From Streptomyces globisporus (GTDB lineage: Bacteria > Actinomycetota > Actinomycetes > Streptomycetales > Streptomycetaceae), in the NCBI GenBank assembly GCA_014649555.1, contig BMTG01000006.1:62001-126000 (forward strand): a stretch of DNA of 64,000 nt, read 5' to 3'. Position numbers and translations under genes: made by a program. Shown here piece after piece: positions 1 through 64,000 of the stretch. Below the pieces are notes generated by a model. It was not told the DNA's origin, did not search any database, and saw only the letters and a program-made list of their open reading frames with translations. Within the stretch, counting starts at the first letter, position 1. Each line of letters opens with the position of its first letter.

Positions 1-321
1 GCCACCGCCCTCTCCGTCCAGTCGCTCTCCCTGCAACTGGTCGCCGCCGGGGCCGGACTGGGCGCGGGCGCCCTGCCCCCGGGCCCGCTGCCCTGGCTGC
101 TGGCCGCCACGGCCGTGCTGGCCGGCGCGCTGCTCTGGGTCAGGCGCGCCGGCCCGCCGAAGGGATTCCCGGATGCCCCGCCCGGCCCGGACGCCGCGGT
201 CCCGGTCCCGCCCCACCACGGCTCCTCGACGGCCGGGGACCCGGTCGTCGCCCCCGTTTCCGCCGGACCGCTCCACGACACCGCACCCGAGGAGATCCAC
301 CCCCATGCTCGACCGATGTGA
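1..321 (+). CDS. MFS transporter, C-terminal end (5' part outside window)
   Basis: Only the last 106 residues are visible; the frame is open from base 1 to the TGA at 319-321. Small-residue-rich hydrophobic stretches (about residues 13-25 and 30-47), with RR immediately after the second, look like the last membrane helices of a 12- or 14-helix drug exporter. A Pro/Ala-rich cytoplasmic tail follows. The 3' end overlaps the start of the PfkB kinase by 17 bases, so the two are probably cotranscribed. Calling it MFS rests on the helix pattern only; another polytopic transporter family is possible. Confidence 0.5.
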   Translation, partial: ATALSVQSLSLQLVAAGAGLGAGALPPGPLPWLLAATAVLAGALLWVRRAGPPKGFPDAPPGPDAAVPVPPHHGSSTAGDPVVAPVSAGPLHDTAPEEIHPHARPM

Positions 322-1237
322 GCCGCTGGTCATCGGCGAATGCGTCGCCGACATCGTCCGGCAGCCGGACCGGCCCGACCGGGTCCACCCCGGCGGCAGC
401 CCCGCGAACGTCGCGTACGGACTGGCCAGGCTCGGCCATCACCCCACTCTGCACACCCAGTTGGGCGCCGACGGCCACGGGCGGCTCATCCGGGACCATC
501 TGACAGCCGCCGGGGTCGAGGTCCGCACCGACGACGCCACCGGGCCGACCTCCTCGGCCGTGGTCACCCTGGACGGCCAGGGGCACGCCACGTACGCCTT
601 CGACGTCGGCTGGACCCTGGGCCCCGTCCCGCTCGGCCGGGCGCCGGGGCATGTGCACACCGGCTCCATCGCGGCCGTCGTCGAACCCGGGGCGGCGACG
701 GTCCTGGCCGCCCTGGAGGCGCTGCGGACCGCTGCCACCGTCAGCTACGACCCCAACGTGCGACCCGAGTTGATGGGCGAGCGCGCCCCGGCCGTGGCCC
801 GCGTCGAGCGCTGCGTCGCGCTGAGCGACGTCGTCAAGGCCAGCGACGAGGACCTGAGGTGGCTGCACCCGGACGAGGAGCCGGAGCGGATCGCCGGGCG
901 ATGGCTCGCCGCCGGACCCGCGCTCGTCCTCGTCACCCGGGGCGAGGCGGGCGCGTTCGCTCTGTTCCCCAGCGGCCGGATCACCGTCGAGGCCCCCACG
1001 GTCGAGGTCGCCGACACCGTCGGCGCGGGCGACGCCTTCATGTCGGGGACCCTCCACGCCCTCGCCGCGCACGGGCTCCTGGGCCCGGACGCCCGGGACC
1101 GGCTGCACGCCGTGGACCGCGACACCGTCGCCGACGTCCTGCGCCACGCGGTCGCCTCCGCCGCCGTGACCGTCTCCCGGCCCGGGGCCAACCCGCCGGG
1201 ACCCGACGAGCTCCGCGAGGCGCTCGGCGTCAACTGA
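305..1237 (+). CDS. PfkB-family sugar kinase (fructokinase-like)
   Basis: The 310-residue product has both PfkB/ribokinase signatures: the N-terminal sugar-binding Gly-Gly-x-x-x-Asn stretch (GGSPANVAYGLARLG, residues 30-44) and the C-terminal DTVGAGDAF box (237-245), in which Asp243 is the expected catalytic base next to the anion hole. The length is normal for fructokinases. The ATG at 305 is preceded by a GAGGAG-type ribosome site and lies inside the end of the transporter gene, suggesting translational coupling. The sugar specificity cannot be read from sequence. Proximity to an exporter and an acyl operon allows either plain carbon metabolism or modification of a product sugar. Confidence 0.85.
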   Translation: MLDRCEPLVIGECVADIVRQPDRPDRVHPGGSPANVAYGLARLGHHPTLHTQLGADGHGRLIRDHLTAAGVEVRTDDATGPTSSAVVTLDGQGHATYAFDVGWTLGPVPLGRAPGHVHTGSIAAVVEPGAATVLAALEALRTAATVSYDPNVRPELMGERAPAVARVERCVALSDVVKASDEDLRWLHPDEEPERIAGRWLAAGPALVLVTRGEAGAFALFPSGRITVEAPTVEVADTVGAGDAFMSGTLHALAAHGLLGPDARDRLHAVDRDTVADVLRHAVASAAVTVSRPGANPPGPDELREALGVN

Positions 1238-1324
1238 CGCCACGTCATGACCCGTTCGGCGCAGTCGAACGCACCCTCGTGAGACGTTCCGCCGTTCGTC
1301 AACCCGATGCAGTACGACAACGGG

Positions 1325-1360
1325 ATCGGGGCGACGGGTGGCATCGGGGCGACGGGTGGC
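1325..1360 (+). repeat. Perfect 18-bp tandem duplication at the KAS III start
   Basis: The 18-mer at 1325-1342 is repeated exactly at 1343-1360. Each copy carries an in-frame GTG (1338 and 1356), so the duplication creates two alternative start codons for the KAS III gene six codons apart. Neither GTG has a strong Shine-Dalgarno sequence. Confidence 0.9.
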
Positions 1361-2471
1361 GAGGAGACGGGCGGCCGACAGCGGGACGGAGCCGGGGACG
1401 CGGGCGGGCGTCTTAGCGGCCGGCGCGCGCACGGCAGTGCTCCAGGGCGTGGCGGGCTGGGTGCCGGGGGAGCCGGTCGGCAACGAACGGCTCCCCGCCG
1501 ACTGGGGCGTGGACGACGCCTGGGTCCGCCGCCGCACCGGCATCGGCAGCCGGCACCGTGCCGGACCGGGCGTCGCCACCGGCGACCTCGCGTTCGAGGC
1601 GGCCTCCCGGCTGCTGGCCGGCGCCCCGGCGGCGGATCGGGTGGACGCGGTGGTCCTCGCCACCGCCACCCCCGACCACCTCTGCCCCGGCACCGCCCCC
1701 GCACTCGCGGCCCGGCTGGGGCTCGGCACCGTACCGGCGCTGGACATCGCCGCCGTGTGCAGCGGCTTCGTCTACGGACTCGCCGTCTGCCACGGTCTGG
1801 TCACCTCGGGCCTCTACGGGAGGATCCTGCTCGTCGGGGCCGACGTCTACTCGACCTGGCTCGACCCGGCCGACCGTTCGGCGGGCGTCGTCTTCGGTGA
1901 CGGGGCGGGCGCCGCCCTGGTGGCGGCCGGGCGCCGAGGCGATCCCGGGGAACTGCTCGCGTTCGACCTGGGCAGCGACGGTACGGGCTACGACCTGATC
2001 ACCGTCCCCGGCGGCGGGGCCCGTGCGCGGGCGAGCCGGAAGCCGCCGGGCCTGGACGACGGGTTTTTCCGGATGCAGGGCGGCACCGTCTACCAGCACG
2101 CCGTGGAGCGCATGACCGGCTCCTGCCGGACGCTCCTGGACCGGGTCGGCTGGGACCCGGCCGAGGTCGACCGCTTCGTGCCGCACCAGGCCAACGCCCG
2201 GATCCTGCGCGCCGTCGCCGAGCGGGTCGGCATCGCCCCGCAGCGCTGCGTGACCCATCTGGAGCAGGTAGGCAACACCGGCGCCGCCTCCATCCCGCTG
2301 GCCCTGGCCGACGCGGCGGACGACGGGCTTCTCCACCCCGGCGACCGGGTGCTGCTCACCGCCTTCGGGGGCGGACTGACCTGGGGTTCGGCGGCACTTC
2401 GCTGGCCCGGGACCCCGCAGACCATGTGTATGGACTCTATGGAAGGAACACAGCATGTCGCTCCCCGCTGA
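1338..2471 (+). CDS. Beta-ketoacyl-ACP synthase III (FabH-like)
   Basis: Thiolase-fold KAS III of 377 residues with the full Cys-His-Asn triad: Cys141 in AAVCSGF, His283 in VPHQAN and Asn313 in GNTGAAS. It should condense an acyl-CoA primer with malonyl-ACP to start a chain. The start is uncertain: GTG 1338 and GTG 1356 are duplicated starts, and GTG 1437 would begin right before the conserved core (LQGVAGWVPGEP). If translation starts at either upstream GTG, the gene has one TTA leucine codon (1413-1415), the bldA-dependent codon. The 3' end overlaps the next KAS II gene by 17 bases. The gene set matches the primer module of calcium-dependent antibiotic rather than primary fatty acid synthesis. 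Confidence 0.9.
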   Translation: MASGRRVARRRAADSGTEPGTRAGVLAAGARTAVLQGVAGWVPGEPVGNERLPADWGVDDAWVRRRTGIGSRHRAGPGVATGDLAFEAASRLLAGAPAADRVDAVVLATATPDHLCPGTAPALAARLGLGTVPALDIAAVCSGFVYGLAVCHGLVTSGLYGRILLVGADVYSTWLDPADRSAGVVFGDGAGAALVAAGRRGDPGELLAFDLGSDGTGYDLITVPGGGARARASRKPPGLDDGFFRMQGGTVYQHAVERMTGSCRTLLDRVGWDPAEVDRFVPHQANARILRAVAERVGIAPQRCVTHLEQVGNTGAASIPLALADAADDGLLHPGDRVLLTAFGGGLTWGSAALRWPGTPQTMCMDSMEGTQHVAPR

Positions 2472-3711
2472 TCAGGGCACCGAGGCCCGAGCCGGCACCG
2501 CCGTCGCGGTGACGGGGATCGGCCTCGTGACACCCGCAGGGGCGGACGAGCACAGCTTCTGGGAGGGGCTGTGCTCCGGGCGGTCCACCGCCCGGCGGAT
2601 CGAGGAACTCGCGGGCCTGCCGGTCGACTTCGCCTGTCCGGTCGACGGCATCGACCTGGACGCGGCGGTGGGCGGCCGGTCGGTGTGGCGGATGGCCCGG
2701 TTCGTGAAGCTGGCGCTGGTCGCCGCCCGGCAGGCCGTCGCCGACGCCGGCCTCGACCCGGCCCGATGGGACGGCACCCGGGTCGGCGTGGTGCTCGGCG
2801 TGGGCGTCGGCGGCGTCTCCGTACTCGTCGACAACGCGGCCAAGCTGGCCGCCTCGGGCCCCGAGGCGGTCTCCCCGCTCCTCGTGCCGATGATGATCCC
2901 CAACGCGGCGGCGGGCGAGGTCGCCATCGCGCTGAAGGCGGGCGGCCCCAGCCTCGCCCCCGCCACCGCCTGCGCCTCCGGGGCCACGGCCGTCGCCGTC
3001 GCCCGCGATCTGCTGCTCGGCGGCAGCTGCGACGTGGTGGTCGCGGGCGGCGCGGAGTCGGTGCTGACCCCGCTGGTGGTGACCGCGTTCGCCCGGATGG
3101 GCGCGCTGTCCACCCGCACCGGTGAACCGGCCGCCGCCTCACGCCCGTTCGCCGCCGACCGGGACGGCTTCGTCATCGGCGAGGGCGCCGCCATGCTCGT
3201 CCTGGAGCGCGAGGAGGGGGTACGGGCCCGGGGCGGCCGGACGCGCGCCCTGCTCGCCGGGGCCGGCTCCAGCACCGACGCCCACCACCCCACCGCCCCG
3301 GCCCCCGACGGGCACGGCGCCCAGCGGGCGGTGCGGGCGGCGCTCGACCAGGCGGGCTGGGCGCCGGGCGATGTCGACCACATCAACGCCCACGGCACCT
3401 CCACCCCCCTCAACGACGCCATGGAGACCACCCTCATCTCCCGGCTCTTCCCGCACCGGCCGCCGGTCACCGCGCCCAAGGGCGTCACCGGACACACCCT
3501 GGCGGCGGCGGGCGCGATCGAGGCGGTGGCCACCGTCCTGACGCTGGAACGTTCCGCCGTCCCGCCGATCGCCAACCTGGACGCGCTCCCCGACGCTTTC
3601 CCCCTCGACTGTGTGACGAAGGAACCCCGTCTCCGGCGGGTCGAGACGGCGCTCAGTCACTCCTTCGGCTTCGGCGGCCACAACGTCGTACTGGCCTTCC
3701 AACGCGCCTGA
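2455..3711 (+). CDS. Beta-ketoacyl-ACP synthase II (FabF-like), first copy
   Basis: 418-residue KAS II with Cys173 (ACASGA), His313 (NAHGTST) and His347 (TGHTLAAAG), the complete Cys-His-His set, so it should be a condensing enzyme and not a chain-length factor. The ATG at 2455 follows GGAAGGA and sits inside the end of the KAS III gene. It probably elongates the primer made by that enzyme on the stand-alone ACP encoded downstream. It is closely similar in layout to the second KAS II of the operon at 6164-7387, which suggests an old duplication. Confidence 0.93.
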   Translation: MSLPADQGTEARAGTAVAVTGIGLVTPAGADEHSFWEGLCSGRSTARRIEELAGLPVDFACPVDGIDLDAAVGGRSVWRMARFVKLALVAARQAVADAGLDPARWDGTRVGVVLGVGVGGVSVLVDNAAKLAASGPEAVSPLLVPMMIPNAAAGEVAIALKAGGPSLAPATACASGATAVAVARDLLLGGSCDVVVAGGAESVLTPLVVTAFARMGALSTRTGEPAAASRPFAADRDGFVIGEGAAMLVLEREEGVRARGGRTRALLAGAGSSTDAHHPTAPAPDGHGAQRAVRAALDQAGWAPGDVDHINAHGTSTPLNDAMETTLISRLFPHRPPVTAPKGVTGHTLAAAGAIEAVATVLTLERSAVPPIANLDALPDAFPLDCVTKEPRLRRVETALSHSFGFGGHNVVLAFQRA

Positions 3712-3739
3712 TATACGGGGGCATTTCGGGACGGCGGGG

Positions 3740-5797
3740 GTGTCCTCGCCGTTCCTTGATCGTTACTGTGTTGTGACCGTAACCACGAACGACGCGGCCT
3801 CGCCGTCCACGAACGATTTGCTCACCGCAGTGCTCTTCGGGCCGAACTTCCGCCAGGAGCACGGATTCTGGCGCCGCCTGCTGACAACAGAACCGTTTCG
3901 CCGCCCCGGTGGCGGCACCCCCGACGAGCGACTCGCCCTCTCCTACCACCGGCTGCGCATCCTCAACAACGCGCTCGACAGCGGCGCCCGACTGGCCGCC
4001 GATCCCCGGGCGCTGTCCGCCCTCCACGAGTGGCTCGGCCCCGTCGACCCGGCGCTGACCACCGTGGCGGGCATCCACTACAACCTCTTCCTCGGCAGCC
4101 TCCTCGACCACGACGCGGACACCCGGCGTGATCTGTCGGACTTCCTCGCCCTGCGGCGCGTGGGCACCTTCCTCTGTACGGAGGTGGCGCACGGCAACGA
4201 CGCGGCGGCCATCGAGACGACCGCGACGTACGACCGTGAACGCGACGGCTTCGTCCTGCACACCCCGCACGCAGGGGCACAGAAGTTCATGCCCAACACC
4301 AGTCCCGCCGGGGGCCCCAAGTCCGGTGTGGTGGCTGCCCGTCTGTTCGCCGACGGCGCCGACCACGGGGTCTTCCTCTTCCTCGCCCCGCTCACCGACG
4401 CCCACCGCGCCCTGCCCGGCGTCCGGGTGCGGCGGCTGCCCGCCCGGATGGGCTCCCCGGTCGACCACTGCCTGACCTCCTTCGACCGCTGCTTCGTCCC
4501 GCGCGAGGCGCTGCTCGCCGGACAGCAGGGGCGGATCGGCGACGACGGCCGGTTCCACAGCGAAGTCCCCAACCGCAGAAGGCGGTTCCTCACCTCCATC
4601 GGCCGGGTCACCCCCGGCAAGCTCTCCATGAGCGCCTGCGCGGTCGGCTCCGCCCGGGTCACCCTGGCCATCGCCGTCCGGTACGCCGGCCACCGGATGA
4701 TCTCCGGATCGCGCGCCGCCCGGCGGATCCCGGTGTACGCGCACCGCACCCACCACGGCCCGCTGGCCGGAGCGATGGCCACCGTCTACGCGATGAGCCT
4801 GCTGCACCGCAGGGCGCTGGACGGCTGGGAGTCGGCCTCCGGGGCCGACCGGGACGAGGCGGAACGCCTGGTGGCCGTCGCCAAGGGATGGATCACCTGG
4901 CAGGCCCGCGACGTCATCGTCGAATGCCGCGAACGGTGCGGAGCCCAGGGACTGTTGGAGAACAACGGAATGACCGAACTGGTCACCGGCATCGAGGGCG
5001 CGATCACCGCCGAGGGCGACAACCTCGCCGTCCACGCCAAGGCCGCCGCCGAGATGCTCTTCAGCGCCGCCGACCGGGACTCGGCCGACGACGGCGGCCC
5101 CGGCGACCTGGACGACCCGGCCTTCCTCGGTCGGCTGTTCGCCGCCGTCGAGGACCTCTGGTTCGCCCGCGCCCGCACGCGGATGAGCGCCGCCCCGCCC
5201 GGCGACCCGCTCGGCCGCTGGAACGCCGCGTCGTCGGCCGCGCTGCGCGGCGTCGAGGCGTACGCCTGCCGACAGGCGGACGAAGCGTACGCCGAGGCCG
5301 TCGCCACCCTGCCCGAGGGCGCGGCGCGCGAACGGCTCACCGAGCTGCGCAGGCTCTTCGCGCTCCGGTGGATCGCCCGCAACAGCGGCGACCTGCTCGC
5401 CTCCGGACGGCTGACCGCCGATCAGGTCACCTTTCTGCCCGAAGCGGTGGAGGAGGCGACCGTCGTCGTCGCCGAACACACCCCCGCCCTGGTGGAGACC
5501 TTCGCCCTGCCCGAGCGGCTGATGTCGGACTGGCCGATCGCCGGACCCCGGTACGCGGACGTCTACGACGACCCCGAGGGGGCGTGGCACCGGAGTCGCA
5601 GGGCGGGAATCCGGGGGCGAGCGGCGGAGTTCCGGCGGCCCGTCTGCGGCAGCCGGAGGCGCCCGCTGCGCGAAAAGGTCGCGGCGCTCGGCACCCGTGG
5701 GGTCCTTCTGGCGTACTGGGGAACCACATCGGTGCTCTCCCGATGGTTCGAGAAGCCGCAGGTGAGCGTAGATGAATCGGTTCGCCGGAAGGCGTAA
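3740..5797 (+). CDS. Acyl-CoA/acyl-ACP oxidase-like flavoprotein (HxcO-like)
   Basis: 685 residues, the size and layout of acyl-CoA oxidases rather than the roughly 400-residue dehydrogenases: an alpha-helical N-terminal part, a beta domain with the FLCTEVAHGNDAAAIETTATY segment, a MGSPVDHCLTSFDRCFVPREALL-type segment, and the C-terminal CRERCGAQG followed by ITAEGDN that contacts FAD in this family. In the CDA pathway the homologous type of enzyme, HxcO, oxidises hexanoyl-ACP and also epoxidises it. Here the gene sits between KAS II and ACP, so an ACP-bound acyl chain is the likely substrate (inference). The start may be GTG 3740 or GTG 3773. Confidence 0.85.
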   Translation: MSSPFLDRYCVVTVTTNDAASPSTNDLLTAVLFGPNFRQEHGFWRRLLTTEPFRRPGGGTPDERLALSYHRLRILNNALDSGARLAADPRALSALHEWLGPVDPALTTVAGIHYNLFLGSLLDHDADTRRDLSDFLALRRVGTFLCTEVAHGNDAAAIETTATYDRERDGFVLHTPHAGAQKFMPNTSPAGGPKSGVVAARLFADGADHGVFLFLAPLTDAHRALPGVRVRRLPARMGSPVDHCLTSFDRCFVPREALLAGQQGRIGDDGRFHSEVPNRRRRFLTSIGRVTPGKLSMSACAVGSARVTLAIAVRYAGHRMISGSRAARRIPVYAHRTHHGPLAGAMATVYAMSLLHRRALDGWESASGADRDEAERLVAVAKGWITWQARDVIVECRERCGAQGLLENNGMTELVTGIEGAITAEGDNLAVHAKAAAEMLFSAADRDSADDGGPGDLDDPAFLGRLFAAVEDLWFARARTRMSAAPPGDPLGRWNAASSAALRGVEAYACRQADEAYAEAVATLPEGAARERLTELRRLFALRWIARNSGDLLASGRLTADQVTFLPEAVEEATVVVAEHTPALVETFALPERLMSDWPIAGPRYADVYDDPEGAWHRSRRAGIRGRAAEFRRPVCGSRRRPLREKVAALGTRGVLLAYWGTTSVLSRWFEKPQVSVDESVRRKA

Positions 5798-5891
5798 CCG
5801 GAAGATCGTCATCCAGTTATTTCGGAAGGTGGGCAGTACCGGTTCTCCCGCCGCTCGGACGATCTCGACGTACCCGATGAGAGGAATCACC

Positions 5892-6167
5892 ATGAAGACC
5901 ATTCACCCCAAGATCACCGAGGTGCTGACCGGGACGTTCAAGGTGCCCGCCCACGAGGTCCTGCCGGAGTCCACCATGGACAGCCTGGAGATGGACTCCC
6001 TCGCGGTCGCCGAGTTCGCCGTCATCATCAAGGAGACCCTGGGCGTCGACGCCGACTCCGAGAAGCTCTACAAGGACGCCACGCTGGCCGAGATCTCCGC
6101 GTACATCGACGAGGCCGTCGGAAGCGCGGAGGCCGAGGCGACGGTGCCGGTGAGCAACACCCGATGA
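5892..6167 (+). CDS. Stand-alone acyl carrier protein
   Basis: 91-residue acidic four-helix ACP. The phosphopantetheine attachment motif is LEMDSLAVAEF with Ser36 as the modified residue. The ATG at 5892 follows GAGAGGAATC; an upstream in-frame ATG at 5772 would overlap the oxidase gene and has no ACP homology, so it is less likely. The TGA overlaps the ATG of the second KAS II gene (ATGA, 6164-6167), so the two are coupled. It should carry the growing acyl chain made by the flanking KAS enzymes and present it to the oxidase. Confidence 0.93.
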   Translation: MKTIHPKITEVLTGTFKVPAHEVLPESTMDSLEMDSLAVAEFAVIIKETLGVDADSEKLYKDATLAEISAYIDEAVGSAEAEATVPVSNTR

Positions 6168-7387
6168 AACGACCCGCCATCGCCGTGACGGGACTGGGGA
6201 TGATCACCCCGGTCGGCCACACCACCGACACCACCTGGGACGGAGTCCGCGCCGGCGTCTCGCCCGCCCGTACCGTCCCCGAACTGCAAGGCTGCGCCGT
6301 CGACTTCGCCTGTACGGTCTCCGGCATCGACCTCGACGAGGCGGTCGGCGGCCGGTCCGCGTTCCGGATGGGCCGGTACGTCAAGTTCGCCCTCCTGGCC
6401 GCCCGGGAGGCGGTCGCCGACGCCGGGCTCGACCCGGCGCACTGGGACGGGACCCGGGTCGCCGTCGTGGTCGGCACCAGCAGCGGAGGATCCGCCGGAC
6501 TCACCGAACAGGCCGTCGCCCTGGAGCGGCGCGGCCCCGAGGCCACCTCACCCTCGGGCATCCTGCTGACCATCCCGAACATGCCCGCGGCCGAGATCGC
6601 CATCGCGATGAAGGCCACCGGGCCGAGCTTGGCCCCCTGTACCGCCTGCTCGTCCGGGGTGACCGCGCTGTCCGTGGCCCGGGACATGCTCACGCTGGGC
6701 CAGTGCGACATCGCCGTCGCCGGGGCCACCGAGTCGATCGTCTTCCCCGTCGCCATGACCGGCTTCGCCCGCTCCGGCGCCGCGGCACCGCGGGACGGCG
6801 ACCCCGCCCGCCTCTGCCGCCCCTTCGCCGCCGACCGGGCCGGGATCGTCATGGGCGAGGGCGCGGCGATCATGGTCCTGGAGCGGGCCGAGGAGGCCCG
6901 CGCCCGAGGAGCCTCCCCCCGGGCGCTGATCGCGGGCGCCGGGGCCACCACCGACGCCCACCACCCCACCAGCCCGCACCCTTCGGGCGAGGTCGCGCGG
7001 GCGGCCGTCGACGCCGCGCTGCGCGACGCGGGCTGGCGGGCCGAGGACGTCGACCACGTCAACGCGCACGGCACGTCGACTCCGCAGGGCGACGCCACCG
7101 AAGCCGCCCTCATCGGCCGGGCCTACCCGCACCGGCCGCCCGTCACCGCCCCCAAGGGCGTACTGGGCCACTGCATGGGGGCGGCGGGCGCCATCGAGGC
7201 GGGCCTGACGATCCTCACGCTCCAGCACGGGGTGATCCCGCCGATCGCGAACCTGGACGCCCCCGAGCCCGGGTTCGCCATCGACTGTGTCACCAAGACC
7301 CCGCGCGAGGTGCCCGTACGACGGGCCGTCAGCCACTCCTTCGGCTTCGGCGGCCAGAACGCGGTGATCGCCCTCCAGGCTCCGTAG
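6164..7387 (+). CDS. Beta-ketoacyl-ACP synthase II (FabF-like), second copy
   Basis: 407-residue KAS II with Cys162 (CTACSSG), His302 (NAHGTST) and His336 (LGHCMGAAG), hence catalytically complete. It starts four bases before the ACP stop. The active-site surroundings differ from the first KAS II (Ser-Ser after the Cys instead of Ala-Ser, and Cys-Met instead of Thr-Leu after His336), which suggests a different chain length or substrate. It is the last gene of the operon and is followed by a hairpin at 7413-7447. The CDA cluster has one fabF in this position; the second copy is the main difference. Confidence 0.93.
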   Translation: MKRPAIAVTGLGMITPVGHTTDTTWDGVRAGVSPARTVPELQGCAVDFACTVSGIDLDEAVGGRSAFRMGRYVKFALLAAREAVADAGLDPAHWDGTRVAVVVGTSSGGSAGLTEQAVALERRGPEATSPSGILLTIPNMPAAEIAIAMKATGPSLAPCTACSSGVTALSVARDMLTLGQCDIAVAGATESIVFPVAMTGFARSGAAAPRDGDPARLCRPFAADRAGIVMGEGAAIMVLERAEEARARGASPRALIAGAGATTDAHHPTSPHPSGEVARAAVDAALRDAGWRAEDVDHVNAHGTSTPQGDATEAALIGRAYPHRPPVTAPKGVLGHCMGAAGAIEAGLTILTLQHGVIPPIANLDAPEPGFAIDCVTKTPREVPVRRAVSHSFGFGGQNAVIALQAP

Positions 7388-7412
7388 GGGCTGCCCGAGC
7401 GGAATCCGCACA

Positions 7413-7447
7413 GCCGGTACGGCGGGCCGACCCCGCGCCGTACCGGC
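7413..7447 (+). terminator. Hairpin after the acyl operon
   Basis: An 11-bp perfect inverted repeat (gccggtacggc, 7413-7423, with its complement at 7437-7447) and a 13-nt loop, 26 bases after the last KAS II stop. It has no T-run, as is common for streptomycete terminators. Confidence 0.55.
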
Positions 7448-7571
7448 ACCGCGGACGTGACCCACCGGACGGCGCCCGAGCTGCGAGAAGACGTCCGGGC
7501 TGACGGACCGCGCCGGGCCGCCCCCGGTACGTTTCCTGCCGCGTCGCTGACGGCGAAAGACGCCGGACAGC

Positions 7572-7608
7572 CCGCCGGGCGGACCCGTTGAACGAGCCCG
7601 CCCGGCGG
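7572..7608 (-). terminator. Hairpin after the PRC-barrel gene
   Basis: 11-bp perfect inverted repeat (ccgccgggcgg, 7572-7582, complement at 7598-7608) with a 15-nt loop, about 45 bases beyond the stop of the minus-strand PRC-barrel gene. It could serve both convergent units. Confidence 0.5.
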
Positions 7609-7653
7609 CCGAGGACGTGGGAGCGGCTTTCCAGCCACCTGAGGTCGTGCAGG

Positions 7654-8709
7654 TCAGCGGCGTCGCCCCTGGCCGAACTCGCCACCGGCGTCCTTGCCGG
7701 TGCCCATGTCCTTGCCGTCCGCGTAGTCGATCTTCTCCTTGCGGATCTCGGCGGAGACTTCCTTCTGCTCGGTGACCCGGTTGGTCTCCAGCCGGACCCG
7801 CTCCACCGGCACGGCCTCCTTGCGTACGGTGGCGCGCTCCGCGTGCAGCGTGACCTCGACGTCCTGCTCGCCGAAGTCCGTGGTCCCGGTGGTCTTCTCG
7901 CCGGGCTGGAGCGGTTCACGGACCACTCGCACCTCTTCGTGGGAGACCGGCACCGTCCGGGTGACCTCCTCGGTCACCACGTACTTGTGCAGCCGTGCCT
8001 TGCCGCTCTCGTACTCCTCCTTGCCGACGTGCAGCTGCTCCTCGGAGCGGATCATCTCCTCCTTGCCGCTCATGTCGGCCGCCCGGGACGTGCCCGCACC
8101 GGCGCCCGCCAGCGGGCGTTCCGTGGTGGATGCCTCCGTGTCGCGGTGCCTGCCCTTGCCGCTGCCCGCTCCTGCCATGCCCGCAGCTCCTGTCGTTCCC
8201 GCGCCGGCCATCCCGGCGCTCGTCCCGGCGGTGGTCGCCTTCCCGGTCGCCTTGGCGGTGGGGGGCGTTCCGGTACCCCGGGCCGCGCCCGCGGCGCCGG
8301 CGGCACCCGCCGCTCCCATCGCCCCGGTCCCGGCGACGGTCGGCGCGTCCATGCCGCCCGGCCGGTTCTCACCGAGATTGCCGGACTTCCTGCTCAGGCC
8401 GTAGTGCCGGTACAGCTCCTCCTCCTCGGCCACGGAGAGGTGCGCGTCCGCGTCCACCCGGGGCGCGTCCTTGACGCTCTCCTTCGGATGGGCGACGTGC
8501 AGGTCGGAACCCACTCGACGGGCTCCGGCGAGCGGGACGAAGCTCTCCTTCATACCGAACATGCCGGTCTTGACCGTGATCCAGTCGGGCCTGCCGGTGT
8601 CGTCGTCGACGTACACCCGGCCCACGCTGCCGACCTTCTCGCCGTCGTTGTCGTACACGGTCAGACCGTCGAGTTCTCCGGAATCCGTGAAACCGTCAGC
8701 GGCTCCCAT
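7654..8709 (-). CDS. PRC-barrel and DUF2382 (YsnF/AvaK) stress protein
   Basis: 351 residues. A PRC-barrel at about 10-90 (LDGLTVYDNDGEKVG, WITVKTGMFG), a Gly/Ala/Thr-rich low-complexity linker at about 130-220, and a DUF2382 domain with alternating charged strands at the C-terminus (RSEEQLHVGKEEYESGKARL, then EEVTRTVPVSHEEVRVVREP). The ATG at 8709 is preceded by GAGAGGAGGA; a longer upstream frame lacks such a site. The family is induced by general or osmotic stress in actinobacteria. It has no obvious partner here: it lies convergent to the acyl operon and divergent from the cobinamide gene. Confidence 0.85.
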   Translation of the reverse strand: MGAADGFTDSGELDGLTVYDNDGEKVGSVGRVYVDDDTGRPDWITVKTGMFGMKESFVPLAGARRVGSDLHVAHPKESVKDAPRVDADAHLSVAEEEELYRHYGLSRKSGNLGENRPGGMDAPTVAGTGAMGAAGAAGAAGAARGTGTPPTAKATGKATTAGTSAGMAGAGTTGAAGMAGAGSGKGRHRDTEASTTERPLAGAGAGTSRAADMSGKEEMIRSEEQLHVGKEEYESGKARLHKYVVTEEVTRTVPVSHEEVRVVREPLQPGEKTTGTTDFGEQDVEVTLHAERATVRKEAVPVERVRLETNRVTEQKEVSAEIRKEKIDYADGKDMGTGKDAGGEFGQGRRR

Positions 8710-8937
8710 AACCGATTCCTCCTCTCGGGCACGCCCTGTGGTTGGCTCCACCGGAGGTGGCGCGTCCGGATTCCATCGCGCCTCACCCGCCTGGACGCTG
8801 CAACCGCCCGCCCGCCCCGATCGTGGCTCCGGCAAGCCCGGTGCGGGGCCCCGGCCCCGTGCGGCGGTACCGGGCCACTCCGCAAGGCGTTAGGCCAATC
8901 GGGTGAGCCGCCGGGGCTCGCATAGGATCGGCGGACC

Positions 8938-9660
8938 GTGGCGGCCGCAGGGCGGACCACCGCCGACCCGCCGAGCCACCAGGGGTGCGCCATCTCTTCC
9001 GTACGTCTCGGGCTGCCCGCGCAACGCGGCGAACTGCGCGACCGGCGCGAGGACGGGCACCACCTCCACCACCTCGTGTGGCGGCTGGGGCCGGGCGTGC
9101 GGGTGTGCAGCAGCGCAGTCCTCGGCGGGGGCATCGGCCCCCGGGCCTGGATCCTCAACGCCCAGGTCCCCGGCGGCTACCCGCGCCTCGACCCGGACCG
9201 TCACCTCGCCGAGATCGCCGCGGCGGAAGGGCTCACGGGCCCGGGTGCCGGGCTGATGACCGCCGCCGAGGTCGCCGCGCACACGACCGCCCAGGACGGC
9301 GGCGTCACGGCGACCGTCACGGCAGGCCTCGGCGTACGGGGCTGGGCGGCGGCCCCCGAAGACGACCGGGCGCCCTTGTTCCGCCCCGGCACGGTCAACA
9401 TCGTCGTCACGTTGCCCGTGGCGCTCTCCGACGCCGCCCTCGTCAACGCCGTCGCCACCGCCACCGAGGCGAAGGTCCAGGCCCTCCTGGACGCCGGACT
9501 CGACTGCTCGGGCACCCCGACCGACGCCGTGTGCGTCGCCGCACCCGCACCGGGGGCCGACGGCGGCGAACCCTTCGCCGGGCCCCGCTCGACCTGGGGT
9601 GCGCGGATCGCCCGCGCCGTGCACACGGCCGTACTGGCCGGAGCCCGCCCGACCGCGTGA
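8938..9660 (+). CDS. cbiZ: Adenosylcobinamide amidohydrolase (CbiZ-like)
   Basis: 240 residues starting at GTG 8938. Family hallmarks are WRLGPGVRVCSSAVLGGG at about 48-66, WILNAQVPGGYPR, GAGLMTAA, and a C-terminal LPVALSDAALVNAVATATEAK segment followed by CSGTPTDAVCVA. CbiZ removes the aminopropanol side chain of adenosylcobinamide to give adenosylcobyric acid, the salvage route that bypasses CobU. No other cobalamin gene is adjacent, so it acts as a single-gene salvage function. The first 20 or so residues are poorly conserved and a start somewhat downstream is possible. Confidence 0.8.
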   Translation: MAAAGRTTADPPSHQGCAISSVRLGLPAQRGELRDRREDGHHLHHLVWRLGPGVRVCSSAVLGGGIGPRAWILNAQVPGGYPRLDPDRHLAEIAAAEGLTGPGAGLMTAAEVAAHTTAQDGGVTATVTAGLGVRGWAAAPEDDRAPLFRPGTVNIVVTLPVALSDAALVNAVATATEAKVQALLDAGLDCSGTPTDAVCVAAPAPGADGGEPFAGPRSTWGARIARAVHTAVLAGARPTA

Positions 9661-9693
9661 CGGGGCCCGGCCCACCACCAGGGGTGCCGGGGT

Positions 9694-10947
9694 TCAGGTC
9701 ACCGTCACCGGGTGCCGCACCACCGCGTCGAACAGATAGCCCTGGGTGTTGTGCGCGGTGGCCACCGGCTGCCTGCGCCCCGAACGGTCCGTCGCCCGGG
9801 CCAGCAGCACGGCGGGCCCCCGCTCCCTCGGCACCCAGTCGGCCGTCCACCGCACCCAGCTCCCGGCCCGCGGCTCGTCCCGCAGCCGGGCCGCCCGCCA
9901 GCGCGCACCCCCGTCGGTGCTGACCTCCACGGTCCGTACGGGCGCCCCGCCCGACCACGAACGCCCGGTCAGCAGCGCACGCCGGTGAGCGGGGAAAGCG
10001 GCCCCCGGGGCCAGCTCGAAGGCGCTCTTCAGCGACTGCCGGGTCAGCGGCGGGCTGCCCTCCGGCGGATGCCCGGGGCCGAACAGCCGGTAAAGGCCCG
10101 TGTTCCACGGGGTGAGCAGCGGCTCTGCGCTCACCTCGATGTCGCCGACCCACTTGATGTTGGCGATACCCACCCACGACGGCACGATCAGCCGGACCGG
10201 ATAGCCGTGGTCGGGCGGCAGCGGCTCGCCGTTCATCTCGTACGCGAGCAGGACGTCTTCCAGCGCCTTGGCCACCGGCAGCGGACGGCGCACCCGGCCC
10301 AGGTTCACCCCGTCGGTGACCACCTCGGCGTCCAGGCCGCGCGGCAGCACGTCCACCGCGTGCCGCCCGATTCCGGCCCGGCGCAGCACGTCCGCCAGCC
10401 GCACCCCGCGCCAGCGCGCCGTGCCGATCGCCCCGAGCGTCCACGTGGTGCCGCTGACCGCCTGGCCCTGCTGCGAGGTGAAGTAGCTGCGGCCGTTGCC
10501 CGCGCACTCCACGAACGCGGTACGGGTCACCTGCGGCAGGGCCAGCAGATCCGCGAACGTGAAGTCGACCGGACCGCCGCGCAGCCCGTCGCCCCACACC
10601 GTCAGCTTCCAGCCGGCCCGGTCGATGCGCGGGGTGGCGGTGTGGTTGCGGACGAAGAACCGGTCGGCGGGGGTGAGGAGCCCGGTGCCGCGCAGGGCGG
10701 CGAAGTTCGTCTCCGCGTTGGTGCCGCGCAGCGTGAACAGCTCCGGCGGCAGCGGCTTGACCACGCCGGGCAGCCCGTCCGCCGCGCGGGCCGGAGCGGC
10801 GACCGAGGCCAGCGGCACGGCGGCGGAGGCCGCCGCCATGAGTTTCAGCAGATCGCGGCGGTCGATCCCGGCGGAACGCGCGCGGCCGCGGGACCACTGC
10901 CGCATCCGTATCCGGTCGTAGGCATCCTCGGTCGGAACCGGGCTCAT
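9694..10947 (-). CDS. TAT-exported molybdopterin oxidoreductase, sulfite-oxidase fold
   Basis: 417 residues. N-terminal RRDLLKLMAAASAA (about 30-43) is a twin-arginine signal followed by an AxA cleavage region (APARAAD). The sulfite-oxidase molybdopterin domain follows, with Cys148 in VECAGNGRS as the molybdenum ligand, HGYPVRLIVPSWVGIANIKWV, and a C-terminal Ig-like dimerisation domain. There is no haem or membrane anchor, so electrons must leave to a separate carrier. The substrate (sulfite or another oxo-acceptor) is not determinable. It ends 33 bases from the convergent CbiZ gene. Confidence 0.9.
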   Translation of the reverse strand: MSPVPTEDAYDRIRMRQWSRGRARSAGIDRRDLLKLMAAASAAVPLASVAAPARAADGLPGVVKPLPPELFTLRGTNAETNFAALRGTGLLTPADRFFVRNHTATPRIDRAGWKLTVWGDGLRGGPVDFTFADLLALPQVTRTAFVECAGNGRSYFTSQQGQAVSGTTWTLGAIGTARWRGVRLADVLRRAGIGRHAVDVLPRGLDAEVVTDGVNLGRVRRPLPVAKALEDVLLAYEMNGEPLPPDHGYPVRLIVPSWVGIANIKWVGDIEVSAEPLLTPWNTGLYRLFGPGHPPEGSPPLTRQSLKSAFELAPGAAFPAHRRALLTGRSWSGGAPVRTVEVSTDGGARWRAARLRDEPRAGSWVRWTADWVPRERGPAVLLARATDRSGRRQPVATAHNTQGYLFDAVVRHPVTVT

Positions 10948-10968
10948 GGAAACTCCTCGTGGGTCAGG

Positions 10969-12165
10969 TCAGGGTGATGTGGGGCTGGGGACGGGGGTGC
11001 GGGCGGTACGAGGCTGCGGGAGCAACTCCCGTACGAGCGCGCCCACCTGCTCCGTCTCGATGAGGAAGCCGTCGTGCCCGTACGGCGAGGCGATGGTGTG
11101 CGCGGCGTCCGCCCCCGGCAGCAGCGCGGCCAGGCGTTCCTGCTGCGTCAGCGGGTACAGCCGGTCCGATTCGACGCCCGCGACCAGGGCGGGCAGCTCC
11201 GCGCGGGCCAGGGCGCGGGCGATCCCGCCCCGGCCCCGCCCGACGTCGTGGCCGTTCATCGCCTCGGTGAGCGTCACGTAGCTCCCGGCGTCGAACCGGC
11301 GCACCAGCTTGTCCGCGTGGTGGTCGAGATAGGACTCCACCCGGTAGCGGCCGCCGTGCGCGGGCTCCTCCCCGGGCTGTGCCTCGCCGCCGAAGCGGGA
11401 GTCCAGCTCGGGCGCGCTCCGGTACGTGATGTGGGCGATGCGGCGCGCCTGCCCGAGGCCCCGGTGCGGGCCCTCGCCCGGCGGCGCCCCGTGGTAGTCG
11501 CCGCCCCGCCACCCCGGGTCGGAGCGGATCGCGCCGATCTGCACCGAACCCCAGGCGATCTGGTCGGCGGAGGCGGCCGCCGGGGCGGCGAGCACGAGCA
11601 GCGAGCCGGTGCGTTCGGGCCTGCTCACCGCCCATTCCAGGGCCCGCATGCCGCCCATAGACCCGCCGATGACGGCCGCCCACCGGTCGATGCCCAGCAC
11701 ATCGGCGAGGGCCGCCTCCGCCGTCACCTGGTCCCGCACGCTCAGATACGGGAACAGCGAACCCCACGGCGTGCCGTCGGGCCCGGGGGAGGAGGGGCCG
11801 GTACTGCCCTGGCAGCCGCCCAGGACGTTGGGGGCGACGACGAACCAGCGGTCGGTGTCGAGCGCCCGGCCCGGACCGACCAGTGCGTCCCACCAGCCGG
11901 GCGTCGGATGCCCCGGACCGGCGGGACCGGCCACATGGCTGTCGCCCGTCAGTGCGTGCAGCACCAGCACGGCGTTGGACCCGTCCTCCGCCCGCCGCCC
12001 CCAGGTCTCGTACGTCAGGCGCACCCCCGGCAGCCTGATCCCGGACTCCAGGGGCAGCGGGTCCTCGATCGCCGCCCAGCGGCGACGACCGGGCGGATCC
12101 CCCTCCCGCCGGCCACCGGAGGCCGGCGGGAGGGGGAGTGCGCGGTGCGGGTCCTTCCGGTTCAG
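10969..12165 (-). CDS. metX: Homoserine O-acetyltransferase MetX (probable CTG start)
   Basis: Alpha/beta-hydrolase acyltransferase making O-acetylhomoserine. It has HALTGDSH, VLGGCQGSTGPSS, the nucleophile elbow GGSMGGM (Ser169 counted from the CTG) and C-terminal GHDGFL with the catalytic His. Coding similarity clearly begins upstream of the only canonical start (GTG 12024): the frame encodes REGDPPGRRRW and PLPLESG, typical of MetX N-termini, with no ATG, GTG or TTG. The CTG at 12165-12163 overlaps the metY TGA as CTGA and lies about 9 bases after GAAGG, so a coupled CTG start is proposed. A 17-bp hairpin (12098-12137) lies inside this N-terminal coding stretch. Confidence 0.75.
   Translation of the reverse strand: MNRKDPHRALPLPPASGGRREGDPPGRRRWAAIEDPLPLESGIRLPGVRLTYETWGRRAEDGSNAVLVLHALTGDSHVAGPAGPGHPTPGWWDALVGPGRALDTDRWFVVAPNVLGGCQGSTGPSSPGPDGTPWGSLFPYLSVRDQVTAEAALADVLGIDRWAAVIGGSMGGMRALEWAVSRPERTGSLLVLAAPAAASADQIAWGSVQIGAIRSDPGWRGGDYHGAPPGEGPHRGLGQARRIAHITYRSAPELDSRFGGEAQPGEEPAHGGRYRVESYLDHHADKLVRRFDAGSYVTLTEAMNGHDVGRGRGGIARALARAELPALVAGVESDRLYPLTQQERLAALLPGADAAHTIASPYGHDGFLIETEQVGALVRELLPQPRTARTPVPSPTSP
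12098..12137 (-). terminator. Strong hairpin between metY and the metX core
   Basis: A 17-bp perfect stem (arms 12098-12114 and 12121-12137) with a 6-nt loop. It resembles a terminator following metY but lies within the reading frame that encodes the conserved MetX N-terminus. It may act as an attenuator or an RNA-stability element that sets the metX:metY ratio. Confidence 0.55.
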
Positions 12166-13523
12166 GACGCCGCCTTCGCCGCCCGGAAGCCCGCCTCCAG
12201 GTCGGCCTTGAGATCGTCCACGTTCTCCAGCCCCACCGACAGCCGCACGAGACCGGGCGTCGCGCCGGTGGCGATCAGCTGCTCCTCGGTGAGCTGGCTG
12301 TGCGTGGTGGAGGCAGGGTGGATGATCAGGCTGCGTACGTCACCGATGTTGGCGAGGTGGCTGAAGAGGTCGACCGCGTCCACGAACCGCCGGCCCGCCT
12401 CGGCCCCGCCCCTCAGCTCGAAGGCCAGCACGGCCCCGGCCCCGCGCGGCAGATAACGCTGCCCGGCCTCGTACCAGCGGTTCGACTCCAGCCCCGCGTA
12501 GTGCACGGCCGCCACCTCGTCGCGCCGCTCCAGCCAGCGGGCGAGCTCCAGCGCGTTGGAGGTGTGCCGCTCCAGCCGCAGGCTCAGCGTCTCGACGCCC
12601 TGGAGCAGCAGGAACGCCGAGTGCGGCGAGAGCGCGGGCCCCAGGTCGCGCAGCAGCTGCACCCGGAGCTTCACCGCAAACGCGCTCGGGCCGAGGTCCG
12701 GCCAGTAGCGCAGCCCGTGATAGCTCGGGTCGGGCTCGTGGAACTCGGGAAAACGCCCGGCGTGCGCCCCGAAGTCGAACGTGCCGGCGTCCACGACCAC
12801 GCCGCCGATCGTCGTGCCGTGCCCGCCGAGGAACTTGGTCGCCGAGTGGACCACGATGTCCGCGCCGTGCTCGATCGGCCGGAGCAGATAGGGCGTGGGC
12901 ACGGTGTTGTCGACGATGAGCGGCACCCCGGCCTCGTGCGCGGTGTCCGCGACGGCCCGGACGTCCAGCACGTCGCCGCGCGGATTCCCGAGCGTCTCGG
13001 CGAAGAACGCCTTCGTGTTGGGCCGGACCGCCGCCCGCCACGCCGCCAGGTCCTCCGGGTCCTCGACGAACGTCACCTCGACGCCGAAGCGGGGGAGCGT
13101 GTGGCGGAAGAGGTTGTAGGTGCCGCCGTAGAGGGACGAGGAGGAGACGACGTGGTCGCCGGCCCCGGCCAAGGTCAGGATCGCCAGCGTCTCGGCCGCC
13201 TGGCCCGAGGCCAGCGCGACGGCCGCGATCCCGCCCTCCAGCGCGGCGATGCGCTGCTCCAGGACGTCCTGGGTGGGGTTGTGGATGCGGGTGTAGATGT
13301 TGCCCGGCTCGGCCAGGGAGAACAGGTCGGCGGCGTGCTTCGTGTCGCGGAAGACGAAGGACGTCGACTGGTAGATCGGCACCGCGCGGGCGCCGGTCGT
13401 CGGGTCCGGGGCCGCGCCGGAGTGGATCTGCTTGGTCTCGAACGACCAGGCGGCGCCGGGGTCCTGCCGGTCCTGGTCCTCGGGGGTGTGGCCTGCGGTG
13501 ACGGAGTCGAGGGGCTGGCTCAT
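12162..13523 (-). CDS. metY: O-acetylhomoserine sulfhydrylase MetY
   Basis: 453-residue PLP enzyme of the Cys/Met metabolism family. The N-terminal FETKQIHSGAAPDPTTGARA is the usual MetY opening, and the PLP-binding lysine is Lys230 in SATKFLGGHG. The C-terminal ENVDDLKADLEAGFRAAK is also typical. It converts O-acetylhomoserine and sulfide to homocysteine. The ATG at 13523 is the only reasonable start. It is cotranscribed with metX, stop and start overlapping. No SAM riboswitch could be recognised in the 130 bases upstream. Confidence 0.95.
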   Translation of the reverse strand: MSQPLDSVTAGHTPEDQDRQDPGAAWSFETKQIHSGAAPDPTTGARAVPIYQSTSFVFRDTKHAADLFSLAEPGNIYTRIHNPTQDVLEQRIAALEGGIAAVALASGQAAETLAILTLAGAGDHVVSSSSLYGGTYNLFRHTLPRFGVEVTFVEDPEDLAAWRAAVRPNTKAFFAETLGNPRGDVLDVRAVADTAHEAGVPLIVDNTVPTPYLLRPIEHGADIVVHSATKFLGGHGTTIGGVVVDAGTFDFGAHAGRFPEFHEPDPSYHGLRYWPDLGPSAFAVKLRVQLLRDLGPALSPHSAFLLLQGVETLSLRLERHTSNALELARWLERRDEVAAVHYAGLESNRWYEAGQRYLPRGAGAVLAFELRGGAEAGRRFVDAVDLFSHLANIGDVRSLIIHPASTTHSQLTEEQLIATGATPGLVRLSVGLENVDDLKADLEAGFRAAKAAS

Positions 13524-13654
13524 GTGGTTCCTCGCACGGGGCGGTGACGGGCTGAATACGGACCGTAGGACGCACTCCGCACCCTCGGAAGCGTGTCGCC
13601 CGCTTGGCCACGAACCCGCAACGGCCCGTCATGGCCCGCAATACGGCGGAAACG

Positions 13655-13692
13655 CGCATGCCATGCCCACCGGGCGGCGGGCATGGCATGCG
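13655..13692 (-). terminator. Hairpin ending the carnitine operon
   Basis: A 14-bp perfect stem (13655-13668 with 13679-13692; arm cgcatgccatgccc) and a 10-nt loop, 14 bases after the thioesterase stop on the minus strand. It separates the carnitine genes from metY. Confidence 0.7.
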
Positions 13693-13705
13693 GCAGGGAC
13701 GTCCT

Positions 13706-14239
13706 TCAGCGGACCGCCGGAACCTCGGCGATCGAACGCCCCGCCCACGCGGGCGCGGGCTCGACGAGCGAGGCCAGCCGTTCCCGTACGGAGTCCGGGA
13801 ACGGGGCGGTGCGGCCCGCCCGCTGGTCGACATGGAGCGCCAGCAGTTCGGTCGTTGCCACCGGGACGGCATCCGGCTCCGGTACGTCGTCGGGGGCGCC
13901 GACCACGTAGAGCTCGTGGCAGAAGCGCGCCTTCTTCGCGTCCACGCCCAACAGCCGCGTGCGGACGGCGAGATGGGATCCCGCGGCCACCTCGCGGAGA
14001 TAGCGCAGATGCGATTCGGCGGTGTGGAGCGAGCAGCCGGTGCTCTCCCGGTAGCCGGCGTGCAGACCGGTCTCGATCATCATCGCGTCGGTGGCGTACC
14101 CGAAGACCAAGACGTAGAACGCCTCGCTCATATGGCCGTTGTAGTCGATCCACTCGGGCCGTACGGTCCGGTGGAACAGGGGGAGCGACGTACCCTCGGC
14201 GACCACGGCCGTCTCCTCGTGCGTGGGCTGCTCGCTCAT
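13706..14239 (-). CDS. Hotdog-fold thioesterase, probable betainyl-CoA thioesterase
   Basis: 177 residues. The hotdog motif VRPEWIDYNGHMSEAFYVLVFG (about 26-47) contains the Asp-x-Asn-Gly-His-Met core of 4-hydroxybenzoyl-CoA-thioesterase-like enzymes. In carnitine degradation the betainyl-CoA left after BKACE cleavage is hydrolysed to glycine betaine by a thioesterase of this kind, encoded with the dehydrogenase. Its ATG overlaps the stop of the dehydrogenase gene by four bases (14236-14239). The assignment to carnitine comes mainly from operon context. Confidence 0.8.
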   Translation of the reverse strand: MSEQPTHEETAVVAEGTSLPLFHRTVRPEWIDYNGHMSEAFYVLVFGYATDAMMIETGLHAGYRESTGCSLHTAESHLRYLREVAAGSHLAVRTRLLGVDAKKARFCHELYVVGAPDDVPEPDAVPVATTELLALHVDQRAGRTAPFPDSVRERLASLVEPAPAWAGRSIAEVPAVR

Positions 14240-15252
14240 CGGGTCGCCTCCTCGGCGGAACGGGGCAGGCGGCCGGTCGCCCGCAGGATGTCGATGACGC
14301 CCCGGTCGCGTTCGGCGACCAGGTCCGCGATGCTCCGGCCGTCCGCGGCCTCGTCGCAGCCGGCCACCACCGCCTCGTACAGGGCTCGGTCCAGCTCGGG
14401 AGCTTCGAGCCGGGTCCAGGGCGACTTCAGCGACGGGCCGAAGTGGTCGAGCATGTGGGCCATCCCGCCCTCGCCGCCCGCGAGCGCGAACGTGAGCATC
14501 GGCCCCATCACGGCCCAGCGGAGCCCGGGCCCTTCGGTGATCGACGCGTCGATCTCCGCCACCGTCGCCTCACCGTTGGCGACCATGTGCAGCGCCTCGC
14601 GCCACAGGGCTTCCTGGAGCCGGTTGGCTATGAAGCCGGGCACCTCCCGGTCCATGGTGATCACGGACTTGCCCGCGACCTCGTAGAAGCGCGAGGCCCA
14701 CTCCACCGCGGCGGGGTCGGTCCGTTCACCGCCGACGACCTCGACCAGGGGGATGAGGTAGGGCGGGTTGAAGGGGTGCCCGACGACGAGCCGCCCGGGG
14801 TCGGCGGCCTCGGTCTGCATGTCCGTCATCGGGTAGCCGGAGGTCGACGAGGCGATCACCGTACCGGCGGGTGCGGCGGCGTCCAGGCGGGCCAGCAGAT
14901 CGCGCTTGAGGTCCAGCTTCTCGGGGGCGCTCTCCTGGACGAACTGGGCGTCGGCCACGGCCTCTTCGAGCCTCGCTGTGACGGTCAGGCGGTCCTGCGA
15001 CGCCTCGTCTGCCAGGCCGAGCTGTTCGAGCGCGGGCCAGGCCGCGGCGATGAGCCGACGCAGCCGGACGTCCGCGTCGGGGGCCGGGTCCCAGGCGGTG
15101 ACGTCGTAACCGCGGGCAAGGAAGTGGGCGGCCCAGCCGCCGCCGATCACCCCGGCCCCGACGCACGCCACACGGCGCACGTCCTCCGGGGCACAGGGGG
15201 CGGGGGAACCGGGGGGCGTGGTGGGGGAGGGGATGACGGTCACGGGCGACAC
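14236..15252 (-). CDS. L-carnitine dehydrogenase (3-hydroxyacyl-CoA dehydrogenase family)
   Basis: 338 residues. An N-terminal Rossmann fold with GAGVIGGGWAAHF (about 33-45), QESAPEKLDLK, the GHPFNPPYLIPLVEVVGG loop with the family His, and a C-terminal helical domain (MDREVPGFIANRLQEALWREALHMV). The fold also covers 3-hydroxybutyryl-CoA dehydrogenases, but the His-Pro-Phe-Asn-Pro-Pro-Tyr-Leu pattern and the BKACE and thioesterase neighbours favour carnitine 3-dehydrogenase, giving 3-dehydrocarnitine. Start at 15252. Confidence 0.82.
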   Translation of the reverse strand: MSPVTVIPSPTTPPGSPAPCAPEDVRRVACVGAGVIGGGWAAHFLARGYDVTAWDPAPDADVRLRRLIAAAWPALEQLGLADEASQDRLTVTARLEEAVADAQFVQESAPEKLDLKRDLLARLDAAAPAGTVIASSTSGYPMTDMQTEAADPGRLVVGHPFNPPYLIPLVEVVGGERTDPAAVEWASRFYEVAGKSVITMDREVPGFIANRLQEALWREALHMVANGEATVAEIDASITEGPGLRWAVMGPMLTFALAGGEGGMAHMLDHFGPSLKSPWTRLEAPELDRALYEAVVAGCDEAADGRSIADLVAERDRGVIDILRATGRLPRSAEEATR

Positions 15253-15298
15253 TCCGGAAAGACAGTGAGGGGGAGGGGAGTTGGGGAAGTCGGGGGTA

Positions 15299-16192
15299 TC
15301 AGGCGCGCGGGCGCAGGCCGAGCTTCTCGCGGGCCTCGTCGGGCGTGGCGACCCGGGAGCCCAGGGACTCGGTGATCCGCACGGCGCGCTCGACCAGCTG
15401 CCCGTTGGTGGCCTTGACGCCCTTGCCCAGATAGAGGTTGTCCTCCAGGCCGACCCGGACGTGTCCGCCGAGCAGGATCGACTGGGCTACCCAGGGCATC
15501 TGCATCCGGCCGAGGGCGAAGCTCGCCCACTGGGCGCCCCGGGGAAGCATGTTCACCATCGACTGGAGGACGCCCGGGTCGGCGGGCGCGCCCCACGGGA
15601 TGCCCATGCAGAGCTGGAAGACCGTGGGATCGTCGAGCAGCCCTTCGGCGAGGAGCTGCTTGGCGAACCAGAGCTGCCCGGTGTCGAAGATCTCCAGTTC
15701 GGGCCTGACACCGAGTTCCTGGATGCGCTTGGCGCCGGTGCGCAGCATGTCGGGGGTGGAGACGTAGAGGTTGCTGCCGTCGCCGAAGTTGAGCGAACCG
15801 CAGTCGAGGGTGCAGATGTCCGGCAGCAGCTCCTCCACGTGCGGCAGCCGGTCGAGCCCGCTGACCAGGTCGGTGCCCGGGAGCTGACGGAGCGGGGCCT
15901 CCGGGTCGATGACCAGGTCCCCGCCCATTCCGGCGGTCAGGTTGATGACGACGTCGGTGCCGGTCTCCCGGATCCGCTCGAGGACCTCCCGGTAGAGCCG
16001 GGGATCGCGGGACGGAGCGCCGGTCTCCGGCTCGCGGACGTGGATGTGGACCACGGCCGCGCCGGCCCCGGCGGCCTCGACGGCGGAGGCGGCGATCTGC
16101 TCGGGCGTCACCGGGACATGGGGGCTGCGGCCGACGGTGTCGCCGGCTCCGGTGAGGGCGCAGGTGATGATGACGTCTTGGTTCACGGGCAT
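15299..16192 (-). CDS. BKACE-family (DUF849) beta-keto acid cleavage enzyme, probably 3-dehydrocarnitine-specific
   Basis: 297-residue TIM-barrel protein. The N-terminal [11 protein letters not shown], the metal-binding VHIHVREP (about 49-56) and [11 protein letters not shown] (about 240-250) are the BKACE signatures. It condenses a beta-keto acid with acetyl-CoA. With carnitine dehydrogenase and a thioesterase in the same operon, the expected reaction is 3-dehydrocarnitine + acetyl-CoA to acetoacetate + betainyl-CoA. RBS GGAGGAG precedes the ATG at 16192. It is 105 bases downstream of its probable regulator gene. Confidence 0.85.
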
Positions 16193-16229
16193 GCGGAAAC
16201 ATCTCCTCCGGGGAGCGGGCAGGGCTGGG

Positions 16230-16271
16230 GAGCTGAAGGTTGGGGGCTGGGGGCCGGCGAGCTGAGGGTTG
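16230..16271 (+). promoter_or_regulatory. Direct repeats upstream of the carnitine operon
   Basis: gagctgaaggttg (16230-16242) and gagctgagggttg (16259-16271) are two 13-mers differing at one base, with starts 29 bases apart, in the short gap between the XRE-TetR regulator and the BKACE gene. They are plausible operator half-sites, or simply a local duplication. Confidence 0.35.
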
Positions 16272-16297
16272 CGGGGCTGCTTGCCGTTGTACGGGGG

Positions 16298-17224
16298 TCA
16301 GCCGGCCGTGGGAGCTGTCAGGCAGGCGTCCACATGGGCGATCAGCGCGTCATGCATGGCCTGCGCACCGGTGCCGGGGATTCCGTCCTCCTGACCGCCC
16401 GGTTCGGTGGCCAGGACCTGGGAGGCCAGTCCGTCGATCAGGGCGGTGACGGCGAGGGCCGCGCCGTCCGCGTCGACCGGGCGGAACACGCCCTGCTCGA
16501 CGCCGCGCCGGATCACGTCGGCGACCGTTCCCCGCCACTGGCGGTAGTACTCCACGTGGAGCCGCCCGACCGTGGTGGACCGGGCGGCCTCGGCCCACAG
16601 GTCGAGCCAGACGCACCACTGCCGCCGTTGCTGCTCGGTGCGGGGCGTCTGGAGTTCGATCAGCAGGCGCAGTTCGTCCCCGGCGTGCCGTGTCCCGGCC
16701 GTGGCGTCGGAGCGGCGACGGGTGTCCTCGTCCATGCACCAGCGGACCGCGGCTTCGAGCAGTTCGTCACGGCCGGGGAAGTGGTAGTGGATCGCCGCCG
16801 TGCTGGTGTGGCAGGCGGCGGCGATGTCCGCGACCCGGACGGCGTGGAATCCGCGCTCGGCGATGAGCCGGACGGTTTCGCGCACGATCTGCAGGGGTCT
16901 GCCGCCCTCGGGCGAGGGCACCGGCGGGCGAGAGGCCGACGCGGAACATACGGGCGACGCCGTCACGGCCGCACCGGACGCCGCACGGCCCGCCGCGTCC
17001 ACGCCGTCTGCCGCACCGGCCGCCGAGCCGAGCAGCCGGCCGACGTCGACGCCCCCGATGTCCGCGATCCGGGCCAGTTCGGCGGCGGTGAATCGGCGTG
17101 TGCCGTTCAGGGACCGGGACAGCTTCGACGGATCGATGACGATCCGCCGCGCGAACTCGCGCGCGCTCACACCCGCCGCGTCGATCACCTGTCGGACCCG
17201 TGCGGCCACCTCGTCCTGCTGCAT
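16298..17224 (-). CDS. Two-headed regulator: XRE HTH fused to TetR
   Basis: 308 residues. Residues about 8-62 form a Cro/C1-type HTH (VSAREFARRIVIDPSKLSRS, FTAAELARIADIGG). After an Ala/Pro-rich linker (about 65-108), residues about 110-160 are a TetR DNA-binding domain (AERGFHAVRVADIAAACHTS, AIHYHFPGRDELL), followed by a helical ligand-binding domain (WLDLWAEAARSTTV). Orientation and position just upstream of the carnitine operon make it the likely local regulator, perhaps sensing an intermediate. Fusion of two DNA-binding folds is unusual. Start ATG 17224. Confidence 0.85.
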   Translation of the reverse strand: MQQDEVAARVRQVIDAAGVSAREFARRIVIDPSKLSRSLNGTRRFTAAELARIADIGGVDVGRLLGSAAGAADGVDAAGRAASGAAVTASPVCSASASRPPVPSPEGGRPLQIVRETVRLIAERGFHAVRVADIAAACHTSTAAIHYHFPGRDELLEAAVRWCMDEDTRRRSDATAGTRHAGDELRLLIELQTPRTEQQRRQWCVWLDLWAEAARSTTVGRLHVEYYRQWRGTVADVIRRGVEQGVFRPVDADGAALAVTALIDGLASQVLATEPGGQEDGIPGTGAQAMHDALIAHVDACLTAPTAG

Positions 17225-17286
17225 GGTCAGCCACCGTAACGACGTGTTGAGAAAACCTCAACATGAGCGAGCGCAGGCCATGAAAA

Positions 17287-17342
17287 AGGAGGGGTGTTGC
17301 GGTTCTGACTGATGCATCAGTCAGAACCGCAACACCCCTCCT
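17287..17342 (-). terminator. 56-bp perfect palindrome, intrinsic terminator of the sigma factor gene
   Basis: Both 28-base arms are fully complementary around the central TGCA at 17313-17316 (arm begins aggaggggtgttgcggttct). On the minus strand it lies about 25 bases after the sigma factor stop and is followed by five T residues, a textbook intrinsic terminator. The symmetric design should also stop plus-strand transcripts. Confidence 0.85.
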
Positions 17343-17366
17343 GCCCGCTGTTCGCCCCGGCGGTGG

Positions 17367-18248
17367 TCACTCCTGGACGAGCATCCCGCTCCGCAGCTTG
17401 CCCAGCATCCGGCTCAGCAGCCGGGACACGTGCATCTGCGATATCCCGAGCTCCGCGCCGATCTGCGCCTGGGTCATCTCCTGGCCGAAGCGCATGTCGA
17501 TGATCCGGCGCTCCCGCTCGTCCAGCTCGCCCAGCAGGGGCGCGAGGGCGTGGAGATTCTCCACGGCCTCCATGGCGGGGTCCGGATCGCCCAGCACATC
17601 GGCGAACGTCCGCCCGGCACTCTGCCCGGGTCCGGCCTCCGCGGTGTCGGTCGGCATGTCCAGGGAGCCCGCCGTATAGCCGTTGGAGGCGACGATCCCC
17701 TCCGTGACCTCGGACTCCTCGAGCCCCAGGTACTCCGCCAGCTCCTTCGCCGTGGGGTCCCGGTCGAGTTCGCCGGCCAGGGACTCCTTCGCCTTGGCGA
17801 GATCGACCCGCAGCTCCTGGAGTCGTCGGGGCACGTGCACGGCCCAGCTCGTGTCACGGAAGAACCGCTTGATCTCCCCGACGATGTACGGCACCGCGAA
17901 CGAGGTGAACTCGACCTCCCGGGAGAGGTCGAAGCGGTCGATCGCCTTGATCAGCCCGATGGTGCCGACCTGGACGATGTCCTCCATGTCGCCGCTGCCC
18001 CGGTTGCGGAAGCGGTTGGCGGCGAAGCGGACGAGGGACAGGTTCATCTCGATGAGGGTGTTGCGCGCGTACTGGTACTCGTGCGTGCCCTCCTCCAGGA
18101 CCTGGAGGCGGTCGAAGAAGAGACGCGAGAGCCGACGCGCGTCCAGCGGGGCGATCTTCCCGGCATCCTCGATCCACGGAAGCTCTTCGGTGGTGCCCGT
18201 CCGCTCCGCGCCGGCGGTCTGCGCGGTCTCTGCGGTGTGCACGGTCAT
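17367..18248 (-). CDS. SigB/SigF/SigG-type stress sigma factor
   Basis: 293 residues. Region 2 (DIVQVGTIGLIKAIDRFDLSR, FTSFAVPYIVGEIKRFFRD), region 3 (VDLAKAKESLAGELDRDPTAKELAEYLGL) and region 4 HTH (MTQAQIGAELGISQMHVSRLLSRML) are all intact. The sequence belongs to the type III stress/differentiation group that in streptomycetes numbers many paralogues, so no specific letter is given. No anti-sigma or anti-anti-sigma gene adjoins. The nearest potential phosphatase partner is the PP2C gene 1.5 kb away in divergent orientation. Confidence 0.92.
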   Translation of the reverse strand: MTVHTAETAQTAGAERTGTTEELPWIEDAGKIAPLDARRLSRLFFDRLQVLEEGTHEYQYARNTLIEMNLSLVRFAANRFRNRGSGDMEDIVQVGTIGLIKAIDRFDLSREVEFTSFAVPYIVGEIKRFFRDTSWAVHVPRRLQELRVDLAKAKESLAGELDRDPTAKELAEYLGLEESEVTEGIVASNGYTAGSLDMPTDTAEAGPGQSAGRTFADVLGDPDPAMEAVENLHALAPLLGELDERERRIIDMRFGQEMTQAQIGAELGISQMHVSRLLSRMLGKLRSGMLVQE

Positions 18249-18793
18249 GTCGCTTCACGCTCCCTGGTTCGTAGGCCCTGAGGCCTGTTCGCCTTCCCGG
18301 TGGGTCGGTCCTCATGCGTGGTGGAGGGAGTTGATCTGGCCACACGGATCGAGTTGGCCGGAAACACGCCTGGTTCGGTCCTGAGGAACCGTCACGCCCG
18401 GCTGCCCGAGGGGCGCGAGTGACGGGCGCACGTTGCGGACCGCAGATGAGGGGCGTGAGCGTGGAGGGACGAAGAACCGCCCCACCGGTACGGGGGAGCC
18501 CGGTGGGGCGGTCGCCACCAGAGTGCCACAGGCGGAGGGCCGTTGGGACCGCACCGGCACGTATTGGCCTAGGGATGAGTCGTTTTCGCCGCTCGTCCGC
18601 GTACGAGCACGCGCCGCGACGCCCCCTCACACCTCCCGCACGCCTCCCGATGATTGCAGGGCCATGAACAGATCTGCCTCGCGGAATACCCGCCGTATCC
18701 ACCTGCCTTTCCTCCGGCGGGCGCGCTGCTCCGGACGCCGGGCACCCGCCGCCGAGGAAACCGCACGCTGTACGGAACGAGACCGAGGAGACC
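18249..18793. other. Divergent 545-bp intergenic region
   Basis: No convincing gene. It must contain the promoters of the sigma factor (leftward) and the GNAT gene (rightward). I could not find a clear SigB-type promoter. Its one distinct element is the 13-bp-stem hairpin at 18476-18512, about 280 bases before the GNAT start. Confidence 0.6.
18476..18512 (+). other. Orphan 13-bp hairpin in a divergent promoter region
   Basis: accgccccaccgg (18476-18488) is perfectly complementary to 18500-18512, with an 11-nt loop. It is not downstream of any recognised gene, so it may end a small RNA or form a leader structure of the GNAT mRNA. Confidence 0.45.
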
Positions 18794-19537
18794 ATGACCC
18801 AGAACGACACCCGGCCCCGGACCGATACCCCTTCCCGGCTCCACCCGCTGGACAACCCCGCCCGGTCCTCCCTCGCCGGTCCGCACGCCCACTTCGCCGA
18901 GAGCCGTGGGCGGGTCCTGCGCTATCCCGTCGACGTCACCCCCTGGATCGCGCTCCCCGACGCCCCGGACACCCAGGACTGGGCCGATCTCGCGGCGCTC
19001 GCCGGGCCGGGCGGTTCCGTCGCCCTGGCCGCGTTGCAGGCGCCGCCCCCGCCGGACTGGGAGATCGTCTTCAGGGCCGACGGCGTCCAGCTGGTCGACG
19101 CGTCCGTGGACGCCGCGCCCGACCCCGAGGCGGTCCTGCTCGGCCCGAGGGACGTGCCGGAGATGCTGGACCTGGTGGCGCGCACCCGCCCCGGCCCCTT
19201 CCTGCCGCGCACGGTCGAGCTGGGCACGTATCTGGGCATCCGGCGGGGCGGCGCCCTGGTGGCGATGGCGGGGGAGCGGCTGCACCCGCCCGGCTGGACC
19301 GAGATCAGCGGCGTCTGCACGGACGAGTCCGTACGGGGACAGGGGCTGGCGAGCCGGCTGGTCCTGGCGGTCGCACACGGGATCCGGGAGCGCGGCGAGA
19401 CGCCGTTCCTGCATGCGTCCGCATCCAACACCGGCGCCATCCGGCTCTACGAGTCCCTCGGCTTCCGGCTTCGCCGGCGTACGGAATTCCTCTCCGCCCT
19501 CGTCCCCGCCGCGTTCCCCTCGGCCCACGGGACCTGA
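18794..19537 (+). CDS. GNAT family N-acetyltransferase (FR47-like)
   Basis: 247 residues. The C-terminal half has the acetyl-CoA loop VRGQGLASRLVLAVAHG (about 178-194; Gln-x-x-Gly-x-Gly/Ala pattern: R-G-Q-G-L-A) followed by LHASASNTGAIRLYESLGF, the usual last strand-helix of GNAT enzymes. The N-terminal half is a degenerate partner domain. The ATG at 18794 follows GAGGAGACC. The substrate is unknown. Confidence 0.85.
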   Translation: MTQNDTRPRTDTPSRLHPLDNPARSSLAGPHAHFAESRGRVLRYPVDVTPWIALPDAPDTQDWADLAALAGPGGSVALAALQAPPPPDWEIVFRADGVQLVDASVDAAPDPEAVLLGPRDVPEMLDLVARTRPGPFLPRTVELGTYLGIRRGGALVAMAGERLHPPGWTEISGVCTDESVRGQGLASRLVLAVAHGIRERGETPFLHASASNTGAIRLYESLGFRLRRRTEFLSALVPAAFPSAHGT

Positions 19538-19704
19538 GGCACCCCCGGCCCGGGGCCGAGGTCCCGGGCCGGAAGTCCCGAACGGGACCTTCGGCACCCC
19601 CTCGGGGTCCTATGGCCTCCTGTGCGCGGGCCCGCCTCCCGGTGAACTGGAAGGGACCGGCCGAAACTGCGGGCGGCGCCGAGGCACCAGCGGGAGGACA
19701 GGCC

Positions 19705-20895
19705 GTGCCCATGAGGTTGCTGGACATGGCACACAAGCCACAGACGCCGAAGAGGCGGAGCGGTCCACGGCACCGGGACGGTGCCGCGCAGAGCCCGGAC
19801 GCGAGCATCGCGGCGGTGTCCCAGGGCCGCATCGGCAACTGGGCGCTGGTCGGCGGGCTGACCCTGCTGACCCTGCTGGTCGTCTTCCTCGACGTCAGGA
19901 CGGGCAACGACCTGCGGGTCGTGCCCCTGCTCGTGGTCGTCCCGGCACTGGCCTCCGTCTACTGCAGCCTCCGCCAGACCATATGGGTCGCGGTGTGGAT
20001 CACCACGGTCGTCGTCGGCTTCCGGGCCGGCGCGGACGGTACCTTCTGGGACTTCGTCTTCGGCATCGGCTTCGCCGTACTGGCCTGCGCCCTCGGAGTC
20101 GCCGCCTGCGCGGCGCGTATCCGGCACGCCACCGAGATGGCGCGGCTGCGGTCCGCCGCCGTCACCCTGCAGCGCCAGATCCTGCGGCCGCTGCCCGTCG
20201 TGACCGACCACGTCTTCGCGTACGGGCTCTACGAGCCGATCGAGGAGGACCGCTTCGTCGGCGGAGACATCTACGAGGTCGTCGAGTCGCCGTACGGGAC
20301 CCGGGTGATCATCGGGGACGTCCAGGGCAAGGGGCTCGCGGCGATCGGCGCCGGATTCGCGGCCATCGCCGCGTTCCGTGAGGCGGCCATCCGTGAACCC
20401 ACGCTGACCGGAGTCGTCCAGGTGCTGGAGGACGCGGTCGTCCGGCACAACGAGTTCTCCGCCCAGACCGGCGAGGCCGAACGCTTCGTGACCGCGCTCG
20501 TGCTCGGGTTCGACGAGGGCGGCCAGGTCGAGGCCGTGAACTGCGGCCATCTGCCGCCGCGCCTGCTGCACGACGGCCGGACCTCGGCCGTCACGCTCCA
20601 CCGGACCTCCGTCCCCCTCGGCCTCGCCGCACTCAGCCGGGAGGCCCGTACGGCCGAGTCCTTCGACTTCCCGCGGGGCGCGACGCTGCTCGTCGTCACC
20701 GACGGGGTCACCGAGGCCCGTGACGCCACGGGCGCCTTCTACCCGCTGGACGAGCGGGTCGCGGCCTGGGCCGGGCACGGTCCGCGCGAGCTGCTCGACG
20801 CGCTCCACGGCGACCTGGAGGAGTTCTCGGGCGGCATCCGGCGCGACGACGTCGCCGCGCTGGCGCTGCACCGCGCCCCCGCAGCCACCCTCTGA
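19705..20895 (+). CDS. Membrane-anchored PP2C/SpoIIE serine phosphatase
   Basis: 396 residues. Three to four N-terminal membrane helices at about 45-130 (WALVGGLTLLTLLVVFLDV, RVVPLLVVVPALASVYCSL, TIWVAVWITTVVVGF, FGIGFAVLACALGVAACAA), then a SpoIIE domain with the metal-binding FVGGDIYEV, IIGDVQGKG, NCGHLPPRLL, LLVVTDGVTEARD and RRDDVAALAL. GTG 19705 fits the GGAGGAC site best; ATG 19711 is two codons on. Such phosphatases act on anti-sigma-factor antagonists, so a link with the nearby stress sigma factor is possible but unproven. Confidence 0.9.
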   Translation: MPMRLLDMAHKPQTPKRRSGPRHRDGAAQSPDASIAAVSQGRIGNWALVGGLTLLTLLVVFLDVRTGNDLRVVPLLVVVPALASVYCSLRQTIWVAVWITTVVVGFRAGADGTFWDFVFGIGFAVLACALGVAACAARIRHATEMARLRSAAVTLQRQILRPLPVVTDHVFAYGLYEPIEEDRFVGGDIYEVVESPYGTRVIIGDVQGKGLAAIGAGFAAIAAFREAAIREPTLTGVVQVLEDAVVRHNEFSAQTGEAERFVTALVLGFDEGGQVEAVNCGHLPPRLLHDGRTSAVTLHRTSVPLGLAALSREARTAESFDFPRGATLLVVTDGVTEARDATGAFYPLDERVAAWAGHGPRELLDALHGDLEEFSGGIRRDDVAALALHRAPAATL

Positions 20896-20906
20896 TACGC
20901 CCCCAG

Positions 20907-20940
20907 ATGTCCCCACGAGACGAATGTCGCGTGGGGACAT
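20907..20940 (+). terminator. Hairpin after the phosphatase gene
   Basis: Perfect 11-bp stem (atgtccccacg, 20907-20917, with 20930-20940), 12-nt loop, then TTT. It lies 11 bases after the PP2C stop and 22 bases before the TetR start, so it could double as an operator. Confidence 0.6.
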
Positions 20941-20947
20941 TTTCAGG

Positions 20948-20958
20948 TGTACGGTACA
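20948..20958 (+). promoter_or_regulatory. Short palindrome in front of the TetR gene
   Basis: tgtacggtaca is a 5-bp inverted repeat around a central G, ending three bases before ATG 20962. It overlaps any initiation region of the gene, and the absence of a Shine-Dalgarno sequence suggests a leaderless transcript; an autoregulatory operator is plausible. Confidence 0.35.
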
Positions 20959-20961
20959 TCT

Positions 20962-21624
20962 ATGACTCCGGAACGGAAGATCCCGGAACGGCGCAGCCGT
21001 AAGGCGCGCCGCACCCGCGACACCCTGGCGCAGGCCGCGTTCGAGCTCGTGCTCGACCGGGGGCTGCGGAACGTGACGGTCGAGGAGATCGCGGAAGCCG
21101 CAGACGTCGACCGCCGTACGTTCAGCCGGTACTTCCCGAGCAAGGAGGCCGCCGCCCTCGACTCCCTGCGGGGCGACGGCGACCGCATCAACGCGGCCCT
21201 GCGCGCCCGCCCGGCCCCGGAACCCCCGCTCCTCGCCTACCGGCGGGCCGTCCTCGACTGGCTCGCCGACCCCGGGGCGGAGGCCTGGCACCGCCGCCCC
21301 CGGATCTTCGAGCTGCTGGTGGTCGCCGAGGAGGAACCGACGCTCTACGCCGTCTTCCACCACATCCGGGTGGACGCCCAGGAGGACTCGATCGCCATCG
21401 TCGCGGACCGGCTCGGCGTCGATCCCCGGCAGGACATCCGGCCCGCCGTGACCGTCGCCGCCGGAGCGGGCGCGCTGCTCGCGGCCCAGGCCGCCTGGGT
21501 GCGAGGAGGCCGTCCGGACGCCCTGCCCGAACGGGTCGCCGAGGCCTTCGACGCACTTGCGGAGACAGCCCGAGAAGCAGCAGAAGCAACAGAAGAAGCA
21601 CCGGAAACAGAGGCAACCTCATGA
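20962..21624 (+). CDS. TetR family transcriptional regulator
   Basis: 220 residues from ATG 20962 (GTG 20947 is an alternative). The N-terminal HTH is RDTLAQAAFELVLDRG, VTVEEIAEAADVDRRTFSRYF and SKEA (about 22-70); the rest is helical. A low-complexity Glu/Ala/Thr tail ends the protein. Its stop overlaps the start of the SDR gene (ATGA), so it is cotranscribed with the dehydrogenase and probably controls the SDR and alcohol dehydrogenase pair. Confidence 0.9.
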   Translation: MTPERKIPERRSRKARRTRDTLAQAAFELVLDRGLRNVTVEEIAEAADVDRRTFSRYFPSKEAAALDSLRGDGDRINAALRARPAPEPPLLAYRRAVLDWLADPGAEAWHRRPRIFELLVVAEEEPTLYAVFHHIRVDAQEDSIAIVADRLGVDPRQDIRPAVTVAAGAGALLAAQAAWVRGGRPDALPERVAEAFDALAETAREAAEATEEAPETEATS

Positions 21625-22433
21625 GCACCGAACACAGCTCCACCCCCGCGCAGACGGCCACGCACACGGACGCGCCCGCGTCCGCCGCCGAGTTCGCGGG
21701 CCGCACGGCCCTCGTCACCGGCGGCGCCTCCGGCATCGGCCTCGCCCTGGCCCGGCGGCTCGCCGCCGGCGGCGCTGCGGTCGTCGTCGCCGACTACGAC
21801 GAGGAGAACGCGCGCAAGGCCGCCGCCGAGCTGGAGAGCACCGGAGCCACGGCCGCCGCCGTCGCGATGGACGTCACCGACCCGGCATCCGTGGAGGCGG
21901 GCGTGCGGTTCGCGGTGGACACCTTCGGCGCACTCCACCTGGCCGTGAACAACGCCGGTATCGCGGGCCCCAGCAGCCCCACCGGTGAGTACCCGGTCGA
22001 GGACTGGAACCGCGTCGTCGCCACCAACCTCAGCGGCGTCTTCCACTCGATGCGCTACGAACTGCCCGCCATCGTCGCTGCGGGCGGCGGCGCGATCGTC
22101 AACATGTCGTCCATCCTCGGCACCAACGGCTTCGCGGGCTCGCCCGCCTACGTCGCGGCCAAGCACGGCGTCGTCGGCCTCACCAAGACCGCAGCGCTCG
22201 AATACGCCGCCCGGAACGTCCGGATCAACGCGGTCGGCCCCGGCTTCATCGACACCCCGCTCCTGCGGAACGCCGACCCGGCGGCCCGCGAGCACCTGAT
22301 CTCCCTGCACCCGGCCGGACGCCTCGGGACCGCCGAGGAGGTCGCCGAACTCGCCGCCTTCCTGCTCTCCGACAAGGCATCCTTCATCCACGGCAGCTAC
22401 CACCTGGTGGACGGCGGCTACTCCGCCCCGTGA
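21621..22433 (+). CDS. Short-chain dehydrogenase/reductase
   Basis: 270 residues. The nucleotide-binding VTGGASGIGLALA (about 33-45), NNAGIAG, the catalytic Ser in MSSILG, and YVAAKHGVVGLTK with the Tyr-x-x-x-Lys pair are all present. The C-terminal GSYHLVDGGYSAP is classical. An acidic residue at the end of beta-2 (ADYDE) suggests NAD rather than NADP. It is translationally coupled to the TetR gene, and an alcohol dehydrogenase follows 108 bases later. Confidence 0.93.
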   Translation: MSTEHSSTPAQTATHTDAPASAAEFAGRTALVTGGASGIGLALARRLAAGGAAVVVADYDEENARKAAAELESTGATAAAVAMDVTDPASVEAGVRFAVDTFGALHLAVNNAGIAGPSSPTGEYPVEDWNRVVATNLSGVFHSMRYELPAIVAAGGGAIVNMSSILGTNGFAGSPAYVAAKHGVVGLTKTAALEYAARNVRINAVGPGFIDTPLLRNADPAAREHLISLHPAGRLGTAEEVAELAAFLLSDKASFIHGSYHLVDGGYSAP

Positions 22434-22541
22434 CCCAGCGGGTGTCTGGGCCCCGAGTGGCGGGCGGGGGACACGAGGGCGACAAAGGAACACGGGGGCC
22501 GGCGAGGACAAGCAAGAAGCAAGGAAGAAGCGAGGAGACCC

Positions 22542-23582
22542 ATGAAAGCCGTTCAGTACCGAACCGTCGGCGCCGCCCCCGAGGTGGTCACGGTCCCGGA
22601 TCCGGAGCCCGGCCCCGGCCAGGTGCTGCTGAAGGTCACCGCCGCCGGCGTCTGCCACTCCGACATCGCCGTGATGAGCTGGCCCGCCGACCAGGTCCCC
22701 TTCCCCCTGCCCCTCACCCTGGGCCACGAGGGCGTGGGCACGGTCGCCGCGCTCGGTGACGGCGTCGACGGCTTCGCGGTCGGCGACTCCGTCGCGGTCT
22801 ACGGCCCCTGGGGCTGCGGCACCTGCGTGAACTGCGCCGAGGGCAAGGAGAACTACTGCCTGCGCGCCAAGGAGCTCGGCATCATGCCGCCCGGCCTCGG
22901 CGCCCCCGGCGCGATGGCCGAATACATGATCGTCGACAACCCTCGCCACCTCGTCCCGATCGGCGTCCTCGACCCTGTGAAGACGGTGCCCCTCACCGAC
23001 GCCGGACTCACCCCGTACCACGCGATCGTGCGCTCCCTGGCGAAGCTCGTGCCCGGTTCCACCGCCGTCGTCATCGGCACCGGCGGCCTCGGCCACGTCG
23101 CGATCCAGCTGCTGCGCGCCATGACGGCCGCCCGGGTGATCGCCCTCGACGTCACCGAGGACAAGCTCGCCCTGGCCAGGACCGTCGGGGCCCACGAAGC
23201 GGTCCTCTCCGACGAGAAGGCGGCCGCCCGCGTCATCGAACTGACCGGCGGACTCGGCGCCCACGTGGTCCTCGACTTCGTCGGAGCGCCGCCCACCGTG
23301 CAGACCGCCGGAGCCGTCGCCCGCGTGGACGGCGACGTCACCATCGTGGGCATCGGCGGGGGCGCCCTCCCGGTCGGCTTCGGAACCCTCCCGTACGGGG
23401 CCACTGTCTGCGCTCCCTACTGGGGCTCGCGCAAGGAGCTCGCCGAGGTCCTCGACCTGGCCCACGCCGGAGCGGTGGACGTCCATGTGGAGACGTACTC
23501 CCTCGACGAGGCCCCGCTGGCGTACGAGCGCCTCCACGACGGCAGGATCAACGGCCGGGCCGTCATCCTGCCCAACGGCTGA
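22542..23582 (+). CDS. Zinc-dependent alcohol dehydrogenase (MDR family)
   Basis: 346 residues. Catalytic zinc ligands are in GVCHSD and LGHEGVG, structural zinc cysteines in CGTCVNCAEGKENYC (about 89-103), and the Rossmann motif is GTGGLGHVA (about 180). The family oxidises or reduces small alcohols or aldehydes with NAD(H). RBS GAGGAGACCC precedes the ATG. It is probably a metabolic partner of the preceding SDR, both under the TetR regulator. Confidence 0.93.
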   Translation: MKAVQYRTVGAAPEVVTVPDPEPGPGQVLLKVTAAGVCHSDIAVMSWPADQVPFPLPLTLGHEGVGTVAALGDGVDGFAVGDSVAVYGPWGCGTCVNCAEGKENYCLRAKELGIMPPGLGAPGAMAEYMIVDNPRHLVPIGVLDPVKTVPLTDAGLTPYHAIVRSLAKLVPGSTAVVIGTGGLGHVAIQLLRAMTAARVIALDVTEDKLALARTVGAHEAVLSDEKAAARVIELTGGLGAHVVLDFVGAPPTVQTAGAVARVDGDVTIVGIGGGALPVGFGTLPYGATVCAPYWGSRKELAEVLDLAHAGAVDVHVETYSLDEAPLAYERLHDGRINGRAVILPNG

Positions 23583-23649
23583 CCTCCCGCCGTCGCCGTC
23601 GCCGTCGTCGGCCCCCGCCCCTGCCCCGGACCCAGGCGGGGGCGGCCGG

Positions 23650-23686
23650 AAAATCCCGGCACGGGGTGGCCGCCCGCCGCTAGACT
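23650..23686 (+). promoter_or_regulatory. WblC/WhiB7-like promoter for the ABC-F leader
   Basis: The -10 element TAGACT is at 23681-23686. Seventeen bases upstream lies a weak -35 (ggcacg, 23658-23663). The AT-run AAAAT (23650-23654) sits three bases before the -35. An AT-rich tract just upstream of a -35 is the known architecture of WblC/WhiB7 target promoters, and ABC-F genes are typical targets. The transcription start would fall at or just before the leader ATG. Confidence 0.55.
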
Positions 23687-23693
23687 GGCCGGT

Positions 23694-23726
23694 ATGGGTT
23701 CGTACCGCTTCTACTTCTTCCGCTGA
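23694..23726 (+). CDS. Leader peptide MGSYRFYFFR upstream of the ABC-F gene
   Basis: A ten-codon open frame ending in TGA, rich in aromatic residues and arginine. It begins seven bases after a good -10 box, so it is probably the first thing translated from a leaderless mRNA. Such leaders control antibiotic-inducible ABC-F and erm genes by ribosome stalling. A 220-base leader with repeats separates it from the ABC-F start. No mass or expression evidence can be given. Confidence 0.55.
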   Translation: MGSYRFYFFR

Positions 23727-23793
23727 TTCCCGGCCCGGACGGCCGCAGCGCGCCGCACCGCGCGTCCCTCTGAGACGGCCCGGTGCCAAGGTC

Positions 23794-23843
23794 CTCGTGA
23801 CGACGTTCTCTCGTGACGATGTTCCGGTGACGTCGACGTCACC
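23794..23843 (+). repeat. Tandem 16-mers and palindrome in the ABC-F leader
   Basis: Two adjacent 16-mers (23794-23809 and 23810-23825; 14 of 16 identical, starting ctcgtgacga) are followed at once by the 18-base perfect palindrome ggtgacgtcgacgtcacc (23826-23843). The repeated gtgacg units could pair alternatively, fitting an attenuator. Confidence 0.6.
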
Positions 23844-23947
23844 CCGCGCGCCCGCCGCCGTTCCCTCCGCCGTCCGGCATCCACGCCCCGCCCCCGTCGC
23901 GCTTCCGTGCGCGCCGCCGCGGGCCGTCACCCAAGGAAAAGGCACCC

Positions 23948-25687
<1,740 letters not shown>

Positions 25688-26231
25688 GCGCGCAGCCGGT
25701 CGACGAACACCCGCTGACCGGCGATCAGCCGTTCGGCGGCCTGCTCCGGCGTGCACCAGGCGAACCGGTCCATCTCCGGGAACTCCTGCTGCACGCCGGA
25801 CCCGCGCGGCCACTCCATCGTGAACGTCCCGGGCACGACGGACGCGAGGTCCAGTCCGGCCTCCAGGGCCCACACGGTCACCGTCTTGCCGCTGCGCTGC
25901 CGCGCCTCGCCCAGCGCGATCCACTCACCCGGCGGGACGGGCACCCCCAGCTCCTCCGTGAACTCGCGGCGGGCGGCCGCCTCCGCACTTTCCTCAGCCC
26001 CGTACTCGCCCTTCGGCACCGACCACGCGGCCGCCTCCCGCCCCGCCCAGAACGGCCCGCCCATATGCCCGATCAGCACCTCGACATCCCGCTCGCCCGC
26101 GTCCTCGTCCTCCGTGACCCGGAAGAGAAGGAGCCCCGCACTGCGCCTGCCTGTCGACATGTCGTCAAGTCTGCGGCGACGGAGTGCGGGGCGCCACGCG
26201 GGGGCGTTCCGCCCGGGGCGGGGCGGGACCC

Positions 26232-26642
26232 TTACGTCTTGCGGTAGCCGTACGCCTCCGATGCCGCCGCCTCCACGGCCGCGAGGTCACCACCGGCCGA
26301 GGCCGTCACCACGGCGGCCACCGCGCCCTCGACGAACGGCGCGTCCACGAGCCGGGTGTTCTCGGGCAGCTCGTCGCCCTCGGCGAGCATGGACTTCACC
26401 GTGAGGACCGCGCTCCCCAGGTCGACCAGGACCGCGACGCCGGCGCCCCGGTCCACCGAGGCGGCGGCCCGCCCGATCAGCTCCGCGCTCGTCCCGAGCC
26501 CGCCGTTGGGCAGCCCGCCGGCCGGGGCGACCGGCGCGGTCACCCCTCCGGCGGCAAGCCCCCGGGCCAGCTCGGCGACCGACTCGGCGACCGGACCGCT
26601 GTGGGAGACCAGCACGATGCCCACCTGCTGCTCGTCGCTCAC
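26232..26642 (-). CDS. dhaM: Dihydroxyacetone kinase phosphotransfer subunit DhaM
   Basis: 136 residues, an EIIA-mannose-type domain only: GIVLVSHSGPVAESVAEL with His14 as the phosphorylated residue, GGLPNGGLGTS and VLVDLGSAVLTVKS. It lacks the fused HPr/EI domains of E. coli DhaM, so it must take phosphate from the cell's general HPr. It overlaps dhaL by four bases. Confidence 0.93.
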   Translation of the reverse strand: MSDEQQVGIVLVSHSGPVAESVAELARGLAAGGVTAPVAPAGGLPNGGLGTSAELIGRAAASVDRGAGVAVLVDLGSAVLTVKSMLAEGDELPENTRLVDAPFVEGAVAAVVTASAGGDLAAVEAAASEAYGYRKT

Positions 26643-27256
26643 GCGTCCACTCCGTCCGTCGCCGTCGCCGTTGCCGCGAGGGCCTCGACCAGCAGCGCGG
26701 CCGAGGTCGCGCCCGGGTCCTGATGCCCGATGCTGCGCTCGCCGAGATAGCTGGCCCGGCCCTTGCGCGCCTGCATCGGAACCGTCGCCACGGCACCCGC
26801 ACGGGCCGCTTCGGCGGCGCCGTCGAACGAGGTGGCCAGGGCCTCCGACGCGGGCAGCAGCGCGTCGAGCATCGTCTTGTCCCCGGCCTGGGCCCCGCCC
26901 AGCTGCCCCACCGCGGCCACCCCTGCCGCGAAGGCCTGGGCGAACTGCGTCTGCGTCACCTCGTCGTCGTCGCCGAGCGCCTTGCCCGTACGGCGCAACA
27001 GCGTCCCGTACAGCGGGCCCGAGGCCCCGCCGACGGTGGAGATGAGCTGCCGTCCCGCCAGGGTGAGCACCGCACCGGGGGTGGCGGGGGCGTCCTTCTC
27101 CAGCACCTCCGTCACCGCCGTGAAACCGCGCTGGAGGTTGCTGCCGTGATCGGCGTCCCCGATCGCCGAGTCCAGCTCGGTCAGATCGTTCGCCTCACGC
27201 TCGACGGACGCCGCGGCAGCGGTCATCCAGCGGCGGAAGAAGTCGGTGTCGAGCAC
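26639..27256 (-). CDS. dhaL: Dihydroxyacetone kinase subunit DhaL (ADP-binding)
   Basis: 205 residues. Nucleotide and Mg-binding residues are in IGDADHGSN (about 32-40); GGASGPLYG, AGDKTMLDAL and RKGRASYLGERSIGHQDPGA complete the DhaL pattern. The bound ADP is rephosphorylated by DhaM and passes phosphate to dihydroxyacetone held on DhaK. Middle gene of dhaKLM, 42 bases after dhaK. Confidence 0.95.
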   Translation of the reverse strand: MLDTDFFRRWMTAAAASVEREANDLTELDSAIGDADHGSNLQRGFTAVTEVLEKDAPATPGAVLTLAGRQLISTVGGASGPLYGTLLRRTGKALGDDDEVTQTQFAQAFAAGVAAVGQLGGAQAGDKTMLDALLPASEALATSFDGAAEAARAGAVATVPMQARKGRASYLGERSIGHQDPGATSAALLVEALAATATATDGVDA

Positions 27257-27298
27257 ATGATCTCCTGTTCCTCTACCGGTCCCGGCCCCGTCGGCGGT

Positions 27299-28291
27299 TC
27301 AGAGGCCCCAGCGGAGCGCGGCCGTCCGCACGGGCGCGTCCCACAGGCGCAGCAGTTCCTCGTCGACCTGGCACAGCGTCACCGAACAGCCTGCCATGTC
27401 GAGCGACGTCACGTAGTTCCCCACGAGCGTACGAGCCACCGGGACCCCTCGCTCGGACAGCGCACGATGGACCTCCGCGTTGAAGCCGTACAGCTCCAGC
27501 AGCGGTGTCGCCCCCATGCCGTTCACCAGCGCCAGCACCGGGCCGGTGGGCCGCAGGTCCTCCAGGATCGCGTTCACGGCGAAGTCGGCGATCTCCCCGG
27601 ACGTCATCATCGGGCGCCGCTCACGCCCCGGCTCGCCATGGATGCCGATGCCCAACTCCAGCTCGCCGGCGGGCAGGTCGAAGGTGGGGCTGCCCTTGGC
27701 CGGTGTGGTGACGGCGCCGAGCGCCACCCCGAAGCTGCGCGAGGCCCCGTTCACCTGCCGCGCGACCGCGGCCACCCGGTCCAGGGGCGCGCCCTCGTCC
27801 GCCAGCGCTCCGGCGATCTTCTCCACGAACAGCGTCGCTCCCGTGCCGCGCCGCCCGGCGGTGAAGGTACTGTCGCTCACGGCCACGTCGTCGTCCACCA
27901 CCACCTGAGCGACCTGGACCCCCTCGTCCTCGGCGAGCTCGGCGGCCATCTCGAAGTTCAGCACGTCACCCGTGTAGTTCTTGACGACGAACAGCACCCC
28001 CGCACCGCTGTCGACGGCCGCGGCCGCCCGCACCATCTGGTCCGGCACGGGGGAGGTGAACACCTCCCCGGGGCAGGCGGCCGACAGCATCCCGGGCCCG
28101 ACGAACCCGGCGTGCAGCGGCTCATGCCCGGAACCGCCCCCGGAGACGAGCCCCACCTTCCCCGCCACGGGCGCGTCCCGCCGGGCGACGACGCGGTTCT
28201 CCACATCGACGGTGAGCTCGGGATGCGCGGCCGCGATGCCCCGCAGAGCATCGGCGACCACGGTTTCGGGAACGTTGATGAGCATTTTCAT
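27299..28291 (-). CDS. dhaK: Dihydroxyacetone kinase subunit DhaK
   Basis: 330 residues. SGGGSGHEPLHAGFVGPGML (about 49-68) and His218 in GIHGEPG, the residue that binds dihydroxyacetone covalently, are present. Full-length for the family. First gene of dhaKLM with a CAGGAGAC ribosome site. No glycerol dehydrogenase, DhaR activator or glycerol facilitator adjoins, so the source of dihydroxyacetone is not visible. Confidence 0.95.
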   Translation of the reverse strand: MKMLINVPETVVADALRGIAAAHPELTVDVENRVVARRDAPVAGKVGLVSGGGSGHEPLHAGFVGPGMLSAACPGEVFTSPVPDQMVRAAAAVDSGAGVLFVVKNYTGDVLNFEMAAELAEDEGVQVAQVVVDDDVAVSDSTFTAGRRGTGATLFVEKIAGALADEGAPLDRVAAVARQVNGASRSFGVALGAVTTPAKGSPTFDLPAGELELGIGIHGEPGRERRPMMTSGEIADFAVNAILEDLRPTGPVLALVNGMGATPLLELYGFNAEVHRALSERGVPVARTLVGNYVTSLDMAGCSVTLCQVDEELLRLWDAPVRTAALRWGL

Positions 28292-28749
28292 GCCGGTCTC
28301 CTGGTGTGCGTGGCAGAGAGCTTCGGGACCTGCGTTTTTTCAGGTCAGCAAGGGCGCTACCAGTTATGGGTCGTGGTGGTCCGCGGCGGCTTGCCGCGCC
28401 CTGTGGCGGTACTGATGCTGACTGCTTGCTTCAACGTGATGATGCCAACGTGGCGTGTCCGATGCCACCGCAAGGGCGGCCTGCAAAGTCCCGGACTCAC
28501 AGCGGTGCGGACAAGCTGGACGCAGCGCTGAGCAGCTTGTGCGGGAGGTGGGGTGTCGCCGGCGGACAGGACATCTTTCACGTGCGACGGCCCTGACAGC
28601 GGCGATGGGGGTGTTGCGGCAGTTGACCGGAGCGCCCTACGACTTCATGGCCGGACGAAGTCCCACTGGTGGCTCCGGGCTTGAAGCCGGCAGCGGCCAG
28701 GTTGAGGCCGACTCCTCACAGGGCATGCCGGAGCTCCCGGGTCACGCCG
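28292..28749. other. Intergenic region with degenerate sequence
   Basis: No credible gene. Near the dhaK start is a small inverted repeat gacctg (28328-28333) / caggtc around a T-run. The stretch 28461-28500 resembles 30043-30081 and may be a mobile-element remnant. Lower coding bias than its neighbours fits decayed DNA. Confidence 0.5.
28461..28500 (+). repeat. Imperfect 40-bp repeat, copy A
   Basis: gatgccaccgc, cggcctgc, aag and tcccgga motifs occur in the same order and orientation as in copy B at 30043-30081; roughly four fifths of positions agree by eye. The pair brackets two truncated genes. Confidence 0.5.
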
Positions 28750-29106
28750 TCACGCCGCCCGCCCGGAAGTTCCGGTACGACGGTCGCCTTGCGCCAGATC
28801 GATGATCCAGTCCAGAGCGGCGGTCCCCGGGCTGTAGGCGGGAGCTGTCCGCCAGATCCGGACGAAGGCACCGACGAGAGCGTCGTCGGCCTGATCGGCC
28901 GTCGAACGCCGAGAGCGCAGAAGTGCGAGAAGCAGCGGAGCCACGAGGTCGTACAGCTCGGCCAGAGCTTTGAAGCTCCCGTGCGCGATCTGTACCAGCA
29001 AGTCATCAGCATGTGCTGTCGCCCTTCCGGGGACGAGGCACGCGGCATCCTGCGCTTGTTCGCGATCCGCATGTTCCTGCCGGATCCCGGGCTCCGTTTC
29101 CTTCAC
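28750..29106 (-). pseudogene. Truncated ECF sigma factor (region 2 only)
   Basis: 118 residues. SFKALAELYDLVAPLLLALL, then ADQADDALVGAFVRIWRTAPAYSPG and ALDWIIDLAQGDRR match region 2 of SigK-like ECF sigma factors (FxALYDxxAP, the A-E-VxQ-xFxxVWR region, AWxxxIAxxRxxD). The usual DxxQE core is altered (QADDAL) and the protein ends right after region 2.4, with no region 4 HTH. Either a decaying gene or a small regulatory fragment. The GTG start lacks a good ribosome site. Confidence 0.55.
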
Positions 29107-29426
29107 GCCTCGTACCCTATCGGTGCTCGGGCTCCGGGTTTCCGCTTCGGAGACCGGCCGAAGCCGCCCGCCCGGCGAGCGCCGAGGCCGTCACTCGCCG
29201 GGGTGGTGTCGGTGCTCCCTACGTCGCGCGGTCCTGGCCTCCCCGCACAGGGAGGATGGACAGCGGGCATGCACCGGCATGTGGTTCTGCCCGCCTGCGG
29301 GCATCGGTAGGGCTCTCGTGCGGCTGCGGGCCGGATGGTCCTGCGCGGCGGGCGGCTCGGGTGCGCGCGTGGTCTCGTCGCTGGGGACTCCCGATGGGCG
29401 GGAGTCTCACCTCGGCGGAGATACGC
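29107..29426. other. Gap upstream of the DUF4394 remnant
   Basis: 320 bases without a supported gene. They contain a 7-bp inverted repeat (gactccc 29386-29392, gggagtc 29400-29406) shortly before the DUF4394 start. No ECF promoter could be assigned. Confidence 0.4.
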
Positions 29427-29882
29427 ATGCGTGCAGCAGTTGTCACCGTCGCCCTCGCTGCGGCGGTGTCCTCGGTCGTCCCGGCATCGGCAGGAGCCTG
29501 GGCCGCGGCCCCGTCATCCGACCGGACCTCCCAGGAGGAGGGTTCGGGACCGGGAGAGGGCGGGCAGCGGGCGGCCGTGGACGGTGACCTGACGGTCATC
29601 GGCCTGACCACCGGTCAGCGACTGGTGGGATTCCGTAGCGGCGAGCCCTCCAGGCCGTGGCAGCTGGGCAAGGTCAGCGGCCTCAAGAAGGACACCAAGC
29701 TGGTCGGCATCGACTTCCGGGTGCAGAACACCAAGCTGTACGGAGTCGGCGACAAGGGCGGCATCTACACCCTGGACACCCGCAACCTCGCCGACCGGCG
29801 CACCCTCTCCACCTGGGCAAGCGGCGGGCGCCCGTTGTGGGAGCTCCTGCCGAAGATCCCACCGCCCGGTAAGGGCCGGTAA
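29427..29882 (+). pseudogene. Truncated secreted DUF4394 protein
   Basis: 151 residues. A signal peptide (VVTVALAAAVSSVVPASA followed by AGAWA) precedes DLTVIGLTTGQRLVGFRSG, GIDFRVQNTKLYGVGDKGGI and YTLDT, which match the first repeat of DUF4394. The family is normally about twice this length with several such beta-propeller-like repeats, so the gene is 3'-truncated; the ending STWASGGRPLWELLPKIPPP does not look like the family. DUF4394 genes often accompany SigK-type sigma factors in streptomycetes, consistent with the truncated sigma gene next door. Confidence 0.6.
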
Positions 29883-30042
29883 CGCCGCGGTGAGCCTTTT
29901 CCAACCTCACGCTGAGGCGTGGTGGCGGAGGGTGGCTGCCTGGACCATGGTCGTGATGCGATGCCACCAGGAATGAGCGCGCCCCGGGCTGTTGCCGGAC
30001 ATCTCGCGCCCCTTGGCCGGGGGACGCCACCACAGTCGCCCA

Positions 30043-30081
30043 GATGCCACCGCGGAGCGGCCTGCGAAGATCCCGGATTCA
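30043..30081 (+). repeat. Imperfect 40-bp repeat, copy B
   Basis: Counterpart of 28461-28500 in the same orientation, lying between the DUF4394 remnant and the hydrolase gene. The surrounding 29883-30090 holds no gene. Confidence 0.5.
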
Positions 30082-30090
30082 GAAGCCCCG

Positions 30091-30900
30091 TCAGCGCCCT
30101 GCCACCGCGAAGGCCCGCAGCAATTCGCCGGTCGTCTCCGGCGCTTCGAACATGGGGAGGTGTCCGACGTCGGGCAGCTGCTCGATGCGCGCGGTAGCCA
30201 CCGTGTCGTAGCGGTGTACCGAAGAAGGATCCCAGCGGCGATCGGCAGCGCCGAAGATCACCAGGACGGGGACGTCGAGGGCGGCGAGGCGCTCGGGGAC
30301 GCTCCGCTCGGCGATGTACGCGGTGTTCCGGCGCAGCACCGTCCTGAACGTCCGATAGTCGATGCCCCGGACCTCGGCGACCAGCTCGTCCGGGATGTCC
30401 ACCGGGCGGTTGCACACCGAGCTCATCCCCTTGCGGAGCATCGTGTCCGAACGGATCGGCCAGAGGAGCGGGCCCAGCGGCGGAGCCGTCAGCGCCCTCA
30501 GGAGCGCGGGCTGCGGAAGGAGTGCGTCGGGACTCGGGCCGCTGCTGATCAGTGCGAGCGAACCGACCAGGTCAGGCCGCTGCTCGGTGAGCGCGGTGGC
30601 GACGTATCCACCGCTGGAGTGCCCGACCGCGGTGACCGGACGAAGGGCGAGCTCGTCGAGTACCGCGGCCAGGCGGCCGGCCTGCTCAGGCACGTCGTAC
30701 GACGGCGCGGGCGAGGACTGGCCGTGACCCGGGAGGTCGACTCGAATGACGTGATACCGGTCGGCGAGTGCCGGCACCACCGGACTCCAGGAGCTGCCCG
30801 AGGATCCCGATCCGTGGATGAGCACCAGCGGCGGCGCCTGCCGCGGGCCGTACTGGACCACGTGCATCCCGTGCACGTGCTTGACGACTTCATGTCCCAT
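30091..30900 (-). CDS. Alpha/beta hydrolase
   Basis: 269 residues from ATG 30900 (GTG 30945 would add 15). The oxyanion HGSGSSGSSW, nucleophile elbow GHSSGG, an acid in VIFGAADRRWDP and the C-terminal GHLPMFEAPE His make a complete catalytic triad. A small cap region with VDIPDELVAEVRG follows the elbow. Substrate unknown; similar proteins include lactonases, haloperoxidase-like enzymes and esterases. No strong ribosome site precedes either start. Confidence 0.85.
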   Translation of the reverse strand: MGHEVVKHVHGMHVVQYGPRQAPPLVLIHGSGSSGSSWSPVVPALADRYHVIRVDLPGHGQSSPAPSYDVPEQAGRLAAVLDELALRPVTAVGHSSGGYVATALTEQRPDLVGSLALISSGPSPDALLPQPALLRALTAPPLGPLLWPIRSDTMLRKGMSSVCNRPVDIPDELVAEVRGIDYRTFRTVLRRNTAYIAERSVPERLAALDVPVLVIFGAADRRWDPSSVHRYDTVATARIEQLPDVGHLPMFEAPETTGELLRAFAVAGR

Positions 30901-31075
30901 GTACGTGACGATGCCTGTGCTGCTGCCTACAGCCCGGCGGGACACGCACGCGCGTCAGGGTGCCACACGTTCGAGTGTCGCCGGTACCGTGAGCATGCCC
31001 GCTTCGGGGACGACGTCCTCGGCCCTCCGATTCCGCCACAGGAGGAAGCCCTCTTCGACATCCGACCGATCGCTG

Positions 31076-31480
31076 CTACTTCATGTGAACGGAGCCGGCG
31101 CTGCGTCCCCGTGCTCGATCCGACGCCAGGCCGGCCACCGCGCAGAGCGCACCCCAGCCTCCTGCGACCGCCGCGGCTTTGGGGCGGGCGGCCGGATCGG
31201 GGAGTTGCGTACCGAAGAGCACCGCGTCGCCGAGATCGGCCACGACCCGGCATGCGGTTGCCGCTCGTCGGACGGAGTGGTCCTTCGCGACCATCATGGC
31301 GATGCCGATCGCGGCATCCCGAACGCCCATGGCACGGATCAGCAGGGCGGCAGGGGCCGGGACGGACCCGTCCTCGTCGTCCAGGCCGCACGGACGGGCC
31401 ATCAAGGCCGGGCGCACAAGAATACCCACACCGTAGACAGCGGTCGCCGCACCCACCCATCGCACCAGACCGGCTTCCAC
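31076..31480 (-). CDS. Small membrane protein, DUF4267-like
   Basis: 134 residues with three or four hydrophobic segments (VRWVGAATAVYGVGILV; LLIRAMGVRDAAIGIAMMVA; AVAGGWGALCAVAGLA) and the RAMGVRDAAIG pattern seen in DUF4267 proteins. GTG 31480 is supported by AGGAGG at 7-10 bases. No defined function; the proteins often sit near TetR-type regulators, though none is adjacent here. Confidence 0.75.
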   Translation of the reverse strand: MEAGLVRWVGAATAVYGVGILVRPALMARPCGLDDEDGSVPAPAALLIRAMGVRDAAIGIAMMVAKDHSVRRAATACRVVADLGDAVLFGTQLPDPAARPKAAAVAGGWGALCAVAGLASDRARGRSAGSVHMK

Positions 31481-31737
31481 AGCATCCTCCTTGGATTCGG
31501 ATCACCCGCGCTCGATGGATCACGGGTTCCCGGCAGCCCCTCATCCGACACCTCGGTACGCGCACGTGGCGGACTCGGCCCCCGGCCGTCGGCAACATCC
31601 GTTTGAACAGGTGCACAGGTGCACAGGGGTACACGGCGCCCGGGGCCGGCCCGCCATCCTCGGCCAGGTCGGCCCGTTTCGAGACGTTCTCCGAAATCGA
31701 GCCCCATCCACCCTCACGAAACGCCAGGGCCCCAGCA

Positions 31738-32018
31738 TGAAGTTCGCCATCACCGCCGACGACGTGCGCTCCGTATTCGGCTTGTCGGGCGTGGTCCACT
31801 TCCCCCGCTACGACGCGCCGCACAACCGGCTGGACGACCGGACAGCGCTCCTCCTGAGCACCGTCGGCCTCCCCGACACCGCATGGTTCATGTCGAAGGC
31901 GAGCCTGCGAACGGACGACCCCGTCGACCTCGTCAGCTGGTACGGCAGCCGGGGTACCGTGCCGCCCGCCTGCCGGCACCGGGCGCCACGATCGCGGTCG
32001 TCGGGCAACTCCGCCTGA
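31738..32018 (+). pseudogene. SUKH-4-like immunity protein, 5' fragment
   Basis: 93 residues. The first 70 (MKFAITADDVRSVFGLSGVV, HFPRYDAPHN, TVGLPDTAWF) look like the beginning of SUKH-4 family immunity proteins, which are usually about 180 residues. The remainder, after VDLVSW, is out-of-family Arg/Ser-rich sequence. The fragment stops where an MFS reading frame takes over in another frame, so it is a deletion remnant. Confidence 0.55.
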
Positions 32019-32461
32019 CGGCCTGGGCGAAGAAACGCTGGAGCTCGCACCAGGCACTGGCCGTCGGACTCTGCCTCATGGGTCTGGCCTTCGTCCCTCT
32101 GGCCTTCACCCCTGACGACGCACCGGTCCTGGCCCTCACCGCCCTGGTGGCCGCCGTGGTGCTTCTCGCCGTCGGCGGGGCGATCATCTACCCCTTCGAG
32201 ATGGAGACGGTGGTCGTCCTGTGCGACAACCGGCTGGTCGCCACCCACTACGGCCTCTACAACACCGTCTCCGGCCTCGGCATCACCCTGGGCAACCTGG
32301 CCGTCGGAGCCGTATGGGACTTCGCGCAGAGCCATCGGACGGAGTGGCTGACGTGGGGTGCGCTCGTCGCGACGGGGCTCGCCTGCGCGGCATCGATCAT
32401 CGTCCTGGCCCGCACCGGAATCCTCACGCGGCGCCCCTTGCTCGAGGTCAGGCAGGCGTGA
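31955..32461 (+). pseudogene. MFS transporter, C-terminal fragment
   Basis: About 165 codons. Four hydrophobic helices (ALAVGLCLMGLAFVPLAF; VLALTALVAAVVLLAVGGAI; THYGLYNTVSGLGITLGNLAVG; WGALVATGLACAASIIVLA) match helices 8-12 of drug-type MFS proteins. There is no start codon or first half; upstream the frame runs through the SUKH-4 fragment without meaning. Its 3' end overlaps the convergent VOC gene by 14 bases. Confidence 0.65.
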
Positions 32462-33185
32462 GGAGGCAGAACTCGTTGCCCTCCGGGTCGGCCAGGATGG
32501 TCCAGTGGATCGCGGACCGGTCGATACCGGGGTCGGTGGCGCCCAGGGAGCGCAGCCGGTCCGCCTCTGCCGCCGGGTCGTCACCGGGGTAGGGGCGGAC
32601 ATCGAGGTGGACACGGTTCCACCCGCTCTTGATGTCGGGCGTACGGAGGAACTCCAGGTAGGGGCCGGCGCCCTTGGCGGAGCGCATGGTCGCGCCGTCG
32701 TCGGTGACCTCGTGCAGCGTCCAGTCCATCGCCTCGCCCCAGAACCGGGCCATCTCCCGTGGATCGGTGCAGTCGACCACCACGGCGGCGATCGGCCCGG
32801 TGTCCCGGTAGACCGGACGGGGCTCCAGGACGCAGAACTCGTTGCCCTCCGGGTCGGCCATCACCGTCCAGGGGACGTCGCCCTGCCCCACGTCGACGAG
32901 CGTCGCGCCGAGGCTCTTCAGGCGTGCGACCAGCTCTTCCTGATGGGCGGTCGAGGTGGTGGCCAGGTCGAGGTGCACGCGGTTCTTGACCGTTTTGGGT
33001 TCCGGGCGGGCGATGATGTCGATGCAGACCGCCGCGGGGTCGGGGTAGGTGAAGCCCACGGGTTCGAGGTTGGTCACCCCGGGCCCCTCGCTGTCGATAC
33101 CCCACCCCAGGGCCTCCGCCCAGAACCGGCCGAGCGCGGCGTCGTCCTGGGCCTTCATGTTGATCTGCACGAGCCGTGTTGCCAT
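32448..33185 (-). CDS. Two-domain VOC (glyoxalase/bleomycin-resistance fold) protein
   Basis: 245 residues made of two VOC modules: about 1-125 (FWAEALGWGI, NRVHLDLATTST, MADPEGNEFCVLEP) and about 130-245 (RFWGEAMDWTLHEV, NRVHLDVRPYPGDD, LADPEGNEFCLLTP). The paired ADPEGNEFC ends provide the metal-site Glu of each module. ATG 33185. Function could be metal-dependent catalysis or drug binding; the sequence does not decide. Confidence 0.88.
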   Translation of the reverse strand: MATRLVQINMKAQDDAALGRFWAEALGWGIDSEGPGVTNLEPVGFTYPDPAAVCIDIIARPEPKTVKNRVHLDLATTSTAHQEELVARLKSLGATLVDVGQGDVPWTVMADPEGNEFCVLEPRPVYRDTGPIAAVVVDCTDPREMARFWGEAMDWTLHEVTDDGATMRSAKGAGPYLEFLRTPDIKSGWNRVHLDVRPYPGDDPAAEADRLRSLGATDPGIDRSAIHWTILADPEGNEFCLLTPA

Positions 33186-33195
33186 GCCGCAGATC

Positions 33196-33813
33196 CTAGG
33201 GGGTGTCTTGCCGGCTCCCGGATTCCACCGGGGGAGCGGAAGCCGCCGATCCGGCGGCGGCCCGCTCGATCTTCGCGCGGTACGCCGCGCGGGCTTCCTC
33301 GTCGATCGGCTCCTCGTGTTCGGGGCGCAGCCCGGTCCGGCCGTCGAGCCCCTCGCGCAGGATGTCGGCCTGCCCGGTGTGCCGGACGGTCTCGCCGAGG
33401 ACATGGACCATGACGGCGAACAGGTTCGTGTCGGAGTGGGGCTCGGGCCACCACGGCACATGGCCGGGGGCGTCGAGGGGAAGCACGTCGATCGTCGCGT
33501 CCGCGTGTTCCCACGTGCGCCGGTAGAACCCGGTGATCCGGTCGCGGGTCTCGTCCTCGGCCGCCCACAGATCGCCGCCGTCGTGGTCCTGCCACCGGGG
33601 CAGCGGCTCCGGGGACGGGCGGCCGAGGACCTCGCCGAAGTACCTGGCCTCGACGGTGGCCACATGCTTGACCAGGCCCAGGAGGTTGGTCCCGGTCGCC
33701 GTCAACGGCCGTCGGGCGTCGTACTCGGACAAGCCGTCGAGCTTCCAGAGAAGCGCCTCACGGTCCCGCCGCAGTCTCCCGTGCAGGGTTTCCTTCGCGA
33801 ACTCGTCGATCAT
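33196..33813 (-). CDS. DinB/DUF664 family protein
   Basis: 205 residues. The DinB four-helix bundle is shown by LLGLVKHVATVEARYFGEVL (metal His) and HVLGETVRHTGQADILRE (two more His). In actinobacteria this fold includes thiol-dependent (mycothiol) transferases. It lies 10 bases upstream of the VOC gene on the same strand, a likely operon. Confidence 0.85.
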   Translation of the reverse strand: MIDEFAKETLHGRLRRDREALLWKLDGLSEYDARRPLTATGTNLLGLVKHVATVEARYFGEVLGRPSPEPLPRWQDHDGGDLWAAEDETRDRITGFYRRTWEHADATIDVLPLDAPGHVPWWPEPHSDTNLFAVMVHVLGETVRHTGQADILREGLDGRTGLRPEHEEPIDEEARAAYRAKIERAAAGSAASAPPVESGSRQDTP

Positions 33814-34035
33814 GCGACGTGAGCCTATATCGGCTTGGGGGGAGCGTTCCTGGGACGGTGTGCGCAGGAGTCGCAGCCGGTCCGCCCGCTCGGTGCGATA
33901 TCGGCCGCTGTCGCCGTGTCGGTGAGCGGACAGGCGTTACGTGCCGGCGTCGAGGGGTACCCCTGTGCGTACGAAACGACGCGAAAGAAGCAAAAGCGAA
34001 GAGAACGGCCGTGACGCACGAGGAACGAGGATCAC

Positions 34036-35010
34036 ATGCAGGTGGGATACAAGCTGGCGGCGGAGGCGTTCGGCCCGGCGGAGCTGGTCAGGCAGGCCGT
34101 GCTCGCCGAGCAGGCGGGATTCGACTTCGTGGAGATCAGCGACCACTACCACCCCTGGCTCGACAACCAGGGGCACTCGCCGTTCGCCTGGACGGTGCTG
34201 GGGACCATCGCGGCCCGGACCTCGCGCATCGGTCTGGCGACCGGGGTGACCTGCCCCACCGTGCGCTACCACCCCGCCGTCATCGCCCAGGCGGCCGCGA
34301 CCCTCGCCCTGCTCGCGGAAGGCCGCTTCGTCCTGGGCGTCGGCTCGGGGGAGCGGCTCAACGAACACGTCGTCGGCCCGGGCTTCCCCGACGCGGTCAA
34401 GCCGCGGCACGACCTGCTCAGGGAAGCGCTGGAGATCATCCGGCTGCTGTGGAGCGGGGGCTACCAGTCCTACGAGGGCAAGCATCTGCTGCTCCAGGAC
34501 GCCCGGGTCTTCGACCTCCCCGACGAGCCGCCGCTGATCGCGGTCGCCGCCAGCGGTCCGGAATCGACCCGGATCGCCGCCGAACTGGGCGACGGCCTCT
34601 TCGCCACGGAGGACAAGCCGAGCATCGTCCGGCACTACCGCGACGCAGGCGGCACCGGCCCGTGCTACGGCGAGGTCCCGATGGCGTGGGCCCCCGACGC
34701 GCACACCGCCGCACGCGCCGCGCTGGAGACTTCGCGCTGGGCGCTGACCGGCTGGAAAGTGATGAGCGAGCTGCCCAACCCGGTCAATTTCGACGCCGCG
34801 ACCGCCACGGTCCGCGAGGAGGACATCCTGGAGAAGTTCGCCTGCGGAGCGGACCCCGGACGGTACGTCGAGGTGGCCCAGCGGTACGTCGACGCGGGCT
34901 TCGACCGGCTGGTCATGCAGAACGCGGGCCCCGACCCCGACGGCTTCATCGACTTCTACCGCCGCGAACTCGACGGACGTATCCGGCAACTCGAACCGAA
35001 CCATCCGTGA
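34036..35010 (+). CDS. F420-dependent LLM-class oxidoreductase (TIGR03557-like)
   Basis: 324 residues of the luciferase-like TIM barrel. N-terminal GYKLAAEAFGPAELVRQAVL and FDFVEISDHYHPWLDNQGHSPFAW (about 28-51), then RFVLGVGSGERLNEHVVG and IAVAASGPESTRIAAELGDG match the F420-dependent glucose-6-phosphate-dehydrogenase-like subgroup. F420 rather than FMN is inferred from family. RBS GAGGAT precedes the ATG. It is followed 68 bases later by an SRPBCC gene. Confidence 0.9.
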   Translation: MQVGYKLAAEAFGPAELVRQAVLAEQAGFDFVEISDHYHPWLDNQGHSPFAWTVLGTIAARTSRIGLATGVTCPTVRYHPAVIAQAAATLALLAEGRFVLGVGSGERLNEHVVGPGFPDAVKPRHDLLREALEIIRLLWSGGYQSYEGKHLLLQDARVFDLPDEPPLIAVAASGPESTRIAAELGDGLFATEDKPSIVRHYRDAGGTGPCYGEVPMAWAPDAHTAARAALETSRWALTGWKVMSELPNPVNFDAATATVREEDILEKFACGADPGRYVEVAQRYVDAGFDRLVMQNAGPDPDGFIDFYRRELDGRIRQLEPNHP

Positions 35011-35078
35011 GCCCTTGAGGCGTCCGGCGTCCGGACGCCCGGGCGGTGAAGCGACGAACCGACGAAGCGAGGAAGAAC

Positions 35079-35543
35079 ATGGCCGCCCGGCACCACCTCA
35101 TCGACCGCGCTCCGTCCGCCGTGTGGGCGGTCCTGGAGGACGAAGGTCTCTACGGCACCTGGGTGGTGGGAACCTCCGATTCCCGCCCCGAGCAGGGCGA
35201 CTGGCCCGAGCTGGGCTCCTCGATCACCTACAGCGTGCGGCTGGGGCCCAAGGAGTTCACCGGCCGCACGGTGGTGCGGCGCATCGAGAGGCCCCGGACG
35301 CTGGAGCTGGAGGCCGAGGCCGGCCCGCTGGGCTCGGCACGCATCGCCCTGGACATCCGGCCCTGGGGAGACAAGACCCTCGTGACCGTCGACGAACACC
35401 CGCTGCGAGGCGTGGGCGGCACGCTCCACAACGTCCTGCTGGACTCGCTGATCCAGATCCGCCACCGCACCATGCTGGCCCGCCTCGCCCGGCTGACCGA
35501 ACGCCGTACGCCCGCGGGGACGAACGAGGGCGCACACACATAG
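35079..35543 (+). CDS. SRPBCC (START-like) family protein
   Basis: 154 residues. HHLIDRAPSAVWAVLEDEGL at the N-terminus and a C-terminal amphipathic helix (LHNVLLDSLIQIRHRTMLARL) outline the helix-grip fold; TYSVRLGPKEFTGRTVVRRI supplies the sheet. ATG 35079 follows GAGGAAGA; the upstream in-frame start has none. It may bind a lipid or polyketide-like ligand for the neighbouring FAD and F420 enzymes. Confidence 0.85.
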   Translation: MAARHHLIDRAPSAVWAVLEDEGLYGTWVVGTSDSRPEQGDWPELGSSITYSVRLGPKEFTGRTVVRRIERPRTLELEAEAGPLGSARIALDIRPWGDKTLVTVDEHPLRGVGGTLHNVLLDSLIQIRHRTMLARLARLTERRTPAGTNEGAHT

Positions 35544-35610
35544 GCGCACCGGCCGACGTCGAATCCCGCCGAGGTGGGGCTCGGCCGCTGAAACGGAGGG
35601 TGAGACTCCT

Positions 35611-37257
35611 ATGGTCGACGCAGTGGTGATCGGCAGTGGACCGAACGGCCTGGTCGCCGCCAACCTGCTCGCCGACGCGGGCTGGTCGGTGGAGGTGCTG
35701 GAGGCGCAGGACGAGCCGGGCGGCGCGGTCCGCAGCGACCGCGGCGTCCACCCCGAATACGTCAACGACCTGTTCAGCTCGTTCTACCCGCTGGCGGCGG
35801 CCTCCCCGGTGCTGGCCCGGCTGGAGCTGCACCGGCAGGGGCTCCGTTGGAGCCACGCACCCCAGGTGCTCGCACATCCGCTGCTCGACGGCCGGTGCGC
35901 CGTACTGGACCGCGACCGCTCGGCGACCGCCGCGGGCCTCGACCGGTTCGCCCCCGGCGACGGTGACGGCTGGCTCGGCCTCTGCGACATCTGGGACCGG
36001 GTGGGCGACGGCATCGTCGACGCCCTCTTCTCGCCGTTCCCTCCCGTCCGGGCAGGCACCGTGCTGGCGGCGCGCCTCCGGGCGGCGGGCGGGCTGCGAC
36101 TGGCCCGCAGCCTGATCCTCCCCGTCCGCAGGCTGGGCGAGGAGGAGTTCGCCGGGGAGGGCGGGCGGCTGCTGCTGGCCGGAAACGCCCTGCACGCCGA
36201 TCTGGCCCCCGAAGCGGCGGGCAGTGGCGGCTTCGGCTGGCTGATGTCCATGCTCGGGCAGTTCCACGGCTTCCCCGCTCCCGTCGGCGGCGCCGGTGCC
36301 CTCACCGCGGCGCTGGTCGGGCGGTTGCGGAGCCGTGGGGGAAGCATGCGGTGCGGGCAGCGGGTGACCGAGGTCGTCGTGCGCCGGGGCCGCGCCGTGG
36401 GTGTCCGTACGGAGTCCGGGGAGGCGGTGGTCGCCCGCAGGGCCGTACTGGCCGACGTCTCCGCCCCGAGCCTCTACGGGGCGCTGGTCGCCGCCGAGCA
36501 TCTGCCGGGCCGGCTCCTGGACGACATGCGCCGGTTCCAGTGGGACTTCGCCACCTTCAAGGTGGACTGGGCGCTCAACGGCCCTGTCCCGTGGAGCAGC
36601 GCGGCCGCGGCCTCCGCGGGCACCGTCCACCTGGCGGAAGGCGTCGACGAACTGACCCGGTGCGCGTCCCAGATCGCCCGCGGTCTGGTCCCGGACCGCC
36701 CGTTCCTGCTGATGGGGCAGATGACCACGGCCGACACCACCCGGTCCCCGCTGGATACCGAATCAGCCTGGGCCTACACCCATGTGCCCCACACGGTGAA
36801 GGCGGACGCGGGCCCGGACGGGCTGACCGGCCGGTGGGGCGCCGGGGAACAGCAGCGGATGGCCGACCGGATGGAAGCGCGGGTCGAACGGTACGCCCCC
36901 GGGTTCCGCAGCCGGATCCGGGCCCGGCGGATTCTCGCCCCGGCGTCCTTGCAGGCCGCGGACGCGAATCTGCACAACGGCGCCATCAACGGGGGTACGG
37001 CCGCGATGCACCAGCAGCTGGTGTTCCGGCCCGTGCCGGGGACGGGCCGCCCCGAAACGCCCGTGAAGGGGCTGTACCTGGCGTCCGCGTCCGCACACCC
37101 CGGCGGCGGGGTGCACGGCGCGCCGGGCGCCAACGCCGCCCGCGCCGCCATCCGCTCCACACGCGCCACCACGGCCGCCCTCTCCGCCGTCCAGCGGCTG
37201 CTGACCCACCGGGGCCGGACCGGCGAGACCACCCGCGTACGGGGCGAGGGGGCGTGA
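35611..37257 (+). CDS. Phytoene-desaturase-like FAD-dependent oxidoreductase
   Basis: 548 residues. The dinucleotide-binding VVIGSGPNGLVAANLLADAG (about 5-24), the second Gly-rich PGGAVRSD, and C-terminal LYLASASAHPGGGVHGAPG identify the CrtI/NAD(P)-FAD amine-oxidase-like superfamily. No carotenoid synthase is nearby, so a carotenoid substrate is not implied. It probably forms a unit with the SRPBCC gene 67 bases upstream and perhaps the convergent SDR gene. Confidence 0.88.
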   Translation: MVDAVVIGSGPNGLVAANLLADAGWSVEVLEAQDEPGGAVRSDRGVHPEYVNDLFSSFYPLAAASPVLARLELHRQGLRWSHAPQVLAHPLLDGRCAVLDRDRSATAAGLDRFAPGDGDGWLGLCDIWDRVGDGIVDALFSPFPPVRAGTVLAARLRAAGGLRLARSLILPVRRLGEEEFAGEGGRLLLAGNALHADLAPEAAGSGGFGWLMSMLGQFHGFPAPVGGAGALTAALVGRLRSRGGSMRCGQRVTEVVVRRGRAVGVRTESGEAVVARRAVLADVSAPSLYGALVAAEHLPGRLLDDMRRFQWDFATFKVDWALNGPVPWSSAAAASAGTVHLAEGVDELTRCASQIARGLVPDRPFLLMGQMTTADTTRSPLDTESAWAYTHVPHTVKADAGPDGLTGRWGAGEQQRMADRMEARVERYAPGFRSRIRARRILAPASLQAADANLHNGAINGGTAAMHQQLVFRPVPGTGRPETPVKGLYLASASAHPGGGVHGAPGANAARAAIRSTRATTAALSAVQRLLTHRGRTGETTRVRGEGA

Positions 37258-37270
37258 CCGTCGTGCCCCT

Positions 37271-37287
37271 CCGCCGTAACGCGGCGG
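37271..37287. terminator. Small hairpin between convergent genes
   Basis: ccgccg (37271-37276) and cggcgg (37282-37287) with a five-base loop in the 36-base gap between the FAD oxidoreductase and SDR genes; short, possibly bidirectional. Confidence 0.35.
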
Positions 37288-37293
37288 TCCGGT

Positions 37294-38232
37294 CTAGCGG
37301 TCGGGCCGGGCAGCGGGGCGCGACGCCCGGGAGGCGTACCAGTCGGCACGGCCTCCGGCACCCAGGACCTCGGCGGGGGAGGACGTGTCCTCGCGGGGAA
37401 GGTCCCGCAGTTCGCGACGGGTGGCCCGTGCGACGAGCGCGGGGAACAGAGGACGCAGAGGCTGGCACCAGCGGAGCCAGGGCGGGGCGTAGATGTTCGG
37501 GGTGCGGTGGGTGATGCCCCGGGTGAGCCATCGGGCGACCTGGGCGGGGGAGTGGACCCGCCGGGCGGGGCGGGGCTGGTTGCGGCGCAGCGCGGCCAGG
37601 ACGGGGTGGTCGTCGATGCCGGTGAGCATGTCGGTGCCGGTCCAGTGCAGATAGGCGATACCGACCTGGACCCCGTCCGGTTCGGCTTCGCCGCGCAGGG
37701 CGAGGGCGAACGACTCCGCTCCGGCCTTGGAGGCGCAGTAGGCGCTCATCATGGGGGCCGCGCCGAACGCGGCGGTCGAGGCGATCTGGAGGAAATACCC
37801 GCGGGTGGCGGTGAGCTGGGGCAGGAAGGCGCGGGCGGTGTTGGCGGAGCCGATGAGGTTGACGTCGATGACGCGTTGCCAGAGTTCACCGGACGTACGG
37901 TCGAACGGACCGCTCACCGCGATGCCGGCGTTGGCCACGACCACGTCGGCGGGGCCGAGTTCGGCCGCCACGCGGCGTGCCGCCTCAGCGAGCGCCGTGC
38001 GGTCGGTGATGTCGCACTCGACACAGATGCTCGGACCGGGGAGGGACTCGGCCGCCCTCTCCAGGGCCGCCTTCTCCCGGCCCAGCAGGGCGACCCGCAT
38101 CCCGGCATGGGAGAGGCCGTGGGCGAGCGCCTCACCGATGCCGCGGGCGGCGCCGGTGACGACGGCGGTCCGCCCGTGCAGAGGACGGGCGGGAGCACGG
38201 CGGATCCGGCGCCCGCCCGGACTGTCGGGCAT
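37294..38232 (-). CDS. Short-chain dehydrogenase/reductase with C-terminal extension
   Basis: 312 residues. VTGAARGIGEALA (about 25-37), VANAGIAVSG, the catalytic Ser in IASTAAFG and the Tyr-x-x-x-Lys of MSAYCASKAG are present, with an extra 60-residue C-terminal segment (RGITHRTPNIYAPPWLRWCQ) common in SDRs acting on lipophilic substrates. ATG 38232. Nothing shows its substrate. Confidence 0.92.
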   Translation of the reverse strand: MPDSPGGRRIRRAPARPLHGRTAVVTGAARGIGEALAHGLSHAGMRVALLGREKAALERAAESLPGPSICVECDITDRTALAEAARRVAAELGPADVVVANAGIAVSGPFDRTSGELWQRVIDVNLIGSANTARAFLPQLTATRGYFLQIASTAAFGAAPMMSAYCASKAGAESFALALRGEAEPDGVQVGIAYLHWTGTDMLTGIDDHPVLAALRRNQPRPARRVHSPAQVARWLTRGITHRTPNIYAPPWLRWCQPLRPLFPALVARATRRELRDLPREDTSSPAEVLGAGGRADWYASRASRPAARPDR

Positions 38233-38267
38233 GTTCTCTCCTGCCTTCGGTCACCTGTGAACGCCCC

Positions 38268-38750
38268 TCACTGGACGCGAGGAGAGCTTCCGCCCGAGCG
38301 GGACCCGCCCTGATCGTCGGAATCGTCGTCATCGTCGCCGGGGATGTGGACGTCGAAGACGACGATGTTGATCTCGACGACCTCCAGCCCCGTCATCGTC
38401 TCCACGGCGTCGGTGACGTGGGTCCGGATCAGGTCGGCGAGCTCGTGGATCGTCGTTCCGTACTCCACCTTGACGTCGACGTCGATCGCGGCTTGCTTCT
38501 CGCCCACTTCCACCTTGACGGCGCGCCCCGCGGCGGAGGAGCCGGACGAGCCGGACATACGCCCGGTGACGGCCCCCAGAGCCTTCGACGCTCCTCGGCC
38601 TATCGAATGGACGCCGTCGGTCTCCCGTATCGCGATGCCGGCGATGGCGGCGACGACGTTGTCGGCGATTGTCGTTCTGCCGCGGCCACGGGATCCCTCC
38701 GAGCCGCGGTCGGTGGTGGTGCCTGTGCCCAGGCTTTCGGTGTCGGCCAT
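38268..38750 (-). CDS. Asp23/Gls24 family envelope stress response protein
   Basis: 160 residues. TTIADNVVAAIAGIAIRETDG (about 27-47) and VDVKVEYGTTIHELADLIRT, then EINIVVFDVHIP are the Asp23 core. A Ser-rich insertion and an acidic Asp-run tail flank it. ATG 38750 has GAGG at a good distance; longer frames start at 38771 or 38846. Asp23 proteins associate with the membrane and alkaline or cell-wall stress. It follows the gas vesicle genes after a 129-base gap. Confidence 0.85.
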   Translation of the reverse strand: MADTESLGTGTTTDRGSEGSRGRGRTTIADNVVAAIAGIAIRETDGVHSIGRGASKALGAVTGRMSGSSGSSAAGRAVKVEVGEKQAAIDVDVKVEYGTTIHELADLIRTHVTDAVETMTGLEVVEINIVVFDVHIPGDDDDDSDDQGGSRSGGSSPRVQ

Positions 38751-38879
38751 GTCTGCCTCACAGAGAGTCATTGCCACGAACCTGTCCCCCTCCCGGCCCG
38801 TGCGGCCCCCTTCTTCACTCTGCGCCTGCTCGACCGCATACGCCATTCGAGTGGGGGCGGAGAGACGCGGCGTGGGTTC

Positions 38880-39158
38880 TCAGTCGCGGGGCAGCAGGGT
38901 GCCCAGGGGGCCCAGGTCGAGATTCAGGTCCTCCGGCCGTACACCGTGCTGCTCGCAGAGCTCCTTCATCCGCTGGTCGAGCAGCATCAGCGTGGTGCCG
39001 ATCTCCTCGACCTGCTCGTCGCTCAGATCGCCCTGCTCGACCCGGCGGATGGCCTGTCTCTCCATCAGCTGCCGCAGCAGTTCCACCACCGTCAGGACCA
39101 GGGCCACCAGGTCCCGCCCCATCTGCTCGGAGTCCAGATCGACGCGCGGGCCGGTCAC
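38880..39158 (-). CDS. gvpK: Gas vesicle protein GvpK
   Basis: 92 residues. VDLDSEQMGRDLVALVLTVV, ELLRQLMERQAIRR and LSDEQVEEIGTTLMLLDQRM match GvpK. The GTG at 39158 overlaps the gvpS stop (GTGA, 39155-39158). Last gene of the operon; GvpK is an essential accessory or nucleation protein in gas vesicle assembly. Confidence 0.93.
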   Translation of the reverse strand: MTGPRVDLDSEQMGRDLVALVLTVVELLRQLMERQAIRRVEQGDLSDEQVEEIGTTLMLLDQRMKELCEQHGVRPEDLNLDLGPLGTLLPRD

Positions 39159-39388
39159 AGCGGCCCCCCGTCGCTCCACGGCGAGGGCACCCGCTCGTTG
39201 ACCGACGACAACAGCGCGTGCAGCGACAGCCGTACGAGGGGTACGTCGGCGATCGCGATGACCACGTCGCCGCTCACCACCACACCGGTCGCCAGAACAC
39301 GGTCCAGCAGATCGACGAGCGGCACCCCGAGAGGACCGCTCAGGGGTTCCGGGCTGTCCCAGGGCACCACGTCGTGCGCCACGGTCAC
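39155..39388 (-). CDS. gvpS: Gas vesicle protein GvpS (GvpA/J/M family)
   Basis: 77 residues with the GvpA-like core VPLVDLLDRVLATGVVVSGD followed by VVIAIADVPLVRLSLHALL. GTG 39388 overlaps the gvpL stop as GTGA. A minor structural or nucleating relative of GvpA. Confidence 0.92.
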   Translation of the reverse strand: MTVAHDVVPWDSPEPLSGPLGVPLVDLLDRVLATGVVVSGDVVIAIADVPLVRLSLHALLSSVNERVPSPWSDGGPL

Positions 39389-40215
39389 ACCTCTCCGACG
39401 AAGGAATACGGCACCCAGGGGCCCGACAGCTCGATCTGTGCGCCCGTACGTTCGCCCAGCGCCGCCACCAGCCGGCCGACTTCGTGCGCCCGTTCGTCGG
39501 CGACGAGGTACGTGGCATTGAGCACGTGCACCCGCTGATCCCCCGACAGCGCCGCACCGTGCGTACGCAACCGGCGCGATGCCGCGGCGAGTCCGCGCAG
39601 TTCGGCGTCCACGGAATCGGCGACGTCCAGCGCCTGTTCCCGGAGCCTCTCCCGCCGCGCCTGGGCACCCCGCTTCCGGTTCAGATAGGCGAGGCCCGCC
39701 CCGGGGGCCCGGCCACCCGTCGCCTCAGGGGCCGGTGCGTCGGCCACCGGTCCCGGCTCGGGCGCCAGGGGCCGGTACACCTTCACCCCCCATTCGGCGT
39801 GGTGCGCGACGCGTTTCAGCGCGGTGTGGAAGCGGTCCGCCTCGTCGGCCAGGCGGCTCCGGGCCCGGTCGTCGTCGTGGTACAGCGTGGCGAGAGGCAG
39901 AGGGACGACGGGCCCGTGCGTGGCCACGGCCGACACCACCGCGTGGTGGGCGCGGGCGTACCGCTCGATCTCCTCCCGGTCGGACAGCCGACGCTGCCAG
40001 ACCTCGTCCGTGAAGTCGGCGGCGGGGACGGTCTGCACCACTGCGGTCAGCAGACCCGACGGAAGCAGCCGGACCGCTTCACCGCCCGGCAGGCCGGCCA
40101 CGCCCGTGACATCCAACGCGCTCGTGGCCCGTGTGCTGCGGCAGACGGCGAACACATACGTGACCGCCGCCTCCGCGGACGAGGACGCCACCCGTGAGTC
40201 CGAGGGCTGTGTCAT
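39385..40215 (-). CDS. gvpL: Gas vesicle protein GvpL (GvpF/L family)
   Basis: 276 residues. TYVFAVCRSTRAT, YARAHHAVVSAVATHGPVVP, GVKVYRP and the C-terminal ELSGPWVPYSFVGEV mark the GvpF/L family, with a coiled basic segment in the middle (LNRKRGAQARRERLREQAL). It overlaps gvpJ by four bases. GvpF/L proteins bind GvpA and act as assembly factors. Confidence 0.93.
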   Translation of the reverse strand: MTQPSDSRVASSSAEAAVTYVFAVCRSTRATSALDVTGVAGLPGGEAVRLLPSGLLTAVVQTVPAADFTDEVWQRRLSDREEIERYARAHHAVVSAVATHGPVVPLPLATLYHDDDRARSRLADEADRFHTALKRVAHHAEWGVKVYRPLAPEPGPVADAPAPEATGGRAPGAGLAYLNRKRGAQARRERLREQALDVADSVDAELRGLAAASRRLRTHGAALSGDQRVHVLNATYLVADERAHEVGRLVAALGERTGAQIELSGPWVPYSFVGEV

Positions 40216-40559
40216 CTCTGCTCGCTCTCCTTCTCCCGGCCGGTGTCGGCGGACGGTTCGAGCGCCCGGAGGCGCTCCCTCAGCTCACGGTTCTCGTCCT
40301 CCAAGGCGTTGCGCGCGGCCTTGGAACTCAGCGCGGGATCGGTCTCCCACCAGTCGATGCCCGCCTTCTTCGCGGTGTCGACCGAGGCGACGAACAGGCG
40401 GAGACGGATGGTCAGCAACTCGATGTCGAGAAGGTCGATCTTGATGTCGCCTGCGATCACGATGCCCTTGTCCAGGACGCGCTCGAGGATGTCGGCGAGG
40501 TTGTTGGTCTGAGGCCCGGGGATCGGCTGATCGCCCTGCCGGAAGTCGAGGTCGGTCAC
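40212..40559 (-). CDS. gvpJ: Gas vesicle protein GvpJ
   Basis: 115 residues. NNLADILERVLDKGIVIAGD and IKIDLLDIELLTIRLRLFVA are the GvpA-fold core, with a charged C-terminal coiled coil (LEDENRELRERLRALE). It is GvpJ rather than GvpA by operon position and the extended tail. It overlaps gvpZ by four bases. Confidence 0.93.
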   Translation of the reverse strand: MTDLDFRQGDQPIPGPQTNNLADILERVLDKGIVIAGDIKIDLLDIELLTIRLRLFVASVDTAKKAGIDWWETDPALSSKAARNALEDENRELRERLRALEPSADTGREKESEQR

Positions 40560-41623
40560 CGCGACTCCTTCGCGCGACGCCGGCGGCTCTGACGCCGCGG
40601 AGCGGGCGGCTCGTCCTCTTCCTCGTCGTCCTCCTCCGGCTCCTCTTCCGGCTCCTCCTCGTCGTATTCGTCCTCCGGCTCGCCTTCGTCCTCGTCCTCG
40701 TCCTCGTCGTCCTCTTCCTCTTCCTCGTCTTCCGCGCCGTCCTCGTACTCCTCGTCCTCCGGCTCCTCGCCCTCCCGCTCCTGCTCCTCCGCCTCTTCCT
40801 GCTCGACGGCCTCCTCGTGGGAGACGACGACCTCACCGTCGCGGATCTCGCCGCGCCAGCCTTCCGGCTCCTCCTCGGTGAGGGTGACGTAGCGTTGGAA
40901 GTGCTTGAAGTCGAGCCGCATACGACGCCCTTGGGCGCGCCAGAGGTTGCCCGTCTTCTCGAAGAACCCGGAGGGGTAGTACTCCACGACCAGGATGATC
41001 CGGGTCAGTGTGGGCCCGAGCTCGTGGAAGCTGACCGCTCCGCTGGTCGTTCCCTTGGCGCCCTCCGACGACCACACGATCCTGTCGTCCGGCACCTGTT
41101 CCAGGACCGTGGCCTTGAAACTGCGGGACGAGGGGCCGACCTTCACCTTCCAGTCGCTCTCCACCTCGTCGCTCTTCGAGACATCACGGACGCCCTTCGC
41201 GAAGCTGCTGAACTCCTCGTACTGCGTCCAGGCGTCGTAGGCCGTCCGCAGCGGCACGCCCACATCGAGGACCTCGATGATGTTCATGACCTTGCTGCCG
41301 CTGGACTTGCGCTTGCTCTTGCCCCCGCCGCCGAGGGCTTCCTTGGCCTTGTCCACGACCGTGTCCTTCGCTCCCTTGGCCTTTTCCGACACGAAGGCCT
41401 TCAGCGGGGAGTCGCCCTGGAGCACGCGGGAGCCGATCGCGGGCAGTGAACCACCGTTCTCCGCGACATCGCTCAACTGGCCGGTGAGATCGCTGAGTTT
41501 GTCGCCGGCCTTCTCGGTGATCTTCTGCACCTGCGCGCTCGCGTACTTCGACAGCTCGTCTTTCAGACGGTCGACACCCGACTCCTGCGCTTCTTCCGGC
41601 TCGGTCCTGTCCGACTTCACCAT
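40556..41623 (-). CDS. gvpZ: Gas vesicle cluster SRPBCC protein GvpZ
   Basis: 355 residues. A helical N-terminus (VDRLKDELSKYASAQVQKI), an SRPBCC/cyclase domain at about 112-250 (VMNIIEVLDVGVPLRTAYDA, WTQYEEFSSFAKGV, GFFEKTGNLWRAQGRRMRLD), then a roughly 80-residue run of Glu/Asp and a final basic patch (PAPRRQSRRRRAKESR). In the S. coelicolor order gvpOAFGYZJLSK this is gvpZ. The acidic-then-basic tail echoes the one after gvpY. Confidence 0.85.
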   Translation of the reverse strand: MVKSDRTEPEEAQESGVDRLKDELSKYASAQVQKITEKAGDKLSDLTGQLSDVAENGGSLPAIGSRVLQGDSPLKAFVSEKAKGAKDTVVDKAKEALGGGGKSKRKSSGSKVMNIIEVLDVGVPLRTAYDAWTQYEEFSSFAKGVRDVSKSDEVESDWKVKVGPSSRSFKATVLEQVPDDRIVWSSEGAKGTTSGAVSFHELGPTLTRIILVVEYYPSGFFEKTGNLWRAQGRRMRLDFKHFQRYVTLTEEEPEGWRGEIRDGEVVVSHEEAVEQEEAEEQEREGEEPEDEEYEDGAEDEEEEEDDEDEDEDEGEPEDEYDEEEPEEEPEEDDEEEDEPPAPRRQSRRRRAKESR

Positions 41624-41628
41624 GACGT

Positions 41629-42132
41629 CTACCTCCCGCTACCGGAGCGCTTGGATGTTGTCCGCTTCGAAGAGGCCTCCTTGGAGGACCCCTTCTTCGC
41701 CGTCGATTTCTTCGCGGTCGACTTCTTGGCGGTCGATTTCGCCGCCGTCTTCTTCGCCGGGCTCGACTTCTTGGCGGAGGCGGACTTCTTGGCTGCCGTC
41801 TTCTTCGCCGGGGCGGACTTCTTGGCAGGGGCGGACTTCTTGGCCGCCGCCTTCTTCGCCGGGGCCGACTTCTTGGCCGGAGCCTTCTTCGCCGGGGCGG
41901 ACTTCCGGGACGGGTCCTTCTTCGCGGGGGCGGCAGGCGCCTTCTTGCGGCGCGCTCGTGGAGCCGGGGCTTCCTCCTCCGGGGCTTCCTCGTCCTCGTC
42001 CTCGTCCTGTTCCTCTTCCTCCTCCTCGGGCTCGTCCTCCTCGTCCGGCTCCTCCTCGTCCTCCTCGTCCTCGTACTCTTCTTCCTCCTCGTCCTCCGGC
42101 TCGCCCTCTTCCTCCTCGTACTCCCCCTCCAA
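41629..42132 (-). CDS. Acidic/lysine-repeat tail protein, separated from GvpY by a TAG codon
   Basis: 167 residues if begun at TTG 42132. The first 55 residues are mostly Glu/Asp, the rest is a histone-H1-like series of PAKKSA / AKKSA repeats ending SSKRTTSKRSGSGR. It is in the same frame as gvpY, and only the gvpY TAG (42159-42157) and eight acidic codons separate them. Gas-vesicle proteins with a GvpY-like N-terminus and exactly this kind of tail exist in other streptomycetes (recalled, not checked). There is no ATG/GTG and the GGAGGA just after the TAG is about 21 bases from the TTG, so independent initiation is doubtful. Confidence 0.55.
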   Translation of the reverse strand: MEGEYEEEEGEPEDEEEEEYEDEEDEEEPDEEDEPEEEEEEQDEDEDEEAPEEEAPAPRARRKKAPAAPAKKDPSRKSAPAKKAPAKKSAPAKKAAAKKSAPAKKSAPAKKTAAKKSASAKKSSPAKKTAAKSTAKKSTAKKSTAKKGSSKEASSKRTTSKRSGSGR

Positions 42133-42156
42133 CTCGTCCTCGTCGGCCTCGTCCTC

Positions 42157-42477
42157 CTAAGGGGCCTGACCGAGGCGCAGCGTGCGGTCACTGATCGCGT
42201 CCGCCAGCGAGGCCACGCCCCGGTTGGCGGCAGCGGTCACGGCTTGGCGCCCGGCGTCCAGGACCTCGCCCCTCAGCTGTTCCTGCAACTCCGCGAACTG
42301 GGGCACCTCTCCGAGCCGGCGCATCCCCTCGGCCGCCAGCTGACGGGGTTCGAGCCCGAATCGCCGTCCCGCGAGATAGGTCGCGACGCTCAGTGCGAGC
42401 CGACCCTTCTTAGTCCGGCCCAGCACGTACCCGCCCACTACGGCGGCTGCCAGCGCCACCTTGGCCTGGTCATCCAT
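42157..42477 (-). CDS. gvpY: Gas vesicle protein GvpY
   Basis: 106 residues. KVALAAAVVGGYVLGRTKKG followed by RLALSVATYLAGRRFGLEP is the characteristic hydrophobic opening; VPQFAELQEQLRGEVLDAGR continues as a helix. ATG 42477 has AGAAGG eight bases before it; a GTG at 42486 would overlap the gvpG stop but lacks a ribosome site. It ends with TAG, after which the frame continues open into the charged tail. Confidence 0.85.
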   Translation of the reverse strand: MDDQAKVALAAAVVGGYVLGRTKKGRLALSVATYLAGRRFGLEPRQLAAEGMRRLGEVPQFAELQEQLRGEVLDAGRQAVTAAANRGVASLADAISDRTLRLGQAP

Positions 42478-42482
42478 GTCTG

Positions 42483-42737
42483 TCACCTTCTGTTGTCGAC
42501 GTCGCAGCGCTTCTGAGCGGCGTGGAGCCGGTCGAGCAGCTTGTCCTCCTCCGCTTCGAACTCTTCGAGATCGATGAGTCCGTCGTCGAGATCGCGGTTG
42601 AGTTCGGCGAGCTGCGCACGGATCACGCCAGGGTCGTACAACTCGCGCTCGGCGGTCTCCTGGAGCTTCTCCGCGATCCACACCACGCCGCGCGCCGGAG
42701 CGAGCGGCAGGAGCAGGAGTCCGGAGATCAGTCCCAT
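42483..42737 (-). CDS. gvpG: Gas vesicle protein GvpG
   Basis: 84 residues. LLLLPLAPARGVVWIAEKLQ and the acidic ELNRDLDDGLIDLEEFEAEE, then DKLLDRL match GvpG, a coiled-coil assembly factor. It lies two bases after gvpF. Confidence 0.93.
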   Translation of the reverse strand: MGLISGLLLLPLAPARGVVWIAEKLQETAERELYDPGVIRAQLAELNRDLDDGLIDLEEFEAEEDKLLDRLHAAQKRCDVDNRR

Positions 42738-42739
42738 CG

Positions 42740-43498
42740 TCAGCCTTCGGTCATCGCTGCCGGCCGGCGCGGGGCACCCGCGTCACCGACGAAGCTGTAG
42801 CAGGGCAGCGGACCCGCGACACGGATGTCGACATGGCTCCGGCGTGCGCCGGCGAGCCGTTCGGCCGTCGTACGGAACCGCTCGCTGTGGCCGCGCGGGA
42901 CGAGGAAGGACGTGTTCAGCGCGCACCCCTGCACGTCGGGCCCCGCGGCGACCGCGCGAGCCAGCGGGGCGAGCTCGCGCAACACCGCCTTGCCCGCTTC
43001 GGCCGCACGCCGCGCCAGAGCGGAGGCCACCGCCTCGCCCAGCCGCACGCTGGCCTCGTAACCGGGTCGTCTGCGCGCCGCGTCACGCAGCCGCCGTACG
43101 GCGGCGTCCTCGGCCACCACGTCGGCGAGGGAGTCCTGCGCGGGCAGAGCCTTGACGTTGACCTCGACGTGCTTGTCGAGGTTCTTCAGGGTGGCGAGGT
43201 GACTCGTCTCCGCCAGGGCCAGCTGGGCGAGGAGGGCGTCCTCGTCCGGCGCCACCATGCCGAAACGCATCGGCAGGACGGGGCCGCTGTCCGCCAGATC
43301 CATCAGCAGGTCCTGGTGCGCCAGCAGATCCCGTCGCCGTGCGCGCAGCCGGGCAGGGGTGTCACTGACGACCGCGGCGATCTTCCCCGTACCGATGACG
43401 CGCAGGGCGGCGGGGGGATCGCCCACGCCGCCGGCCCCTTCGGGGAGCGCGGTTCCGTCGCCGACCACCGCGTAGACGTACAGTCCGTCGCCGTCCAT
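42740..43498 (-). CDS. gvpF: Gas vesicle protein GvpF (GvpF/L family)
   Basis: 252 residues. LYVYAVVGDG, LMDLADSGPVLPMRFGMV, VEVNVKALPAQD, LNTSFLVPRG and the C-terminal GPLPCYSFVG are GvpF hallmarks. Full length. GvpF is thought to chaperone GvpA and may be incorporated at the growing end. It sits between gvpA and gvpG as in S. coelicolor. Confidence 0.94.
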   Translation of the reverse strand: MDGDGLYVYAVVGDGTALPEGAGGVGDPPAALRVIGTGKIAAVVSDTPARLRARRRDLLAHQDLLMDLADSGPVLPMRFGMVAPDEDALLAQLALAETSHLATLKNLDKHVEVNVKALPAQDSLADVVAEDAAVRRLRDAARRRPGYEASVRLGEAVASALARRAAEAGKAVLRELAPLARAVAAGPDVQGCALNTSFLVPRGHSERFRTTAERLAGARRSHVDIRVAGPLPCYSFVGDAGAPRRPAAMTEG

Positions 43499-43501
43499 GG
43501 C

Positions 43502-43966
43502 TCAGGCCTCCGCTCGGCGGCGCCGGCTTGCGCCGCTGCCGCTGCGGACCGGGGCACGACGCTTCTTCGGGCGCTCGTCCTCTTCGTCCGCCTCGTCGGC
43601 ATCGTCGTCGTACCCCACGGCCTTGCGCACGGAATCGCCCACCGTCTCCGCGGCCTTGCGCACCTTGCGCTTGCCGACGGACTTCGCCACACCGCCGCTG
43701 AGCAGCTCGGGGACGGTCGTGCTGCCGGAGTCCCGTTCGAGGTCGAGCCGGTTGCACGCCTCGGCGAAGCGGAGGTAGGTGTCCACGCTGGCCACGACTA
43801 TGCGGGCATCGATCTTGATGATCTCGATGCCGACCAGGGAGACCCGGACGAAGACGTCGATCACCATGCCCCGGTCGAGAATGAGCTCCAGCACGTCGTA
43901 CAAGGTGCCGGCGCGAGGCGGACACGGAGCGATCTCGTCGGCGTAGGTCGTGGTGGTGGTTGCCAT
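43502..43966 (-). CDS. gvpA: Gas vesicle structural protein GvpA
   Basis: 154 residues. Core at about 20-80: LYDVLELILDRGMVIDVFVR, then VSLVGIEIIKIDARIVVASV, DTYLRFAEACNRLDLE, the GvpA rib-forming fold. Residues beyond about 85 form a charged, increasingly basic tail (DERPKKRRAPVRSGS, SRRRRAEA). GvpA of floating cyanobacteria is about 70 residues; the longer form is characteristic of streptomycetes, where buoyancy has not been shown. ATG 43966. Confidence 0.93.
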   Translation of the reverse strand: MATTTTTYADEIAPCPPRAGTLYDVLELILDRGMVIDVFVRVSLVGIEIIKIDARIVVASVDTYLRFAEACNRLDLERDSGSTTVPELLSGGVAKSVGKRKVRKAAETVGDSVRKAVGYDDDADEADEEDERPKKRRAPVRSGSGASRRRRAEA

Positions 43967-44003
43967 GGGGGTGGGTCCTTCCAGCTGTTCGGACGGTCTC
44001 GGA

Positions 44004-44324
44004 TCACTCGTCTGCGGCACCGCGCCGGTAGCGACGGACGCGGCGGTACTCCTGGAGCTCCCCGGCCTTGTCCAGCTGCACCTCGTAGGAGGCGAGCAGG
44101 CTCGTCGTGTCCGGGATCCGGGGCACCTCGAGAACGTCCACGACCACGCACCAGCCGTCGTCGTCCGAACGCCGGACCGCGGAGACGCCTTCGGCGCGAT
44201 GGCCGATCAGCCCCTCCAGGCTCTGGCAGGCAGCGCGAGCAGCGTGCTCGGGCCCCTTCTTGGGCGCGGTCTTCTTCCGGGCCCTGGTCGGGCTCGTGGC
44301 CCGCGCCGAACGTTGGTCTGCCAT
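44004..44324 (-). CDS. gvpO: Gas vesicle protein GvpO
   Basis: 106 residues. A basic start (RARKKTAPKKGPEH), then ARAACQSLEGLIGHRAEGVS, WCVVVDVLEVPRIPDTTSLL and ASYEVQLDKAGELQEYRRVR, the GvpO signature. First gene of the operon, 37 bases before gvpA, divergent from dnaE2. GvpO is implicated in expression or assembly in halophilic archaea. Confidence 0.92.
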   Translation of the reverse strand: MADQRSARATSPTRARKKTAPKKGPEHAARAACQSLEGLIGHRAEGVSAVRRSDDDGWCVVVDVLEVPRIPDTTSLLASYEVQLDKAGELQEYRRVRRYRRGAADE

Positions 44325-44493
44325 AGCGCCCAGTCTCGTCAGATTCAGGGGCGCCGCATCTTGGGGCGGGCCGGTGGGGCGATACGTCTCCCGGTACACC
44401 TTCCGTGCCTCCGGCTGCCAGCGAAGAGCTCCTCTGCCGACGGTCCGGCGTGATCCCTCGTTCCTGATTCGAACAAATATGCGAACATGGGGT

Positions 44494-44499
44494 TAGAGT
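44494..44499 (+). promoter_or_regulatory. Candidate -10 element for dnaE2
   Basis: TAGAGT lies 78 bases before the dnaE2 ATG. No convincing -35 or LexA site accompanies it, although cgaac occurs twice directly upstream (44470-44474 and 44482-44486). Confidence 0.3.
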
Positions 44500-44576
44500 G
44501 CTTCTTCCTCATCACGATGAATCGGGATGAGAGGGCAGAGATCCGTAAAGGGGGGCATGGGTAACAGGAGGTGTGT

Positions 44577-47500
44577 ATGTCGTTTACGCACCTCCATGCG
44601 GCGAGCGGTTACTCGCTGCGGTACGGGGCCAGCCACCCGTCCGCGCTGGCCGAGCGGGCCGCCGAGCGGGGCCTCGACGCCCTGGCGCTGACCGACCGGG
44701 ACTCCCTGGCGGGCGCGGTGCGCTTCGCCAAGGCGTGTGCGGAGGCCGGGATCCGGCCGCTGTTCGGCGCCGATCTGGCGGTGCCCGGCGTACCGGCGCC
44801 CGGGCCGGTGCCGGGGAAACGGCAGCGGACCGCTCCTTCCCGGGGCGGTCCGTTCGTCACGGAGTCGCCGCAGCGCGCGGTGTTCCTGGCCCGGACCGAA
44901 CGCGGCTGGGCCGAGCTGTGCCGACTGGTGACGGCGGCGTCGGACCAGGGCATCACCTGGCAGGACCTGTCCTGTCCGGACGACGAACTGTTCGTCCTCC
45001 TCGGGGCGGACTCCGAGGTGGGGCAGGCGCTGGCGTCGGGACGGCCGGACCGGGCCGCGGTCCTGCTGGGCCCCTGGCGTGAGCGGTTCGGCCGGTCGCT
45101 GCGTATCGAGACGTCCTGGCACGGGCGGTCCGGCACCGGCCCGGGGTCGCTGCGGCTGGCCGCGCGCATGCTGGGCTTCGCCACCGAGCAGCAGGTGACC
45201 CCGGTGCTCACCAACGCCGTGCGCTACGCCGACCCGGACCGGGGCGAGGTCGCCGACATCCTGGACTCCGCCCGTCTCCTGGTGCCGATCGACGCCCGTG
45301 ACGCGTCCCGGCTCGACACCGGGCAGCGGTGGCTGAAGGACACCGGGGAGATGGAACGGATCGCCGGGCGGATCGCGGAGGCCGCGGGCGGCCGGAGCGG
45401 GGACGCGCGGCGGCTGCTCGCGGCCACCGAGGAGACGTCCGAGGCCTGCGTGGTCGATCCGGGCGGCGCGTTCGGGCTCGGCCGGCTGAACCTGCCCGAG
45501 CCCGAGCTCGTGGGCGCGAGCGCCGAGTCGGTGGACCGGGCGCTCGCGGACCGGTGCGCGGCGGGCATGCTCGGCCGCGGCTACCACCGGGAGGGGAAGC
45601 GCTGGGACCGGCTGGAGGACGAGTTGCGGATCATCGCCGGGCACGGCTTCGCCGGATACTTCCTGACCGTCGCCGAGGTCGCGGCACAGGCCCGGCGGCT
45701 CGGCGTCCGCGTGGCCGCGCGCGGCTCGGGCGTGGGCTCGCTGGTCACGCATCTGCTGGGGATCAGCCCGGTCGACCCGGTGGCGCACGGCCTGGTGATG
45801 GAGCGCTTCCTGTCCGAGCACCGCTCGGCCCTGCCCGATATCGACCTGGACGTCGAGTCCGCCCGCCGTCTGGAGGTCTACCAGGCGGTACGGGAGCGGT
45901 TCGGGGCCGACCGGGTGGCGACACTCGCCGTCTACAAGACCTACCGGGCGCGCGGGGCGATCGAGGTCGTCGCCCGCGCCCGCGGCATGGCTCCGGACCG
46001 GGCGTCCCGGCTGGGCAAGGCGTTCCCGCACATCCGGGCCAAGGATGTGCGGGCCGCGCTCGCCGAGCTGCCGGAGCTGCGCGAGGTCGCCGCCGAGGAC
46101 CACGGGCGCCTCTGGGAGCTGGTGGAGGCGCTCGACGAGCTGCCGTTCGAGGCGGCGTTGCACCCGTGCGGGCTGCTCGTCTCCGACGCGGCGCTGGTAC
46201 GGCGTACCCCGATGGCGCCGACCACCGTGGAGAACATCGCCATGTCCCAGTTCGACAAGGAGGACATCGAGGACACCGGACACCCGAAGATCGACGTCAT
46301 CGGCGTACGGATGCAGTCGGCGCTCGCCCACGCGGCCGCCGAGATCGAACGCGTCACCGGTGAACCCGTCGACCTGGACGATCCCGCGCAGGTGCCGCCG
46401 GACGACCCCGCCACGTACGACCTGATCTCCTCCGGGGACACCCTGGGCACCTTCCAGCTGGAGAGCCCCGGACAGCGGGAGCTGGTGCGGAACCTGCGGC
46501 CGCGGTCGTTCGGCGACCTGGCGCTCGACATCAGCCTGTTCCGGCCCGGACCGGTCGCGGCCAACATGGTGGATCCGCTGATCAAGGCCCGGGACGGCCG
46601 GAGCGTGACCCGTTACGCGCACCGCGACCTGCGGAAGATCCTGGCGGAGACCGAGGGGCAGGTGGTCTACCACGAGCAGGTGATCGAGATCATGAAGGTG
46701 ATGACCGGCTGTGACCGGGGTACGGCCGACGAGGCCCGCCGAGCCCTGTCCGTCCCCGAGCGGCAGGGCCGGGTCCGTGCCTGGTTCGCCGACCGGGCGC
46801 GCGGGCGCGGCTACTCGGTCCAGGTCGTACGGGACGTGTGGAAGACCCTGGAGAACTTCGGCAGCTTCGGCTTCGCCAAGGCGCACGCCGCGGCCTTCGC
46901 GCAGCCCGCCTACCAGTCGAGCTGGCTCAAGGCCCACCGGATGGCGGCCCTGCTCGCCGGGCTGCTCACGCACGACCCGGGGATGTACCACAAGCGGGTC
47001 CTGGCCGCGGACGCCCGGCGGCACGGGGTGCCGCTGCTGCTGCCCGACGTGAACCGCTCCCAGGTCGCCCATATAATCGAACTGGTGTCCAGTAAATGGG
47101 GGGTGCGGATCGGTCTCGCGCAGGTGCGCGGCATCACCGAAGCCGAGAGCGGACGCATCGTGGCCGGGCAGCCGTACGCCTCGGTCGAGGACTTCTGGCA
47201 GCGCGCCCGGCCCAGCCGCCCACTGGCCGAACGACTCGCCCGGGTCGGCGCGTTGAGCGCGTTCGGGTCCCGCCGCGAGCTGCTGCTGAAGGTCGCCGAG
47301 CTGCACCGCTCGGGGCGCGGCGCGGGCGGATCCGCCGCCGGTCAGCTCCCCATGGCGGACACGGGGAGCACGGAAGGCGCGAGGGACACCTGCTCCGGGT
47401 CGGAGGGCGAGTGCGCGGCCGACGCCGTCACGGGCCTGCCGGCCATGGACGCGTCCGAACAGCTCGCCGCCGAACTCGACGTCCTCGGCATGGACATCTC

Positions 47501-48071
47501 CCACCACCTCCTCGACGAGCACCGCTCCCTGCTCGCCGACATCGGCGCGACCCCCGCCGCCGATCTGGCGGGCCTCCGGCACGGCTCCACCGTGCTGGTC
47601 GCCGGCGTCAAGGTCGCCACCCAGACCCCGCCGATCCGCTCCGGCAAGCGCGTCATCTTCGCCACCCTGGACGACCCCACCGGCCTGTCCGACCTGGCGT
47701 TCTTCGAGGACAGCCACGGGCGTTGCGCCCATACGGTGTTCCACAGCGGCCTGCTGCTCGTCCGCGGCACCCTCGCCCGCCGTCCGCCGCGCGCCTTCAG
47801 CATCACCGGCACGGCCGCCTGGAACCTGGCCGAGCTGATCGACCTGTACCGCGAGGGCGGCCCCGCCGCCGTCGCCGACCGGCTCACCCGCGCCGAGTCC
47901 ACCCCGCGCAGGGCCGTGCCACACCGCACCTTCACCCAGCCGAACGGCTACGCCCTGCACCCCTGGGCCGACCTCCAGCCGCCCGGCACGCCCGCCTCCG
48001 CCGGTCTGCCCGCCCTCGACGCGCTCGACGGACGGTCCTTCCACCACGCGAGTCCCGGAAGCGCGGGGTGA
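44577..48071 (+). CDS. dnaE2: Error-prone DNA polymerase DnaE2 (ImuC)
   Basis: 1164 residues. PHP domain at the N-terminus (FTHLHAASGYS, GASHPSALAERAAERGLDAL), the catalytic palm acidic pair in LPDIDLDVESARR, PKIDVIGVRMQSALAH with the third Asp, FNLYRPG-like FRPGPVAANMVDPLI, and VYHEQVIEIMKVMTGCDRG; an OB fold near the C-terminus (AGVKVATQTPPIRSGK, VIFATLDDPTGL). Length and layout fit DnaE2, which carries out translesion synthesis with ImuB. ATG 44577 has AGGAGG; GTG 44571 is an alternative. It is followed six bases later by the imuB-like gene. Confidence 0.93.
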   Translation: MSFTHLHAASGYSLRYGASHPSALAERAAERGLDALALTDRDSLAGAVRFAKACAEAGIRPLFGADLAVPGVPAPGPVPGKRQRTAPSRGGPFVTESPQRAVFLARTERGWAELCRLVTAASDQGITWQDLSCPDDELFVLLGADSEVGQALASGRPDRAAVLLGPWRERFGRSLRIETSWHGRSGTGPGSLRLAARMLGFATEQQVTPVLTNAVRYADPDRGEVADILDSARLLVPIDARDASRLDTGQRWLKDTGEMERIAGRIAEAAGGRSGDARRLLAATEETSEACVVDPGGAFGLGRLNLPEPELVGASAESVDRALADRCAAGMLGRGYHREGKRWDRLEDELRIIAGHGFAGYFLTVAEVAAQARRLGVRVAARGSGVGSLVTHLLGISPVDPVAHGLVMERFLSEHRSALPDIDLDVESARRLEVYQAVRERFGADRVATLAVYKTYRARGAIEVVARARGMAPDRASRLGKAFPHIRAKDVRAALAELPELREVAAEDHGRLWELVEALDELPFEAALHPCGLLVSDAALVRRTPMAPTTVENIAMSQFDKEDIEDTGHPKIDVIGVRMQSALAHAAAEIERVTGEPVDLDDPAQVPPDDPATYDLISSGDTLGTFQLESPGQRELVRNLRPRSFGDLALDISLFRPGPVAANMVDPLIKARDGRSVTRYAHRDLRKILAETEGQVVYHEQVIEIMKVMTGCDRGTADEARRALSVPERQGRVRAWFADRARGRGYSVQVVRDVWKTLENFGSFGFAKAHAAAFAQPAYQSSWLKAHRMAALLAGLLTHDPGMYHKRVLAADARRHGVPLLLPDVNRSQVAHIIELVSSKWGVRIGLAQVRGITEAESGRIVAGQPYASVEDFWQRARPSRPLAERLARVGALSAFGSRRELLLKVAELHRSGRGAGGSAAGQLPMADTGSTEGARDTCSGSEGECAADAVTGLPAMDASEQLAAELDVLGMDISHHLLDEHRSLLADIGATPAADLAGLRHGSTVLVAGVKVATQTPPIRSGKRVIFATLDDPTGLSDLAFFEDSHGRCAHTVFHSGLLLVRGTLARRPPRAFSITGTAAWNLAELIDLYREGGPAAVADRLTRAESTPRRAVPHRTFTQPNGYALHPWADLQPPGTPASAGLPALDALDGRSFHHASPGSAG

Positions 48072-48077
48072 CCGGGG

Positions 48078-49061
48078 ATGATCCTCTACCTCCACTTCGG
48101 CGACCCGCAACCGGACCCCGTCTACCGGCGACTTCTCGACATGGTCGGCGAGTTCACCCCCGTCGCCCAGGCCCTGCCGCCGGACGCGGCCCTCGCCGAC
48201 GTGTCCGGGAGCACCCGCTACTTCGACCGCGACGCCGCCGGGCTCGCGGCCCTGATCCGGATGCGCGCGGCCGCGCTCCACGGCCTCGACGTGACGGTCG
48301 GCATCGGCCCCAACCCGCTGCTCGCCCGGCTCGCCGCACACCGCGGCGAGCCCGGCGCCATCCGTACCGTCCCCGACGACCCCGAGGCCATCACCCGGTT
48401 CCTCGCCGGACTCCCCGCCTCCGCGCTGCCCGGCGTCGGCCCGGCCACCGCCCGCACCCTGGCCTCGTACGGCCTGCGCACCGCCGACCGGATCGCGGCC
48501 ACCCCGCTGCTCACCCTCCAGCGCATCCTGGGCGCGGCCTCCGGGCGCGAACTGCGCGACCGCGCGGCCGGCGTCGACCCCAGCCGCGTCATCGCCGGCG
48601 CCCCGCCCCGCACGGTCGACGCCGAACACCGCTTCGCCCGCGACGAGTCCGACGCCGCCCGCCGGCAGGCCGCCCTGACCCATCTGACCGAACAGCTCGG
48701 CGCCCGCCTCCGCGACGAGCGGCAGACCTGCCGGGTGCTGACCCTGACCGTCCTGTACGCCGACCGTACGGGGCACGCGTCGATCACCCGCAGCCGCACC
48801 CTGCCCGAGGCCACCGCACACACCCCCCGACTCCGCGCCACGGCCCACGCGCTGCACGCCGCTCTGGCGCTCCAGCGGGCCCGGGTCCGCTCCCTGGCCC
48901 TGCGCGCGGGCGAACTCGGCGACGCCGCGTCCGCCTCCCGGCAGCTGACCTTCGGCCCCGACGACGACCGGGCCCGCCGCATCGAAGCCGCGGCCGACCG
49001 CGCCCGGGCCCGCTTCGGGGCGGGCGCGGTACGGCCTGCCAGTACGGCGGGGATGAGGTGA
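48078..49061 (+). CDS. ImuB-like Y-family polymerase homologue
   Basis: 327 residues. Little-finger and thumb parts are recognisable (LPASALPGVGPATARTLASY; HHH region; QLTFGPDDDRARRIEAAADR). The Y-family catalytic residues are not: the usual DMDAF is YLHFGDP at residues 4-10 and the SIDE motif is DVSGS. This matches ImuB, a catalytically dead Y-family protein that docks DnaE2 on the sliding clamp. It is transcribed with dnaE2. No ImuA' gene adjoins. Confidence 0.85.
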   Translation: MILYLHFGDPQPDPVYRRLLDMVGEFTPVAQALPPDAALADVSGSTRYFDRDAAGLAALIRMRAAALHGLDVTVGIGPNPLLARLAAHRGEPGAIRTVPDDPEAITRFLAGLPASALPGVGPATARTLASYGLRTADRIAATPLLTLQRILGAASGRELRDRAAGVDPSRVIAGAPPRTVDAEHRFARDESDAARRQAALTHLTEQLGARLRDERQTCRVLTLTVLYADRTGHASITRSRTLPEATAHTPRLRATAHALHAALALQRARVRSLALRAGELGDAASASRQLTFGPDDDRARRIEAAADRARARFGAGAVRPASTAGMR

Positions 49062-49125
49062 GCGTCCGGCACCAGGGCTTGGGCCGCCGGATCCCGCGAC
49101 CGTGGCGCGCGGCCATCATGGCCCC

Positions 49126-50006
49126 ATGACCTCTCCATCGCACGGCTGGGCGCGGGCCGAGCGCCTCGACGCAGTCCGGATGCTCGACGCCCTCCGTGCC
49201 GAGACCGGTGTCCGGCTGATCCTGGACGGCCCGTGCCCGGGCGGGCAGGTCGGGCCGCCTATGTGCGCCGGGCGGACCGTCGCCACCGCTCCGTGCTCAA
49301 GTGGCGGCCGCACACCCGCTTGGCGGACATGGAGGCGGGGCCGCTCACCGTCAGCCGGGTGCTGCGGCGCGCGGGCTGTCCCGTTCCGGACATCGAGCTG
49401 GTGGCCCAGGCGGGCCACGCGGTCGTCACGGTTCAGGAGTTGCTGCCCGGTACCGTGATCGACCGCCTCGACCACCGCGGTCTGGTTCAGGCCCTCGAAC
49501 TCAACCGGTCGCAGGCCGGCCGGCTCGCCGGCCATCCCGATGTTCCCGCCGCGGAGCTGTTCCTGCGTCAGGACGGCCCCGGCTACTGCCTGCACGAGCC
49601 GCTGCGCCGGCACAACCGTCGCAGTGCCGCGCTGGAGCGGTGGGTCGCCGCCGTCGGCGCGGGCCATCCCGACCGGCCGGCCGGCGACGATGCCGTGCAC
49701 ATGGACTTCCACCCCGGAAACCTGCTGGCGACCGGCGGTTCGATCACCGGCGTCATCGACTGGGACGGAGCCGCTCGCGGCGACCGCCGGTTCGACCTGG
49801 TCACCCTGCGCTTCGGCCTCCACGGCGGGGGAGCGGACCCCGGGGTGGCGCGCCATCTCGACGCCGTCCTCGACGCGCTCCCCGCGGACGTCCTGCGGCC
49901 CGCGTGGGCGCACATGAGCCTGCGCATGGCCGACTGGGCCATCCGGCACTTCACCCCGTCCGAGGTGGAGCACTGGCTCGACCTCGCCGAGCAGCGCGTG
50001 AGCTGA
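49126..50006 (+). pseudogene. Aminoglycoside-phosphotransferase-family gene with frameshift
   Basis: The N-terminal part (WARAERLDAVRMLDAL, VRLILDGPCPGGQVG) is in frame 1; the rest (AAYVRRADRRHRSVLKWRPH, VHMDFHPGNLLA with the catalytic HxDxxxxN, VIDWDGAARGDRRFDL) is in frame 3. One base seems lost in the G-run at about 49250-49254, between the ATP-loop-like GGQVG and AAYVRR. The kinase core is intact downstream, so a shorter product from GTG 49233 is conceivable, but it would lack the first strands. Confidence 0.75.
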
Positions 50007-50016
50007 CGGGCGCCCC

Positions 50017-50112
50017 TCAGCCGCCGGGGTGTTCCGCCCGGTGCGCCGCCCAACGCTGCATCAGCGAGCCGAGCTCCTTCTCCAGGAACCGGAAGAACTC
50101 CAGGGTGTGGCC
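50017..50112 (-). pseudogene. 3' end of a MarR/GbsR-type regulator
   Basis: About 31 codons (GHTLEFFRFLEKELGSLMQR followed by WAAHRAEH) look like the C-terminal helix of GbsR-type MarR regulators, which end xLxFFxFLxxELxxLMxRW. Upstream codons on this strand are antisense to the permease fragment and have no regulator homology. Confidence 0.45.
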
Positions 50113-50622
50113 GCGCTGCGACCGCGCGCCGAGGAGAACGCCGGCCGCGCCGAACCGCTCCTGGCCACCGGTCTCTCCCGCAGCCGCTGGCTCGGCAGCC
50201 ATGTCGCCGTCGCCCTGACCGGCGGCACGGTGCTGCTGGTCCTGGCCGGGCTGTGCTTCGGCGTCTCGGGCGCGGCGTCGGCGGGGGACGGGAGCCTGGT
50301 CCTCGAACTGACCCTCGCGGCGGCCGCGTACGCCCCGGCCCTGTGGGTCACCGTCGGTGGGGCCGTGCTGCTCTTCGGCTGGTTTCCGAGGGCGGGGGCG
50401 GTGGCCTGGATCGTGGCCGTGTACGCGTTGCCCGTCGGCTGTCTGGGGCCCGTCCTCCGGCTCCCGGACGGGCTGACGAACCTGTCGCCCTTCGGCCATG
50501 TGCCCCGGCTCCCGGCCGCGCCCATGACCTGGACCCCGCTGCTCGCCCTCACCGCCGTCGCGGCCGGACTGGTCGCGCTGGGCCTGGTGGGCCTCCGCCG
50601 CCGGGACCTGGACACCACGTGA
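50113..50622 (+). pseudogene. ABC-2 permease (polyketide-antibiotic exporter type), C-terminal fragment
   Basis: About 168 codons: RAEENAGRAEPLLATGLSRS, then four hydrophobic helices and YALPVGCLGPVLRLPDGLTN, LSPFGHVPRLPA, GLVGLRRRDLDTT match the last third of the roughly 530-residue ABC-2 exporters of polyketide antibiotics. The first two thirds and the ATPase gene are missing; a GTG-initiated frame from 50029 would begin with sequence antisense to the regulator remnant. Confidence 0.7.
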
Positions 50623-50646
50623 GGGCCGCTCACCACGGGCCGGACC

Positions 50647-52086
50647 TCACCATCCCGTCCACAGCAGGTGGTTGACGAGCAGTGCCGGTACCGCCGACGC
50701 GATCAGCCACCCCCGCACGGCCCGGCGGGGCAGCAGCGCCGCCGCGGGCAGCAGCCACAGGAGGAACGGCTGCCAGATGCGTTCCGTCTCCGCCTTGCTC
50801 ATCCCGGAGAGGTCGGCGGCGAGCAGCGCCACCAGGGCCGCCAGGACGAGCAACGCCAGCCGTCCTTCCGGGGAGGCCGCCCCGGATCCGCCCCGCAGGG
50901 CCCGTACGGCACCGGGCGCGGCCACCGCGCTCCGGCGCAGCCCGGCGACGGCGGCGAGCCCGGCCGCGACGGTCGCGCAGGCCAGGTTGGCCCACACCCA
51001 GTAGCCGTACGGGCGGACACCCCCCGCACCCTGGTAGTAGCGCTCGACCAACAGGTGGTAGGCGGTCCACCAGTTGAACCCGGCGAGGGTGAAGGCCACC
51101 GGGACCACGAGCGCGCCGAGCAGGAACACCGGCACCGGCCGTGCGGTCCGGGCGAGCACCAGGACCGCGAGCAGGACGGCCGCCATCAGCCCCAGCCCGT
51201 AACTCAGGTAGCAGGTCCACCCGAACAGCAGACCCCCGCCGGCCGCCGCCAGGGCGGGAAAGCGGACCCGGCGGGTGGCGGCCAGGGCGAGCAGGGCCAC
51301 CGACCAGGCGGCGACGGCCGCGAAGTACCCGTCGGCGGAGACGCCCGCCCAGACGGCGGCCGGGGCGAGGACGAGGAAGGGCGCGGCACGCCGGGCCAGC
51401 CGCTCGTCGGCCAGCACCCGGACGGTGATCAGGACGGCCAGCGCCGCCGAACTGCCCACCACGACACACCAGAGTGCCGCCCAGGCGCCGCCGCCGAGCC
51501 CGATGCGGTCCAGCCAGACGAAGGTCAGCGTCGCGCCGGGCGGGTGCCCGGCGACATGGGCGGGCCAGTTGTCGGGCGCGTCGAACAGGATGTGGCCGGT
51601 GAAGCCGCGCAGCGTGGCGGGGATGTCCGCGAAGCGGTCGATGACCTGCAGATACTCGTGCTTGGTGGTGAGCCGCCGCTCGACACCCCGGTACCAGCCG
51701 TCGATCATCGCCATCGAGAGGACCCAGGCCGTGGACCCGGCCCAGGCCGCCGCGAGGAGCCCGCGCCAGGGCAGCCGGGCGGCGAGCGGCGGGCCGTACG
51801 CGACGACCAGGACGGCCATGGTCAGCGCGGCGGGGGTGCCGGGGCCCAGATGGGGGTCCCAGGAGGCCAGGAAGGGCGGCCACTGCGCGAACAGGGTCTG
51901 GTCCCGGTCCTGGATGACCCGGCCGATGAGCACGGCGGCGGTGACCAGCAGCACGCCCGCTGCGGCGGCGGCCAGGTCGGCCCGCCCCGCGCGCCGCGCG
52001 TGTTCGTCGAAGCGGTCCGGCGGTCCGGGCGGGCCGTGTCCCGTGCCGTCGGCGGTGTCCGTGGGGGTGACGTCCTCGGTCTTCAC
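50647..52086 (-). CDS. Polytopic membrane protein, GT-C glycosyltransferase-like
   Basis: 479 residues with about 11-12 membrane helices and an N-terminal cytoplasmic Asp/Thr-rich segment. After helix 1 a short loop ends RDQTLFAQWPPFLASW; a conserved-looking large loop contains DAPDNWPAHVAGHPPGATLT, resembling mannosyltransferase-type (GT-C) proteins. C-terminal GMSKAETERIWQPFLLWLLP is typical of actinobacterial relatives. The donor is probably a polyprenyl-phosphate sugar (family knowledge). GTG 52086. Confidence 0.7.
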   Translation of the reverse strand: MKTEDVTPTDTADGTGHGPPGPPDRFDEHARRAGRADLAAAAAGVLLVTAAVLIGRVIQDRDQTLFAQWPPFLASWDPHLGPGTPAALTMAVLVVAYGPPLAARLPWRGLLAAAWAGSTAWVLSMAMIDGWYRGVERRLTTKHEYLQVIDRFADIPATLRGFTGHILFDAPDNWPAHVAGHPPGATLTFVWLDRIGLGGGAWAALWCVVVGSSAALAVLITVRVLADERLARRAAPFLVLAPAAVWAGVSADGYFAAVAAWSVALLALAATRRVRFPALAAAGGGLLFGWTCYLSYGLGLMAAVLLAVLVLARTARPVPVFLLGALVVPVAFTLAGFNWWTAYHLLVERYYQGAGGVRPYGYWVWANLACATVAAGLAAVAGLRRSAVAAPGAVRALRGGSGAASPEGRLALLVLAALVALLAADLSGMSKAETERIWQPFLLWLLPAAALLPRRAVRGWLIASAVPALLVNHLLWTGW

Positions 52087-52271
52087 GCTGGCACGTTATG
52101 CACACCGGATGGCGATCGGGCGGTCCGGCGGGGCCGCGTCACCGAACCGTCAGATTCGCTCCTGACGCGGCTTCTCGCGGTGATGGCCGTCGCGTCGTCC
52201 GGCCGCGACGTCAGAATTCCGTCAGGAGTCGTACCCGGCCGTGGACGGTGTTCCGCGCATAGCGTCGGACC

Positions 52272-53543
52272 ATGCCCGAACGCCGCCCCACCCGCCTCCT
52301 CCCAGGCGCCCTCCGCACCCTGCGTACGCCCGCCGACCCGGGATTCTGGCGCAGCCCCGTCCGAGGGGCGCGCTTCACCGCCGTCCTCGGCGTCGTCCTG
52401 CTCGTCGGCCTCACCCTGCTGTTCGTCACCGGCCTGCTCTCGTACGCCGCCTACAACCCGGACCTGAACCCGGTCAACGACAAGACGCCGGACAAGGGCC
52501 TGCTGGGCTTCTACCTGTTCTCCTGGCCGACGGGCCCGCACTGGCTCTACCGGCTCACCCAGGGGCTGCACGTCACCGTCGGCATCGTGCTCGTGCCCGT
52601 CCTGCTCGCGAAGCTCTGGTCGGTGATCCCCCGGCTCTTCGCCCTGCCGCCCGCCCGTTCCGTGGGGCACGCCCTGGAGCGGCTCTCCCTGCTGCTGCTC
52701 ATCGGCGGGGCGTTGTTCCAGTTCATCACCGGACTGCTCAACATCCAGCTGGACTACCTCTTCCCCGGATCCTTCTACACCCTGCACTTCTACGGCGCCT
52801 GGGTCTTCCTGGCCGGGTTCGTCACCCATACGGTCCTCAAGGCGCCGCAGGCCGTACGGGTGTTGCGCAACGGCATCCCGCGCGGCGAGGCGGACACCCT
52901 GGCCGCCCCCGACCCGCTCCCCGCCACCCTGTCCCGGCGCGGCGCGCTGGCCATGGTGGGCGCCGGTTCGCTCCTGCTGCTGATCACCTCGGCCGGCCGG
53001 AGCTTCGACGGGCCGCTGCGCCGCATCGCGCTCCTCACCCCGCGCGGCGGCACCGACCCGGGGCCGGGGCCGAACGCCTTCCAGGTCAACAAGACCGCCG
53101 CCGCCGTACGGATCACCTCCGCCGACACGGGGGAGCGCTGGCGGCTGACCGTACGGGGGCCCGCCGGGGAGTTCCGCTTCTCCCGGGCCGAACTGCTCGC
53201 CATGGAACAGCACAGCACGGCGCTCCCGATCGCCTGCGTGGAGGGTTGGTCCACCTCGGACCAGCAGTGGCGCGGGGTGCGGCTCTCCGATCTGGCGGCG
53301 CTCGCCGGATTCCCGGACCGGCCGCCGGGCGTGTTCGTCGAGTCGCTCCAGCGCGGCGGCTCCTTCCGCAAGGCCGCGCTGCGCGACAACCAGGTCCGTG
53401 ACGGCCGCTCGCTGCTCGCGCTGGAGGTGAACGGCGCCCCGCTGTCGGCGGACCACGGCTACCCGGCCCGGATCATCGTCCCCGCCGCGCCCGGAGTCCT
53501 GAACACCAAGTGGGTCGAGACCCTGACGTTCGGAGAGCTGTGA
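52272..53543 (+). CDS. Cytochrome b / sulfite-oxidase-type molybdopterin fusion protein
   Basis: 423 residues. The N-terminal half has four to five membrane helices with haem-type His residues (LTQGLHVTVGIVLVPVLLAK; SFYTLHFYGAWVFLAGFVTH), as in b561-like cytochromes. A linker SRRGALAMVGAGSLLL marks another membrane segment. Residues about 260-423 form a sulfite-oxidase molybdopterin domain with the Mo-ligand Cys in PIACVEGWST, then ADHGYPARIIVPAAPGVLNT and KWVETLTF. The enzyme would be tethered outside and pass electrons through its own cytochrome. It contrasts with the soluble TAT enzyme at 9694-10947. Confidence 0.88.
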   Translation: MPERRPTRLLPGALRTLRTPADPGFWRSPVRGARFTAVLGVVLLVGLTLLFVTGLLSYAAYNPDLNPVNDKTPDKGLLGFYLFSWPTGPHWLYRLTQGLHVTVGIVLVPVLLAKLWSVIPRLFALPPARSVGHALERLSLLLLIGGALFQFITGLLNIQLDYLFPGSFYTLHFYGAWVFLAGFVTHTVLKAPQAVRVLRNGIPRGEADTLAAPDPLPATLSRRGALAMVGAGSLLLLITSAGRSFDGPLRRIALLTPRGGTDPGPGPNAFQVNKTAAAVRITSADTGERWRLTVRGPAGEFRFSRAELLAMEQHSTALPIACVEGWSTSDQQWRGVRLSDLAALAGFPDRPPGVFVESLQRGGSFRKAALRDNQVRDGRSLLALEVNGAPLSADHGYPARIIVPAAPGVLNTKWVETLTFGEL

Positions 53544-54070
53544 TGTCCACCCGGGCCGTGCCGCCCCACCCCACCCCACCCCGTCGCCCGCGCTTCTCGC
53601 CGCGCCGCCTGTACGGCGAGGGCCCGCTCCACCTGATCCTGCTCGCCGCCACGTTCTGCCTGGCCGGCTACGCGGGCGTACGGCTGCTGGACGGGGACAC
53701 CGTCGGTGTACTGCTCTGGTTCGCCGGGTCGGCCGTCCTGCACGATCTGGTGCTGCTGCCGGTGTACGCCGGGGCCGACCGGGCGCTGCGCGCCGCGCTC
53801 GGCCCCCGGACGGCCCTGGTGAACTTCGTCCGGGTACCCGCATTCCTCTCCGGGCTGCTCCTGCTGATCTGGTTCCCGCTGATCGCCCGGCGGACCGAAC
53901 GGCGGTACGAGGCCGCCGCCGGTACCACCCCGGACGTCTACTTCGGCAACTGGCTGCTGATCACCGGCGTGCTGTTCGCGCTCTCCGCGCTCTGGCTGCT
54001 GGTCCGGGCGCTCCGTTCCCGTACGGGGCGGCGCAGGGACACGAACGTCCGCCCTTCCGCGCCCCACTGA
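53543..54070 (+). CDS. Integral membrane protein next to the sulfite-oxidase fusion
   Basis: 175 residues with four hydrophobic segments (LILLAATFCLAGYAGVRLLD; LLWFAGSAVLHDLVLLPVYA; FVRVPAFLSGLLLLIWFPLI; NWLLITGVLFALSALWLLVR). The ATG uses the last A of the preceding TGA (TGATG), so it is coupled to the molybdopterin enzyme and is probably its partner. Its last 133 bases overlap the convergent methyltransferase gene. Confidence 0.8.
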   Translation: MSTRAVPPHPTPPRRPRFSPRRLYGEGPLHLILLAATFCLAGYAGVRLLDGDTVGVLLWFAGSAVLHDLVLLPVYAGADRALRAALGPRTALVNFVRVPAFLSGLLLLIWFPLIARRTERRYEAAAGTTPDVYFGNWLLITGVLFALSALWLLVRALRSRTGRRRDTNVRPSAPH

Positions 54071-54789
54071 TCGGCGGTACGCCAGCCGCACGCACGGGCG
54101 TGCCGCAGCAGGGCGGGCGTCCCGATCCGCGCCCAGGGAAACAGCTCGGCGGCGGCCCCGCACGCGGCGGGGGGTGACTCCCCGGGCGGTCCGCCCCGGC
54201 CGTCGTCGAGCCGGACCCGGACCCGTTCGTCCACGTCGACGGTGGCGGTCTCGGCGATCAGCAGCCCGCCGACGCCGAGCAGATCGGCCGCCCGTGCCAG
54301 CAGCGCGGCCGGGTCACCGCCGATGCCGATGTTGCCGTCGAGGAGGAGCAGGGTGCCCCAACGGCCCTCCCCGGGCAGCGGGTCGAAGACGCTGCGGAGC
54401 AGAGCCGCACCGCCGAGACCGCGCGTACGGGCCACCGCCACCTCGCTGACGTCGATGCCCAGCGCCCGGTGCCCGAGTGCGGTCAGCTCGGCGACCAGCC
54501 GCCCCGGCCCGCAGCCGATGTCCAGCACCGGCCCCTCGCACCGGTGCAGCGCGGACAGATCGGCGGAGCCGGCGTCGGAGCACCAGCGCTCCACGTCCAG
54601 GGGCAGCAGCCAGCCGTCGCTGCGGCGCAGGAACAGCGGACCCCGGCCGGTACGCAGGGCGTTGGCGTACGGGTCGGCGCCCCAGGAAGCGGCGCGCGGC
54701 GCGGCCGGACCCTTACCGGTGTCAGTGGATTCGGCGGATTCGGCGGGGGCCGGCGCCGCGAGCTCGGACGAGGGCACGGTCGTACTCAT
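53938..54789 (-). CDS. Class I SAM-dependent methyltransferase
   Basis: 283 residues. Motif I is VLDIGCGPGRLVAEL (about 89-103), followed by LGIDVSEVAV and LLLLDGNIGIGGDP. The N-terminal SWGADPYANALRTGRGPLFL and RRSDGWLLPLDVERW are typical of methyltransferases found with DUF2064 glycosyltransferases. The C-terminal 45 residues lie antisense to the membrane protein gene and may be less constrained. It overlaps the DUF2064 gene by four bases. Confidence 0.88.
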   Translation of the reverse strand: MSTTVPSSELAAPAPAESAESTDTGKGPAAPRAASWGADPYANALRTGRGPLFLRRSDGWLLPLDVERWCSDAGSADLSALHRCEGPVLDIGCGPGRLVAELTALGHRALGIDVSEVAVARTRGLGGAALLRSVFDPLPGEGRWGTLLLLDGNIGIGGDPAALLARAADLLGVGGLLIAETATVDVDERVRVRLDDGRGGPPGESPPAACGAAAELFPWARIGTPALLRHARACGWRTADQWGAEGRTFVSLRRPVRERSARTSSQSAESANSTPVISSQLPK

Positions 54790-55448
54790 CGCACCCCCGC
54801 CCCGGTCAGCCGGTCGAGCACCGTGGCGAACCGTCCGCCCGGCGCGGCTGCCGCGACCCGGTGGGCGTCGGCCGCGGTGTCCACGTCGACGAGCACCGGC
54901 AGATCGCGCACGGCGAGCCCCGCCTCCACCAGCCTGCTCCGCTGTACCGCGCCGGTCTCCGGGAGGGACATCGGCACTCCGCGCAGCAGAGCCGGATCGG
55001 GTTCCGCCAGGCCCAGGGCCCAGAACCCGCCGTCCTCGGCCGGACCGAACCAGGCCCCGCAGCCGTCCCAGGCGTCCGGCGCGAGTGCGGGGGCGAGCAG
55101 ACCGGCCGTCAGCTGCGGGGTGTCCATGCCGACCAGGAGGGCCGGCCCGGTACACCCGCCGAAGGCCGCTGCGAGGCGCTCGTCCAGACCGCCCGCGCTC
55201 TGCGGCACCACCTCGAACCCGGGGGGCGCCCAGGGGCCCGGCCGCCCGTCGAGGACGAGGACCCGCCGCCGGGCGGGAAGGGTGAGCAGGGTCTCCAGGG
55301 TGTCCGTGAGGGCCGCGGTCGCCAGCTCGGCGGCCTCGACGGGGGAGAAGGGCGGGCAGAGCCGGGTCTTGACCCGCCCGGCCACCGGCTCCTTCGCGAT
55401 GACCAGCAGTTCCGTCGGCCCCGTGGGCATCGGCTCGTACAGGCTCAT
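54786..55448 (-). CDS. DUF2064 (TIGR04282-type) glycosyltransferase
   Basis: 220 residues. LLVIAKEPVAGRVKTRLCPP (about 13-32) is the nucleotide-sugar-binding opening of this GT-A-like family; GMDTPQLTAGLL carries the DxD-like acidic pair, and FGPAEDGGFWALGL completes the pattern. The family includes proteins named for arsenosugar synthesis, but nothing arsenic-related is here. Overlaps both neighbours by ATGA, in a three-gene glycosyl/methyl transfer operon. Confidence 0.88.
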   Translation of the reverse strand: MSLYEPMPTGPTELLVIAKEPVAGRVKTRLCPPFSPVEAAELATAALTDTLETLLTLPARRRVLVLDGRPGPWAPPGFEVVPQSAGGLDERLAAAFGGCTGPALLVGMDTPQLTAGLLAPALAPDAWDGCGAWFGPAEDGGFWALGLAEPDPALLRGVPMSLPETGAVQRSRLVEAGLAVRDLPVLVDVDTAADAHRVAAAAPGGRFATVLDRLTGAGVR

Positions 55449-56215
55449 CGCAGGGCCCCCGTCCCCGCGCGCACGACCCCACCGGGGGCGGTGTCCGCCG
55501 GTGGCTCGCGCAGGACGCCTCGCATGTCCCGCACCGCGTGCCAGGTCCCGCGCCAGGTGCCGGTCACCTTCGACTTCCCGGTACGCGGCCGGTAAGGGAC
55601 ATCGCTCTCGGCGACCCGCAGCCCGGCGTCCGAGGCCCGGACCACCATCTGGAGCGGATAGCCGCTGCGCCGGTCGGTGAGGTCCAGGGCCAGCAGATCG
55701 GCGCGGCGGCCCGCTCGCAGCGGGCCGAGGTCGTGCAGGCGCAGGCCGGTACGGCGGCGCAGCATCCGGGCCAGCGCCAGATTGCCGGCGCGTGCGTGCG
55801 GCGGCCAGGCGCCCCGGCCCTCGGGGCGGCGGCGGCCGAGCAGCAGATCGCACTCACCGTCCGCGATCCGCCGCACGAAGCCGGTCAGCAGCGCGGGGTC
55901 CAGCGAGCCGTCGCAGTCGCAGAAACAGACGAACTCCGCCTCGGCGGCGAGCAGCCCGGCGTGGCAGGCCGCGCCGAACCCCCGCCGTTCCTCCGTGACG
56001 ACGGTCGCGCCGAGGGACCGGGCGAGCTCGGCCGAACCGTCGGTCGAGCCGTTGTCGACCACGATCGCGCGCCACCCGTCGGGGATGCGATCGAGTACCC
56101 AGGGCAGGGCGGCGGCCTCGTCGAGGCAGGGCAGAACGACCTCGGCCGTCGGCAGGCCGGTGTGCGGGTCGGGCGGACACGGAAGGGCGGCAGAAGAATC
56201 AGTCACCCGCATCAC
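55445..56215 (-). CDS. Family 2 glycosyltransferase
   Basis: 256 residues. VVLPCLDEAAALPWVLDRIP (about 26-45), VVDNGSTDGSAELARSLGA and the DxD-type FCDCDGSLDP are the GT2 signatures. The C-terminus RPRTGKSKVTGTWRGTWHAV resembles dolichyl-phosphate-mannose/polyprenyl-phosphate glycosyltransferases, which make lipid-linked sugars for GT-C enzymes such as the one at 50647. First gene of the operon. Confidence 0.9.
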   Translation of the reverse strand: MMRVTDSSAALPCPPDPHTGLPTAEVVLPCLDEAAALPWVLDRIPDGWRAIVVDNGSTDGSAELARSLGATVVTEERRGFGAACHAGLLAAEAEFVCFCDCDGSLDPALLTGFVRRIADGECDLLLGRRRPEGRGAWPPHARAGNLALARMLRRRTGLRLHDLGPLRAGRRADLLALDLTDRRSGYPLQMVVRASDAGLRVAESDVPYRPRTGKSKVTGTWRGTWHAVRDMRGVLREPPADTAPGGVVRAGTGALR

Positions 56216-56330
56216 CCTACGGAGGCAAAACAGGCATTCAGGGCATCAGGTTCTTACGAAACAGGGACGTCGGCCGTATGGGGGGTGCTCGGGCCCCGGT
56301 GCGCGGGGGCGGGGTGCCACAGTGGAAACC

Positions 56331-57134
56331 ATGGAGAACGCCCCGCCCGACTGCCCGCCGTCCGGCTCCCCGGGAACGCGCGGCCGGGTCCTCGTCGTGG
56401 ACGACGACCCGACCGTCGCCGAAGTCGTCGTCGGCTATCTGCACCGAGCCGGATACGCGGTCGAGCAGGCCGACGACGGGCCCGCCGCCCTGGGGCGGTT
56501 CGCGGCACACCGGCCCGATCTCGTCGTCCTGGACCTGATGCTCCCCGCCATGGACGGGTTCGAGGTCTGCCGCCGGATGCGGGAGCACGGGCCGGTCCCC
56601 GTCATCATGCTCACCGCCCGCGGTGACGAGGAGGACCGCATCCTCGGCCTGGAGACCGGCGCCGACGACTACGTCACCAAACCGTTCAGCCCGCGCGAAC
56701 TGGTCCTGCGGGTCGACTCCGTGCTGCGCCGTGCCAGGGCCGCCGCACCGGCGGACGGCACCGGTCCGCTCTCCGGGGGCGGGCTGAGCCTCGACCCCGC
56801 GTCCCGGCAGGCCTCCCGCGACGGGCACGGACTCGCCCTGACACTGCGGGAGTTCGACCTGCTCGCTTTCCTCCTCCGGCACCCCGGAAGAGCCTTCGGG
56901 CGGGAGGAGCTGATGCGCGAGGTCTGGGGATGGGACTTCGGTGACCTCTCGACGGTCACCGTCCACATCCGCAGGCTGCGCGGCAAGGTCGAGGACGACC
57001 CGGCCCGCCCCCGGCTGATCCGTACCGTCTGGGGCGTCGGATACCGCCTGGACCTGGCCCCGGAGAGCCCGGGGACGGAAGCCCGCCCGTCCGCCGCCCC
57101 CGCCGTGCCGCCGGGCGGGGGCCGGTCGCGGTGA
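56331..57134 (+). CDS. OmpR-family response regulator
   Basis: 267 residues. Receiver domain at about 19-130 with the acidic pair in VVDDD, the phospho-Asp in LVVLDLMLP and Lys in VTKPFSPREL; winged-helix DNA-binding domain at about 155-250 (LTLREFDLLAFLLRHPG, TVTVHIRRLRGKVEDDP, RLIRTVWGVGYRL). It overlaps the kinase gene by GTGA. Divergent from the glycosyltransferase operon, which it may control. Confidence 0.95.
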   Translation: MENAPPDCPPSGSPGTRGRVLVVDDDPTVAEVVVGYLHRAGYAVEQADDGPAALGRFAAHRPDLVVLDLMLPAMDGFEVCRRMREHGPVPVIMLTARGDEEDRILGLETGADDYVTKPFSPRELVLRVDSVLRRARAAAPADGTGPLSGGGLSLDPASRQASRDGHGLALTLREFDLLAFLLRHPGRAFGREELMREVWGWDFGDLSTVTVHIRRLRGKVEDDPARPRLIRTVWGVGYRLDLAPESPGTEARPSAAPAVPPGGGRSR

Positions 57135-58237
57135 CCGACGTCCTGCTCATCGCGCTCTTCGCCTTCCTGGGAGCAGCCGCCGCCGGGCTCATCGGCGCAG
57201 CCGTCCTGCGCCTCCTGCGCCACCGTTCGCTGATCGTCTCGCTGAGCGTCGTCGCCGGGGTGGCCGTGGCGGCGATGCTCGCCGGGACGCTGACGGTCGC
57301 CTGGGCGATGTTCCTCTCGCCCCACGACCTCTACGTGGTCACGACCGTCGTCGCGATGGCCGCCCTCATCTCCCTGGTCACCGCCGTCCTGCTGGGCCGC
57401 CGGGTGGCCGCCCAGAGCCATGAACTGGCGCTGGCTACCCGGTCGTTCGGCGACGGCGGCACCTTCGCCATGCCTGCCGGGCAGCCCGCCGCCGAGTTGG
57501 CCGCGCTCGCCCGTGAACTGGCCGCCACCAGCGCGAAACTGGACAGCTCCCGGGAGCGGGAACGCGCGCTGGAGACCTCGCGGCGCGAACTCGTCGCGTG
57601 GATCTCGCACGATCTGCGCACCCCGCTCGCCGGACTCCGCGCGATGGCCGAGGCGCTGGAGGACGGCATGGCCGCCGACTCCGGGCGCTATCTGCGGCAG
57701 ATAAGGGTCGAGGTCGAGCGGATGAACTCCATGGTCGGCGACCTCTTCGAGCTCTCCCGCATCCAGGCCGGTTCGCTCGCCCTGGCACCGGCCCGGATCT
57801 CCCTCCACGACCTGGTCGGCGACGCGCTGGCCGGGGCCGACCCGCTCGCCCGTGAGCACGGGGTGCGGCTGGTCGGCGACCGGATCGACGAGGTGCCGGT
57901 GGAGGTCGACGGCAAGGAGATGAGCCGGGTCCTGGGCAACCTCCTGATCAACGCGATCCGCCGCACCCCGCCCGACGGCACCGTGGCCGTCGCCGCGCAC
58001 CGCTCGGACAGCGGTGTCGTGGTGTCGGTGACCGACGGCTGTGGCGGAATCCCGGAGGAGGACCTGCCCCGGGTCTTCGACACGGGCTGGCGCGGCAGCC
58101 ACGCCCGTACCCCGCCGGCCGGGGCGGGCCTCGGGCTCGCCATCGTGCGCGGCATCGTCGAGGCGCACGCCGGGCGGACCGAGGTCCGCAACGTCCAGGG
58201 CGGCTGCTGCTTCTCGGTCACGCTCCCGACAGCGTGA
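57131..58237 (+). CDS. Sensor histidine kinase
   Basis: 368 residues. Three N-terminal membrane helices (about 3-20, 34-57 and 66-90) with hardly any external loop, an H-box WISHDLRTPLAGLRAMAEAL (phospho-His about residue 160), then N box LGNLLINAIR, G1 VTDGCGGIPEEDL and G2 GAGLGLAIVRG. The tiny external region suggests it senses a membrane state or partner, not a soluble ligand. Its end overlaps the convergent epimerase gene by 20 bases. Confidence 0.94.
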   Translation: MTDVLLIALFAFLGAAAAGLIGAAVLRLLRHRSLIVSLSVVAGVAVAAMLAGTLTVAWAMFLSPHDLYVVTTVVAMAALISLVTAVLLGRRVAAQSHELALATRSFGDGGTFAMPAGQPAAELAALARELAATSAKLDSSRERERALETSRRELVAWISHDLRTPLAGLRAMAEALEDGMAADSGRYLRQIRVEVERMNSMVGDLFELSRIQAGSLALAPARISLHDLVGDALAGADPLAREHGVRLVGDRIDEVPVEVDGKEMSRVLGNLLINAIRRTPPDGTVAVAAHRSDSGVVVSVTDGCGGIPEEDLPRVFDTGWRGSHARTPPAGAGLGLAIVRGIVEAHAGRTEVRNVQGGCCFSVTLPTA

Positions 58238-59336
58238 CGGCGCTCTCCTCGCGGCGGCCCCGGCTCTCCCGGCCGCGGCCCCGCGTATCGCGCAGCGGGG
58301 CCGACGCGAAATCCTTCATCCCCTCGGCGAAGGACACCCGGGGCCGCCAGCCCAGCTCCTCGCGCAGGGCCCGCGAGTCCGCCGTGACGTGACGGACGTC
58401 GCCCAGGCGGTACTCCCCGGTCACCACCGGGTCCGGCCCGCCGTGCGCGTCGGCCAGGGCGGCCGCCATCTCGCCGATGGTGTGCGGTTCGCCGCTGCCG
58501 GTGTTGTACGCGGCGAAGGACGCGGGCCGCCGCTCCCGTACCGCCTCCAGGGCCACCGCGTTCGCCGCCGCCACATCGTGGACATGGACGAAGTCGCGCC
58601 GCTGGCCGCCGTCCTCGTAGACCCGGGGGGCTTCGCCCCGCGCCAGCGCCGAGCGGAAGAACGAGGCGACACCGGCGTACGGGGTGTCGCGCGGCATCCC
58701 CGGCCCGTAGACGTTGTGGTAACGCAGGGACACCGCCCGGCCGCCCGTGGCCCGCGCCCACGCGGCGGCCAGGTGCTCCTGGGCCAGCTTGGTCGACGCG
58801 TACACGTTGCGCGGGTCCACCGGCGCGTCCTCGGTCACCAGGCCGGGTGTCAGTGCCGTGCCGCAGTGCGGGCAGCGGGGCTCGTAGTCACCCGCACGCA
58901 GATCGGCCTCCGCACGCGGCCCGGGGCGGACCGTGCCGTGCCGCGAGCACTCGTAGCGCCCCTCGCCGTAGACCACCATCGACCCGGCCAGCACCAGGTC
59001 CCGGACCCCGGCCGAGGCCATCTCCGCCAGCAGCACCGCCGTACCGAGGTCGTTGCACCCCACGTACAGCGGGGCGTCCGAGAAGTCCTTGCCGAGACCG
59101 ACCATGGCCGCCTGGTGGCACACCGCGTCCACCCCGGCCAGCGCGTCCGCCACCGCCTCCCGGTCCCGGACGTCCCCGACGGCCACCCGGTCGCCCGGCA
59201 GCTGTGGCGGTGTGCCGCCGGGGTGGGCCGAGGGCAGGAGGGCGTCCAGCACCACGCTCTCGTGCCCGGCCGCGGCGAGGGCGGCGACGACATGTGACCC
59301 GATGAACCCGGCTCCGCCGGTGATCAGTACGCGCAT
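58218..59336 (-). CDS. NAD-dependent epimerase/dehydratase with Cys-rich insert
   Basis: 372 residues. N-terminal LITGGAGFIGSHVVAALAAA, catalytic VYASTKLAQE (Tyr-x-x-x-Lys) and LRYHNVYGPG are those of extended SDR sugar-nucleotide epimerases/dehydratases. An insertion at about 145-165 contains YEPRCPHCGTALTP, and an upstream Cys in RYECSRHG, possibly a zinc site. The enzyme may supply the sugar donor used by the adjacent glycosyltransferases. ATG 59336. Confidence 0.92.
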   Translation of the reverse strand: MRVLITGGAGFIGSHVVAALAAAGHESVVLDALLPSAHPGGTPPQLPGDRVAVGDVRDREAVADALAGVDAVCHQAAMVGLGKDFSDAPLYVGCNDLGTAVLLAEMASAGVRDLVLAGSMVVYGEGRYECSRHGTVRPGPRAEADLRAGDYEPRCPHCGTALTPGLVTEDAPVDPRNVYASTKLAQEHLAAAWARATGGRAVSLRYHNVYGPGMPRDTPYAGVASFFRSALARGEAPRVYEDGGQRRDFVHVHDVAAANAVALEAVRERRPASFAAYNTGSGEPHTIGEMAAALADAHGGPDPVVTGEYRLGDVRHVTADSRALREELGWRPRVSFAEGMKDFASAPLRDTRGRGRESRGRREESAVTLSGA

Positions 59337-59507
59337 GACCGCCACGCTAGGGCCGGGCACGGCGTCGGGCGGGGTCCGGCGCGCAGGCGTCACGGGACCG
59401 TAAGGACCTGCGGGTACGGGAGCGGCCGGGCGGCAAGGCGGGTCCGGGGGAGAGGATCATATAGTTGCATCTTGAACAACACGGCGTGCGGGCGAAGGAG
59501 CGGATCG

Positions 59508-60119
59508 ATGGGCGACCGGTCGGCCGGTGGGGCGGGGAGTGACGCGGAGGCCGGGGCGTCGGAGGCCTGGGCCGAAGCCGTGGTGGCCGGGCTCGACGGA
59601 GCGAGGGCCGCCGAGCGTGCCCTGGCGGACGCGCTGCGACCGGCCATGTCCGTGAAGGAGGAGAACGCGCAACGGCGGGCCGAAGCGCTCCGGGCGGCGG
59701 CCATGGGGCTCGGCGCCGCGGGCTGCGCTTCCGCCGCGGGCGTCTCCGAGCGGCTGCTCGCGTCCTGGCGCGCCGAGGATCCGGTCTTCGACGCCGCCCT
59801 GTCGACGGCCAGGTCCCTGGCGCATGTGCACGGCGTGGTGCCGGACGTCGCCGCGAATCCCGCGGTGCTCAGGGTGGCCCTGGACGCCATCCTGCGCGGT
59901 GTGCCGTTCATCGAGGCGGGTGCCCTCGTGGGGGTGAAGCGGGACACGTTCTACCGCCTGAGGCGAGGCAACCCCCACCTCGGTGCGCTGTTCGGCGCGG
60001 CACAGAACCTGCGCCGCCGGAGCGTGTCGCCGGGCCGGAAGAGGAAGGCGGAGCTCAAGGGGTACCGGCTGGTCCGCCTCGACGCGTCGGAGCCCCCGCG
60101 CGCCGATCCCGACGCCTGA
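59508..60119 (+). CDS. Hypothetical protein with two HTH-like repeats
   Basis: 203 residues, no recognised family. Two similar helical segments are visible: about 57-95 (RAAAMGLGAAGCASAAGVSE, LLASWRAEDPVFDAAL) and about 127-165 (LDAILRGVPFIEAGALVGVK, TFYRLRRGNPHLGALF); both have a GV turn, an aromatic-Arg then a Pro, as in homeodomain-like or terminase-small-subunit HTHs. The last 40 residues are basic. The ATG at 59508 follows GGAGCGGAT; TTG 59472 is alternative. Function unknown; possibly DNA-binding. Confidence 0.6.
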   Translation: MGDRSAGGAGSDAEAGASEAWAEAVVAGLDGARAAERALADALRPAMSVKEENAQRRAEALRAAAMGLGAAGCASAAGVSERLLASWRAEDPVFDAALSTARSLAHVHGVVPDVAANPAVLRVALDAILRGVPFIEAGALVGVKRDTFYRLRRGNPHLGALFGAAQNLRRRSVSPGRKRKAELKGYRLVRLDASEPPRADPDA

Positions 60120-60428
60120 GCTCCGGACCGCCGACGTCCGGATCCGTGGCGTGCATTTCGGCCGTACTCCGGCAGTGGCCGGTCCTGGGTGTGCGTGGGT
60201 ACTGCGGGGCGGGGGCCCCGAGGCTTGCGCGTGGCGCGGCAACAGCGCTTATTTCCGGCCATGATTGATGGACTATCGCCGTGATGGCGTCCCATGTGCA
60301 CTATCGACAAGGTGAGTTGATGAGCTTAGGCTCACCTAAGTTTGGGTGCGTGACCCCCTTGGCGTGCCCACTCATCGAGCCCTTCCCCTCACGCCTGACA
60401 GGCGGCTTTCCCGGATGATGGGAGTGAC
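60120..60428. promoter_or_regulatory. Promoter region of the siderophore hydroxylase
   Basis: 309 bases with no gene. It holds the iron box at 60321-60339; the part from 60240 onward is noticeably more AT-rich than its surroundings, as expected for a regulated promoter. The ribosome site GGGAGTG directly precedes ATG 60429. Confidence 0.6.
60321..60339 (+). promoter_or_regulatory. Iron box (DmdR/IdeR type)
   Basis: tgagcttaggctcacctaa matches the streptomycete iron-regulator consensus (ttaggttaggctcacctaa) at 15 or so of 19 positions, including the whole right half. It lies 90 bases upstream of the N-hydroxylase start and predicts repression with ferrous iron. Confidence 0.75.
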
Positions 60429-61793
60429 ATGTCTCAGGGTCTTCCTGGCGACACACCACTGGTCCACGACCTCATCGGCATCGGCTTCGGCCCGTCCAAT
60501 GTGGCCATGGCGATCGCGCTGAGCGAGCACAACAGCAAAGTCGGCAGGCAGGATTCGGTCACCGCCCACTTCTTCGAGCAGCAGTCGAGCTTCGGCTGGC
60601 ACCGCGGCATGCTCATCGACGACGCCACTATGCAGGTCTCCTTCCTCAAGGATCTGGTGACGCTCCGGAACCCGGCCAGCGAATTCAGCTTCCTCTGCTA
60701 TCTGCAGAGCCAGGGCCGGCTGATCGACTTCATCAACCACAAGAACCTCTTCCCGCTGCGGGTGGAGTTCCACGACTACTTCGAATGGGCCGCGGCCAAG
60801 GTCGACGACCTCGTCTCCTACGGACACGAAGTCGTCGCGGTCACCCCGTTCGTGCACGACGGGACCGTGGAGTACCTGGACGTGACCGTCCGGTCCGCGG
60901 AAGGGCTCTCGGTCCACCGGGCCCGCAACCTCGTCATCGGAACCGGCCTGCGCCCCCTCATGCCGGAGGGCGTGGAACGAGGCGACCGCGTCTGGCACAA
61001 CTCCGATCTGCTGCGCAAGGTCGACGGGCTGGAAGGCGGCTCGCCCTCCCGGTTCGTCGTCGTCGGTGCCGGACAGAGCGCCGCCGAGAACGTCGCCTAC
61101 CTGCACCGCAGGTTCCCCGACGCCGAGGTCTGCGCGGTCTTCTCCCGTTACGGCTACAGCCCCGCCGACGACAGCAGCTTCGCCAACCGGATCTTCGACC
61201 CCGACGCGGTCGACGACTTCTTCGCCGCTCCCGAGGAGGTCAAGAGGCGGCTGATGGCCTACCACGGCAACACCAACTACTCCGTGGTGGACATCGACCT
61301 CATCGACGATCTCTACCGGCAGATGTACCGGGAGAAGGTCCTCGGCACCGAACGGCTGCGCTTCCTCAACGTCTCCCGGGTCACCGGGGTGGTGGAGAAG
61401 CCCGACAGCGTCCGCGCCACCGTGAGATCCCTGGTGACCGACGAGGAGTCGGAACTCGACGCCGACGTCGTGGTGTTCGCCACCGGCTACAGCCCCGCCG
61501 ATCCGCTCGGCCTCCTCGGTCAGGTCGGCGAGCACTGCCTGCGCGACGACGCGGGCCGCGTCCGCGTCCAGCGCGACTACCGGATCTCGACCGACCCCGC
61601 CCTGCGCTGCGGCATCTACCTCCAGGGCGGTACGGAGCACACGCACGGCATCACCACCTCGCTGCTCTCCAACACCGCGATACGGGTCGGCGAGATCCTG
61701 GATTCGCTGCTCGACCGGCGGGTCAAGTCCACCTCCGACGCGTCCCGGCCGGCGGTCGAGGCCGTCGAGGGCGCAGGCCCCAGCAACCGCTGA
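60429..61793 (+). CDS. L-ornithine/L-lysine N-monooxygenase (siderophore)
   Basis: 454 residues. FAD site DLIGIGFGPSNVAMAIALSE (about 14-33), substrate region MQVSFLKDLVTLRNPASEFS, NADPH site VVVGAGQSAAENVAYLH and ATGYSPADPL near the end. N-hydroxylating monooxygenases make hydroxamate groups of siderophores; LRNPxSEFSF is shared by lysine and ornithine enzymes, so the exact substrate is left open. Expression should be iron-repressed through the box upstream. No NRPS/NIS synthetase is within the window. Confidence 0.93.
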   Translation: MSQGLPGDTPLVHDLIGIGFGPSNVAMAIALSEHNSKVGRQDSVTAHFFEQQSSFGWHRGMLIDDATMQVSFLKDLVTLRNPASEFSFLCYLQSQGRLIDFINHKNLFPLRVEFHDYFEWAAAKVDDLVSYGHEVVAVTPFVHDGTVEYLDVTVRSAEGLSVHRARNLVIGTGLRPLMPEGVERGDRVWHNSDLLRKVDGLEGGSPSRFVVVGAGQSAAENVAYLHRRFPDAEVCAVFSRYGYSPADDSSFANRIFDPDAVDDFFAAPEEVKRRLMAYHGNTNYSVVDIDLIDDLYRQMYREKVLGTERLRFLNVSRVTGVVEKPDSVRATVRSLVTDEESELDADVVVFATGYSPADPLGLLGQVGEHCLRDDAGRVRVQRDYRISTDPALRCGIYLQGGTEHTHGITTSLLSNTAIRVGEILDSLLDRRVKSTSDASRPAVEAVEGAGPSNR

Positions 61794-61813
61794 AAAACTA
61801 CGAGTTCAGCGCT

Positions 61814-61843
61814 CGGCCCGCCCGGTGACCATCGGGCGGGCCG
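61814..61843 (+). terminator. Hairpin between hydroxylase and permease genes
   Basis: 11-bp perfect stem (cggcccgcccg 61814-61824 with 61833-61843), 8-nt loop, 20 bases after the hydroxylase stop. The permeases may be transcribed separately or by read-through. Confidence 0.55.
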
Positions 61844-61882
61844 GGCGCGACCGGTTCGACCCAAGGGATATCGTTCGTCGTC

Positions 61883-62941
61883 ATGATCACCACCGCAGTG
61901 GAGCGCCCCGTGCCGGACGGGGTGACGGACACCCGTCGGCGCAGGGCCGTGGGACTGGTCGTCCTCACGGTGGCCCTGCTGGTCGCGGCGACGGTGTCCC
62001 TGGCCGTCGGGGCGCGCGCGTTGAGCCCCGCCGAGGTCTGGCACGGGCTGTTCGCGGAGCCCCAGCCCGACCAGAAGCTCACCGAGATCCGGCTCATCGT
62101 CCAGACCGTGCGCGTGCCCCGGACGGTTCTCGCGATCGTGGCGGGCCTGGCCCTGGGGGTCGGCGGGGCGCTGATCCAGGGGTACACCCGTAACCCCATC
62201 GCCGACACCGGACTGCTGGGGGTGAACGCCGGGGCCTCCTTCGCCGTGGTGTCGGTCATCGCCGTGTTCGGGTTCACCGACCCGTTCCAGTACGTCTGGT
62301 TCGCCTTCGTCGGCGCGGGTCTCGCCGGTGTCGTCGTCTTCGGCCTGGCCAGTATCGGCAGGGGCGCGGGCAACCCGCTGACCCTCGCCCTGGCCGGGCA
62401 GGGCGTCACCGTGTTCCTCGCGGCGATGACCGCGGCGGTGGCGCTCTCCGACAAGGAGTCGCTGAACGCGCTGCGGTTCTGGAACGCGGGCTCCGTCGCC
62501 GGGGTCCGCTTCGACGTCATCTGGCCGGTGACCGGGTTCATCGCCGTCGGACTGGTCCTGGCGCTGATCACGCTGCCCGCCCTCAACCTGCTCAACCTGG
62601 GCGACGACGTGGCGCGGGCGCTGGGAGTGAACATCGCGGCGAGCCGGACCCTCGGCATCGTCGCCGTCACCCTGCTGGCCGGGCCCGCCACCGCCGCCTG
62701 CGGCCCCATCGCCTTCCTCGGGCTCATGGTGGCCCATGTGGCCCGCTATCTGACCGGCCCCGACTACCGCTGGCTGGTGCCGTACGCAGGTCTCCTCGGG
62801 GCCGGGGTCCTGCTGGTCTGCGACATCGTGGGCCGGGTGGTCGTGCGGCCCGGCGAGCTGGAAGCGGGTGTCGTGGTCGCTCTCCTCGGGGCCCCCTTCT
62901 TCGCGGTCCTGGTGTGGCGAGGGAAGTTCAAGAGCGCATGA
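61883..62941 (+). CDS. FecCD-family siderophore ABC permease, first subunit
   Basis: 352 residues, about nine membrane helices. VRVPRTVLAIVAGLALGVGG, ALIQGYTRNPIADTGLLGVN and GPIAFLGLMVAHVARYLTGP are FecCD hallmarks, the last being the EAA-like contact with the ATPase. It imports a ferric siderophore with the second permease. ATG 61883; the stop overlaps one possible start of the next gene. Confidence 0.95.
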   Translation: MITTAVERPVPDGVTDTRRRRAVGLVVLTVALLVAATVSLAVGARALSPAEVWHGLFAEPQPDQKLTEIRLIVQTVRVPRTVLAIVAGLALGVGGALIQGYTRNPIADTGLLGVNAGASFAVVSVIAVFGFTDPFQYVWFAFVGAGLAGVVVFGLASIGRGAGNPLTLALAGQGVTVFLAAMTAAVALSDKESLNALRFWNAGSVAGVRFDVIWPVTGFIAVGLVLALITLPALNLLNLGDDVARALGVNIAASRTLGIVAVTLLAGPATAACGPIAFLGLMVAHVARYLTGPDYRWLVPYAGLLGAGVLLVCDIVGRVVVRPGELEAGVVVALLGAPFFAVLVWRGKFKSA

Positions 62942-62962
62942 GGAAAGTTCAGGAGCGCATGA
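62922..62962 (+). repeat. Imperfect tandem duplication at the permease junction
   Basis: ggaagttcaagagcgcatga (62922-62941) is followed by a 21-base near-copy (62942-62962). The duplication provides the second permease with two in-frame ATG codons, 62938 and 62959. Confidence 0.85.
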
Positions 62963-64000
62963 ACGGGACCGAAGTGGCCGGTGCGGCCGGTGGGGCCGAA
63001 GTGAAGGCGTCGATGCCGCCCGGTGTGCGGCTCGGCCGGGTGTCGTTCGTCTGGCGGCCCTGGCTCGTGCTGGTCACCCTGGTGCTCGCGGCGGCGGCCT
63101 TCCTGATCTTCTGCCTCTCCATCGGCGTCGGCGACTTCCCCATCGGTCTCTCCCGGGTGATCGCCACCATCCTCGGCCGGGGTGAACAGGTCGACGAGTT
63201 CGTCATCATGGACCTCCGCATGCCCCGGGCCCTGGCCGGTCTCGTGGTGGGCATCGCCCTGGGCGTCTCCGGGGCGATCACCCAGTCCGTGGCGCGGAAC
63301 CCGCTCGCCAGCCCGGACATCCTCGGGATCACCGCCGGGGCCGGTGCCGTCGCGGTGTTCCTGGTGACGGCTACGGGCGGGACCGCGGCGGCGATCACCG
63401 GCTCGGTCGGGCTGCCCGCCGCCGCCCTGCTCGGCGGTCTCGGTACGGGGCTGCTGGTCTACTTCCTCGCCTGGCGGCGCGGCGTCGACGGCTTCCGGCT
63501 CATCCTCATCGGCATCTCGGTGACCGCTGTGATGCAGGCGATCACGACCTGGCTGCTTGTCTCGGCCGACATCCGCGACGTGGCGCGCGCCCAGGTGTGG
63601 CTGGTCGGCTCGCTGGACAACCGGTCCTGGGACGAGGTCGAGGTGGCGTTCTGGGCCACGCTCGTCCTGCTGGCCGTCGTGGCCACCGTGGCCTTCCCGT
63701 TCAAATCGATGCACCTCGGCGACGACGTCGCCGCCGGCCTGGGTGTCCGGTTCGGCCGGGTGCGGGCCGTCCTGCTGCTCTGCGCGGTCCTGCTGGCCGC
63801 CGTGGGGGTGAGCGCGGCGGGGCCGGTCCCGTTCGTCGCGCTGGTGGCCCCGCAGGTGGCGATGCGTCTGGCGCGGTGGCCGACGCCTCCGTTGATCGCC
63901 TCCGGCATGGTGGGCGCGCTGCTGCTGATCGGCTCCGATCTGATCGCCCGCGCGGCGCTGCCGATCGGTCTGCCGGTGGGCGTGGTCACCGCCGTGATCG
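62938..64000 (+). CDS. FecCD-family siderophore ABC permease, second subunit (3' end outside window)
   Basis: 354 codons visible, open to the window end. MDLRMPRALAGLVVGIALGV, SGAITQSVARNPLASPDILG and GPVPFVALVAPQVAMRL are FecCD signatures. ATG 62938 overlaps the previous stop (ATGA); ATG 62959 follows an AGGAG only three bases away, so the upstream start is slightly preferred. The ATPase and binding protein are expected downstream, outside the window. Confidence 0.93.
   Translation, partial: MRKVQERMNGTEVAGAAGGAEVKASMPPGVRLGRVSFVWRPWLVLVTLVLAAAAFLIFCLSIGVGDFPIGLSRVIATILGRGEQVDEFVIMDLRMPRALAGLVVGIALGVSGAITQSVARNPLASPDILGITAGAGAVAVFLVTATGGTAAAITGSVGLPAAALLGGLGTGLLVYFLAWRRGVDGFRLILIGISVTAVMQAITTWLLVSADIRDVARAQVWLVGSLDNRSWDEVEVAFWATLVLLAVVATVAFPFKSMHLGDDVAAGLGVRFGRVRAVLLLCAVLLAAVGVSAAGPVPFVALVAPQVAMRLARWPTPPLIASGMVGALLLIGSDLIARAALPIGLPVGVVTAVI

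Follow-up and report, generated by a model that had tools for sequence, protein, structure and literature searches.

The window analysed here, a stretch of 64,000 nucleotides from a Streptomyces globisporus genome, carries on its + strand an operon of five intact genes, in the order KAS III, KAS II, acyl-CoA-oxidase-type flavoenzyme, ACP and second KAS II. The FabH-type KAS III (1338..2471) matches PF08541 (9e-35) and PF08545 (1e-24) and possesses the catalytic Cys in VCSGFVYG, His in VPHQAN and Asn in VGNTGAAS, and the first FabF-type KAS II (KAS IIa, 2455..3711; PF00109, 3.5e-53) has the catalytic Cys, His, Lys, His and Phe. These are followed by an ACOX-type oxidase of the Aco (avenolide) clade (3740..5797; PF22924, 3e-14; PF01756, 1e-7), with Glu425 as its presumed base, by a stand-alone ACP (5892..6167; PF00550, 7e-11) with the presumed phosphopantetheine Ser in EMDSLAVAE, and by the second FabF-type KAS II (KAS IIb, 6164..7387; PF00109, 1e-46), an old duplicate of KAS IIa in which the catalytic residues are also present. 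The five gene types had been named at this place in a preliminary description, and all of them were confirmed by Pfam profile matches; NCBIfam models were concordant for both KAS types and weakly so for the ACP, and included none for the oxidase.

The genes had also been called packed with overlaps, which is true of KAS III and KAS IIa (17 bases) and of the ACP and KAS IIb (4 bases), but KAS IIa and the oxidase are separated by a gap of 28 bases. The ACP frame is open from 5772; its start, however, is most likely the ATG at 5892, which is preceded by a GAGAGG ribosome-binding site, and the ACP therefore does not overlap the oxidase. Directly 3' of the operon, a stable hairpin region without a T run (7388..7470, + strand; -43.7 kcal/mol over 83 nt, an energy given without a shuffle control) is a possible transcript end. 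Gene calls were made with a simple GC-by-codon-position script, by which some antisense frames were mis-called.

Upstream on the same strand lie the 3' end of an MFS transporter gene (1..321), which starts 1157 bases left of the window, and a gene for a PfkB-family kinase (173..1237). Both had been suggested as cluster members, but they look like local context of this chromosomal site and were ruled out as core genes, since neither of the other two chromosomal sites of the operon showed PfkB and the MFS genes of two operon sites have no BLASTP similarity to each other. The PfkB gene adjoins 10 of the 12 loci at which the oxidase occurs without KAS or ACP genes. Values of dN/dS ranged over 0.08-0.21 in the KAS IIs, 0.18-0.38 in the oxidase (0.18-0.28 at oxidase-only loci), 0.27-0.72 in the ACP and 0.31-0.47 in PfkB, three comparisons with dN near 2 being ignored as frame misalignments.

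Kinship of the oxidase

The window oxidase satisfies the traits of the acyl-CoA oxidase superfamily, with both ACOX C-alpha domains (PF22924 and PF01756) above cut-off and Glu425 placed by alignment, and its best PDB matches are solved acyl-CoA oxidases (best E 7e-31). It is 48-56% identical to Aco-type rows and 27% identical to HxcO, the oxidase of the CDA lipid starter. In the oxidase tree, it falls in one clade with the Aco-type rows (SH-aLRT 100), S. avermitilis Aco itself being absent from the tree set; this tree used 90 of 124 eligible rows out of 152 collected, after 34 near-copies had been thinned and rows shorter than 500 aa or with stops, as well as the duplicate loci L123-L151, had been excluded. 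In a second oxidase tree, four long rows (L172, L173, L180 and L183) were left out and HxcO was included. A clade of HxcO with the operon oxidase was rejected (AU p 0.0007), HxcO forming a very long branch. The oxidase and KAS II trees are both quick searches with branch support by SH-aLRT only, and the locus groups were assigned manually according to gene context, with L118, L119 and L102 labelled Aco-type though the P450/receptor pair was not found adjoining.

At the position of the base, the alignment has Glu in the window oxidase and in all operon rows (24/24), oxidase-only rows (5/5) and Aco-type rows (22/22), whereas HxcO has Gly; in line with structural work, this Glu is presumed to be the catalytic base. 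The EGDN motif is also common to the operon oxidase and the Aco-type enzymes. The oxidase had been read as an HxcO-type enzyme, a reading ruled out by the identity, the tree with the AU test and the Glu/Gly difference. A catabolic oxidase was ruled out as well, since the enzyme stands on its own branch with support of 100 and did not cluster with catabolic enzymes, as would have spoken against the preliminary description. As judged from sequence, its closest characterised kin are the Aco enzymes. Published reports describe Aco enzymes as required for avenolide and butenolides (PMC5575351, PMC5744401, PMC7347384), and deletion of the aco orthologue of S. albus as abolishing butenolide 4 (PMC5575351).

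A second oxidase of the Aco-containing clade is present on contig C11 of the same S. globisporus genome. Since the oxidase stands without KAS or ACP genes at 12 loci, the enzyme would, there at least, be independent of the operon ACP. Weak matches of the oxidase led to other oxidase operons, HxcO not being among them. Two types of these Streptomyces operons resemble that of the window in that the oxidase adjoins KAS III, ACP and KAS II; however, their oxidases are only 24-34% identical to it, they have a single KAS II, and they carry additional genes, namely an acyltransferase and two KAS III in the L116 type, whose oxidase has Gly at the base position, and a thioesterase, an FAH hydrolase and a carboxyltransferase in the L221 type.

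The paired KAS II enzymes and the CDA starter genes

In the KAS II tree, for which 79 of 147 rows were used, KAS IIa and KAS IIb form sister clades of 19 rows each, which reflects one old duplication with both copies retained in parallel. The CDA enzyme FabF3 is sister to the KAS IIa+b clade (SH-aLRT 92, on a long branch). The Cys-His-Lys-His-Phe set, including the gate Phe, is kept in 98-100% of KAS IIa rows and 96-98% of KAS IIb rows; the second KAS II, noted earlier as catalytically complete, is indeed genuine and conserved. A different active-site neighbourhood had also been noted for it; the two copies show 21 fixed differences, of which 12 fall at reference columns 104-109 and 127-142, stretches chosen after the data had been seen, so that the hypergeometric value is descriptive only. 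In the light of structural work, these two stretches presumably belong to the pocket. Like KS-alpha/chain-length-factor pairs, the two enzymes are adjacent paralogous ketosynthases co-inherited with an ACP; unlike in such pairs, both keep the active-site Cys and two His, and in the tree they group with FabF3-type enzymes and away from the actinorhodin KS. KAS IIb as a dead chain-length factor was ruled out, the Cys being present in 98% of its rows.

The CDA locus (L245) was reached via the actinorhodin ketosynthase, TauD-type genes having been rejected as a route because their motifs were read as those of a different subgroup. The coelicolor-type CDA genes fabH4, fabF3, hxcO and ACP, together with hcmO, provide an activity set comparable to that of the window operon, and identities to the CDA locus are 51% for KAS III, 48% and 45% for the KAS IIs, 33% for the ACP and 27% for the oxidase. 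However, the window operon has an extra KAS II, no hcmO and a different gene order, and no NRPS lies nearby to take the acyl chain as one does in CDA. The proposal of a CDA-like starter operon therefore stands in part: the condensing enzymes resemble FabH4 and FabF3 and are accompanied by a stand-alone ACP, but neither an HxcO-type oxidase nor a linked NRPS is present.

Conservation and genomic surroundings

KAS IIa, ACP and KAS IIb occur together or not at all: of 67 loci with full flanks, 40 carry the complete trio and 27 (12 oxidase-only, 15 Aco-type) carry none of it, with no locus splitting it. Operon loci number 50, with full flanks in 40; the flanks of relatives reach at most 10 kb and are shorter for some. 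Gene order of the operon is identical at three chromosomal sites, and KAS III is optional, being found in 25 of the 40 trio-bearing loci with full flanks. An oxidase of at least 60% identity occurs in 38 of 392 sampled genomes, a count of listed rows that includes the genome studied here and the oxidase-only genomes.

The operon had been suspected to be the edge of a lipopeptide cluster, with a search left of the window as the obvious check. An NRPS immediately to the left was ruled out: a Pfam scan of predicted genes back to about 21 kb found no NRPS or PKS left of the window, and ketosynthase and condensation-domain searches of the genome gave no match further left on the operon contig. Likewise, a motif scan with consensus motifs and two positive controls (L190 and L185) found no NRPS/PKS frame of more than 900 residues in the flanks (up to 10 kb) of the 50 operon loci. 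The absence of biosynthetic partners in relatives that keep the operon had been named in advance as counting against the cluster reading, and within these flanks no such partner was found. The nearest condensation domain (C6:132292) lies outside the window, about 63 kb from the operon, in agreement with the statement that the window holds no NRPS. The window does contain SDR-family stretches, at 21.7-22.3 kb and 37.3-38.2 kb, which lie at distances of 14 and 30 kb from the operon. A shared SDR ketoreductase was ruled out, the SDR near the L083-type operon being only about 32% identical to that of the operons at the terpene-synthase site, and no tailoring gene common to the operon sites was found.

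The surroundings also differ from those of the avenolide genes. The aco-avaR1-cyp17 locus of Streptomyces avermitilis and its homologues share the oxidase clade with the operon (support 100), and alpha,beta-desaturation is expected for both, but the operon carries KAS IIa, ACP, KAS IIb and often KAS III, and the KAS/ACP trio occurs in none of 18 Aco loci. With queries from three Aco loci run against each whole locus stretch (flanks up to 10 kb), a receptor-like gene and a P450 were both found in 17 of 18 Aco-type loci, whereas receptor-like genes of the ScbR/AvaR family were found in 0/50 operon loci and 0/12 oxidase-only loci, and a P450 like that of the Aco loci in 2/50 and 0/12, respectively. 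In the two exceptions, L055 and L090, the P450 lies some 5 kb downstream of the operon and is 46-47% identical to those of Aco loci. When no more than 1 mismatch to a consensus is allowed, ARE-like sites occur in 13 of 18 Aco loci. In operon loci, where the 700 bases preceding the first KAS match were scanned, 2 of 45 upstream regions have such a site, both with one identical GC-rich sequence, which is at chance level; controls were 57 mononucleotide shuffles, three of them from the operon locus L093, which was omitted from the 13/18. No such site was found in the window, and the best in this genome, with about 1.9 kb to the left included, has 3 mismatches. Control of the operon by an AvaR-type regulator was thus ruled out. 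The operon therefore has the oxidase of the avenolide system, but neither its linked P450 and receptor nor its upstream ARE operator.

A possible route to a small lipid

The reading that we favour, to which we give about an even chance, is a stand-alone five-gene acyl-ACP pathway that combines CDA-like condensing enzymes with an Aco-type oxidase and yields a free small lipid; its substrates, pairing, step order and product nature are what we infer. KAS III would condense a short acyl-CoA with malonyl-ACP, and in lineages without KAS III the acyl-ACP might be supplied by the general fatty acid synthase. Chain elongation on the dedicated ACP would then fall to KAS IIa and KAS IIb as an obligate pair, probably in the form of a heterodimer in which both subunits are active, a pairing suggested by the co-inheritance of the trio, while ketoreduction, dehydration and enoyl reduction would be borrowed from primary metabolism. 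The oxidase would remove the alpha,beta hydrogen pair by means of Glu425, with O2 as the electron acceptor, and so produce a trans-2-enoyl thioester; the epoxidation that has been proposed for HxcO would not take place. Finally, release or lactonisation by enzymes encoded elsewhere may produce a free small lipid, plausibly butenolide-like. Since the oxidase resembles the avenolide type and not the CDA type, the product is probably a small lipid and not the tail of a peptide antibiotic; it is most likely alpha,beta-unsaturated and perhaps butenolide-like. Against this pathway, the operon contains no release enzyme, with no thioesterase, lactonising enzyme or acceptor found within it, and the kinship with FabF3 and FabH4 leaves an acyl-starter role open; the oxidase-only loci and the near lack of a linked receptor, P450 and ARE-like sites also count against it.

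Given the known role of Aco enzymes and the P450s near L055 and L090, the operon could instead make an avenolide-like butenolide hormone, the genes for a P450 and a ScbR/AvaR1-type receptor then lying at other places in the genome. This seems unlikely, because receptor, P450 and ARE-like sites are nearly confined to Aco loci, these loci lack the KAS/ACP trio, and the genome already has the second oxidase of the clade on contig C11. In a version of the preliminary description's view that acts in trans, the operon would provide the acyl starter of a lipopeptide or hybrid made by an NRPS from another part of the genome, and the CDA-like KAS III, KAS IIs and ACP, the position of FabF3 and 30 condensation-domain matches in the genome are consistent with it. 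However, the motif scan of up to 10 kb of flank at the 50 operon loci, spread over three sites, found no NRPS/PKS frame, the oxidase is not HxcO-like, and in frame length and condensation-domain spacing the nearest NRPS matches a 3665-aa frame of a coelicolor-type genome that we take to be the coelichelin siderophore synthetase, all of which makes a trans-acting starter decidedly doubtful.

KAS IIb might also act not as a condensing partner but as an acyl-transfer or release enzyme that passes the finished chain to an acceptor, as the operon has no other release enzyme, the fixed differences concentrate in two short stretches, and AmcF, an NCBIfam acyltransferase-subunit model, matches both KAS IIs below cut-off. 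Such a role is improbable in view of the nearly complete retention of the condensation residues and of plain FabF models that score far above AmcF. The operon might, finally, supply or remodel fatty acids for membranes or storage, without a secreted product. This would suit enzymes of the fatty-acid-synthase type and the lack of a tailoring gene common to the sites; it is very improbable, since the oxidase is found in so few of the sampled genomes and belongs to a signalling clade, and the gene set is carried at three sites.

Returning to the favoured small-lipid pathway, a more specific version of it is speculative and rather unlikely as a whole: up to about one in ten Streptomyces species would make a hormone-like lipid by an ACP-bound route, in which an avenolide-type oxidase recruited from a hormone locus and a FabF heterodimer with two active sites would produce butenolide-like or 2-enoyl signals without a linked receptor. 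No paper describing such an operon was among the literature matches listed and, as far as these show, the lipid pathway has been undescribed so far. The operon points to a conserved, small lipid pathway uniting the chemistries of the CDA lipid starter and the avenolide hormone. Its KAS II pair provides a natural test of the division of labour between two fully active FabF copies. Should the product be a free lipid, it would represent a Streptomyces metabolite or signal of a new class.

Gene content and chromosomal settings

The window (C6:62001-126000 of an 8.2 Mb genome with close relatives in Streptomyces) carries on its + strand five genes matched in profile searches to KAS III (1338-2471), KAS II (KAS IIa, 2455-3711), acyl-CoA oxidase (3740-5797), ACP (5892-6167) and KAS II (KAS IIb, 6164-7387). 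The Cys-His-Asn residues are kept in KAS III and Cys-His-Lys-His-Phe in both KAS IIs, and the DSL serine is present in the ACP; the family matches and kept catalytic residues confirm the gene set named in the preliminary description. Its overlap between oxidase and ACP is corrected here, as a GAGAGG ribosome-binding site fits an ACP start at 5892. A stable hairpin lies 3' of KAS IIb. A TTA forms codon 26 of the KAS III frame, ahead of the FabH-aligned part (from residue 31), and bldA control of KAS III through this codon would depend on a translation start at 1338. Among the matches listed, the last ~70 residues of the oxidase (5588-5797) are matched in the closest relatives, and matches in other relatives, e.g., several at 61-72% identity, end near residue 617. 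Left of the operon are a PfkB kinase gene and, across the window edge, an MFS gene, followed further left by genes for ArsR-type and PadR-type regulators, SnoaL, a binding protein, BrkB, LacI and an alpha-1,3-glucanase.

The same five-gene order was found at three sites: one next to PfkB and PRC/CbiZ genes (griseus group), one next to an M28 peptidase and a terpene synthase (probably geosmin synthase), and one between MFS and Rsm22 genes. Since the MFS genes of two sites showed no similarity by BLASTP and SDR identity between two sites is only ~32%, the five-gene core is, judging from these comparisons, all that the sites share. In many griseus-group loci, KAS IIb is separated from the PRC-barrel gene by ~3 kb that the window lacks; this stretch includes a periplasmic binding protein in locus L035 (14016-17061) and a FecCD-type permease in L062.

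Affinities of the oxidase

Among the matches listed, oxidase identities fall into three levels, ~60-100% (the operon family), 44-59% and <40%. At the 44-59% level, 17 of the 18 loci with flanks carry, within the stretch covered, both a P450 gene and a receptor-like gene of the TetR type, the regulator being annotated as an ScbR-family autoregulator-binding factor in two plasmid relatives, and this fits the clustering of aco, avaR1 and cyp17 described in excerpts of two reports (PMC5575351, PMC5744401). The excerpted butenolide-locus table of PMC7347384 includes S. cellostaticus, S. bungoensis, S. griseoaurantiacus and RV15, which correspond by species or strain name to our loci L101, L107, L106 and L113, respectively; the comparison set does not contain S. 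avermitilis Aco itself.

The preliminary description had read the operon as a CDA-like lipid-starter set, with an oxidase of the HxcO type. As the HxcO reference we used genome G284, picked by its 100% identical actinorhodin ketosynthase, which contains a run of ACP, KAS II, oxidase and KAS III, a gene with an FAD-monooxygenase-like N-terminus (labelled by inspection, not by family search) and, ~18-57 kb from the run, NRPS frames of 7469, 3680 and 3959 aa; these we take to be the CDA genes. Identity to this locus is 51% for KAS III, 48% for KAS IIa, 45% for KAS IIb and 33% for the ACP, but only 27% for the oxidase. The oxidase tree unites operon and Aco-type rows (support 100) to the exclusion of HxcO, itself a very long branch, and a tree constrained to place HxcO with the operon oxidases was rejected (AU p 0.0007). 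At the aligned position that we assume to be the catalytic base of acyl-CoA oxidases, Glu is present in the window (Glu425) and in all operon (24/24), oxidase-only (5/5) and Aco-type (22/22) rows, whereas HxcO has Gly, shared with 17/17 oxidases of a different operon, the L116 type. By these results the oxidase is of the Aco type and not of the HxcO type. Given this Glu, the operon enzyme is better predicted to carry out plain alpha,beta-desaturation than to combine it with epoxidation, as proposed for HxcO in an excerpt of PMC9136287.

Oxidase-only genes, found without KAS or ACP, are under purifying selection (dN/dS 0.18-0.28, three pairs) and nest within the operon clade, which suggests that the KAS and ACP genes were lost and the oxidase retained for other acyl donors. 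A second Aco-clade oxidase is encoded in the same genome (L118, C11:101000-120000, at 9403-11196) near genes for an AMP-ligase, a PaaX regulator, an acyl-CoA dehydrogenase and an FMN oxidoreductase; none of the six neighbouring genes scanned is a TetR or a P450. Genome G213 has two partial oxidase matches (46-58% identity) near opposite chromosome ends (C1:293834-294849 and C1:7608535-7608963).

Further operons combine an oxidase with ketosynthases. The L221 type (5092-12623; also L224, L225-L226) runs KAS III-ACP-KAS II-oxidase-4HBT thioesterase-FAH hydrolase-carboxyltransferase, the last three identified by Pfam in L221 only, and is another lipid operon, with a possible release enzyme of its own. 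The L116 type (7046-14870; kin L115, L152-L161, L164-L166) runs acyltransferase-oxidase-KAS III-x-KAS III-ACP-KAS II, the acyltransferase being identified in L116 only. In L173 (9647-17493; pSTRVI02, S. violaceusniger), KAS III, an AfsA-type hotdog protein, oxidase, two SDRs, ACP and KAS II stand in a row, and this AfsA-oxidase-ketosynthase set may be a hybrid signal pathway.

The KAS II pair

KAS IIa and KAS IIb form sister clades of 19 rows each with joint support 99, and CDA FabF3 is sister of both (support 92, long branch); by this topology, a single duplication in the operon's ancestor gave rise to the pair. In the 67 loci with full flanks, KAS IIa, ACP and KAS IIb occur as a complete set or not at all: 40 loci have all three genes, and 27 (12 oxidase-only and 15 Aco-type) have none of them. 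KAS III accompanies the set in 25 of the 40. Both KAS IIs are under purifying selection (dN/dS 0.08-0.21, five pairs). The second KAS II, left unexplained in the preliminary description, is therefore accounted for in part only, as a catalytically complete, co-inherited partner. Reference columns 104-109 and 127-142 account for 12 of the 21 fixed differences between the two. As in FabF structures, these columns presumably line the acyl pocket and dimer interface, so that the two enzymes probably accommodate different chains or pair as a heterodimer.

Surroundings and candidate product

No NRPS or PKS was present among the genes identified left of the operon, and a search of the same genome found no ketosynthase domain on contig C6 besides the two operon KAS IIs. 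The nearest condensation domain lies 63 kb to the right, in a 3706-aa NRPS frame with four condensation-type matches spaced nearly as in a 3665-aa frame of a coelicolor-type genome, which we take to be the coelichelin synthetase. In a motif scan of flanks up to 10 kb, NRPS/PKS frames occur in 0/50 operon loci, ten of them with short flanks, and in 0/12 oxidase-only loci; the same type of scan found them in 3/18 Aco-type loci and both control stretches. The lipopeptide reading is supported in part: the condensing enzymes are CDA-like, but the oxidase is not of the HxcO type and no synthetase was found within these flanks. A starter for a distant synthetase would be the less likely product. Elsewhere, several loci with motifs of PKS or hybrid NRPS (L168-L171, L176-L178, L185, L190) contain or adjoin acyl-CoA-oxidase-like genes.

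Nor, judging from the flanking stretches covered, is this a linked hormone system. Within these stretches, the Aco-type receptor-like gene is found in 0/50 operon and 0/12 oxidase-only loci, and an Aco-locus-like P450 in 2/50 and 0/12. ARE-like palindromes (<=1 mismatch) lie upstream of 13/18 Aco-type oxidases (0/57 shuffled controls) but in only 2/45 operon upstream regions, where one GC-rich sequence accounts for both cases; the window has none. The two P450s, in L055 (17121-17993) and L090 (~18.8-20.0 kb), are 46-47% identical to Aco-locus P450s and lie ~5 kb downstream of KAS IIb; they are possible partners for a butenolide, and are the sole observation leaning that way.

We propose that a short acyl chain would come from KAS III or from general fatty acid synthesis. 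KAS IIa and KAS IIb would elongate it, with the dedicated ACP as carrier and the reductive steps borrowed; the oxidase would then form a 2-enoyl thioester, and the product would be released in trans. A free lipid, either 2-enoyl or butenolide-like, could result. Among the papers listed in text searches of the open-access literature, none was on such a five-gene operon, which is a variant of known acyl-ACP/oxidase operons. Among the matches listed, an oxidase of at least 60% identity occurs in 38 of 392 sampled genomes.
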